Source: Nguyenibacter vanlangensis (GTDB lineage Bacteria > Pseudomonadota > Alphaproteobacteria > Acetobacterales > Acetobacteraceae). From it: a DNA stretch of 35,144 nucleotides. The notes below the pieces were generated by a model. It saw only the letters and a list, made by a program, of their open reading frames with translations, was not told the DNA's origin and ran no database searches. How positions within the stretch are numbered: position 1 is the first letter of the stretch; each line of letters starts with the position of its first letter. The position numbers and the translations under genes were made by a program. The stretch lies in contig NZ_JABXXP010000005.1 in the NCBI RefSeq assembly GCF_013376155.1, forward strand, positions 1 through 35,144, given 5' to 3'. This document shows positions 1-35,144 of the stretch, piece after piece.

Positions 1-513
1 AACCGTGCTGGTGAGCACTGGCGGATCATGATCGGCCAGGGTCTCGGCGGTCTCGCGCGCGATCACCGTCCGCGCGCCGCAGCGGTTCAAGACGAAGCGC
101 GCGGCGAGCCCAGGTCGGTAGATGCGCGCCTCGCGCAGCAAGGCCAGCATCTCGGCCGACGCCCAACCGTCGAGCGGCGATGGCTGTACGGGGATCAGCA
201 CCAAGTCGGCAGCGAGCAGCGCCGAGCGCATCAGGCCCGCGACACGCGGCGGACCGTCGATGACGACGTGGTCGGCGGTGCGGGCGATCTCGGGCGCTTC
301 GCGATGGAGCGTGTCGCGTGCCAAGCCGATGACGCCAAACAGCCGCGAGACATTTTCCCGTGCGCGCTGCTGCGACCAGTCGAGCGCCGAGCCTTGCGGG
401 TCGGCATCGACCACCGTGACGCGCTTGCCGTGCAGGGCCCATTCGCCGGCGAGGTGCAGCGCGAGCGTCGTCTTGCCGACGCCGCCCTTCTGGTTGAGGA
501 GGGCGACGATCAT
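1..513 (-). CDS. parA: ParA-family partition ATPase (3' end outside window)
   Basis: This is the N-terminal 171 residues of a ParA/MinD-type ATPase; the rest lies beyond the left edge. The deviant Walker A motif KGGVGKTT is at residues 9-16, and the Walker A' region VVDADPQG is at 34-41. A hydrophobic VVIDGPP strand (Walker B) follows. ParA ATPases segregate plasmids and ICEs together with a ParB-type partner and a centromere site. The start is chosen because a GGGAGG Shine-Dalgarno sequence lies just upstream and the ATG overlaps the repA stop (ATGA), which implies translational coupling. A ParB-like gene exists in this window (9427-11514), but it is distant and may not be the partner. A shorter ParA-like protein of the repA-linked ICE type is equally possible. 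Confidence 0.93.
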   Translation of the reverse strand, partial: MIVALLNQKGGVGKTTLALHLAGEWALHGKRVTVVDADPQGSALDWSQQRARENVSRLFGVIGLARDTLHREAPEIARTADHVVIDGPPRVAGLMRSALLAADLVLIPVQPSPLDGWASAEMLALLREARIYRPGLAARFVLNRCGARTVIARETAETLADHDPPVLTSTV

Positions 514-1625
514 TTCTTCCCTCCCGGCTTACGGCTCAAGGGCAGCGATGGCTGTCGGTTGGGCAGATTGGGCCGGGACGCGGCGGTCGGGACGCGGTTA
601 TCCGCAGAATGGCTGGGCCAACTACAAGAGTTAGATTCTAAGTTAGACTCTAAGTTAAGGCCCGGAATCGCCGTTTCAGGCCAAAGGGTTAGCTGCGGTT
701 TGCACTCCCGAAGTCCCGATACCCGCACTCCCGAAGTCCCGATAGTCGGAACGCCCGAAGTCCCGACCCCGTCCACAGCGATATCCACAGGCCCTGTGGA
801 CAAACCGGCGGGCAGTATGCGCAGCAGTTCGCGTCGGCCATTGCGCTCGATGCGCAGGCGGTAACCCGGGAGCGGTTGGCGGGCGGCGATGCGGCGGAGG
901 TCGAAGGCGAAATCGGGGAGCTTGGCGAGGCTGCCGGATTTCTCGTGAAGGTGCGCGATCTCGAAGAGCCAGCCCTTGGGCTGGCGGCCGGCGTGCTTGC
1001 GAGCGACCCGATACAGCCAGCGTTCGATGCCGCCGGTCAGCCGGAAATAGGCTGGATCAATGGCGAGCACGAGCGAGCGGTCGATGACGCCGCGGTAGAA
1101 CCAGTCCGGGAGAACGAACTCCATGCCCTCGACGCGGCCGTCGCGGGTCGTGCATTCCTCCCACTCGTTGATCCAAGAAAACTGATGGCGGCGCCAATGC
1201 TCGCCGTTACGGATCGTCGTGCGGATGACGGTTGATTGCAGGCGCGCCAGCGCGCCCTTCAGGAGCTTGTAATCGCGCGCGCCGGTCTGCCGGCCGATCG
1301 ACGTCAGGAGCTGATAGGGCGTGAAACGCAGAAAGCGCGACGTCTTGAAGCCCAGGTCCTCGGCTTCGACGATCTGGCTCGCGGCCCAGATCAATACGTC
1401 GGCGTCCCAGATGGTCGCCATGCCGTGCTCAGGGACGGCATAGACTTCCACGCGGACGTCGCCGGTCTCATAGAGAATCGGCGCGGTGCGCCGGGCCTTG
1501 GCGAGCGAAAAGAACGGTCGCTCCATCAGGTCGCGCTGGTCACGCGGGCTTGCGTCGCCCGTGGCGACGACGAACGGATCGAGCTTGCTCCGTTCGCTGG
1601 CGATGATGAGGCGGCGCGACGACAT
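510..1625 (-). CDS. repA: RepA-type replication initiator protein
   Basis: The protein has 371 residues and resembles the replication initiator protein A family (RPA) of alphaproteobacterial plasmids and ICEs. The N-terminal region has RDLMERPFFSLAK and a FLRFTPYQLLTSIGR stretch; the middle carries the winged-helix-like initiator core. The last 100 or so residues are low complexity and hold peptide repeats (GTSGVPTIGTSGV, NLESNLESN) that mirror DNA repeats in the gene. The start at 1625 is preferred over the longer frame because it follows the excisionase stop by 11 bases with GAGG upstream. In an ICE such a protein would support transient replication of the excised circle (inference). It is flanked by the AlpA-like gene upstream and parA downstream (4-base overlap), so the three form one operon. 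Confidence 0.85.
   Translation of the reverse strand: MSSRRLIIASERSKLDPFVVATGDASPRDQRDLMERPFFSLAKARRTAPILYETGDVRVEVYAVPEHGMATIWDADVLIWAASQIVEAEDLGFKTSRFLRFTPYQLLTSIGRQTGARDYKLLKGALARLQSTVIRTTIRNGEHWRRHQFSWINEWEECTTRDGRVEGMEFVLPDWFYRGVIDRSLVLAIDPAYFRLTGGIERWLYRVARKHAGRQPKGWLFEIAHLHEKSGSLAKLPDFAFDLRRIAARQPLPGYRLRIERNGRRELLRILPAGLSTGPVDIAVDGVGTSGVPTIGTSGVRVSGLRECKPQLTLWPETAIPGLNLESNLESNSCSWPSHSADNRVPTAASRPNLPNRQPSLPLSRKPGGKK
631..654. repeat. Tandem 12-bp AT-rich repeat inside repA
   Basis: Two adjacent copies of TTAGAYTCTAAG lie at 631-642 and 643-654, differing at one base. Each copy is itself nearly palindromic. They encode the NLES repeats of RepA. An AT-rich tandem repeat in otherwise GC-rich DNA fits an origin unwinding or initiator-binding site. 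Confidence 0.8.
702..766. repeat. Iteron-like direct repeats inside repA
   Basis: A 20-bp unit, GCACTCCCGAAGTCCCGATA, occurs perfectly at 702-721 and 725-744 (23-bp period). A shorter third copy, CCCGAAGTCCCGA, is at 754-766. Spacing of about two helix turns is typical of iterons bound by plasmid initiators. The repeats lie in the coding region for the RepA C-terminus. Confidence 0.82.
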
Positions 1626-1636
1626 CGGAGATCGCC

Positions 1637-1888
1637 TCAGCGCTGTGCGTGGCCAGCGGCGCGGGCCTCGACGTAACGGGGATCCGACGTCGAGCTGCAA
1701 GCGGCCTGGTCGGCCCAGGCCTCGAGATCGCCAATGGCGTAGACGACGCGGCCGCCGAGCTTGCGGAAGGTCGGGCCGCTGCCGTGGCAGCGATATTTCT
1801 CCAGGGTGCGTGGCGAGATTCCGAGGAGGCGCGCCGCCTCATGGGTGCGGACGTAGCGCGTGGAAAGCTGCGCGGACCTGTCGAGCAT
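1637..1888 (-). CDS. AlpA/RdfS-like excisionase (HTH_17)
   Basis: This small protein (83 residues) has a MerR-type winged helix-turn-helix of the excisionase kind: RTHEAARLLGISPRTLEKYR at about 14-33, followed by the wing GPTFRKLGGRVVYAIGDLEAWAD. AlpA/RdfS proteins bind attachment sites and steer a tyrosine integrase toward excision. A GGAGG ribosome site lies 6 bases before the ATG. It heads an operon with repA and parA, so excision, replication and partition would be switched on together. In ICEMlSymR7A the equivalent gene rdfS is the target of FseA, and an FseA-like gene lies 0.7 kb away. The RdfS assignment rests on family resemblance and context. A plain transcriptional regulator of repA is the alternative. 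Confidence 0.75.
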   Translation of the reverse strand: MLDRSAQLSTRYVRTHEAARLLGISPRTLEKYRCHGSGPTFRKLGGRVVYAIGDLEAWADQAACSSTSDPRYVEARAAGHAQR

Positions 1889-1988
1889 AGGGAGCCTCCG
1901 TGTCGGTCGAGGGCGCCGCGTCGAATGAGCGGCGTTTCGGGATCACGGTGGCGGAGGGATCAAGCGTTGGGGGTGGACGAAAATTTAT

Positions 1989-1998
1989 GCGACGTCGC
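1989..1998. promoter_or_regulatory. Palindrome upstream of the excisionase operon
   Basis: GCGACGTCGC is a perfect 10-bp palindrome about 100 bases upstream of the excisionase start. On the minus strand it is followed directly by an A/T stretch (CATAAATTTT) that could hold a -10 box. It is a candidate activator site for the excisionase-repA-parA operon. No further element is evident in the 1889-2131 gap. Confidence 0.3.
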
Positions 1999-2131
1999 GT
2001 CCCCTTCGACACGAAAGGCCGGCAGCGCTACGGCCTACAGCGGACGATCCCTCAGTTTCGGTCGTTCCGCTTCGCGGTTAGAAAAGTGATGCGGACTTGT
2101 CCCGACATGACTAGCAAGGCACAATATTGCG

Positions 2132-2557
2132 ATGTTCGATCATGTCGGCTTTCTAGTCCGCGACACCGCCCAGAGCCTGCCGTTTTTCACCGCGTGTTTG
2201 TTGCCGCTGGGAATTGAACGAGTCCAAGACCTGCCACAGTTTGATGCGGCCATCTTCAAGGCTCGGGATGCGCGCGGCTTCTTGTTTATAGCGGGAGACC
2301 GAAAAGGCGTTCCTAGCTACTGGAGAGCTGGGAACGTGCCTGGTGGAGCGCCCATTCACCTTGCTTTTGCGTCGCCGACGCGAGAGGCGGTGGAAGAGTT
2401 CTACAAGGCGGCGCTCGCCAATGGTGGCCGCGACAATGGCGTTCCCGGCTTCCGTGACCAGGGCAGGCGGCGCGAAGCCAATTACGTCGCCTTCGTGCTG
2501 GATCCCGACAACAACAATATCGAAGCGTCGTGGCCTAACCCCGTTTGCCAAAGCTGA
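2132..2557 (+). CDS. VOC-family (glyoxalase/dioxygenase-like) protein
   Basis: The protein has 141 residues and one vicinal-oxygen-chelate domain. It opens with FDHVGFLVRD and carries the later IHLAFASPTREAVEEFY segment. The C-terminal strand pattern YVAFVLDPDNNNIEASW is characteristic of the family. Metal ligands expected in the fold are the N-terminal His of the DHVGF motif, the His of IHLAF and the Glu of NNIEA. Such proteins act as glyoxalases, dioxygenases or antibiotic-resistance proteins, and the substrate cannot be told here. It is the only plus-strand gene between the excisionase operon and the fseA-like gene, so it looks like cargo. An AAGG sequence precedes the ATG by about 12 bases. 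Confidence 0.85.
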   Translation: MFDHVGFLVRDTAQSLPFFTACLLPLGIERVQDLPQFDAAIFKARDARGFLFIAGDRKGVPSYWRAGNVPGGAPIHLAFASPTREAVEEFYKAALANGGRDNGVPGFRDQGRRREANYVAFVLDPDNNNIEASWPNPVCQS

Positions 2558-2596
2558 TATGCAAGTAGGCGGCGCCCCATAGGCATTCGCGTTGAT

Positions 2597-3214
2597 TCAG
2601 CCGCCACGCAAAAGTTTGAGATAGCCACGTTCGACCAGGACGGTCGCGTCATGAATCAAGCGGTTGGCTCTACGGCGGGCGTGTGAGTCTTTCCATTCGA
2701 CTGAGGGAAGCCGAGCCTGGTCTGATGAAAGAACCTCTGCCGCGACTTCGCGCGGTCCGCCGCCTGCATCACGGATGTCGAAGGCATGCAGGAGCTGGAT
2801 GAGGCGTGCCCTCTGCAACGGCGTCAACCTCAGGGCCGTGGGGAGGAGTTTGACTGCCTGTCCACGTGCTCGCCGAACAATGCGGAGCGCAATGTCGAGC
2901 CGTAGCTCAAACATCGTGTCGAGCGGGAGGAGGATTGCCGGCCTTTCGAACGCCTGGGGATCGCTTGACCGAACGGATACGGTGCCAGTTTCGTCGGAAA
3001 TATCGAGAACCCGCGTTGGCCCGCGCCCACTCGCGTCCCGAGTTTCGACGAAGGGGCCGCTGATACCCTGGGCAATCCCGAAGCCAACGGGCGCCGCTTC
3101 GAGAAGCACGACGCTTGGCGCTACCTCGGGCAGCCACGGGTTAAGTCCGGGAGTTACAGCGACCGTCGGATCATGGACGAAAGCGCAACCTCCATCGTGC
3201 AGCGAGTCGGGCAC
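2597..3214 (-). CDS. DUF2285 C-terminal half of an FseA-like excision activator
   Basis: This frame has 205 residues if read from the ATG at 3214, but the first dozen residues lie in the overlap and are probably not used. The homologous part begins about FVHDPTVAVTPGLNPW and continues with PSVVLLEAAP. The C-terminus, RRRANRLIHDATVLVERGYLKLLRGG in outline, is a DUF2285 helix-turn-helix variant. Joined by a +1 shift to the DUF6499 frame, it gives a 260-residue protein (3380 to 2597) of normal length for the family. FseA-type proteins activate the rdfS excisionase promoter, and small DUF2285 proteins bind and block them. Both partners appear nearby. There is no clear ribosome site for separate translation, which favours a frameshift origin. 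Confidence 0.75.
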   Translation of the reverse strand: MPDSLHDGGCAFVHDPTVAVTPGLNPWLPEVAPSVVLLEAAPVGFGIAQGISGPFVETRDASGRGPTRVLDISDETGTVSVRSSDPQAFERPAILLPLDTMFELRLDIALRIVRRARGQAVKLLPTALRLTPLQRARLIQLLHAFDIRDAGGGPREVAAEVLSSDQARLPSVEWKDSHARRRANRLIHDATVLVERGYLKLLRGG

Positions 3215-3380
3215 ACCCCGTCTCTGCGTCGATCGTCTTGCGGGCGATCTCGCGCTGGGTTTTGGCGAAGTCGCGACGATATTCAGGGTTGCGTCGCAGG
3301 AACTCGGCAGCGAATCCGGGGCGATCGAGAACGTTCAGTCGTTCGGTCGTCTCCGGTGAGCGCCAAGACTCTCTAGGCAT
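3171..3380 (-). CDS. DUF6499 N-terminal half of an FseA-like excision activator
   Basis: This frame gives 69 residues ending at a stop at 3171-3173. It has the DUF6499 signature, with W6 and the run GFAAEFLRRNPEYRRDF. The start at 3380 is chosen because AGAGGAA lies about 7 bases upstream. The end of the frame (ARWRLRF) is where homologous full-length proteins continue into a DUF2285 domain, and that continuation is encoded in the overlapping +1 frame (2597-3214). In ICEMlSymR7A, msi172 and msi171 are arranged this way and programmed +1 ribosomal frameshifting makes the excision activator FseA. Alone, this half would be a non-functional or competing short product. A simple frameshift mutation is the alternative. 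Confidence 0.72.
   Translation of the reverse strand: MPRESWRSPETTERLNVLDRPGFAAEFLRRNPEYRRDFAKTQREIARKTIDAETGCARLAARWRLRFRP
3173..3214 (-). promoter_or_regulatory. Putative +1 frameshift window in the fseA-like gene
   Basis: The two frames overlap here. The DUF6499 frame reads CGC TTT CGT CCA TGA. Skipping one base at the TTT (plus-strand AAA at 3180-3182) gives CGC TTC GTC CAT, which continues the DUF2285 protein without a break. The zero-frame stop lies two codons after the TTT. The exact slip codon cannot be fixed from sequence alone. Confidence 0.55.
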
Positions 3381-3506
3381 GGCGTTTCCTCTCGTCTTCT
3401 TCCCCTTTTCGGGGAGCAACGAGACGAGCCGGAACCTTGGCCGTTGCGCTAGTCCCTATGGTTGCATCGCGCGCAGCGACACGCCACCCGACCAGCAGGG
3501 ATTGAA

Positions 3507-3779
3507 TTATTGCATTCGTGGTTCGAGCAGGTGCCGATAGCCTGTTTCGGTCATCCAACGAGCCCGCGCCAGGTGGCTGTCATGGACGATTTTGGCACGA
3601 TCTGGCTCCCGTTCGGGGTCTAACCCGAACAGCACCTGCACGACTTCCCGCCAGTCGGCTCCCTCTTCCTCAGCCATCAACAACCTGAGGTATATTGCGA
3701 GATGTCGCTCGTCATAAGGGCTGACGCGATCCGTCAGCGGCGGCCGTTCCGCAAATGAAGGCTCAGTCACTGCGATCAT
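3507..3779 (-). CDS. Small DUF2285 protein, QseM-like antiactivator
   Basis: The protein has 90 residues. The middle reads SPYDERHLAIYLRLLMAEEEGADW and the end has HLARARWMTETGYRHLL, a stand-alone DUF2285 domain. In ICEMlSymR7A the small DUF2285 protein QseM binds the FseA activator and keeps the element integrated. Here the gene lies just upstream of the fseA-like gene and diverges from an XRE repressor gene, the same layout as qseM-qseC. The start is uncertain: the ATG at 3779 has a purine-rich GGGGG only one base upstream, and a GTG three codons later is an alternative. Function is inferred from domain and neighbours. Confidence 0.75.
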   Translation of the reverse strand: MIAVTEPSFAERPPLTDRVSPYDERHLAIYLRLLMAEEEGADWREVVQVLFGLDPEREPDRAKIVHDSHLARARWMTETGYRHLLEPRMQ

Positions 3780-3801
3780 CCCCCGTCAGATCGAAGCAAT
3801 G

Positions 3802-3834
3802 CGTTCAGCATCCATTTATCATTAGTACTGAACG
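3802..3834. promoter_or_regulatory. Inverted repeat before the qseM-like gene
   Basis: CGTTCAG at 3802-3808 and CTGAACG at 3828-3834 form a perfect 7-bp inverted repeat around an A/T-rich 19-base centre. It lies 22 bases upstream of the DUF2285 start, where the -10 region of its promoter would be. It is a possible regulator site. Confidence 0.35.
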
Positions 3835-3950
3835 TAATTCGCGCTAAATCGGAGCAATATCGTGATGCGCGACTTGCATCGCGTCCACCGACGAACAAGC
3901 AGAGTCGGAGAAATGAAGGCGGCGCAAGTTCACAAAGCGCAGTACGAATC

Positions 3951-3979
3951 GGAACTATCGTTCCTGGAACGATAGTTCC
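3951..3979. promoter_or_regulatory. Double palindromic operator between qseM-like and qseC-like genes
   Basis: A perfect 14-bp inverted repeat (3951-3964 and 3966-3979) is separated by one T. Each arm is itself of the form GGAACNNNNGTTCC, so the site is a back-to-back pair of dyads, as expected for two XRE dimers binding side by side. It ends 21 bases before the ATG of the plus-strand XRE gene. In ICEMlSymR7A, QseC binds paired operators in the qseM-qseC gap to set the switch. Confidence 0.8.
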
Positions 3980-4000
3980 TAAACCGGCTCCATCATCGCC

Positions 4001-4252
4001 ATGGATCTCAAGGAGGTCATGGCGGTCAATCTGCGTCGGTTGCGTCATGCCAAGGACATGACGCAGGAAGAACTGGCAGAGCGAGCCGGGCTTAGCGCCC
4101 GTTACGTGGGTGGGATCGAGCGCGCCGACGTTTCGGCCAGCGTCACCGTGCTCGGCAGGATCGCCGAGGCGCTGGAGGTGGAGGCGACGGAATTGGTGCG
4201 TGTAAACCCGTCGTCCAGGCCGCGCAAAGGAAGGTCCGACGAGGCGCCCTGA
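4001..4252 (+). CDS. XRE-family repressor, QseC-like
   Basis: The protein has 83 residues and is nearly all one helix-turn-helix of the Xre/Cro type, from NLRRLRHAKDMTQEELAERAG through SARYVGGIERADVSASVTVLGRIAEAL. It would bind the double palindrome just upstream and control both itself and the divergent DUF2285 gene. QseC of ICEMlSymR7A has the same size and place. AAGGAGGT lies 5-12 bases inside the reading frame, after the ATG, and no clear ribosome site lies before it; translation may start from a short leader or be leaderless. It converges with a second, related XRE gene (4263-4478), leaving 10 bases between their stops. Confidence 0.85.
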   Translation: MDLKEVMAVNLRRLRHAKDMTQEELAERAGLSARYVGGIERADVSASVTVLGRIAEALEVEATELVRVNPSSRPRKGRSDEAP

Positions 4253-4262
4253 CGTCCGGCCT

Positions 4263-4478
4263 TCATCCCTCTGGGCGACGAAAGAACTCGATCGGGTCGG
4301 TTTCGAGAACCTCGGCAAGCTTCTCAAGCATGTCCACGGTCGCGGCGTGCTCTTCGCGCTCCAGCATCCCGACATAGTTGCGATTGACGCCCGCACGGTC
4401 GGCCAGATCCTCCTGAGACAGATTCCGGGCGTGTCTCAGTTTTCGCAAATTGACGGCCACGATCTCCCGCAAACTCAT
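4263..4478 (-). CDS. Second XRE-family regulator
   Basis: The protein has 71 residues from the ATG at 4478 (a GTG at 4499 would add seven). Its helix-turn-helix is NLRKLRHARNLSQEDLADRAG followed by NRNYVGMLEREEHAATVDMLEKLAEVL. It resembles the neighbouring QseC-like protein closely enough to be a diverged paralogue, and the two genes converge. An inverted repeat overlapping its predicted -10 box (4501-4525) suggests autorepression. The ATG at 4478 is preferred because the predicted transcription start (about 4510) leaves a short leader before it. Its target beyond itself is unknown; a second layer on the excision switch is an inference. Confidence 0.82.
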   Translation of the reverse strand: MSLREIVAVNLRKLRHARNLSQEDLADRAGVNRNYVGMLEREEHAATVDMLEKLAEVLETDPIEFFRRPEG

Positions 4479-4500
4479 GCGGAAAGATCGCCAGTCCACC

Positions 4501-4544
4501 TAATATATTGCCACCCAATATACTAGGTATTCGTCCTCTTGCAA
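4501..4544 (-). promoter_or_regulatory. Promoter and inverted-repeat operator of the second XRE gene
   Basis: On the minus strand TTGCAA (4539-4544) and TATATT (4517-4522) are spaced by 16 bases, a sigma-70-like promoter facing the XRE gene. TATATTG at 4504-4510 and CAATATA at 4516-4522 form a perfect 7-bp inverted repeat, extended to 10 bp with one mismatch (4501-4525). The repeat covers the -10 box, a layout typical of autorepression. Confidence 0.6.
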
Positions 4545-4658
4545 GCTAGAGCGGGCCAACCGGGGCCGTGTGCCGGGGATCAACGATCGGTGGTCAGGTC
4601 TGCTCCGCCCATGGGAGCGGTGTCCCGCCCGGACCGGCCGGACGGGGCATTGAGCGGT

Positions 4659-4985
4659 TCAGTCGCCGCGGCGACCGTTGGGGCGGGACCAGATCAGGCT
4701 GTAGCCCTCACCGTCCTCGTCGTCGAAGAGGTTGGCGAAGATCGGGGCGGTGAAGCTCGGATCGTCCAGCTTCAGGCCCAGATAATCGCGGCCCTCGTTG
4801 GAGCGCTTGGCCCAGGCGGCGCCGATCTCGACGCGGCCGACATAGACCCGGTGGCTGGGGGCGTTCTCGCCCGAGCGGGTGGCCTCGGGGACGATGCGGA
4901 CGTTCTTGGCCTGCACCGAGAGGGTGACGATTTCGCCGTTGAACTCGTTCGAGCCGGTCTTCTTGAAGGTGCCGATGGTCGCCAT
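4659..4985 (-). CDS. DUF736 family protein
   Basis: The protein has 108 residues, starting MATIGTFKKTGSNEFNGEI, the standard DUF736 N-terminus. The middle reads VRIVPEATRSGENAPSHRVYVG and the end DDPSFTAPIFANLFDD. DUF736 proteins are small and predicted to be beta-rich. They are common on alphaproteobacterial plasmids and ICEs, and their biochemical role is unknown. The start is fixed by AAGGAGA 7 bases before the ATG at 4985; the longer reading (to 5024) has no such site. A hairpin with one mismatch, CGAGCCCGC paired with GCGGCCTCG, lies in its leader at about 5010-5033. Confidence 0.9.
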   Translation of the reverse strand: MATIGTFKKTGSNEFNGEIVTLSVQAKNVRIVPEATRSGENAPSHRVYVGRVEIGAAWAKRSNEGRDYLGLKLDDPSFTAPIFANLFDDEDGEGYSLIWSRPNGRRGD

Positions 4986-5600
4986 GGTAGTTCTCCTTGA
5001 TCTCTGTTTCCGAGCCCGCACCATTGCGGCCTCGATGGTGATCGAGAGGCAGGAGGCGATCGACGGCGCACCCGCTTGCGGGCCGCAGCGCTAGCGGAGG
5101 ATGGCAGCCAGGCGACTTTGTTGTTTCGCGAGGAATGGCGGCGCAGCCGGCAGGGGAAGAAAGTCGATCGGTGCCATTGCGCCATAGGCGATCGAGGCTT
5201 CAGCCGGCCTTCGGCCAGATCCATCCATCGAAGAGGCCGTTTGGTGCGCTCGGTCCGAACAGAGTCGACATCAAGCAGGACGTGGTGACGCTCGAGGTGC
5301 CCTGAGAAATCCGCTCAGACGCGACGGCGATCCGAACCCATCCGTGCCGGCGATACAAGACGAAGCTAGTCCCATGCTGCTGCTCGGGCGAGAACGTCCT
5401 GTCCACGACGGTGTTTGTCGAAGCGTCGCGTCAGGCTTCCGCGCTGGGCCTCCCTTGGCTCCTGCGGGCCGCATTACGATGGGGCAAAGCCATGCTCAGC
5501 CGCGCTTCACTGCCCGGGTCAACACAGCACCCTCGGAACGACGGGCTGCGCAGATGAGAAAGGGCCAATCTGGTCTTGCCCTGGTGGTTCTGCCGTGGCG
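4986..5600. other. Gene-poor stretch
   Basis: Between the DUF736 gene and the membrane-protein gene no reading frame has a recognisable domain, a good ribosome site and the codon pattern of its neighbours. The minus-strand frame at 5200-5406 (68 codons) is open but unrecognised, and may be a decayed or unknown small gene. Short GC-rich hairpins occur near 5010-5033 and 5069-5082. Confidence 0.5.
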
Positions 5601-6041
5601 TCAGCCGCGCGCCATGCCTTGTCCGATTGGTCCGGGCGCGGTCATCCCGGTGAAGCGCAGGAATGCCGTAACGCTGACCGCAATGGCGCCGACCACCGAA
5701 AAGATCATCTGCCAGGTCGTTGACGGCATGGCCATCTGTGCGAGTCCGTGGGTGGCGCTATAACCGGCGACGGTGGCAGGCGCGACGAAGAGCAGGATGA
5801 TCAGCAGCCTGAGCCAGGTCCAAGTGATCAAGCCCAGGGCGAACTGGCCGATGCCGAAGGTCGCGCCGCCAGCAACGAGGCCGACAAGAATTCCTCCGAG
5901 AACGCCGGCGCCGGTGTGAAAGGCCCAGATGCCGACCGTGAGACCGACGAAGAATGGCAGCGCGAAGACAGCAAGGGTGAACAGCAGCCAGCAGAAAAAG
6001 CCGATGCCGACGAGGACAAGCAGGGGTCCAAAGATGATCAT
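5601..6041 (-). CDS. Small polytopic membrane protein
   Basis: The protein has 146 residues, most of them hydrophobic. Segments around 2-23, 24-43, 48-70, 75-97 and 112-132 look like transmembrane helices, rich in Gly (GGILVGLVAGGATFGIG). I recognise no enzymatic domain. The start at 6041 is chosen because the protein then begins with the first helix and has GGAG about 10 bases upstream; the longer frame adds 67 residues with no membrane or domain signature. It belongs to the string of minus-strand ICE genes between DUF736 and DUF2493, so a role in conjugation or entry exclusion is possible, but this is a guess. Confidence 0.65.
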   Translation of the reverse strand: MIIFGPLLVLVGIGFFCWLLFTLAVFALPFFVGLTVGIWAFHTGAGVLGGILVGLVAGGATFGIGQFALGLITWTWLRLLIILLFVAPATVAGYSATHGLAQMAMPSTTWQMIFSVVGAIAVSVTAFLRFTGMTAPGPIGQGMARG

Positions 6042-6189
6042 GGCGGTGTGCTCCGTGAGATAAAGGTCTGACGGTCGCGCCTTCCACCACCACCACGGCG
6101 CGGCCGCGAGTATAGCCGCAAACAGGCGCCAACGGGAGGAGAAATCCCGCTGGCCGTCTGCGGTCCAGCTTGCGTGGCGACGTCCCCCT

Positions 6190-6357
6190 TCATGATTGGA
6201 AGGGGTCGAATTCGTGGATGACGGCGCCGGGATCGCCGTCATATTCGGCGGCCGGCATTACGCCGAAGTGGCCAGTGTCAGCATGAAAGACGACGACGCA
6301 GACCATGAGGGTTTTCGCGAGGTTCCAGCCGTTGGCGAATGCGAGGGCTTGAGACAT
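6190..6357 (-). CDS. Small conserved-looking ICE protein of unknown function
   Basis: The protein has 55 residues beginning MSQALAFANGWNLAKTLMV and ending HEFDPFQS. An AGGAG ribosome site lies 8-12 bases before the ATG at 6357; the longer frame to 6432 lacks support. The sequence looks like a compact alpha/beta fold, with a hydrophobic strand VCVVVFHAD followed by GHFGVMPAAEYDGD. I do not recognise a named family. It lies 150 bases upstream of the membrane-protein gene on the same strand and may share its transcript. Confidence 0.6.
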   Translation of the reverse strand: MSQALAFANGWNLAKTLMVCVVVFHADTGHFGVMPAAEYDGDPGAVIHEFDPFQS

Positions 6358-6613
6358 TGATCTGGCTCCTGTGCTGAAGCGGGGACCATCCCCGCGCGAC
6401 AGGCGCCCGATGTGTTCGGCCGAGGGCCGCAATCACCGCGCAGGCGGAGACGCAGCGGCGGCACGCTTTGCGTAAGCCGACCCTTTACGGGTTGATGGCG
6501 TCAGGCTCTCGGCCGGACCAAGGATCAGCGCTGATAGACGCGGGGTGGTGCCCGGAGGGCCGGGAAGGTCGGATCTCTGGCCGGAGCAGGCCAGATGCGG
6601 CTAGAATTCCGTA

Positions 6614-6985
6614 GTGAGCGATCTGCAAGAACTAACGGCGCGGTTACGGGTCGACCTGAAAGCGGCCATGCGTGGCCGGTGTTTGCCGGAGGTCAAGGTG
6701 CTGCGCGGCCTGATCGCCGCGATCGACGATGCGCAAGCCGTGCCGGTGGGCAGCCTGCATGAGACTTATGTCGTCAGAGCGTTCGGCGATCCTTCGGTCG
6801 AGGTGCCACGGCGGAACCTGGCGGCCGAAGACCTGCGTCGATTGCTGGAAAGCGAGAGCAATGTCCGCTTGGCGGCTGCCGAAGAATATCGCGCGGCAGG
6901 CCACCATGACCGGGCGGAGGAATTGATCGCGGCCGCAAAAATCGTGGGCCGCTACCTCGGTGGATCCGTTGCCGGCGGCGAGTGA
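6614..6985 (+). CDS. GatB/YqeY-like domain protein
   Basis: The protein has 123 residues and starts with GTG (VSDLQELTARLRVDLKAAM). It follows the YqeY pattern: an N-terminal helix with LRVDLKAAM, then VLRGLIAAIDDAQ, a variable loop, and a C-terminal helical part, LAAEDLRRLLESESNVRLAAAEEYRAAG, with AAKIVGRYL at the end. YqeY resembles the tail domain of the GatB amidotransferase subunit. Its free-standing role is unclear. At 123 residues it is somewhat shorter than chromosomal YqeY (about 150). It is the only plus-strand gene between 4253 and 34478 that I accept, and it converges on DUF2493 with a 35-base gap. Confidence 0.75.
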   Translation: MSDLQELTARLRVDLKAAMRGRCLPEVKVLRGLIAAIDDAQAVPVGSLHETYVVRAFGDPSVEVPRRNLAAEDLRRLLESESNVRLAAAEEYRAAGHHDRAEELIAAAKIVGRYLGGSVAGGE

Positions 6986-7020
6986 GAAGCCACTTTGCGG
7001 CAACGAACTCGGGACGGCGC

Positions 7021-7950
7021 CTACGCGCCGCCGAACTTCCAGACCGGGATGCCGAGCTTCTTCGCCTTGTCGGCGAGGTTGTCCTGTATGCCCGTGCCGG
7101 GGAAGTGCATCACTCCGATCGGCAGGGTCTCCAACAGCGCATCGTTGCGCTTGAACGGTGCGGCCTTGGCGTGCTTCGTCCAGTCGGGCTTGAAGGCGAT
7201 CTGCGTCACCTTGCGACTGTCGGCCCATTTGGCGGCGATCAGCTCGGCGCCCTTGGGCGATCCGCCGTGCAGCAGCACCATGTCCGGGTGCTTGGCGTGG
7301 ACCTGGTCGAGCTTGGCCCAGATCAGCCGGTGATCGTTGAAATCGAGCCCGCCGGTAAGCGCCACCTTCGGGCCTGCGGGCAAGAGTACCTGGTTGTCAG
7401 CGCGCTTCTTCGCCGCCAAGAAATCACGGCTGTCGATCATCGCCGAGGTGAGGTTGCGATGGTTGACCTTCGACCCGTTGCGCGGCCGCCAGGCTGAGTG
7501 GGTGTGTTGCTCGAAGTGATCGGCGGCCTGGTCGCGCATCAGCTCGAAAGCATTGCGCCGCTCGATCAGCGTCTGGCCTTCCGCCGTCAGTCGCTCCAGC
7601 TCGACGGATTTGACCTCGCTGCCGTCCTGTTCACGCTGCGAGCGCTGCTGCGCCAATTCGTTGTCGTCGAGTTCGCGCTCGATCCGGTCGATGGCCCGGT
7701 GGAAGACGTTCACCGTCGACCAGAGCAGCTCCTCGAGGTCGGGTTCGAGTCGCGTGTCGGAAAGCGCCACCACCAGCGCATCGAAGATGTCGGCGATGCT
7801 ACCTGCGAGGATATTCGCTTCGGGAAGCGGCCGGGGGTCGGGCTCGTCGTGGAAGGGACGGTAGCCATAGAGCTGGAGTTCGTGGAGGACCTGGTCGGTC
7901 GAGGATGAGCTGTGGTGCGGCTCGAAATCGTCGTCGCGGTCGGTGGTCAT
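7021..7950 (-). CDS. DUF2493 (YspA/YpsA-related SLOG fold) protein
   Basis: The protein has 309 residues. The C-terminal third (about 195-308) is the DUF2493 domain: VALTGGLDFNDHRLIWAKLD, then MVLLHGGSPKGAELIAAKWA, and at the end FPGTGIQDNLADKAKKLGIPVWKF. This is a Rossmann-like SLOG fold that may bind nucleotides or nucleotide-derived ligands. The N-terminal 190 residues are acidic and helical, with a likely coiled coil around 100-150. Such proteins are frequent on alphaproteobacterial plasmids and ICEs; the ligand is not known. A GAAGGAAG ribosome site precedes the ATG, and part of it falls in the arm of a 9-bp inverted repeat (7960-8007), so translation may be controlled. Confidence 0.85.
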   Translation of the reverse strand: MTTDRDDDFEPHHSSSSTDQVLHELQLYGYRPFHDEPDPRPLPEANILAGSIADIFDALVVALSDTRLEPDLEELLWSTVNVFHRAIDRIERELDDNELAQQRSQREQDGSEVKSVELERLTAEGQTLIERRNAFELMRDQAADHFEQHTHSAWRPRNGSKVNHRNLTSAMIDSRDFLAAKKRADNQVLLPAGPKVALTGGLDFNDHRLIWAKLDQVHAKHPDMVLLHGGSPKGAELIAAKWADSRKVTQIAFKPDWTKHAKAAPFKRNDALLETLPIGVMHFPGTGIQDNLADKAKKLGIPVWKFGGA

Positions 7951-7959
7951 CGCAGGCTT

Positions 7960-8007
7960 CCTTCGTCGGATCGACCGCGCCCATCGCGGCCTTCATGGCG
8001 ACGAAGG
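7960..8007 (-). promoter_or_regulatory. Hairpin leader covering the DUF2493 ribosome site
   Basis: In the transcript CCTTCGTCG (8007-7999) pairs perfectly with CGACGAAGG (7968-7960). A second 5-bp stem, CCGCG/CGCGG (7975-7979 with 7985-7989), sits inside. The last bases of the outer stem are part of the Shine-Dalgarno region, 9 bases before the start codon. Confidence 0.4.
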
Positions 8008-8040
8008 CGGCGGGCGGACCGGACCTGCACCCGGAGCGAG

Positions 8041-8072
8041 AGCGGAGGGCCGAAGCGGCAGCGGAGGGCCGA
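8041..8072. repeat. 13-bp direct repeat
   Basis: AGCGGAGGGCCGA occurs at 8041-8053 and 8060-8072, a 19-bp period. It borders a large inverted repeat (8075-8138) in the gene-free stretch 7951-8277. Confidence 0.7.
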
Positions 8073-8074
8073 GG

Positions 8075-8138
8075 GGGCCGACTATTTTGTCTCGCGATGG
8101 AAAGGCGGCCTCGGCCGCCGCCGGAAAATAGTCGGCCC
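8075..8138. repeat. 14-bp inverted repeat enclosing a second hairpin
   Basis: GGGCCGACTATTTT (8075-8088) and its exact reverse complement (8125-8138) enclose 36 bases. These contain a perfect 7-bp hairpin, GGCGGCC-TC-GGCCGCC (8104-8119). On the minus strand the inner hairpin is followed by TTT and could end the Toprim transcript. The outer arms with the neighbouring direct repeats could also be a protein-binding or transfer-origin site. The rest of 7951-8277 has no gene I can support. Confidence 0.65.
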
Positions 8139-8277
8139 ACGAGGTTGCCGGTCCGGGCCGTTTGCCGCCCGATCGCCCTCTCAGAAGGCCGTGGGAGCGG
8201 TTCTCTCCGGCTCACGAGGAAGCTGACCGCCGGCCTTGTCTTGACGACGCCGCCGCGCCCCTCTCATCCCCTTCCGG

Positions 8278-9330
8278 CTATGCCGCCAGCTCCATGAACC
8301 GGGCGACGTCCTGCGGCGCGATCTGCACTCGGCTTGACGCCCGAAGCGCATCGACACCGAGCAAGCGGAGATCCTCGTTGAAGTCGCCGAGCCGTGGCGA
8401 GATCACGATCGCCTCGATCCCAGCCTCCTGCGCTCGGTCGATGAGGGTGGTCATCGCGCCGTCGCCGGCGGGATCGTCATCGCGGGCGATGTAGAGTCGC
8501 CGCAGCGTGTCGGGGAACAGAATGGCGGAGAGATGTGCTGCCGAAAGCGCCGCGACCATCGGCATGGTCGGCAAGACGCATCTGAGCGACAGCATGGTCT
8601 CGATGCCTTCGCCGGCCGCCATGACTTCGCCCGCCACTCCGAATCGAACGGCATTTCCAAGAAGGTCGCCCATTGCCCGTCGCGGTGTGTCGATCGGCGC
8701 CTTGCCGAGCGTCGCCTCGGAGAATCCGTGCGGATCGAGCCAGGTGCGGTGCGCCCCGGTCAGATGGCCTCCGAGGTCGGTCACGCTGGCGATCATTGCC
8801 GGCCAGGTCTCGGTCGGGCTGTCGTCGTCGGGCCGGTAATAGCAGCGCGGGTGGAAGCGCAGGCTTCCGGTTCCGTGCAGAGCCGTAATGCCGCGATTAC
8901 GGAGGTACGTTTCTACGAGAGTCCGGGAAATCAGCTGCGACATGCCGAACAGTCGCCGTGACGCTTCCGGCGATCCGGTCGGGGCACTGGGTCCGCGTGC
9001 TCGGGATTGATCGGGCTCCGGCTCAGGATGCGGGAGGCTGAGGAACGATCGCGCCTCGTCGGCGACGTCCTTGAAGTCGATCAGGCCGCAGCTTTCCCGG
9101 ATCACGTCCAACAAGTCGCCGTGCTCGCCAGTGGCGGCGTCGGTCCATTTGCCAGCAGGCCCTTTCGCCGTGTCTCTGAGCCGCACGAACATCGAGCGGC
9201 CGGCTACATTGCGGGCGTCGCCGACAAGCCAATAACCGCCCTCGCGACGACCGGAAGAGAGGTAATGGCGGCACACGGCCTCGGCCTGTCGGCCCAGGCG
9301 GTGTGCGAGATCATGCGCGCTGTTGCTCAT
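8278..9330 (-). CDS. Toprim-domain protein (primase-like)
   Basis: The protein has 350 residues from the ATG at 9330. The N-terminal part has a small primase-like region (AVCRHYLSSGRREGGYWLVGD). The Toprim domain covers about 230-330: VMAAGEGIETMLSL holds the conserved Glu (about 241), and LYIARDDDPAGDGAM holds the acidic cluster (about 284-286). Toprim domains bind Mg2+ and act in primases and nucleases. ICE and plasmid versions of this type are thought to prime replication of the transferred strand. The longer start at 9372 is rejected because it would run into the terminator hairpin; GAGGA lies 7-11 bases before 9330. The gene begins right after a terminator-like structure downstream of the ParB-like gene. 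Confidence 0.85.
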   Translation of the reverse strand: MSNSAHDLAHRLGRQAEAVCRHYLSSGRREGGYWLVGDARNVAGRSMFVRLRDTAKGPAGKWTDAATGEHGDLLDVIRESCGLIDFKDVADEARSFLSLPHPEPEPDQSRARGPSAPTGSPEASRRLFGMSQLISRTLVETYLRNRGITALHGTGSLRFHPRCYYRPDDDSPTETWPAMIASVTDLGGHLTGAHRTWLDPHGFSEATLGKAPIDTPRRAMGDLLGNAVRFGVAGEVMAAGEGIETMLSLRCVLPTMPMVAALSAAHLSAILFPDTLRRLYIARDDDPAGDGAMTTLIDRAQEAGIEAIVISPRLGDFNEDLRLLGVDALRASSRVQIAPQDVARFMELAA

Positions 9331-9340
9331 GGCAGTCCTC

Positions 9341-9409
9341 GAAAAGAAAAGGCCCGCCACCCGGGTCCCCACGAAGCCTGCTTCGCGGGGAGGTCCGAGC
9401 CAGCGGGCC
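9341..9409 (-). terminator. Strong terminator/attenuator between ParB-like and Toprim genes
   Basis: On the minus strand an outer 7-bp stem, GGCCCGC/GCGGGCC (9403-9409 with 9351-9357), encloses an 11-bp stem with a 2-base loop (9367-9377 with 9380-9390, one G-U). A T-rich tract (TTTTCTTTTC, 9350-9341) follows at once. This is a classic intrinsic terminator. It ends 10 bases before the Toprim start codon, so it may work as an attenuator. Confidence 0.75.
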
Positions 9410-9426
9410 CTCAGTGCAGTCGGCAG

Positions 9427-11514
9427 CTATTCGGCTGCGATCATGTCCGCGCCGGCGTCGTCATTCTGCGCGACCGGCTCGTCGTCGTCCTCCGGCAGTT
9501 TTTCGCTGGACTGCTCTGCGGCCTCCTCGGCCACAGATTCCGGCGCCGGTTCGGCCACAACGGCGCGGCCAGGCGTGCGGAGCGGGTCGGGCAGCCAGGC
9601 GGTGTCGGCCAGAAGCGTCTCCGCCTCGGCCGCCATGTCGCCCTTCTTCAGATGCTCGATCCGATCGGCAGCGCGCTGGCCCTTCGCCTGAGAAACCGCC
9701 TGAAGGATGCGAGCCTTCGTCACCCGGCCGAGGAAGTTGTCCACGGTCGGCTTCCATCCGGCCGCCGCCATGTCGAGATCGACCGCCTGCGCCAGCCGGT
9801 CGGCATGGGCGGCCGCACGAGGCCGCCGGTTCCAGGGCTCGTACACCGCGTTGACCGAGAGGCTGACGATGTGGGCGAACAGGCCCGCCTGGCTGTCGCC
9901 GTCCCATTCCTGCAAGGCATCCCAGAGATCGGCCGATTCCTTGGGAAGCGCCTTCGACCAGCTTTCGTGCCGCATGCGGATCGCCTCGGCCGAGGCGCTG
10001 TCGTTGAGCCCCGGCGCCTGCGTCCCGAAGCTGACGCTCTTCAGGTCCAGCTCAAGGCAGCTATCCGAGCCATAGTGGTAGAAGGTCTTCAGCGTGAGGA
10101 CGTGCAGGGCCGCGACGAAGGCGATGTCGGGCCGCTCGCCGAGCGCGTAGCGCAGGCAAAGCGTCCGGTGCGAGGTCAGCTCGGTCATCAGACGATCGGA
10201 GATGGGCGAGAGACCCTCGTCCTCCTCCGGCTCGGCGTCAGGCTCAACCGTTACGACGGCCTCGTTGCCCTCGTAGCTGGCGGCGATAGCGCGTTCATCG
10301 TCGCCTTCCGCGTCCTCGAACGCAGGCTCGGCCGCCAATTCGTCTTCCGTTCGGACATAGCCGCGCTCGACGCGAAGCTGGCCGTCGGCGCCAATGCTGA
10401 CGAAAGCGCCTGCGCGCGCGATCTCGGCGGCGTCAAACACCACGGGACGGTTGTCGAAACCCTCGATCAGCGTCTCCAGCTCCGACAGGCGCTCGTCTAC
10501 CTCGTCCGGCAGTTCATCGGCGTCCTGGTATTCCTCGGACAGCCGGTCGAACTCAGCCTGAAGCGCATCGCGGCTCGCCTCTTCCTCGGCGGTCAGCGGC
10601 ACGGCCTCGCCGCGAAGCTGCCGCAGACCGAAGGCGTGGCCATAGGCGAAGTCGGGCGCGACCTCGATCCACTTCCAGCCTTCGGCGGCGATCGCCTCGG
10701 CGTCCGCCTTCAGCTTGTCGGTCACCATTTGGTCCACGAGCGGTACGTCCTGCAACCAGCCACCATCGTCGCCCTGGAACAGGTCGCGCAGCACGGAGCC
10801 GCCCGCCGCGTCATAGGCGTCGAGGCCGATGAACTGCGCCCGCTTGTCGGAGGCGCGGACCGCGCCCTCGGTCAGCATCCGGCGGATGACGTAGGGCTGC
10901 TTGTCATAGGAGACCTTCAGGCGCTCGAACACCTGCTCCTGGCGCTCGTGGTCACCGGACACCGTGAAGGCCATGAGCTGATCGAGCGTCATGCCGTCTT
11001 CGGCGTAGACGTCGAGCAAGGCCGGCGAGACCGACGCGAGCTTCAGGCGCTGCTTCACCACATTGACCGAGACGAAGAAGGCGGCGGCGATCTCCTCCTC
11101 GGACAGCCCCTTCTCGCGCAGGGCCAGGAAGGCCCGGAACTGGTCGAGAGGGTGGAGCGGCGCGCGCTGGACGTTCTCGGCGAGCGAGTCCTCCTCGGCG
11201 ATGCCGCTGTCGCGAACGACGCAGGGCACCGGCGCCGTCTTGGCGAGGCGCTTCTGCTTCACGAGCAGCTCCAGCGCCCGGTAGCGTCGGCCGCCGGCTG
11301 GGATCTCGAACATGCCGGTCTCGACGCCGGCCTGGTCAGTGACGGGCCGGACGCTGAGGCCCTGCAACAGGCCGCGGCGGACGATATCGTCGGCCAATTC
11401 CTCGACCGAGACGCCCGCCTTCACGCGCCGGACGTTCGACTGCGAGAGCAAGAGCTTGTTGAAGGGGATGTCGCGCGAGGGCGAGAGGGTGATCTTCTGA
11501 ACGGTGGTAGCCAT
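9427..11514 (-). CDS. Large ParB/RepB-like nuclease-domain protein
   Basis: The protein has 695 residues from the ATG at 11514. The N-terminal ParB/Srx-like domain is at about 10-120: KLLLSQSNVRRVKAG, then EIPAGGRRYRALELL and EEDSLAENVQRAPLHPLDQFRAF. The ParB helix-turn-helix follows (SEEEIAAAFFVSVNVVKQRLKLA). The long C-terminal part has acidic stretches (EEYQDADELPDEVDERLSELE) and no domain I can name. Proteins of this length with this layout are typical of alphaproteobacterial ICEs and plasmids, beside DUF932 genes. They are thought to act in partition or regulation; CTP binding or nuclease activity is known for parts of the family but not shown here. The start is chosen at MATTVQKITLS, with GGAG about 10 bases upstream. 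Confidence 0.85.
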   Translation of the reverse strand: MATTVQKITLSPSRDIPFNKLLLSQSNVRRVKAGVSVEELADDIVRRGLLQGLSVRPVTDQAGVETGMFEIPAGGRRYRALELLVKQKRLAKTAPVPCVVRDSGIAEEDSLAENVQRAPLHPLDQFRAFLALREKGLSEEEIAAAFFVSVNVVKQRLKLASVSPALLDVYAEDGMTLDQLMAFTVSGDHERQEQVFERLKVSYDKQPYVIRRMLTEGAVRASDKRAQFIGLDAYDAAGGSVLRDLFQGDDGGWLQDVPLVDQMVTDKLKADAEAIAAEGWKWIEVAPDFAYGHAFGLRQLRGEAVPLTAEEEASRDALQAEFDRLSEEYQDADELPDEVDERLSELETLIEGFDNRPVVFDAAEIARAGAFVSIGADGQLRVERGYVRTEDELAAEPAFEDAEGDDERAIAASYEGNEAVVTVEPDAEPEEDEGLSPISDRLMTELTSHRTLCLRYALGERPDIAFVAALHVLTLKTFYHYGSDSCLELDLKSVSFGTQAPGLNDSASAEAIRMRHESWSKALPKESADLWDALQEWDGDSQAGLFAHIVSLSVNAVYEPWNRRPRAAAHADRLAQAVDLDMAAAGWKPTVDNFLGRVTKARILQAVSQAKGQRAADRIEHLKKGDMAAEAETLLADTAWLPDPLRTPGRAVVAEPAPESVAEEAAEQSSEKLPEDDDEPVAQNDDAGADMIAAE

Positions 11515-11529
11515 CGGGATGTACTCCGC

Positions 11530-11596
11530 GACGAGCGCCGAAAGCCTCTCTCTCGACATCAACTCGTCACGAAGCGCAGCGCCGCCCTCTCACTCT
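11530..11596 (-). ncRNA. Structured leader RNA, copy 1 (before the ParB-like gene)
   Basis: On the minus strand this region matches the leader of the DUF932 gene (12964-13032) over nearly 70 bases. It starts with AGAGTGAGAGG and folds into GACGAG/CTCGTC (11563-11568 with 11530-11535) around an 8-bp inner stem with the loop AGAGG. The stems differ in sequence from copy 2, but the pairing is kept. It ends 15 bases before the start codon, so it is probably a cis-regulatory RNA. Confidence 0.6.
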
Positions 11597-11710
11597 GGAG
11601 GGCAGCGCCGCAGAACCGACGATCAGGAAAGAGGAAGGGACTGCGGCTTCCAATCGGCGGGACTTTGACTCCCAATTGGCCGAAGGTGGGAAGGGCGGTG
11701 CGCCGGGCTG

Positions 11711-11746
11711 AAAGCCGGAGATGCACAATTCCGCTTCTCCGGCTTT
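11711..11746. terminator. Terminator-like hairpin after the DUF932 gene
   Basis: AAAGCCGGAGA (11711-11721) and TCTCCGGCTTT (11736-11746) form a perfect 11-bp stem with a 14-base loop, 8 bases after the DUF932 stop. A T run ends the stem in either direction. It separates DUF932 from the leader of the ParB-like gene. Confidence 0.6.
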
Positions 11747-11753
11747 CCGGAAA

Positions 11754-12950
11754 TCAGGCCGCTCGGTCGAGCAGCTTCTTGGCGCGCGCCTCCAGGTCGA
11801 GCCGCGCATCCTGCTGAGTCTTGTCGCGTGCGACCGCGGTGATGCCCTGCACGAAGTCGAACACGCTCTCGGGCTTGCGTCCCTCTTCGGCCAGCACCGT
11901 CTCGATGATCTTTGCCGTCTCGGTCTTCGAGAACCCACGCTTGCGCAGGAAGTCGCTGCGGTCCTCGTCATTACGCGCGACGATCTTCTCGCGCGCCGCC
12001 TTGATGCCGTTGACGAACGGGAGCGGTGAGGAATTGGCGAACCGCGTCAACGCCGGCGCGGCCTCATGGGCGAAGCGCGTGGCGGCGTATTTCGAGTGGC
12101 GGATTGTGATCTCCTCGAAATCCTCCACGCCCCAGAGATTTCGGTTCTGGCAAACGGCGCGGAGATAGAAGCTGGCCATGCCAAGCGTCTTCGCGCCCAC
12201 CTCCGAATTCCAGCAATAGAAACCACGGAAGTAGAGGTCGGGCGAACCGTCGGGCAGCCGGCCGGCCTCGATCGGATTCAGATCGTCGACCAGGAAGAGG
12301 AAGACGTCGCGATCGGACGCGTAGAGCGTGGAGGTGTCCTGGGTGATGTCGACGCGCGGATTGTAGATGCCGGTCGACCAGTCGAGGACGCCCGGCACCT
12401 TCCAGCGGGTGTCGCCTGTGCCGTTGCCGGCGATGCGCTGCACGGCCGCGACCAGCTCATGATCGAAGATGCGGCCATAGTCGGGCCCGGTGACGGCGCG
12501 CAGCTCGACGCGGCCATCTTCGATTTCGAGCGTCTTCACCTGCTCGGCGCGATGCGAAGTCAGGCCATATTGCAGGTTGATGCCGGCCAGCGGCGCGGGA
12601 AGCTGACGCAGATAGGCCGCCGGCGCGCCGACCAAACCGGCGAGCTGGCCGAAGCTCCAATGCGTCGGCGCGATCGGCGTGTCGGACCCGGGCAGCATCA
12701 GCGCCAGGCGCTCGGTATCGTCGCGGCTCGCCTCGACCCGGATCGCCGCGCTCTCGACGGTTCGGGTCCGGCTCCGCTCGGTCCGGCCACGGACGGCGGC
12801 ATAGAGATCCGACAGGGACAGGTAGCGCTCGTCCGCCGGCCGCGAAAACCATTCCGATGTTACCCGGCCGATCCGCTCGCCGCGGCTCACATCCACCTTG
12901 TAGCCGCCAGCGCGCTCGCGAGCGGGGTCCAGAATCTCCACATGTGTCAT
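11754..12950 (-). CDS. DUF932 family protein
   Basis: The protein has 398 residues. The DUF932 domain covers about 90-330, with HWSFGQLAGLVGAPAAYLRQLP early, RAVTGPDYGRIFDHELVAAVQ in the middle and FYCWNSEVGAKTLGMASFYLRAVCQNRNLWG near the end. The family is phage- and plasmid-linked (YfjQ/YubP-like) with no proven reaction. A role in DNA handling after transfer is usually assumed. The start at 12950 (MTHVEILDPA) is chosen because it follows the structured leader at the same kind of spacing as the ParB-like gene; an ATG at 12963 is in another frame. The shared leader suggests co-regulation with the ParB-like gene. A terminator hairpin follows the stop. Confidence 0.87.
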   Translation of the reverse strand: MTHVEILDPARERAGGYKVDVSRGERIGRVTSEWFSRPADERYLSLSDLYAAVRGRTERSRTRTVESAAIRVEASRDDTERLALMLPGSDTPIAPTHWSFGQLAGLVGAPAAYLRQLPAPLAGINLQYGLTSHRAEQVKTLEIEDGRVELRAVTGPDYGRIFDHELVAAVQRIAGNGTGDTRWKVPGVLDWSTGIYNPRVDITQDTSTLYASDRDVFLFLVDDLNPIEAGRLPDGSPDLYFRGFYCWNSEVGAKTLGMASFYLRAVCQNRNLWGVEDFEEITIRHSKYAATRFAHEAAPALTRFANSSPLPFVNGIKAAREKIVARNDEDRSDFLRKRGFSKTETAKIIETVLAEEGRKPESVFDFVQGITAVARDKTQQDARLDLEARAKKLLDRAA

Positions 12951-12963
12951 GGCTAGTCTCCAT

Positions 12964-13032
12964 GACGGGCGCCGGAGGCCTCTCCTCCAGCCTTCAACCC
13001 GTCACGGCGAAGCCGGTCCGTCCTCTCACTCT
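12964..13032 (-). ncRNA. Structured leader RNA, copy 2 (before the DUF932 gene)
   Basis: This is the second copy of the leader at 11530-11596. It starts with AGAGTGAGAGG and has an outer stem GACGGG/CCCGTC (12998-13003 with 12964-12969). The inner 8-bp stem is GCTGGAGG/CCTCCGGC (12984-12991 with 12971-12978), with the loop AGAGG identical to copy 1. Compensating changes between the copies keep all pairs. It ends 14 bases before the start codon. Confidence 0.6.
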
Positions 13033-13071
13033 AAAAGGGGCGTTGCGGGATCTCCCCGCAGAAGGGGGGGC

Positions 13072-13111
13072 GTCGGCGACCGCGGCGCCGACCAGGGGGA
13101 AGGCTTTCCCC
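13072..13111 (-). terminator. Possible terminator hairpins after the DUF3883 gene
   Basis: Two perfect stems lie 20-60 bases beyond the DUF3883 stop: GGGGAA/TTCCCC (13096-13101 with 13106-13111) and GTCGGCG/CGCCGAC (13072-13078 with 13086-13092). Neither has a T tract on the minus strand, so the call is weak. They mark the border between the defence block and the DUF932 gene. Confidence 0.3.
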
Positions 13112-13131
13112 ATTTATCCCATGTTCAGTTC

Positions 13132-13965
13132 TCAGTAGAAACTAGCCTGGAACGTTATCGCCGTCAGCGAAACGTGGGCATCCAGCGGTGGATATAGCTC
13201 GAATGCCTTTGGTTGGCGCGAGAAGTTCCAAAGCCGGAAAAGGCACCACTCGGTACGCCTCTGATCGGCGACCGTCAATTCGTTGCGTGTGATTTGAAAG
13301 GGGGTGCGTTCCCAGCCGTTGGTGGTTTTGACCTCGATCAAGCGTGGACGGCCGTCGATTGTGAAACTTGCGATGTCATAACCCAACCCATCACCCTCCT
13401 CCTCTGCCACCCAGCGTACCTTACCGGCAAGGTCATCGCGGCCTGCATTCTTCAGCATGGCATGCTCATGCCCCAACACGCATTCTTCGCCAGCTCGTCC
13501 AAGAGTACGATTGCGCTCGTCTCGCGCCGCAACGTCGAACTTTCGAGCGATTTTGAACGTCTGCTCCAGTTCCTGCGGTGGCGGCTGGTTCGAATGTGTC
13601 GGTGGAGGCCCCACCCAAATCAGAGATGCCTCGGATAGTCCGGATTCTGGACGCGTGCTTGGATTCCTGGCCAGCCAACTCGGATTCCGCGCAAGCCACC
13701 GTACTACTGCATCGACTAGCGTCATCTGAAAATGGAAGGCCGGCTTGTAACCAGGAATCCAATCCTCGCCAAGCCCCTTGAGTACCGCGCTGATATTCTG
13801 GTGCTTGAACTCTATCGACTTTCGAGAGCGGCCGATTTTCTCTTGCATCCGCTGGTTATGTTCGGACTTGCTGTAGGGCACATGAGCGACGTCATTAGCC
13901 AGCATCGCGAAGTAATCCGCGACGATCGAGTCGTTCTCTTCGTCCGTCCAAGGCCCTTTTGACAT
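13132..13965 (-). CDS. DUF3883 (PD-(D/E)XK-like) protein
   Basis: The protein has 277 residues. The C-terminal half (about 150-260) looks like DUF3883: LGRAGEECVLGHE, then GDGLGYDIASF and RPRLIEVKTTNGWERTPFQITRNEL. The D...EVK pattern matches the active site of PD-(D/E)XK nucleases. The N-terminal part (PWTDEENDSIVADYFAML and IEFKHQNISAVLKGLG) looks like a Myb-like helical DNA-binding region. The linker holds an exact tandem heptapeptide, WLARNPS twice. DUF3883 proteins are frequent in defence islands, often beside helicases or restriction genes. This one ends the minus-strand defence block, 169 bases after the PIN-like gene; whether it belongs to the same transcript is unclear. Nuclease activity is inferred from the motif only. 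Confidence 0.75.
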   Translation of the reverse strand: MSKGPWTDEENDSIVADYFAMLANDVAHVPYSKSEHNQRMQEKIGRSRKSIEFKHQNISAVLKGLGEDWIPGYKPAFHFQMTLVDAVVRWLARNPSWLARNPSTRPESGLSEASLIWVGPPPTHSNQPPPQELEQTFKIARKFDVAARDERNRTLGRAGEECVLGHEHAMLKNAGRDDLAGKVRWVAEEEGDGLGYDIASFTIDGRPRLIEVKTTNGWERTPFQITRNELTVADQRRTEWCLFRLWNFSRQPKAFELYPPLDAHVSLTAITFQASFY

Positions 13966-14134
13966 TTCCCCAGGCTAGAGATGCGAAGACCACTTGTCAT
14001 CATGGGTTTCGATCGTGTTTCCGAGCCCGCTGTGGCGACGCGTGGTTGCCGCGTTACCTGTAAAGGCGAAAGTGCGCCGCTGCGCAGTCTGCCTTACGAA
14101 AGGCTCGGATCCGATTGGCAGTGGCGGACTGGCC

Positions 14135-14956
14135 CTACGCATTATCGATGGCATCAAGCGCGAGATACAAGTTTTGATGCATCCATTCGGCGTTTTTGTC
14201 TGCAGTCATGAGTCCTTCAAAGTACGTGCCATAGACTGCAAAGCTCAAGTCAATTAGATCGTTTCTTACACGATCAAGGCGCTTTTGGTTTTGGCTCCCA
14301 TTCTTGATCCACCAGAGAAGGTAGATGACGATTGCGAGAGCATAGCGGTAGAGATAAGTATGATTTTTGAATTCATCGAATTCTGATGTCCAATTGTGGC
14401 GGCTATCTACGCTCGACAAAGTCTCCCATATTTGATCGGCCGCTCCGAAAATAGAAGAAAACATATCCTCCGGATATCGCGTATTCATTCTTATAATGCG
14501 AAGCTGCTGGGGTGCGAACATTTGCTCTGCCATCTCTGGCAATGACGTCATTATGTCTTGAGCACCTTCGAGCATTCCGGGAAGCAAGTTCACAGCTCCA
14601 GACCAAAGACGCTCCAACTGAGCGCTGATCTCCGGCTTATTTCGATCAGGACCATTCAGGATAGCGACCATTTCCCGAATATCGCGCGCCACATCAGTAC
14701 GTTGCATCGCGGTTGTCATCATAGAAGTCCTGGGGTCAATCTGTGCGATTTCGCTTCCCGACTTCAAAACAATGATCTGTTCGGGAAAATCGCCGATCAC
14801 GGACAACGCCGCAACAATCGCTTCGACTGATTTTTGCTTGTAAAGCTCAAACCAAGCGAAATCCGGGAGGACAGCAAAGTTGGCTACCGACGCATCTAAA
14901 AAGCGTCTGAGTTTTTCCGATTGCAGCATGTTGCTATCGATGACCAAGCGCTGCAT
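14135..14956 (-). CDS. PIN-like nuclease, putative defence effector
   Basis: The protein has 273 residues. It begins RLVIDSNML, with Asp7 where PIN domains place their first acidic residue, followed by a helix and VLPDFAWFELYK. Near the end NDLIDLSFAVYGTYF and LMTADKNAEW give Asp236 and Asp253 in the positions of the later PIN acids. About 150 residues of helical sequence lie between, longer than in VapC toxins (about 130 in all). PIN domains cut RNA. No antitoxin gene is adjacent. The GC content (about 48% in a sampled stretch) is clearly below that of the neighbours, suggesting separate acquisition. It follows drmC by 29 bases and may be co-transcribed. I do not recognise a closer family. 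Confidence 0.6.
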   Translation of the reverse strand: MQRLVIDSNMLQSEKLRRFLDASVANFAVLPDFAWFELYKQKSVEAIVAALSVIGDFPEQIIVLKSGSEIAQIDPRTSMMTTAMQRTDVARDIREMVAILNGPDRNKPEISAQLERLWSGAVNLLPGMLEGAQDIMTSLPEMAEQMFAPQQLRIIRMNTRYPEDMFSSIFGAADQIWETLSSVDSRHNWTSEFDEFKNHTYLYRYALAIVIYLLWWIKNGSQNQKRLDRVRNDLIDLSFAVYGTYFEGLMTADKNAEWMHQNLYLALDAIDNA

Positions 14957-14985
14957 GACGGGTGTCTCTTCTAATATTGTAGCTG

Positions 14986-15747
14986 TTAGGCCGGTCGAAT
15001 CACTTTCGTCTCGATCAATGCGTACAGATGATCACGTAAACTGGAGGGGACATGGCCGCCAGTGAGCAGAAGCCCTGCCTCCATGTTCTTTTCGAGTGCG
15101 TGTCCAGTGAGGTTGGCGCTCGTCACGAATGCAACGACACCATCAGCAACGGCCACCTTCGCGTGAACTCGACCGTTGGTGAACGGATGCGGCCGGTCGG
15201 TCCAAACATACAATTTGGCCGAAGGAACGGCGTTTCTCATCGTCGATACCGGATCGACGAGTAAGCTGCCGCCTTGGGTCACAGAGGCTTCGACGAGAAT
15301 TCGAGTGTCGACTCCTCGAGCGATGGCCGAGTTGATCGCGGCTATGATCGATGCAACATCATAGGCGACGAAGCTCACGATAAAGAGTTCCTTCGTCACC
15401 CTTTGGATTACGTCCAGGAGCACCTGTTCGGTTCGACGGGGGGCAACGAATGGTGTCGTCGGTCCAGTCCAGACGAGCTCGACATCGCATTCTTGCTGCA
15501 TGCGCTGCCGGGTATGGGCGGCAGCCAGCAGCATTCCGGCCACGACGTCTCCGGACAACGCAGTACCCCGCCAGGCTGTCACGAACGATTCCAGGGCCGC
15601 ACGGGCAGCCGGTGTGCCGACGATTTGCTGAAGCTCTTGTTCCCGAACCGATGGAGAAGCGCGTCGCAGCCGCGATGCGATCGCTTCGATCTTCGCGGGT
15701 GACAACAAGGCAGCCAACGCCGCGACCGCGTCCAGGAGCGATCCCAT
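14986..15747 (-). CDS. drmC: DISARM DrmC, phospholipase D-like protein
   Basis: The protein has 253 residues from the ATG at 15747, which overlaps the last base of the drmB stop (TGATG); a longer frame to 15858 would lie within drmB. One HKD motif is visible: HAKVAVAD, giving His195, Lys197 and Asp202, followed by FVTSANLTGHALEKNMEAGLL. The first half of the fold has VSFVAYDVASIIAAINSAIARG. PLD-like proteins of this size with one HKD are expected to dimerise to form a nuclease active site. In DISARM, DrmC is a core gene, though reported as not essential for protection in the system first studied. It is the last gene of the overlapping operon. Confidence 0.85.
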   Translation of the reverse strand: MGSLLDAVAALAALLSPAKIEAIASRLRRASPSVREQELQQIVGTPAARAALESFVTAWRGTALSGDVVAGMLLAAAHTRQRMQQECDVELVWTGPTTPFVAPRRTEQVLLDVIQRVTKELFIVSFVAYDVASIIAAINSAIARGVDTRILVEASVTQGGSLLVDPVSTMRNAVPSAKLYVWTDRPHPFTNGRVHAKVAVADGVVAFVTSANLTGHALEKNMEAGLLLTGGHVPSSLRDHLYALIETKVIRPA

Positions 15748-17588
15748 CACGAGTTCCGGAAAAACGCGGCGCTTGAGTTTTCGAGCGTTGGAACCACCAG
15801 AGCCCGGTCGAGATGCCGATTGCCTCGCTCGCAGGACGTCTCCGACACGAAGGAGCAAGCATGGCAGGCCGCCCCGTGCAGCGATTGATCCTTGTTGGGG
15901 TCATGCTCGGAGCACAGGGGATCCGAGGCGCAAACGTGGGCTCGGTCCAAGGCTTGGCGAAGGAGCCGTCCGAGGTTCTCCGGCTTGCCCAATTCGACCA
16001 AACCGCCGAGCGTTCCGTCGGAATCGGCCGCCGCCGTGTAGATGAGGAACCCGGCTTGATCTTTCTCTTCGTCGATTTCCGCGTAGATCCTTTCGCGGAT
16101 GCTGGCCGCGTTATACCCGCATTCGAGAGCCAGCTCTCTGATCAGCATGTGCGCCAAGGTGTGCAGCAACACATAGCGCACGCCGGGATAGCCTTCTCTC
16201 GGATCGAGATTCCGTTTTTGACGCCACCCTCGATGTCCCATGCGTAAGCGAGCGTCGACGTCCTTGACCGCATTCTCGTCGGCCCATGATTTCAGCGCAT
16301 CGGCATCGAAGCGAATGAAGATGCCTTCGCCGTGGACCTGTGTCGCCGGTACCCAATCGGGAGCTGAACGTCCGAGCGGAGCCCTCGGCGCCGCATCGTC
16401 ACCCGATCCCTCGTCCGGGGACTCGACGCGGGTGAAACCGAGCAGAGCATTCACTTCGCGCAGCCGCTCCAACAGCAAGACGCGCGTGATCGCCGTTTCG
16501 AAGCCCTTCGGAATCCCGACCTTCTTGCTCATGAAATGGGGATAGTCGGTGGGCGGATCGTCTGCGATCAGAACCTGCCATTCCGGCTCTTTGAGGTCGC
16601 TTTGTCCGACATCCGCCCCTCCGCTTCGGTGGGCTTGGATGGCCGACCAAATCTGATCGTTGGAGAATTGGTCGATACCAGGAAGCTGCGCCGTCTTTTT
16701 GAGGGTCTTGACGACGAAACCAACCTCATCGGCCGACGAGACATCCTCGAAGAACGTCCAGCCGTCGCCGACGAGTTGTGCGAGAGGACTGCCCGTCTTG
16801 GGGATGGCGAGGACCGACAACGTGATGGGAAACCAGCCATTGGTCGCGCCGAGCAGAATCGCTCGCGGGTCTTCCGGGCAATCTTCGTCGAAACGATCAA
16901 TGTGCGGATGCCTGCCGCGGCACGCGGGCAGATTGTCCCTGCCAGCCTGACCAAAGGCTTGAGCCATGTTCTTCGACGCGCCGCAGGCGTCGCACTTCAC
17001 CCAGAGGTTCTCTGTTTGAAGCGATGCGCCACTTTCGAAGAACCGTAGGGTCCCGCGACAGTCGGAGGGGCCGCCATGAACGAACCAATGCCACGGAAAA
17101 TCGTCCAGATGTCCGGCGCGGCAAGCCGTCAGGAAGCGGGCCGGCACGGCGTCGGCGTCACGGGCTCGCTGATCGTTGTTCGAGCCCCGGCATCCCTCAT
17201 GGACGAAGCGGGTCAACTCCGGGCGGTATCGGTTTTCTTTCAGCTTGAACAAACCGGCATCGAACGGCGACAACAGCCCGCATTTCACGCAGCGCAACCA
17301 TCTGGGAAACGGCTTCACTGGAACGCCGATAAGGGCGGCCGGAGAGAACGGGTCGACGACGTCGCGCTCGCCGATCGGCGGCATTCGCAGTGATTCTACC
17401 TGAGGCCCGAGAACGCTGCGGACGTTCGCCAACAGGCGCGCCTCCTGTATGGGCTGGCATCTATCCCTCTCCCATCGGTCGATCCCCATGGTGACGACCG
17501 AGAGATTGGGCAAATCGACCAACGCGCCAGGACCGTAGGTCCACAGAAGCTGGCTCGGACGGACTTCCCCGACGGGCGTCTTGCTCAT
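15747..17588 (-). CDS. drmB: DISARM DrmB, DUF1998 protein
   Basis: The protein has 613 residues, and its ATG overlaps the drmA stop by 4 bases. The start carries VGEVRPSQLLWTYGPGALVDLPN, a typical DrmB opening. The DUF1998 domain is at about 475-595, with LLHTLAHMLIRELALECGY, GFLIYTAAADSDGTLGGL and the cysteine-rich tail. Cysteine pairs (C100/C103, C199/C202, C575/C578, with C553, C559 and C586) suggest structural metal sites. DrmB works with the DrmA helicase; the DrmAB complex binds DNA with a free 5' end and is thought to be unlocked by incoming phage DNA. Length and neighbours match the DISARM core. Confidence 0.93.
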   Translation of the reverse strand: MSKTPVGEVRPSQLLWTYGPGALVDLPNLSVVTMGIDRWERDRCQPIQEARLLANVRSVLGPQVESLRMPPIGERDVVDPFSPAALIGVPVKPFPRWLRCVKCGLLSPFDAGLFKLKENRYRPELTRFVHEGCRGSNNDQRARDADAVPARFLTACRAGHLDDFPWHWFVHGGPSDCRGTLRFFESGASLQTENLWVKCDACGASKNMAQAFGQAGRDNLPACRGRHPHIDRFDEDCPEDPRAILLGATNGWFPITLSVLAIPKTGSPLAQLVGDGWTFFEDVSSADEVGFVVKTLKKTAQLPGIDQFSNDQIWSAIQAHRSGGADVGQSDLKEPEWQVLIADDPPTDYPHFMSKKVGIPKGFETAITRVLLLERLREVNALLGFTRVESPDEGSGDDAAPRAPLGRSAPDWVPATQVHGEGIFIRFDADALKSWADENAVKDVDARLRMGHRGWRQKRNLDPREGYPGVRYVLLHTLAHMLIRELALECGYNAASIRERIYAEIDEEKDQAGFLIYTAAADSDGTLGGLVELGKPENLGRLLRQALDRAHVCASDPLCSEHDPNKDQSLHGAACHACSFVSETSCERGNRHLDRALVVPTLENSSAAFFRNS

Positions 17589-20500
17589 GTGTCACTCCCA
17601 TCCGTTGGGGTGACGCGGGCTCGCCAGGTTGGATCGCTCGTCGAGCGCGAGTCCTCCATCACCAGCCTCACGCCGGGTTCGACCTCACGCATCGACATCG
17701 GGACGGTCCAATCCGTCCACGGCTTCACGCCTGGAGCTTCCAACAGGGGATACGCGGTCGGGCCTGCCCCATACTTCTGATAGACGAGCGTCCGGCCTCC
17801 GACGCCCGCCTCTTTGGCCCAATCGTCTGCGCGCTGCTTCAATTCCTGCTCGGTCAGCGATTTCTTGGCAGAGTCCTCGGTGACTTCCCATGTCCGCTCG
17901 GCCACGACACCGATCGTTGTCAACATCTCTGGTCGGCTCGGGCTGTTCATCGCCCCCGCCCCGGTGTTCGGGGCGAACGGGTCGTACATGTTGCGCATGA
18001 TCGACAGCATTGCCCCCGTGAGGCCACGGTCCAACGCCCGCGGTGAGAACGGCGTCACGGATTGCGCTTCGACGTGCTGATAGAAGGTCGCGTGGTAGTG
18101 CTCGAACGTCTCGTAGTGGGAGAGGTCGCGCGGACGCGCCCAGGTGAGGACGGTGGCGACCAAGCCCGGCGGCGTGCGGCCGACGCGGCTGGTCGCCTGG
18201 ATATACTCGGCCGTTCCCTTCGGTTGACCGTTGACGACCATCACGCCGAGGCGGTTCACGTCGACTCCGACCGAGAGCATGTTGGTGGCCAGCACGACGT
18301 CGATCGGGCGCGGGTCGCCCGGAGCCCGGTTCTCGATCCATTTCCCCGTCGCGGGGTCGAACGTCCCGTTGAAGGGGATTTCGAGCTGATCGAGATAGCG
18401 CGGGATGTCGTGACTTGAGACACGGGACGTCAGTTCGCGGACGTCGTCGACTCGCCGCTGCGACAAGCCTGGCCGATCGACGAGGCTCATGGCCACGCGG
18501 AAGGATCGCGTCTGAACGTCGTCTTCAGCGAGGCGCTTCATTCCGCCCAGCTCGCGCAGCGAATTGAAGTAGCCGACCAGCGTCATGTAGGGGTCGGCGA
18601 CCGGACCGAAGCGGTCGAAGAGAGCCTGCGCTGCGGTAAGGAAGGCCGTGTACGTCCGGATCAGTACCGCCGGGCGAGAGCTGCCGGGCGCGCATATGCC
18701 CATGTAGCGGCGGCCGGGCTTCCCTTCGATGCACCGCTGGACGGAGAAGAAGTTGTCCTCGACGTCGAGACCGGATGGCGGAAAGACCGAAATCCTCCGC
18801 ATGAACACGTTGCGCACCTGATCTTCGGCGCGCCGGACGGTCGCGGTGGACGCCACGACCTTCGGCCGAACCTTGGTGTCACCGAGGGGCCAGGTGCTCA
18901 GCTCGTCGACGGCGCTCTCATAGAGGCCGACCATGGTGCCGAGCGGGCCGCTGATGAGGTGGAACTCGTCCTGGATGACGAGATCGGGAGGCCGCAGAGC
19001 GGCTCGCACCGGCTTCACCTTCGCTGCGGGATAAGCACCTCGCGCGCGATGGCCCGTGCCGCAATCGTGCCCCGGCCAGAGCAAGCCGTGACGCTCGCAT
19101 TCTTCCTCGACCCGGCCGAAGAGGGTTCGGACTTCCGGTCGCCAGGCCATCATGGCGAACTTGTCGACGGTCGCGATCATCATCGTCGGGGGGCGATGGT
19201 AGATTTCCTCGTCGACCACCTTCACGGGCAATCCGGGGTGGGCGAGCCCGCTGGAGCCAGCTCGCGAGAATTCGCAGGTGCCGAGCTTGTCTCCGCAATG
19301 GATGAGGGTCCGGCCGAGGATTCTGTCGACCTCGATGTCGCGGCCTGCGGAGATCTCCGAGCCGCACCAAGGACAGCTCGTCAATTGCGCAGGCGACGCG
19401 ATGCCAACGCGATTTCGATCACCGTTGCGCAGTGCTTCGATCGCCTGGTGGGCGTCTTCTGTCCGGCCCGGCGTCACTCTGTTGCCGACCCACAATCCGA
19501 GCGAGAACGGCTCCTTACCCCAGGTGTTCTCGTCCCGGCGACGGATCACTTCCATCGCGCACAACAGGGCAGTCGCACGCTGGAATTGCTGCAACGTAAG
19601 GAGACGCAGCGTGTAGCGCATAATGACGGCGAGGCCGCGCGAGGCGTCGAGGCCGCCGAGGTCGTTCTTCAGGCGACGCATCGCCATGGCGAAGGCGGCG
19701 ACGCCAAGATAGGCTTCGGTCTTACCGCCACCCGTCGGAAACCACAGCAAGTCGGCGAAGGCTTCCACGGGCTTCGTTCGATCGGGATTCGCCGGGTCCG
19801 CGAGCGAGGGCACCGACAAGAGGAGGAAGGCCAACTGGAAGGGCCGCCAGGATCGGTTCCTCGGGATGTCGATCTGCGAGACATCGGCGGCCTCGCCCCG
19901 CCGGCGCTTGAGGGCATAGAGGCTCCGCACACGCTGTAGCGCCATGGACCTGTTGGCGAAGCGAAAGGCCGTCAACGCCGCGTCGTCGGAAAAGAGCGTG
20001 TTCATCCCTTCGCGAAGGCGGCGCAGGGTTTCTTCGCATCGGACGATCACGTCCCGGCCCGGATCGTCGAAACCCGTGATCTCGCCCTTCAGCCGCGCCC
20101 GCTGCTCCTTGATCCAGACGGCATAGTCGTCGACCAGGCACGACAGAGCATCCCGCAACTGCTGCGGCTCCATCTCGGCGAGGCGGCCCATGTCGAGCCA
20201 ACCCTTGTCGACCATCCTGCGCATGGCCGGACGGTCGCCGGGGTCGAGGCCCGGCGTCTCCGTGACGGCCACCTCGTAGCGCGGGACGATTTCCGTTCGG
20301 ACGCGCCAAGCCTTTGCGGAATCTTCCGGTGTCGCGTCGGCGTGGACCGACACGCCATGGCCGACGGCGAATTCCAGCCGATTGCGGTAGATCAGCGCCA
20401 AGCGATCACGTTCGGGATCGTCGACGACGATTTCATTGGAGGGGCGCCGCCTGAAGATCGCCTTGTCCGCGGCGCCGTTCGGCGCCGTCGCGGCGATCTC

Positions 20501-21565
20501 CGGCTGAAACAGCCAGGCGCGATCCTTGTTGTCCTCGGGCTCCAATTGGCCGTTCACCAGGAACAGGGTGACGAGGCGCTCTCCCTGATCGTTGGTCCGG
20601 ACGGTCCCTTGCAGCCTGACGTCGGGCTGGTCGCGATCTGGAGTCGACGGCTTTATCGGCCCATCCTTCAGCGGCAGGGGGACGACGCCGCCGCACGGGA
20701 TGCGTCGCCACACCTTGACCTTCGTCTCTTCCTCTTTCCCGGTCGCCCGATTCCTCCGGGTCTTGACCACGTCGTGTTCGTCACTCGGGACGCGCTCGTA
20801 ACGCCCCCACCGAACCTCGACCGCGAGCGAGTCCATGCCCTGCGCGACGCAGAAAGTGAGCCCCAGGCTGGAGGGCACGAGCGATTGATTGTTCGTGGTG
20901 TCGATCTCGTCGAGGGCGTCATCCTCGGGCTCTACGCGGCCGGAAGCGCTCGCGAATTCGGCGCCAGGTTCGTGGATGGGCGCGGTTCGTTCATCCTCGA
21001 TGTCGCCGATCTCATCGGCGGCAGCCGCTGGCTCGACGAGGATGGTCTCGCCATCGTCTGGCCGGCGGGGTGCGAGTTTCCCGACCAGATAGCGGTCGCG
21101 AACGCTCATATCCTTGATTAGCTCGTGCGGCCCGCCGGCAGGGCCGAGAAGATCATCACGGACAGCCACTTCGAGCAGATCGCGCACATAGGCGACGTTC
21201 TGGATGAGCGGAACGGCATCGATGTCGGAAATCCCGACCGCCTTCGCTGCGCGCAGGAAATCATCCCAAGGAAGGCGGTTGATCGGTCCGGTGGGGGCAG
21301 TGAGACCCAATCCGCTCAACGGTGTCGGCGACACGACGACGTGGAGCTTGTCGAAATAGAGCGTGGTAGCTTCGAGGTCGGTGCGGATGCGGAGGATGCG
21401 CCCAATGCGTTTCAGGGCTCCGGCCGCGTCCACGACGACCACCCAGTGGCCGGGAGCGATGGCGCCGCCAATGCGATCACCGTCGAGCCGAACGACGAAC
21501 GGGCCGAGCGACGTCGCGTCCTTGGCGAGCCATGCCTGTGCGTTCGGTGCGGTGGTCGTCGTCAT
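17585..21565 (-). CDS. drmA: DISARM DrmA, superfamily 2 helicase
   Basis: The protein has 1326 residues. The helicase core has Walker A TGGGKT at 611-616 (context LLWFPTGGGKTEAYLG), a DEFH box at 866-869, and motifs V/VI in LATNMLSVGVDVNRLG with QATSRVGR at 1123-1130. A CPWC pair (731-734) with C757 and C764 between motifs I and II may bind zinc. The first 550 residues are the DISARM-specific N-terminal region. DrmA is the motor of the DrmAB complex. It follows the methyltransferase-like gene by 18 bases, with a weak ribosome site, and overlaps drmB by 4. In ordinary class 1 DISARM it would follow drmMI directly, so the two genes in between are the unusual part. Confidence 0.94.
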   Translation of the reverse strand: MTTTTAPNAQAWLAKDATSLGPFVVRLDGDRIGGAIAPGHWVVVVDAAGALKRIGRILRIRTDLEATTLYFDKLHVVVSPTPLSGLGLTAPTGPINRLPWDDFLRAAKAVGISDIDAVPLIQNVAYVRDLLEVAVRDDLLGPAGGPHELIKDMSVRDRYLVGKLAPRRPDDGETILVEPAAAADEIGDIEDERTAPIHEPGAEFASASGRVEPEDDALDEIDTTNNQSLVPSSLGLTFCVAQGMDSLAVEVRWGRYERVPSDEHDVVKTRRNRATGKEEETKVKVWRRIPCGGVVPLPLKDGPIKPSTPDRDQPDVRLQGTVRTNDQGERLVTLFLVNGQLEPEDNKDRAWLFQPEIAATAPNGAADKAIFRRRPSNEIVVDDPERDRLALIYRNRLEFAVGHGVSVHADATPEDSAKAWRVRTEIVPRYEVAVTETPGLDPGDRPAMRRMVDKGWLDMGRLAEMEPQQLRDALSCLVDDYAVWIKEQRARLKGEITGFDDPGRDVIVRCEETLRRLREGMNTLFSDDAALTAFRFANRSMALQRVRSLYALKRRRGEAADVSQIDIPRNRSWRPFQLAFLLLSVPSLADPANPDRTKPVEAFADLLWFPTGGGKTEAYLGVAAFAMAMRRLKNDLGGLDASRGLAVIMRYTLRLLTLQQFQRATALLCAMEVIRRRDENTWGKEPFSLGLWVGNRVTPGRTEDAHQAIEALRNGDRNRVGIASPAQLTSCPWCGSEISAGRDIEVDRILGRTLIHCGDKLGTCEFSRAGSSGLAHPGLPVKVVDEEIYHRPPTMMIATVDKFAMMAWRPEVRTLFGRVEEECERHGLLWPGHDCGTGHRARGAYPAAKVKPVRAALRPPDLVIQDEFHLISGPLGTMVGLYESAVDELSTWPLGDTKVRPKVVASTATVRRAEDQVRNVFMRRISVFPPSGLDVEDNFFSVQRCIEGKPGRRYMGICAPGSSRPAVLIRTYTAFLTAAQALFDRFGPVADPYMTLVGYFNSLRELGGMKRLAEDDVQTRSFRVAMSLVDRPGLSQRRVDDVRELTSRVSSHDIPRYLDQLEIPFNGTFDPATGKWIENRAPGDPRPIDVVLATNMLSVGVDVNRLGVMVVNGQPKGTAEYIQATSRVGRTPPGLVATVLTWARPRDLSHYETFEHYHATFYQHVEAQSVTPFSPRALDRGLTGAMLSIMRNMYDPFAPNTGAGAMNSPSRPEMLTTIGVVAERTWEVTEDSAKKSLTEQELKQRADDWAKEAGVGGRTLVYQKYGAGPTAYPLLEAPGVKPWTDWTVPMSMREVEPGVRLVMEDSRSTSDPTWRARVTPTDGSDT

Positions 21566-21583
21566 GCGTGGATTTCCATCTCT

Positions 21584-22624
21584 TTACAGCTCCACTCGCG
21601 AGAAGTGCGGGTACAGCCGGTAGAATTTCTTGAACACGTCGACGGGGTCGACACCCAGCTTGGACTCGATGACCTTCGCGAGGTCGAACCCGAGCTTATT
21701 GTGCGCGTTGTTGTTCGACTCCATCGTGAGTCGTTCCAGCGAGGACAGCGCAGGCAGCTCGATTCGGTGGGGCTCGTCGGGAGTTGAGTAGAACTCCCAT
21801 CCCTCGATCAACTTCTCGGTGGCCGTGTCTTCTCGAGAGACCACGATCAGAGTCGCCGTCACCATTGGCTGATCATCGGCGTAGTGCGTCGCCAGTGCCC
21901 AGACGATCTGGCGGTCGGTGAAGCTCAGAGCCTGCTTCTCGACGGCCAGCTTCAGCACCTGGAGAAGTGTCGGGCCATACTTCTTGTGCATCATGGCGTC
22001 GGCGGTCAGCCCGGCGGGCACGAGCGTACCCAGCCGCTGCTTGAACTGCTCAAGGCGCCACTCGGCCTTCGTCGGCTTCTGGGCTCGGTCGGCAGAGACG
22101 TCGCCATCGACCTCGACGGAAAGGTCCTTCCCGGACGGCTCCTCTCCACCGCTGCCGAGCGAAGTCGGGTTGCCGTTGAGCGTCACGCGCAGGACGCTTC
22201 CGACCGGCACTGTCCCGACAGTCGCAGCGAAGCGCTGGATCTGGGAGGCGATGCCCTTGGGCGCGGTGTAGTCGAACCAGATGATGGCCGGCGTCGTGAA
22301 GGTCGTCTGGTCGAGGAACTTCTCGAGGGTCGAGTGGACGCACTTGATGGCGGCCACGGGGCGGTTGAACCGCTGTCGCTTATGGACCTCCTCCTCGGAC
22401 TCGATGCAGGTCAGCTTGCCGATGGTGCGGCGCTTCTTCTTGCTACCGATCCCGATGCGAGAATGCACGAGGCGGAAGTCTTCGAGGAACGGGCCACCAA
22501 GGCTCACGTAGTGGTACTTCTCGAGCCCGAGCCTCGGGGCGAGGCGCATCAACAGCGAGAGGAACAGCTCTCGGTCGACCGCCTTATTCGGCCGAAGCCG
22601 GTATGGTAGTGAAGACCCACTCAT
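21584..22624 (-). CDS. Rossmann methyltransferase-like protein inserted in the DISARM operon
   Basis: The protein has 346 residues. Its N-terminal half follows a class I methyltransferase order: YHYVSLGGPFLEDFRLVH (37-54) in place of motif I, CIESEEEVHKRQRFNRP (73-89) with an acidic residue at the end of strand 2, and IIWFDYTAP (114-122) in place of motif IV. I recall proteins with this pattern annotated loosely as O-methyltransferases near GHKL ATPases in defence loci, but I cannot name the family. The C-terminal half is helical and mixed, with FKKFYRLYPHFSRVEL at the end. It starts 3 bases after the GHKL stop, so the two are surely a pair. The motif I glycines are fewer than usual, so it may bind SAM weakly or have another role. 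Confidence 0.6.
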   Translation of the reverse strand: MSGSSLPYRLRPNKAVDRELFLSLLMRLAPRLGLEKYHYVSLGGPFLEDFRLVHSRIGIGSKKKRRTIGKLTCIESEEEVHKRQRFNRPVAAIKCVHSTLEKFLDQTTFTTPAIIWFDYTAPKGIASQIQRFAATVGTVPVGSVLRVTLNGNPTSLGSGGEEPSGKDLSVEVDGDVSADRAQKPTKAEWRLEQFKQRLGTLVPAGLTADAMMHKKYGPTLLQVLKLAVEKQALSFTDRQIVWALATHYADDQPMVTATLIVVSREDTATEKLIEGWEFYSTPDEPHRIELPALSSLERLTMESNNNAHNKLGFDLAKVIESKLGVDPVDVFKKFYRLYPHFSRVEL

Positions 22625-22627
22625 CGA

Positions 22628-24046
22628 TCAGGCCCCCTTCTTGTTGGCCTTCACGAGTTGGATCTCGAAGCACTTGTCGCCGACGATGCCGGGCTTCTCG
22701 TTCGCGTCGTCGAAGAGCATCGTCGACACTGCCCGCACCTCTTCCGCAGAGCGCGAGAAGACGATGCGACGGGCCGACGGCGTGCTGCCCTTCGGCTCGG
22801 GCAGCGCGCCCTTCACCTTGCGCGGATCGAACTCCAGAGCGTCGCTGCCCTTCTTGCTGGTCACGCGCGGAGAGACCGCTTCGATCGCCTTGCTCAGCGA
22901 CATCGGCTTGGCGTCGGACCAGTGGCTCGCTTGGTCTTCGCGCGGGTGGTTCTTCCACTGGTTCGTGTACGAGATCCAAACCCGCATGCCCTCCTTCATC
23001 TTGACGAGGGACTCGAGCCAGACGTTCGATGACGTGTCGAGCGCGCGCTTCGTGGTCGTGACAGGCAGCTTCTTCGCGTCCTTGGCCCGGAACTCGATGA
23101 TGCCTGTGATGACGATGAACTGGTCGTGGTAGAGCGGGATGCCGTCGCCCCAGCCCGTCAGGCGGTTCTTGTCACCGACGATGACCGCGCGGTCGTTGCA
23201 GAGTACGGTCCATCCCGCGGTCGCGGAGTTGCGCTGGCCTGCGAAGTCGCCGTCTTCGTCATCATCGTCAGAGTCGTATTGGCGGCTAGTGTTCAGGCCG
23301 ACGGTTATGGAGACGAGCACTCCGTCGATCGTTTTCTGGTAGACGTAGGGTGCTGGGCCGTCCTTGCGCATGGAGACGAGCACCTCGACGTGAACGGGCT
23401 TCACCGCCTTACCATTGATCTCGATCTTGAGGCCGCGCTGCAGGAACATCGTGAAGTGGTGGGAGATCGCGGTCTCCACCTCGTTCACGAACGCGGCGTT
23501 GGAGAAGTGTTTGGCGACGCCCGGGTAGAGATCCTTGACCACGATCGTGGTGCCGGGCTTCGAGAGCTTCTCGCTGGCACTGCTCGGAACCTTGATCGGT
23601 AACTCGCTCCACTCCTTATCGTCGAGCCACTTCGAGTCGATGTGAACCTCGAAGGTGTCGTTGCCATGCCGCGTCTTCACGAGCGCATCGGTGCCCATCT
23701 TGAAGAGCGCACGCTTCATGCCGACGCCGTACATGCCGATCGTCTCGGTATCTGCGTCGCGCTGGTCGTCGGCGTCGCGACCCATCTTGAACGCATATTT
23801 GATGGCAACGTCGCGAGGGATGCCGCCGCAGTTGTCCTCAATGGAGAACTGGTCCTTCGAGAGCTTAATCCTGACGTAGTGCTTCGCATATTCGACGTCG
23901 TTGCCGTTCGCGAGGCGCAGCGCGCCGTCGAGGCAGTTGTCGATCAGGTCGAGGATCGCGTCATCGAGGCTGATGTCGCGGGTCAGCATGGACACGAAGA
24001 ACTGCTTGGTGGGCACCGCTTTCGCGGTGTCGTTGCTGAGCTTCAT
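22628..24046 (-). CDS. GHKL (Hsp90/MutL-type) ATPase inserted in the DISARM operon
   Basis: The protein has 472 residues from the ATG at 24046, which overlaps the drmMI stop (ATGA) with GGAGGA 8-13 bases upstream. The Bergerat ATP-binding fold is clear: N box DAILDLIDNCLDG (Asp33 to Asn37), G1 box IEDNCGGIP (Asp71), and G2 box IGMYGVGMKRALFKMG. A transducer-like region follows, and the C-terminus carries an arginine/serine-rich stretch near SARRIVFSRSAEEVRAVSTML. GHKL ATPases clamp shut on ATP binding. In phage defence they are known in several systems as sensor or effector ATPases. It is paired with the methyltransferase-like gene. Neither is part of the described class 1 DISARM core, so its role in this operon is unknown. 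Confidence 0.85.
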   Translation of the reverse strand: MKLSNDTAKAVPTKQFFVSMLTRDISLDDAILDLIDNCLDGALRLANGNDVEYAKHYVRIKLSKDQFSIEDNCGGIPRDVAIKYAFKMGRDADDQRDADTETIGMYGVGMKRALFKMGTDALVKTRHGNDTFEVHIDSKWLDDKEWSELPIKVPSSASEKLSKPGTTIVVKDLYPGVAKHFSNAAFVNEVETAISHHFTMFLQRGLKIEINGKAVKPVHVEVLVSMRKDGPAPYVYQKTIDGVLVSITVGLNTSRQYDSDDDDEDGDFAGQRNSATAGWTVLCNDRAVIVGDKNRLTGWGDGIPLYHDQFIVITGIIEFRAKDAKKLPVTTTKRALDTSSNVWLESLVKMKEGMRVWISYTNQWKNHPREDQASHWSDAKPMSLSKAIEAVSPRVTSKKGSDALEFDPRKVKGALPEPKGSTPSARRIVFSRSAEEVRAVSTMLFDDANEKPGIVGDKCFEIQLVKANKKGA

Positions 24047-27000
24047 TTGCTCGTCCTCCATGTACCGGCCATCTTCGCGGGCGCATCGACGAGGTCGAGC
24101 GCGCCTTGGCTAGTGGGCGTCGCCTTCCTCGGGCTCTTTGGCGCACGCAGCTTCGTCGCAGGCGTGGCGGCTTGCTCATCCTCGTAGCGCTGACGGTTCA
24201 GCTCAGCGAACCGTCGAAGCACCTCGGCGCGCGCAGCATCGGAAATCGTGAAGCGAACGCGGTCATTCTCCGCGAGGTTCGGTTGCTCGTGGTAGCCGTG
24301 CCCGAGGTCGAGATCGCCCCACCCGTAGGCGCGCATGACGGCGGCGTCGATCTCGCGGTGCATCTCGCGTAACCGCACGATGTGTGCGTCGACGTCTTCC
24401 TCGTCGTGGAAGCGATTGTAGAGCTTCGTGAGACCGATCGGATTAGCCGGATCGGTCATCACCTGTCGTCGTGATTGCAGGTAGTCACGACCAATCTGAT
24501 CGAAGGGAATGATGTCTGAAGACTTCAAGAAGGGAAAAGTTTCGACCGCGTCGGATGGCGAGAAATTCAGATCGAGCTTCATTCGGGAGGACTGTTTCCA
24601 TACCCACGCATCGACCGGAGACGAATTGAAAATCGCCGCGTAGGCATAAGGCTCTGTCACAGCAAAAACGACACACTTCTCGTGAAAGATGACGTCATTT
24701 GGAACCACCGACGGATTGAAATATTTTCCGACGCGCCCAGCCACAAGAATATTTTCAAGAGGGCGGGCTTGCGCATCCCAACCTTTGGGATGCTGTTTGA
24801 AGTGATGTCCGCGACCGATGGCATGATACAGCTCCGATCTCGCCCGAAGATACAGCCACCACTTTTCTCGTGCGCCCTTGTCGTTATTGGCAAGGCGTTC
24901 CGATTTTACATTTTCCTCTAAATATTCATATGGCAAATTATAAGATCTTGCCTCCGTTTCCGGCCAGTCCCAGAAATCGATCGCCCATCGAGTAGCCTTT
25001 TGCTCCGGAACTGATTTTAGGTCGTCTCCGTCAAGATAAGGTAGGATCACCTCGGCATTTCTAGAGTCGGCATCTAGCATCCGTTGTGCTTCTTCGGGCG
25101 AAAGTACGAATCCCAAGCCGAGCACGATCGAGCCTTGATAGGTAGTGCCCTCGTTAATTTTGAGCCGCTTTGGACTCCATTCTTCACGATCGGACAAAAA
25201 AGCTGAAACGAAGGAAGTGGGCCGACCAAGTAACGAGCGGACCCCTCGCCACTCGCCCTTATGAACATGCACCCGGCTGGTGACGACCGCCGCCTTTCCG
25301 GGCCAGGGCTCATTCGGATAGGCGGCATGGATTACTGCACTTCCGCTGATCATTGCTTCCAAACCAACCTGTCGCGTGTCGCCTTCCGCGATGGTGTTGA
25401 CTGCAAGCAACCCGAATCCACCTCCGTCGCGGAGGAGCGAATAAGCGCGTAAGAAGAAATACGCGACCAGATCGGCCGATCCCCGTCGTCCTTCGGCAAT
25501 CTGCTCCACGAGCCAATCCCGATAGACGGTGCCCGCAACGCCGGTGATCCGCTGTCCGCCTAAAAATGGCGGATTGCCAGTAAAAGCATCGAACCCACCG
25601 TTGTCCCGCAAGAAGACTTCCGGGAATTCAAGCGGCCAATGAAGCGGACGTCGGGGAACACCGTCAGGCGCATCGCTTGCAAGGTCGACCTGTCTTTGCC
25701 GCAGCAAGCGGGTCCGCGCATTCGCGTCACCGCCAGCAGCTTCGTCGGCGGTGGACGCTAGCGACGTAATTCTCACGGCACGGTCATCGGCGAGGACAAT
25801 GCCAACAAGGGCATCGGCAATCAGTCCCGGCAGGGCCAGTTCATTGCGCGATTGAGCGTCGAGCGCGGCCATCGCCTCGACATCACCGATGTCGCGGATT
25901 GGGATCGAACGAAGCCGACTGCGAAGTTCGAGCGCCTTATCGACGGCCGATCGGATGGTCCGGCCGAAAAGGCGAAGCTGGGCTTTGCCCTTTGGCTTCA
26001 TGTCCAGCTCGATGAGCTGCCCGAGATCATGGATGCCGAGAAGGCTGTCGCCACTCCGCAGATTGTGATCGAGGAAGCCGAAAGGCCGCCCCTTGGCGAG
26101 CGTGGTCAGCCAGAGCGACAGCTTGGCGAGTTCGACCGCGAGCGGGTTCTTGTCGACGCCATAGAGGCAGCGCTCGGCGATCAGGCGACGCGCCAGGATG
26201 GCGCGTTCCTCGGTGTCGCGCGACAGCGGCTCGAATCCCGTGGCGTCATCCGCCACGCGAATGTAGCCCTCGTCGTCGATCCGGCCGCCACCCGCTTCGA
26301 CATCGGACCAAGCCTCGACCATCCGGTCGGCGAGCCACCGGCAAGCCTGCACGAGGAATGCGCCAGAGCCCATCGCGGGGTCGCAGATCTTGAGGTCGAG
26401 GAGTTCGTCGGCGCTCTTGAGCTTCCAATCCTCGCGTGCCGTGCCTTCGGCCGGGCCCCGATAGACGATCGGGGTCAGCGTCTCCTCGACGATCTTTTTG
26501 GTCAGACTTTTGGGCGTGTAGTGCGTCCCACTCTCGCGCCGGTCGGCGCCGAGGACGACGACGAAGGCGCCGGCGTGATGGACCAGAGGGTATCCCCACG
26601 GGTCCGTTCGCAGGAGTTCGGCAAAGGGCAGGATGCGGTCGCGCAGGGCCACGTCGCCACGGCAGACGGTGAGCAGCCGCGCGGCGACGCGCTCATCCAG
26701 TTCTCGGCCGATAGCGTTGCGAATGGCCGGCTCGGAGCGCTCGCTCCGCTCTTTCAGGAGTTCGATGATCCTGGCGGCGCCGTCGAGGCGCGCGGATTCG
26801 ATCTCGCCGAGCGCGACGCGCGCATTCTTGGCCTTGGCCGATCCTTCGAGTTCGAGCGTCACGTCATCGACGCGCTGGACCGTCCGTTCGAGGAGGCCTT
26901 CATAGACGTGACCGATCTGTTCCACGTCGAGCGCGCGATAGGACAGCGTGCGCCCCTCGAAGGTCTGGATCGCTTCCAGCAGGAGGAGGACCGTCCGATC

Positions 27001-28155
27001 GTCGATCGGCAGCGGCTCCGCTGGGTCGCTCCGCCAACTCGTCCCTTTCTTGCGCCCTTCGAGGAACGGGTAGCGGTCCGGATCGAAGAGTGATCCGCCC
27101 ATCGCCGGGAGCCGAAGCACCGGATGATCGATTCCGCCATAGACGCCACGAAACAGCGCGAGCAGCCGTGACCACGCCGAACGTCGACGTTCGAGAATCT
27201 CCTCGGAGTCGGCGCGCAACTGCATGCGCAGGCTGGAGAGCGCGTAGAACGAATCGTATCTGGGATCGCCGAGGAGAAGCAGGCCGCGTTCTTCCGCCGC
27301 GAGGAGGAAGACGAGCCGCATCATGACCGTCAGTCCGGCCTCGTAGAGTTCCTTCGGATCGACGTCGTGCAAGAGATCCCGGTTGCGATCCTGATCGGCG
27401 CGGTCGAGAGACTGGACCAGGACTTCGACCGCACGGCGGACCTGCTCGCCGAGTGCGTCGGTCACATCGTCCTGGTGCTTCAGCGATCGTTCGAACAACG
27501 CCGGTAGCCTTTCGGCTTCCGGGCCGAAGAACCGACGAACCCCGAGCAGGCTGACGAAGGCGCGGAGCGTTTCGGGCTCCTGGCCCCACAGGCGGGCATA
27601 CCAACTGGCGAAGCTCGCGACAGCGCCGGCCGGCGCATGAACCAGCATCCAGCGTTCGCCGTTGGTCACGAGACCGACCGGGCATCCGGCGGCGCGAAGC
27701 ACCGACACCATGCGGTCGCCCGGGGTCGTAGCCAGACCGTCGTAGTTCCGGGTGGCGTCGAGATCGGTGTCGGGATCATAGAGCTGGACGAGCAGGAGCG
27801 GGTCGTCGCCCAGGGTCGGATTGACGATCGCCAGGTCGGGTGCGATCGTGACGCCGTGCTCCGGGAGCGACACCTTCAGCCGCTCCGGAAATGTCGCCGC
27901 CCGGCGCAAAACCTGATCGTCCACCTCCAGGGCGCTTTGGAGAACCTCGTCGATCCACGCCGAATGTATCGCCGGCATATCGGGATCGTCCGCATCGACG
28001 GCGTCACGCCATTCGTCGTAGGCGGCGCGGAGCCGTTGAGGTCGGCCGGAGGTGAGGGCTTCCAAGCCTTGGGGAAGCACCTCCCGAAGCACGGGCACCG
28101 CGAGGAACGGCCCCGACACCTCGATGAGGTTGAGCCAATCGTGGTTGGCGCTCAT
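24043..28155 (-). CDS. drmMI: DISARM DrmMI, N6-adenine methyltransferase
   Basis: The protein has 1370 residues; the ATG overlaps the drmD stop by 4 bases. The SAM motif CDPAMGSGAFLV is at 591-602 and the catalytic NPPF at 861-864 (context GNPPFLGG), the gamma-class adenine methylase order seen in PglX/Eco57I-like enzymes. Residues 1-560 form a long N-terminal region. Region 870-1225, after the catalytic motif, probably holds the target recognition domain. DNA for it (about 24480-25560) is strikingly AT-rich, about 32% GC at the lowest in a gene otherwise well above 60%, so this part may have been exchanged by recombination. In class 1 DISARM, DrmMI methylates host DNA to mark it as self. Length fits the family. 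Confidence 0.93.
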   Translation of the reverse strand: MSANHDWLNLIEVSGPFLAVPVLREVLPQGLEALTSGRPQRLRAAYDEWRDAVDADDPDMPAIHSAWIDEVLQSALEVDDQVLRRAATFPERLKVSLPEHGVTIAPDLAIVNPTLGDDPLLLVQLYDPDTDLDATRNYDGLATTPGDRMVSVLRAAGCPVGLVTNGERWMLVHAPAGAVASFASWYARLWGQEPETLRAFVSLLGVRRFFGPEAERLPALFERSLKHQDDVTDALGEQVRRAVEVLVQSLDRADQDRNRDLLHDVDPKELYEAGLTVMMRLVFLLAAEERGLLLLGDPRYDSFYALSSLRMQLRADSEEILERRRSAWSRLLALFRGVYGGIDHPVLRLPAMGGSLFDPDRYPFLEGRKKGTSWRSDPAEPLPIDDRTVLLLLEAIQTFEGRTLSYRALDVEQIGHVYEGLLERTVQRVDDVTLELEGSAKAKNARVALGEIESARLDGAARIIELLKERSERSEPAIRNAIGRELDERVAARLLTVCRGDVALRDRILPFAELLRTDPWGYPLVHHAGAFVVVLGADRRESGTHYTPKSLTKKIVEETLTPIVYRGPAEGTAREDWKLKSADELLDLKICDPAMGSGAFLVQACRWLADRMVEAWSDVEAGGGRIDDEGYIRVADDATGFEPLSRDTEERAILARRLIAERCLYGVDKNPLAVELAKLSLWLTTLAKGRPFGFLDHNLRSGDSLLGIHDLGQLIELDMKPKGKAQLRLFGRTIRSAVDKALELRSRLRSIPIRDIGDVEAMAALDAQSRNELALPGLIADALVGIVLADDRAVRITSLASTADEAAGGDANARTRLLRQRQVDLASDAPDGVPRRPLHWPLEFPEVFLRDNGGFDAFTGNPPFLGGQRITGVAGTVYRDWLVEQIAEGRRGSADLVAYFFLRAYSLLRDGGGFGLLAVNTIAEGDTRQVGLEAMISGSAVIHAAYPNEPWPGKAAVVTSRVHVHKGEWRGVRSLLGRPTSFVSAFLSDREEWSPKRLKINEGTTYQGSIVLGLGFVLSPEEAQRMLDADSRNAEVILPYLDGDDLKSVPEQKATRWAIDFWDWPETEARSYNLPYEYLEENVKSERLANNDKGAREKWWLYLRARSELYHAIGRGHHFKQHPKGWDAQARPLENILVAGRVGKYFNPSVVPNDVIFHEKCVVFAVTEPYAYAAIFNSSPVDAWVWKQSSRMKLDLNFSPSDAVETFPFLKSSDIIPFDQIGRDYLQSRRQVMTDPANPIGLTKLYNRFHDEEDVDAHIVRLREMHREIDAAVMRAYGWGDLDLGHGYHEQPNLAENDRVRFTISDAARAEVLRRFAELNRQRYEDEQAATPATKLRAPKSPRKATPTSQGALDLVDAPAKMAGTWRTSK

Positions 28156-31100
28156 GTGGTCCGCTCCGTCGTCAGCGAGTCGGGCACGAGCAGGACGACG
28201 GCCACGGGAAAGGTGTGATCCCGGACATTGGAGTATCTGTTCTCGATGGCGCGCACCTCTTGCTCCCGCTCCAGCGGAATGCGGGCGAGGCGTGCTTCCA
28301 GAGCGGCATGATCGCGTCGTAGCTGGGTGCGCTCATCTTCGGAGAAGAGCGAGAGCTGTTGCGGCTCGCGGTCGGCGACGAGTTCGGCCCGCAGAGCCTT
28401 GTCGAGATCGTCGAGCACCTGGCGGATGTCGTCGCTCTCCTTTTCCCGGCGGGTGTCGATCGAGTTGGACAGGAAGCGCAGGCGATCTTTGGAACGCGCC
28501 TCGACCGCAGCCAGGACGGAGTCGCGCTGCTTGTCGAAGCGGGTGCGCAGCGCCGCGAAGGTCGTATCCGGAAGCGCCGCTGGTTTGGATTCCTGGAGCC
28601 ACCGACGCAACTCTGTGACGCGCTCCTCGCGGCGGAAGCCCGCGTCGCGCAGATAGCCGCCGGCCTCGGTGAGTTCCTCGTGCAGGCGATGGTGACTGCC
28701 GCCCGTGATCACCAAGCGGGAAACGACGACGACGGTCGGAGCTTCCAAGCGACCGTCGGGAAGCGACCGGGCGGTGACGCGATGGATCTTCTTTACGTCG
28801 TCGCGCGCCCAGATCTCGGCGCGGAGCAGGCGCAAACTCATCTGAACGAGGCGGTGATTGAGATGCACCAGCACGACGTCGTCGCGCCCCTTCGCCACGT
28901 CGTGATCGAAGGTGATCGGTCGAACCTTCTTTGTATAAGGATGCTCGAGACCTTCGAGGCATCGCGACCATGAACCCGACAGCGCCGGCATCCTGAAGAC
29001 CGATCCATCGAGAGCCCCCGGAAGGGAAACGGGCTCCAGGTCCGGTTTGTCCGATAGGCGCAGAGCCGTCCTCACCGACCTTTCGACATGGTCGGGCGCA
29101 AGATTTTGCTCTCGTTTGGTCTCGGCGAGGCGTTCATGAAGCTTCGCGATGCGTTCCCGGAGATCGCGCTCCGCTCTGACGAAGCGGCGAGACTTTTCCA
29201 TGCGGGCTTCGGCGAGCCGGGTATCCAGGTCGCGCCGGCGCCCCTCGATCAGGTCCGGCAACTGAGGGGCGATGACCGGATTGACGCTGCCCATGTCGGC
29301 CCGCATGGCATTGAGCTTGCGCAGGGCACGCAGAATGTCCTCGCCGTGGTCTCCCTCATCGTCGACCGGGTGCCAAATGACCACCTCGCCGGAGCGCTGA
29401 CCGTGCCGGTCGATGCGGCCGTTCCGCTGCTCCATCACGTTGGGATTGTAAGGAATCTCCAAGTGGATCATCAGATGGCAGTGGTTTTGGAGGTCGATGC
29501 CTTCCGAAGCGGCATCGGTCGCCAGGAGGATTCTGACTGGCGATTCCTTGGGGCTGGCCTGGAACGCGGCCTTCACGGTTTCGCGTTCGTCGTAATCCAT
29601 CCCGCCATAGATCAACGCCAGCCGGTCGCCACCGAAGCCGTGGGCAGCAAGGATCTGGTGCATCCACTGCTGTGTCGTCCGGTATTCGGTGAAGAGTATG
29701 ACGCGCTCGTCTGTCCACTGGCCATCGACCTGGAGATGCTTGGCAAGCCACTCCAGGATGGCGCGAGCCTTGGAGTCCTCTTTGTGTGACGCTTGCTGAG
29801 CCCAGGATCGCAAACGCTGGAGCATCAGCCTTTCTCGCTCGTCGGGCGGGCGGGCGTGCTTGCTGGCTTCGCCAATCGCCTCTTCTTCCGCCATCTCGCG
29901 CTGGGCATCGTCGGCGTAGTCTTCCTCCGCCTTCGAGATGGCCCGGCGGAGGATGCGCTCATCCAACTTTCGTTGGCCGCGGTCGGCCGCGATGCGCCCT
30001 TCGATGGTCGCGACGTGCCGTTCCAGCGTGGTCGCGAACGCCGCGGGTGACGACGACAGGCGCTTGCGCAGCAATTGATGGACGAAGCGATCGACGGCTC
30101 GTGCGCCTTTTTCCCCCCGCTCCCGGCTGGATATGTAGTCCCCGAGAAGATGACGGATGTCTCGCTCGTCCTCGGCGTAGTTGACACCGAGGGCTTCGAG
30201 GCGCCGTACCGGATAGAGTCGATTGCCGCTCGCGTCGACGAGGTCGCTCTTCAGCCGCCGCACCATGACTCGGGCGCGCTGAGGCTCGCTCGGCAGGACG
30301 TTTCTGGCGAACCGTTGATCGTCGAGGAGTTCGAGCAGAGCGGTGAACGATTCGGTGTAGCCATCGTGCGGCGTGGCGGTCAGGAACAGCTTGTGCTGGA
30401 AATGGGGTGCGAGAAGGCGGACCAGCCGCGTCCTGAGGCTCTCGACGGCATAGTGTCCGACCGTTGGCGCGACGTTGTGCGCCTCGTCGATTACCAAGAG
30501 ATCGAATTTGCGGGGATGTGTGACCGAGGGCGGCAAGGCATCACGAAACAGGCGCAGGCCTTCACCCTGCTTCGCCCAATCCATCGAGGTGATCAGGAGA
30601 GGGAACGACGTCCACGGGTTGGCGTGCAGCCCTCGCTCGCGTCGCAGATGCTTGACGAACTCGGTATCCACGATCCGAAAATCGAGGCCGAATTTTTCTT
30701 GCATCTCCGCGCGCCACTTTTCTTGCAGCGACGCTGGGCACAACACCAGCACTGTACGGGCACGGTGGCGGAGGAGCATCTCTTGGACCACGAGACCGGC
30801 TTCGATCGTCTTGCCGAGACCGACGTCGTCGGCGATGAGCAGGCTCGTGCGAGCCATGTCGATCGCGCGCACTAGCGGGTCGAGCTGGAAATCCTCGATG
30901 CTGACGCCACTACGGAAGGGCGCTTGCAAGTACGCTCTGTCTGCGTTGGTGGCCGCTCCCCATTGGACGGCGTCGAGAAACGCTTGCAGCGTGTCTGGAT
31001 CGTCCAAACCCGTGATACGCGGCAGGCCGGCGCGCTCAATGACATGAGCGCCGGGTTCCAATTCCCACAAAACCTCGATTTCCTCGCCGAGGGCATCCTC

Positions 31101-31274
31101 GTCGATCGAAGCCAACCGAATGAGGTGGCGTTTGGGCAGACCAGGGGCGACCGAGCCGTCCTCCACTTCAGAAACGATCCATTGACGCCGGCGAGCTTCC
31201 ACCAACTGGCCGGGCTCGGGGATGGTGTGATGCGCTATCTGTGCGGCCGCGCTGCCAGCCCCCCTGACGATCAC
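28152..31274 (-). CDS. drmD: DISARM DrmD, SNF2-family helicase
   Basis: The protein has 1040 residues and starts with GTG, overlapping the vsr stop by 4 bases (GTGA). The helicase core has Walker A DDVGLGKTIEAG (GLGKT at 152-156), DEAH at 263-266, motif III FLTATPHDG near 298-304, and the C-terminal motifs LATDAASEGIDLQ and QRNGRIDRHGQR (616-627), the SNF2/RapA pattern. A coiled-coil-rich region of charged residues follows (about 690-1000). DrmD defines class 1 DISARM and lies directly before drmMI, as here. It is thought to move along DNA and support recognition or restriction. Nothing appears broken or truncated. Confidence 0.93.
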   Translation of the reverse strand: MIVRGAGSAAAQIAHHTIPEPGQLVEARRRQWIVSEVEDGSVAPGLPKRHLIRLASIDEDALGEEIEVLWELEPGAHVIERAGLPRITGLDDPDTLQAFLDAVQWGAATNADRAYLQAPFRSGVSIEDFQLDPLVRAIDMARTSLLIADDVGLGKTIEAGLVVQEMLLRHRARTVLVLCPASLQEKWRAEMQEKFGLDFRIVDTEFVKHLRRERGLHANPWTSFPLLITSMDWAKQGEGLRLFRDALPPSVTHPRKFDLLVIDEAHNVAPTVGHYAVESLRTRLVRLLAPHFQHKLFLTATPHDGYTESFTALLELLDDQRFARNVLPSEPQRARVMVRRLKSDLVDASGNRLYPVRRLEALGVNYAEDERDIRHLLGDYISSRERGEKGARAVDRFVHQLLRKRLSSSPAAFATTLERHVATIEGRIAADRGQRKLDERILRRAISKAEEDYADDAQREMAEEEAIGEASKHARPPDERERLMLQRLRSWAQQASHKEDSKARAILEWLAKHLQVDGQWTDERVILFTEYRTTQQWMHQILAAHGFGGDRLALIYGGMDYDERETVKAAFQASPKESPVRILLATDAASEGIDLQNHCHLMIHLEIPYNPNVMEQRNGRIDRHGQRSGEVVIWHPVDDEGDHGEDILRALRKLNAMRADMGSVNPVIAPQLPDLIEGRRRDLDTRLAEARMEKSRRFVRAERDLRERIAKLHERLAETKREQNLAPDHVERSVRTALRLSDKPDLEPVSLPGALDGSVFRMPALSGSWSRCLEGLEHPYTKKVRPITFDHDVAKGRDDVVLVHLNHRLVQMSLRLLRAEIWARDDVKKIHRVTARSLPDGRLEAPTVVVVSRLVITGGSHHRLHEELTEAGGYLRDAGFRREERVTELRRWLQESKPAALPDTTFAALRTRFDKQRDSVLAAVEARSKDRLRFLSNSIDTRREKESDDIRQVLDDLDKALRAELVADREPQQLSLFSEDERTQLRRDHAALEARLARIPLEREQEVRAIENRYSNVRDHTFPVAVVLLVPDSLTTERTT

Positions 31275-31696
31275 CGCGCACTCTCCCCGGCACGAACGAT
31301 GTCTTCGATGCGTTCGGCCGCATCACCAGCGCTTTCGTGAGACCAAACACGGACGACCCGCCAACCCGAAGCCCGGAGGCGTTGATCGGTGTCCGCGTCG
31401 CGAGCCCGGTTGGTTTCGATCTTGTCGCGCCAGAATTGCGCGTTGCTCTTCGGCCAGGAGGCGTGTTGCGGGCAACCGTGCCAGAAGCAACCATCGACGA
31501 AGATGGCCACCCGGGCGCTCGAAAATACGATGTCTGCGACTCGACGCGGCTTCGTCAGTAGCGGGACGTGCAAGCGATAGCGCAGCCCTCTGGCGTGCAG
31601 CGCCTTACGTAAGGAAAGTTCGGCGTCGGTGCCCTTCTGCCGCACTCGAGCCATTCGGTGGCTCGCTTCATGCGACGAGGGGCTTACGCGCGACAT
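31271..31696 (-). CDS. vsr: Very short patch repair (Vsr) endonuclease
   Basis: The protein has 141 residues. It has the Vsr pattern: a start with MARVRQKGTDAELSLRKAL, GLRYRLHVPLLTKPRRVADIVF with the catalytic-type Asp55, FVDGCFWHGC (66-75) with His73, and NAQFWRDKIETNRARDADTDQRLRASGWRVVRVWSHE. Vsr nicks T:G mismatches left by deamination of 5-methylcytosine, so it protects sites of the adjacent Dcm. The ATG at 31696 is chosen because GGGAGG lies 8 bases upstream and the N-terminus then matches the family; the gene overlaps dcm by 29 bases. An ATG at 31654 is the alternative. It links the methylase to drmD without a gap. Confidence 0.92.
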   Translation of the reverse strand: MSRVSPSSHEASHRMARVRQKGTDAELSLRKALHARGLRYRLHVPLLTKPRRVADIVFSSARVAIFVDGCFWHGCPQHASWPKSNAQFWRDKIETNRARDADTDQRLRASGWRVVRVWSHESAGDAAERIEDIVRAGESAR

Positions 31697-32762
31697 CCGC
31701 GATGCCTCCCTGCTTTTGGCCCTCCCGATCGGCCTTGATGCCGAGGTGAGCCGAAATGCTCTGTCCGATCGCCTCGCCGAGGACGACGGGCACAGCATTG
31801 CCGATCATTCGGCCGAGAACCTTGAAATGGGTGGGACTGCCCTCCGGCACGAAGGCATAGTCCTTCGGGAACCCTTGCAGGATGGCGCCCTCTCGCAAGG
31901 AGATACCCCGATCCTGTTCGGGATGACCGAACCGACCGTTGCCGAAACCATAGAACTGCGTCGTGATCGTCGGAGCAGGGTCGTCCCAGGTCATGCGCCC
32001 GTAGACGCCAGGATAGGTGCGGCCGGTTTCCTTGCGATGGCATTCTGCGACCAGCCGTTTGGGCCAGTCGCGCCACGTCCCGCCGGGGCGGGAGGCACGG
32101 ATGCGCTCTAGGTTGAGATCCGAAAGCCTGGACGACATATGGAATGCGTCGCTTTTGTGAGCGCTGCCGGCTTCAATGGCGGGTAGCTTTCCGATCGCGT
32201 CTTTGACGGTCCGCGGCTTTTCGTGCGTCGGCGCGATCAGCTCAATCGGACCGATCAGGCTCGCCAATATGACCATCCGCCGCCTAGTTTGCGGCAAGCC
32301 ATATTGGGTGCAATCGACGACGCCTTGCCAGACGTTGTAACCCAGCCGACGCAGAGTGGCGACGAAGTCGTCGAACACCGCGTGCTTTTCGACCAGAGGC
32401 ACGTTTTCCATGGTCACGACGTCCGGCCGGACTGACTTTATGAGGCGCGCGAACTGGTACAGCAGGGGCCAGCGCGGACTCGTCAACGTGTCGTAGCGTT
32501 GGGAATAGGTCGAGAATGGCTGACAGGGCGCGCAACCGGCTAAAATCCGGATCTCGGCATCACCATAGAGCTTCTTTAGGTCCGCCGGTTTTACGTTCTT
32601 GATGTCTTTGGCGATGAAGCGCGAGCTGTTGTTGGTTTCGAACGGGTAGCGGCAAGCCGCATCGACATCAATGCCTGCGACGACCAGGATGCCCGCTTGG
32701 ATCAGGCCATGCGTCAGACCGCCCGCGCCACAAAACAAGTCGATGCACGCCACTCTACTCAT
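31668..32762 (-). CDS. dcm: DNA cytosine-5 methyltransferase (Dcm/DrmMII-like)
   Basis: The protein has 364 residues with the motifs of C5 methylases in order: I DLFCGAGG (8-15), IV GCAPCQPFS with catalytic Cys80, VI MENVP (118-122), VIII QTRRRM (about 157-162), and X MIGNAVPV near the end. The target recognition region lies between VIII and X, and the recognition sequence cannot be read off. It overlaps the upstream HTH gene by 4 bases and vsr by 29. Class 2 DISARM uses a C5 methylase (DrmMII) while class 1 uses DrmMI. Here both methylase types stand in one operon. It could mark self DNA for DISARM, or be a solitary modification unit that happens to lead the operon. Confidence 0.92.
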   Translation of the reverse strand: MSRVACIDLFCGAGGLTHGLIQAGILVVAGIDVDAACRYPFETNNSSRFIAKDIKNVKPADLKKLYGDAEIRILAGCAPCQPFSTYSQRYDTLTSPRWPLLYQFARLIKSVRPDVVTMENVPLVEKHAVFDDFVATLRRLGYNVWQGVVDCTQYGLPQTRRRMVILASLIGPIELIAPTHEKPRTVKDAIGKLPAIEAGSAHKSDAFHMSSRLSDLNLERIRASRPGGTWRDWPKRLVAECHRKETGRTYPGVYGRMTWDDPAPTITTQFYGFGNGRFGHPEQDRGISLREGAILQGFPKDYAFVPEGSPTHFKVLGRMIGNAVPVVLGEAIGQSISAHLGIKADREGQKQGGIADVARKPLVA

Positions 32763-33001
32763 TGCTTCCCCTTCGTGGCGCGCTTTTCTCGACCTTTTGC
32801 ATCACTCACCGCATGCTCATCGCCCTCGTCGGATGCTTTACCGGCCCTGACCCATGAATCGACCTCGTCCGACTTGAACTTCCAAAGCCTTCCGACCTTG
32901 TGGGCCGGCATGTCCCTCTTGGTTATCCAGCCGTAGATCGTGTCTTTGCTCACTCCCAGATAGCCGGCGATTTCCTCGACGGACATCCAGCGATCGGACA
33001 T
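32759..33001 (-). CDS. Helix-turn-helix regulator (excisionase-type HTH_17)
   Basis: The protein has 80 residues. The winged helix is MSVEEIAGYLGVSKDTIYGWI, then KRDMPAHKVGRLWKFKSDEVDSWV; the tail is charged (DAKGREKRATKGKQ). Proteins of this type bind DNA as excisionases or regulators. Here it is the first gene of the dcm-vsr-DISARM operon and overlaps dcm by 4 bases (ATGA), so a controller role for the operon is likely. A DNA-targeting subunit for the methylase is less likely. AAGG lies about 9 bases before the ATG. The promoter at 33037-33065 precedes it, with an imperfect inverted repeat in the spacer. Confidence 0.85.
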   Translation of the reverse strand: MSDRWMSVEEIAGYLGVSKDTIYGWITKRDMPAHKVGRLWKFKSDEVDSWVRAGKASDEGDEHAVSDAKGREKRATKGKQ

Positions 33002-33036
33002 GAATCGCCCTTTCTTCCGCCGACACAGACGACGGG

Positions 33037-33065
33037 ATTATTCCACCGAAACCGGGCTGAGTAAA
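33037..33065 (-). promoter_or_regulatory. Candidate promoter of the dcm-vsr-DISARM operon
   Basis: On the minus strand TTTACT (33060-33065) and AATAAT (33037-33042) are 17 bases apart, matching 4 and 5 of 6 consensus bases. The -10 lies 35 bases before the HTH start. Imperfect arms AAACC and GGTTT flank the -35 box and may form an operator. No other promoter-like site is obvious up to drmC, fitting a single long transcript. Confidence 0.45.
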
Positions 33066-33153
33066 GCGGGTTTGGTCTGATTTAGGCCGATCTAAGCGGA
33101 GAATTGCGAATTGTGCGAGGAGCGGCGAGGCGGATCATTCCTTGCGCTGGTGG

Positions 33154-33876
33154 CTAGGATTCCCACAGAACCTCGGTGGCGAGGTATTCCCATAGAACCG
33201 TCCGCACCCTAAGGCCCCCGGACGCGTCCACGGAATACCGATAGGTGCCGGGCTGAACTATCACCCAGCCGTCCAACAGGTCGGCGCCGGTCACGAGGCG
33301 GGACATCATGCGGCTCCCAACCTCTGGCCATACGGCCAAACCTGGGCCTTCGCCCGCGCTCTCGAAGTCCGAGCGCTGTTCGGAAGACATGCTTTCGAGT
33401 GGAGTGGTCCAGACGTGGATGGGGGCATTGAGCATAGGCTCCCCCCATTCAAAGTAAGCGTGTCCGCGAGCGTTCTTCACCACCACTCGGTTGAGGCGCT
33501 CCACGTCCGGCTTCCACAGGAATCGCTTCTCACCTCCCACAGTCGTGTATTCGGTCCGCGATCGCTCGATCAGAGTGCGCAGCCTGGGACTCGCTGCCAA
33601 CGCGCGGGCGGCGCTCGCATTCGATTGTTGCTCGGGCGCGCTGGAGCCGGAGAGGACGCAGCTCAGAAACGTCACCGCGTATTGTTCATCCCGCGAGACG
33701 CTGGTGTTGCATTCCTTGCAAATCGCGACGACCGGCAAGTGGTGCGGGCGCGGCTTCGACAGCAGGCTTTTCGACGGAACATGGTCGTCGCTCGTGTCAA
33801 GGCCAACGAGCGATCGCGCGCAGTGAATGCACCACGATTTCTGTCGATCGTCGACGAACTCTTCGGTTCGCTCCAT
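33154..33876 (-). CDS. HNH-type endonuclease-like protein
   Basis: The protein has 240 residues. The N-terminus has C16-x2-C19 (WCIHC), DDHVPSKSLL with His32, and C53-x2-C56 followed by Asn57 (AICKECNTSVSRDEQY). This is the layout of an HNH zinc-finger nuclease, with the second Cys pair preceding the Asn. The C-terminal 150 residues have no domain I recognise, though VERLNRVVVKNARGHAYFEWGE looks like a small beta-alpha unit. HNH proteins of this kind are common in genomic islands and often have no known target. It lies directly upstream of the DISARM promoter, in the same orientation, so read-through into the operon is possible. AGAGAG lies upstream of the ATG. Confidence 0.7.
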   Translation of the reverse strand: MERTEEFVDDRQKSWCIHCARSLVGLDTSDDHVPSKSLLSKPRPHHLPVVAICKECNTSVSRDEQYAVTFLSCVLSGSSAPEQQSNASAARALAASPRLRTLIERSRTEYTTVGGEKRFLWKPDVERLNRVVVKNARGHAYFEWGEPMLNAPIHVWTTPLESMSSEQRSDFESAGEGPGLAVWPEVGSRMMSRLVTGADLLDGWVIVQPGTYRYSVDASGGLRVRTVLWEYLATEVLWES

Positions 33877-34069
33877 GGAGCATTCACTCTCTTGTCGATG
33901 CGTTGGTGAAGCCGACCGGCCGAACTCTCGGCCCGGTTTCGTGCTCAGGCTGGGTTCCGAAGCTCATGGGCAGAGATTTAACGAGTGGAGTCCGGGGCCG
34001 GCAAGGCAGCGTCCCGTCCGTAGCTGAGTCCAGCCTTGCGCGAGAGTGAGATAGTTCTGTTCCGATGCG

Positions 34070-34090
34070 GTGGACACCATGTGGACACCA
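34070..34090. repeat. Tandem 10-bp direct repeat near the tRNA end
   Basis: GTGGACACCA occurs at 34070-34079 and 34081-34090, an 11-bp period of one helix turn. It lies 70 bases from the tRNA 3' end, where arm-type integrase sites of tRNA-integrated elements usually are. It is therefore a possible attachment-site arm. The rest of 33877-34157 has no gene. Confidence 0.5.
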
Positions 34091-34104
34091 CGGCGGAAAA
34101 GCGA

Positions 34105-34126
34105 AAGGCCGCCTCGCGGCGGCCTT
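34105..34126. terminator. Hairpin terminator near the element end
   Basis: AAGGCCGCC (34105-34113) and GGCGGCCTT (34118-34126) form a perfect 9-bp stem with the loop TCGC. A-rich and T-rich edges make it usable in either direction. It would end tRNA-Gly transcription on the minus strand or isolate the element. Confidence 0.6.
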
Positions 34127-34140
34127 CTCGTAACGCTCTG

Positions 34141-34157
34141 ATTTCCTTAGAGGAAAT
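34141..34157. repeat. Short inverted repeat abutting the tRNA 3' end
   Basis: ATTTCCT (34141-34147) and AGGAAAT (34151-34157) form a 7-bp inverted repeat around TAG, ending exactly where the encoded CCA begins. It may be part of the tRNA 3' processing region or of an attachment-site junction. Confidence 0.4.
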
Positions 34158-34232
34158 TGGAGCGGGCGAAGGGATTCGAACCCTCGACCCCAACCTTGGC
34201 AAGGTTGTGCTCTACCCCTGAGCTACGCCCGC
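34158..34232 (-). tRNA. tRNA-Gly (anticodon GCC)
   Basis: On the minus strand a full cloverleaf is present. The acceptor arm is GCGGGCG (34226-34232) with CGCCCGC (34162-34168). The anticodon stem is CAACC/GGTTG with the loop TTGCCAA, so the anticodon is GCC (Gly). The T loop is TTCGAAT. The discriminator is T at 34161 and CCA is encoded (34158-34160). The gene is intact. tRNA 3' ends are common integration targets, and the ICE-like genes lie on its 3' side. Confidence 0.95.
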
Positions 34233-34250
34233 ATCGTGTCGGTGAACGGC

Positions 34251-34279
34251 GGTTTAGGGGAAAGCGGGGGGGCTGGCAA
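34251..34279 (-). promoter_or_regulatory. Candidate promoter of tRNA-Gly
   Basis: On the minus strand TTGCCA (34274-34279) and TAAACC (34251-34256) are separated by 17 bases, ending 18 bases before the tRNA 5' end. The -35 matches 5 of 6 consensus bases and the -10 only 3, so the call is tentative. Confidence 0.35.
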
Positions 34280-34478
34280 GGGGGTAAAATTCATCTGGGG
34301 CGTTTTTTGTCGTTCGTCCGCATCGGCGCTTGTGGGACGGGAGGCGGGCGACAATGTTATGGGGTATCATGGTGATGCCGTTGGGCGCGCCGGTCGGGTG
34401 ACCGGGCCCGGGGACGGCCGGGCGTGGCCGGGGGCGGGCAGCGGCGGATCACCAGTCAGGCAAGCAGGATCGGGTTTC

Positions 34479-35144
34479 ATGGAGTACATCATCGGTCAGT
34501 CCCGCACAGGACGAGGTGGCGCCGCGGCGGACGCCGTTGGCGGCCTGGTGGACGAATCGGGCGTGCCGACGGCCGCCGCCGTGGGCGCCGCCGGGGGAGG
34601 CGGCGATGCCGGATTGATCGTCGATGGCACCCAGGACAGTTTCATGCAGGACGTGCTGGAAGCCAGCCGCAGCCTGCCGGTGCTGGTCGATTTCTGGGCG
34701 TCCTGGTGCGGTCCGTGCCGCCAACTGACCCCGGTGCTGGAGAAGATCGTCCGCTCGGCCGGCGGGCGGGTGAAGCTGGTGAAGATCGACATCGACGCCA
34801 ATCGCGCGCTGGCCCAGCAACTGACGCAGGTCGGGCTGCCGTTGCAGTCGATTCCCCTGGTGGCGGCCTTCTGGAAAGGGCAGATCCTGGATCTGTTCCA
34901 GGGGGCCCTGCCGGAGAGCGAGATCCGGCGCTTCGTCGAGGGGCTGTTGAAGGAAGCGGGCGGGGGCGGCATGCCGTCGGCCGACCTGATCGCCGCCGCC
35001 CGGGCCGCGCTGGAGGCCAACAGCGCCGAGGAGGCGGCCGGCCTGTTTTCCCAGACCATCGAGATCGAGCCCGAAAACCCCGCGGCCTGGGGTGGGCTGG
35101 CGCGCGCGCTGATCCTGATGGGCGACGAGGACGCCGCCGAGGGC
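34479..35144 (+). CDS. Thioredoxin/TPR co-chaperone, CnoX (YbbN)-like (3' end outside window)
   Basis: The first 222 codons are in the window. After a Gly/Ala-rich N-terminal stretch (about 1-50) comes a thioredoxin domain (about 52-160) with the active site WASWCGPCRQL and the core PVLVDFW. The usual cis-Pro region reads LQSIPLVAAFWKG. A TPR region follows (AAARAALEANSAEEAAGLFSQTIEIEPENPAAWGGLARAL). This is the layout of CnoX/YbbN, a holdase that protects proteins from oxidation and hands them to GroEL or DnaK. The C-terminus is cut by the window edge. AGGA lies about 12 bases before the ATG. It is taken as chromosomal sequence beyond the element border. The long Gly/Ala extension before the thioredoxin fold is not essential to the call. 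Confidence 0.9.
   Translation, partial: MEYIIGQSRTGRGGAAADAVGGLVDESGVPTAAAVGAAGGGGDAGLIVDGTQDSFMQDVLEASRSLPVLVDFWASWCGPCRQLTPVLEKIVRSAGGRVKLVKIDIDANRALAQQLTQVGLPLQSIPLVAAFWKGQILDLFQGALPESEIRRFVEGLLKEAGGGGMPSADLIAAARAALEANSAEEAAGLFSQTIEIEPENPAAWGGLARALILMGDEDAAEG

Follow-up and report, generated by a model that had tools for sequence, protein, structure and literature searches.

The window, i.e., the whole 35,144 nt stretch of the Nguyenibacter vanlangensis genome analysed here, carries two copies of a leader RNA on its minus strand, one ahead of a ParB-like gene and one ahead of a DUF932 gene, and these belong to a conserved RNA family whose structure is almost certainly under selection. Taken as a whole, the best explanation is probably that of cis-acting leader RNAs which control the initiation of translation, with the Shine-Dalgarno (SD) sequence occluded and a trans-acting factor shared by the genes. 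Among its components, control of translation by the leader is very probable, and the proposal that a shared factor reads the upstream motif AGAGnnAGAG and the hairpin loop is slightly favoured.

On the minus strand, the DUF932 gene (11754-12950), named after the annotation of its relatives and without Pfam or NCBIfam matches at E <= 0.001, is followed by the ParB-like gene (ATG at 11514, end at 9427), which has a ParB_N domain (Pfam PF02195) and sub-threshold matches to NCBIfam ParB models. In both leaders, which are 74-76 nt long, the order from 5′ to 3′ is the purine motif AGAGTGAGAGG, 12-14 nt, a two-part hairpin with the loop AGAGG, the SD sequence GGAG, 7-9 nt, and the ATG. The ParB-like leader, as spanned by our covariance model R1 (11524-11597, minus strand), has the motif at 11586-11596, the main hairpin at 11525-11573, where UUC pairs with the GGA of the SD sequence, and the SD sequence at 11524-11527, 9 nt from the ATG. 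The corresponding features of the DUF932 leader (12958-13033, likewise on the minus strand) are the motif at 13022-13032, the main hairpin at 12960-13007, where CC pairs with the GG of the SD sequence, and the SD sequence at 12958-12961, 7 nt from the ATG at 12950. The main hairpins were delimited by folding and covariation, the motifs and SD sequences by inspection of the sequence.

Each leader has a further hairpin upstream on the same strand. The one of the ParB copy, predicted by folding at 11577-11610, is GC-rich and represents the second strong hairpin of this copy, with the purine motif occupying its tip and 3′ arm, so placed that the first half of the motif is at the tip; among the 161 distinct ParB leaders, 117 have an upstream hairpin that folds at -10 kcal/mol or below. 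On the DUF932 side, the hairpin TGCGGGGAGATCCCGCA, recognised from the sequence at 13041-13060, is possibly part of the leader, and similar hairpins accompany 36/125 DUF932 and 14/33 ArdC leaders, 1/161 ParB leaders and 0/16 leaders of a family of proteins of about 180 amino acids (the ~180-aa family).

Both copies are found where the earlier note had described a duplicated leader with compensating base changes, and they lie on the minus strand. Its count of five changed pairs among the eight of the inner stem is exact, two of them being changed on both sides (A-U/G-C) and three on one side via G·U, and the outer stem shows one compensatory change from A-U to G-C between the copies. The folds are better than those of dinucleotide shuffles, with z of -4.4 for the ParB copy and -2.9 for the DUF932 copy, and none of 200 shuffles was as good in either case. 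The copies do stand directly ahead of the ATG, as had been noted, but at a distance of 7-9 nt and not 14-15 nt, because the structure extends to the GGAG at 11524-11527 and 12958-12961. Co-regulation of the ParB-like and DUF932 genes through the common leader, also proposed in that note, is a sound inference.

Within the window, the motif alone is weak evidence, as two matches with at most one mismatch compare with 0.65 expected, and 14 of 100 shuffles reach two; the proof of the leader therefore comes from its relatives. In the 3.9 Mb assembly of the same genome (88% complete), AGAGTGAGAGG occurs just at the two positions given above. A scan of genomes with the DUF932 protein gave at least 585 related stretches, and the analysis continued with the best 80 (83-96% identity). 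The model R1 (75 positions, 19 pairs) was built from 30 seed leaders, two being the window copies and 28 coming from 27 loci of this set, and the seeds match it by construction; the remaining 53 loci supplied none. Scores of the window copies, each one of the 30 seeds, are 80.3-80.4 bits (ParB-like) and 83.6 bits (DUF932), and the best match elsewhere in the window does not exceed 10.7 bits. An R1 leader stands ahead of DUF932 in all 80 loci and ahead of ParB in 78; as for the other two, locus L027 ends within the leader and gives a partial match, and L035 has a leader, which does precede a ParB gene. The search of relatives with a covariance model, which the earlier note had suggested building from the two copies, found the leader at related loci.

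The paired positions covary in these relatives well above the level of slid and shuffled controls, and together with the matches at the related loci this strongly supports the selected RNA structure common to both leaders that had been postulated from the two copies. In the alignment of the 30 leaders, 94.2% of the cells are paired, and this falls to 35-48% if the partner strand is slid by 1-3 columns. Double changes affect 9 of the 19 pairs (shuffle mean 4.2) and 30 cells (shuffle mean 9.3, with 0/500 shuffles as high). To avoid an alignment fitted to the structure, 333 distinct leaders were aligned on sequence alone, with 17 distinct rows (those without an ORF and classes cl3 and cl4) excluded. 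Over 21 pairs, 90.7% of the cells were paired, compared to 33-57% in slid versions, and 399 cells showed double changes, compared to 54-124 in the slid controls, which weigh most here since related sequences inflate such counts. Compensatory changes beyond chance are thus combined with a fixed place just 5′ of start codons on the coding strand, as expected of a structured cis-regulatory leader RNA. The two leaders of one locus are also more alike (identity 0.730) than leaders of different loci (0.699; 0/5000 permutations, 77 loci). Co-evolution of the pair within a locus was considered and dropped, the partial correlation being just 0.20 after DUF932 protein distance is taken into account, so much of the likeness within a locus is shared descent.

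In regard to the question of which nucleic acid folds, a fold of the sense strand leaves G·U mismatches and a fold of the other strand leaves A·C mismatches. Over 19 pairs of the 333-leader sequence-only alignment, G·U outnumbers A·C by 1166 to 115, and over 21 pairs by 1330 to 255, one of the added columns being shifted by an extra base of the reference copy; alignments fitted to the model, which biases towards G·U, gave 1100 and 86 for 328 distinct leaders. Such an excess indicates that the sense strand, i.e., the RNA, folds. Likewise, the gene strand of 81 sources contains AGAG..AGAG 158 times (7.8 expected) and the complement CTCT..CTCT 18 times (8.5 expected), and together with the G·U bias this strand-biased motif shows that the leader acts as RNA.

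These observations bear on two explanations at the DNA level. The first is that of a DNA operator or another site of protein binding (a nucleoprotein site), such as inverted repeats on which the ParB-like protein autoregulates. The presence of inverted repeats and the position ahead of the parB-like gene would suit it; however, the arms change in compensation while the loop stays, and the G·U bias, the strand-biased motif and the fixed position on the SD sequence also speak against it, making it very improbable. We consider equally far-fetched a single-stranded DNA promoter of the Frpo/ssi kind, in which a hairpin formed by the transferred strand during conjugation recruits RNA polymerase for early expression of establishment genes. 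The gene content (ArdC and others) and the several copies per element do resemble Frpo/ssi arrangements, which according to PMC11541004 stand ahead of anti-defence genes in leading regions. On the other hand, the hairpin ends on the SD sequence 7-9 nt before the ATG, leaving no room for a transcript start together with an SD sequence, and on the template strand the G·U pairs would turn into A·C mismatches. The stem is also GC-rich, and a search of window positions 11400-13200 with the sigma-70 consensus revealed no sigma-70-like site; what directly follows the stem is an SD sequence and an ATG, and a duplex resembling -35/-10 elements with a start downstream was not seen in the folded strand.

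The relation of the hairpin to the SD sequence instead points to translation. GGAG lies directly 3′ of the stem, and the ATG is 7-9 nt beyond the leader in 350 of the 363 matches with a classified gene, under a start-codon rule that favours an ATG 3-15 nt away and leaves 15 of 378 matches without such a gene. The SD bases pair with pyrimidines that precede GUGACGGG. In the 30-leader alignment, the pairs of the SD bases G, G, A and G are kept in 28, 30, 23 and 28 leaders, respectively. In the 333-leader alignment, those of the two first G's are kept in 301/333 and 314/331 cells, and those of the A and the last G in 136/322 and 191/319, in columns shifted by the extra base of the reference. Predicted probabilities of being unpaired are 0.08, 0.09, 0.29 and 0.19 for the four bases in 350 distinct leaders, compared to 0.31, 0.34, 0.59 and 0.55 after shuffling everything 5′ of GGAG (five shuffles each); for the A in DUF932 leaders the value is 0.45. 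According to these folds, the pairing of the GG is solid and that of the remaining SD bases likely, i.e., a predicted pairing with a conserved partner is found for the GG and, in a weaker form, for the A and the last G. By default, the SD sequence is therefore predicted to be occluded, which we regard as likely, and the occlusion may be partial because the stem, at whose foot the SD sequence sits, is very stable (the mean fold energy of the main leader classes is about -34 kcal/mol).

The location of the SD sequence also leaves the idea that the loop itself serves as one without support, since this role falls to the GGAG on which the stem ends, with its GG paired in most copies; the conserved purines of the loop look more like a recognition site. 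Several other elements were considered and abandoned. An upstream pairing that could free the SD sequence (an anti-antisequestor) was too weak to claim, as the energies of the segment between the motif and the anti-SD pyrimidines were little better than those of base shuffles, namely -3.5 vs. -2.4 kcal/mol for 95 DUF932 leaders, -4.8 vs. -3.4 for 10 leaders of the ~180-aa family, -2.4 vs. -2.4 for 85 ParB and -2.8 vs. -2.8 for 27 ArdC leaders, with 18 leaders without the anchor excluded. A mini-ORF upstream (GTG-ACG-GGT-TGA) is by eye not conserved, many copies reading GTTGG or GTTTGG. Neither window hairpin is followed on its 3′ side by the U run of an intrinsic terminator or attenuator. Two terminator-like sites were found, both away from the leader hairpins.

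The purine signature recurs in most leaders. Exact AGAGnnAGAG is found in 249 of 350 distinct leaders and missing in 101, its middle dinucleotide being of 13 kinds among the 249 (most commonly TG in 108 and GA in 64), and GAGAG lies within the loop region of 305 of the 350. Furthermore, the signature occurs on other stems. In an annotated Haematobacter plasmid, two weak R1 matches (13 and 14 bits) precede a DUF6878 gene and a methyltransferase/helicase gene, called strawberry-notch in relatives; their stems are very different in sequence, but each leader carries AGAGnnAGAG upstream, GAGAGA in the apical loop or close to it, and CGGAG ahead of the ATG. A scan of 183 sources for AGAG..AGAG followed by GAGAG and then by GGAG with an ATG gave 231 places, comprising 219 known leaders, two R1 matches in locus L260 and 10 others (two of identical sequence), and eight control motif sets gave 0-2 places beyond the known leaders. 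A scan of seven plasmid loci that additionally demanded GAGAG inside a predicted hairpin loop gave 14 places, 10 of the R1 type and four with unrelated stems, the latter before DUF6878 and helicase genes on two plasmids of Rhodobacterales. With eight control motif pairs, the numbers of places were 0, 0, 2, 1, 0, 0, 0 and 0, and this stricter scan misses leaders, such as every R1-detected leader of locus L279. Of 12 stem-variant leaders that were folded, nine have the SD G's paired, in some cases to a different partner, and the other three (L208:5037, L208:4152 and L233:1477) leave them open or half open. Across leader classes, the constant part is the purine signature and the hairpin, not the stem sequence, which is what would be expected if a factor read the motif and the loop.

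Two alternatives do without such a factor, or replace it with RNA. The leader could be a constitutive element of low translation or mRNA stability, or a ribosome standby site at which GAGAGG contacts the 3′ tail of the 16S rRNA. Stable 5′ hairpins can indeed protect mRNA, and AGAGAGG can pair with the alphaproteobacterial 16S tail. Nevertheless, the middle dinucleotide varies with no trend seen by inspection towards a better anti-SD match, and a recognised signal better accounts for a purine motif that recurs ahead of unrelated genes as well as on unrelated stems, leaving this explanation unlikely. Less probable still is a CU-rich or antisense small RNA of the element or the host that would switch the leader by pairing with its AGAG motifs. 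The two purine segments, of which a loop exposes at least one, would be natural targets, but CTCT..CTCT reaches only about twice the chance expectation, with several occurrences at one ParB coding position, and is not convincing as a trans-acting complement within the elements, and no exact complement of AGAGTGAGAGG exists elsewhere in the same genome (assembly 88% complete).

With respect to its distribution, samples of genomes gave R1 matches in at least 29 of 385 for the class of the window, in at least 34 of 398 for the phylum, all 34 in that class (own genome counted in both), and in at least 75 of 292 for the order to which a hit genome (G331) belongs; the samples overlap, and strict filters make all these counts lower bounds. 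In its own genome, a third copy is present on another contig, before another ParB homologue. Among 378 matches, which include overlapping loci and leave out three of the weakest of one 163-match set and the partial match of L027, the following gene codes for ParB in 168, DUF932 in 130, ArdC in 32 and the ~180-aa family (two subgroups) in 24. The rarer genes are those of a small unknown family (3), RadC (2), AlpA (1) and DUF6878 (1), and the rest consists of one match each for two unknown families, three other ORFs and 12 matches without an ORF by our rule. When each distinct leader is counted once, there are 364, of which 161 belong to ParB, 124 to DUF932 and 31 to ArdC; the names ArdC, RadC, AlpA and DUF6878 are based on Pfam. 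Motif and loop are lost in the matches of the small unknown family and in the two before RadC (19-21 bits), and these leaders may be degenerate or chance. A plasmid leader of 46 bits (L259) also precedes a gene annotated as RadC, its protein belonging to the ~180-aa family, and one Aquibium plasmid (seen as L263 and L282) has a leader of 39 bits before DUF2958.

More distant homologues often lack the leader. Among plasmid homologues of DUF932 with 72-82% identity (24 listed, sampled across the range), it is present in three of 11 sampled, and among plasmid ArdC homologues with 39-55% identity in none of six sampled of 40 listed, the closest one (85%) being outside the sample. As to homologous leaders lacking the pairing, which the earlier note had named as evidence against a selected structure, the eight more distant DUF932 homologues come under this heading, as they lack the leader altogether. 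Since it is missing in distant DUF932 and ArdC homologues, these genes can work without it, and its absence from many homologues means that the leader belongs to particular element lineages and not to the genes as such. Several of the leaderless homologues carry another hairpin shortly 5′ of the SD sequence, and two of four folded clearly beat shuffles.

Regarding the mechanism, we propose that the mRNA folds into a long hairpin of two parts, the 3′ strand of which continues into the SD sequence GGAG, with conserved pyrimidines on the 5′ side pairing with at least its GG, so that initiation would be restrained by default. The bipartite AGAGnnAGAG upstream and the tip loop (AGAGG or GAGAGA) would make up a signature common to the leaders, which is most likely recognised by a single trans-acting factor. 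This factor, probably a protein of the element or the host that binds RNA, would tune the translation of the establishment and maintenance genes of the element together. Structure, covariation, the folding strand, position and gene spread are results of sequence analysis; repression, the factor and coordinated timing are what we infer from them.

It is conceivable, although rather doubtful, that this represents an element-wide translational regulon for invasion, where one signal, made of AGAGnnAGAG and a purine loop on an SD-occluding stem whose sequence changes freely, precedes anti-restriction, partition and helicase genes and is read by an element-encoded repressor. The repressor would silence these genes in an established host and would be absent in a new recipient, hence the genes would be released immediately, a zygotic induction controlled on RNA instead of DNA. 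Use of the leader for this particular purpose is unlikely. Such a reading has a functional logic, given that ArdC of the plasmid R388 is described in PMC7213743 as required in recipient and not in donor cells, and that anti-defence genes of the leading region are expressed early in recipients, there via ssDNA promoters, according to PMC11541004.

Irrespective of the factor, the results present a widespread leader-RNA family for which no Rfam entry was found and whose gene set includes ArdC. They suggest that translation is the level at which establishment genes are coordinated in a large group of conjugative elements from Alphaproteobacteria. The leader is now available as a defined RNA bait for seeking the putative factor, and as a tag by which uncharacterised genes of establishment or anti-defence can be located, such as those of DUF932, DUF6878 and the ~180-aa family.

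Comparison with known RNAs returned no identity for the leader. With Rfam 15 at the gathering cut-off, no family matched at a leader in the window and 16 other loci, and the matches away from leaders were tRNA (window), RT-13 (13 loci) and the cobalamin riboswitch (three plasmid loci). A known family with a different fold, which the earlier note had allowed for, was not encountered above the cut-off at the leaders examined. A permissive scan of seven further loci (E <= 1) gave none at leaders. In that of the window region (E <= 10), a match to mir-922 which overlaps the ParB leader on the other strand (11579-11649) was dismissed as being at chance level (16.4 bits with a cut-off of 95, E 5.6). 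No description of the leader was found in open-access full text, among the matches listed.

Several known systems resemble the leader in part. The radC RNA motif lies before radC and anti-restriction genes. Like the leader, it is a structured RNA of Proteobacteria as described in PMC2864571, and it differs in its model (RF01754), which has 149 positions compared to 75 in R1. As an identity for the leader it was rejected, as none of 20 leader-bearing genomes had a match above the cut-off (40 bits), ten weak matches in these genomes were all away from leaders, and it was absent among the permissive matches (E <= 10) of the window region. TRAP, known from Firmicutes, binds (G/U)AG repeats, and its sites share with our leaders the repeated GAG triplets, whereas the leaders have fewer triplets, another spacing, and one set in a hairpin loop. 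In the ROSE-type RNA thermometers of Alphaproteobacteria, a leader hairpin also pairs with the SD sequence; they differ from the leaders in sequence and genes and from their folds of about -34 kcal/mol, and no ROSE match appeared in the Rfam scans. The Frpo/ssi promoters, which PMC11541004 presents as hairpins repeated in front of the anti-defence genes that conjugative elements carry, are DNA promoters, in contrast to a sense-strand fold on an SD sequence with no promoter-like site found.

Leaders that occlude the SD sequence and RNA regulons are known kinds, and we could find no match for the present variant, in which a single signature sits on exchangeable stems ahead of so many unrelated mobile-element genes. 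The binding sites of CsrA/RsmA proteins, including the plasmid-encoded RsmQ, are similar insofar as a protein reads a short purine motif in hairpin loops and near the SD sequence of many mRNAs, as PMC9928087 describes. Their core A(N)GGA, however, is found neither in the conserved loop AGAGG nor in the upstream motif AGAGnnAGAG, so this core is not a conserved feature of the hairpin loop here; at the SD sequence, it fits many DUF932 copies (AUGGAG) and not the ParB copies (GCGGAG). RsmQ, in the account of PMC9928087, nevertheless provides a precedent for a plasmid-borne translational regulator.

Upstream of the leaders, a further hairpin, TGCGGGG..CCCCGCA followed by ACGCCCC, lies on the minus strand at 13041-13060 of the window and is also found in relatives; it precedes 36 of the 125 DUF932 leaders and 14 of the 33 leaders of ArdC genes. 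The leader RNA may thus extend further out, with this hairpin as its outer domain. At the other end of the DUF932 gene, immediately past its stop codon, the hairpin AAGCCGGAGA..TCTCCGGCTT (11710-11747) was observed, and by eye it appeared to be present in many relatives; it may be a processing site or a weak termination site.

In L117 (G066:C1), the leader at 2537-2611 is followed by an ORF with an ArdC N-terminus continuing into other sequence, which by eye resembles a conjugation ATPase of the TrbE/VirB4 type, so that this ORF may be a fused or recombined gene. In L202, the leader-bearing region contains an Rfam match to the RT-13 RNA (5184-5253, 79.7 bits).

Directly upstream, the leader-bearing genes of the window are adjoined by a PDC-S36 candidate (13132-13965) and a DISARM defence set (DrmC, DrmB and DrmA, 14986-31274, minus strand) assigned by PADLOC, with the helicase gene at 28152-31274 matching both DrmA- and DrmD-labelled models. 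Since TIR, nuclease and ThiF-type genes occupy the equivalent position in a Bradyrhizobium plasmid (L260), this position looks like a hotspot for defence cargo. The element may have integrated at a tRNA gene close to the window end (34161-34232, minus strand).

The leader is absent from the DUF932 genes of plasmid homologues from rhizobia and relatives (L264-L270), and from an IncW ArdC gene (L277). Several of these loci carry a GCCCGG..CCGGGC-type hairpin with T's a short distance before the Shine-Dalgarno sequence (in the DUF932 cases no more than about 70 nt from the ATG), perhaps an analogous attenuator.
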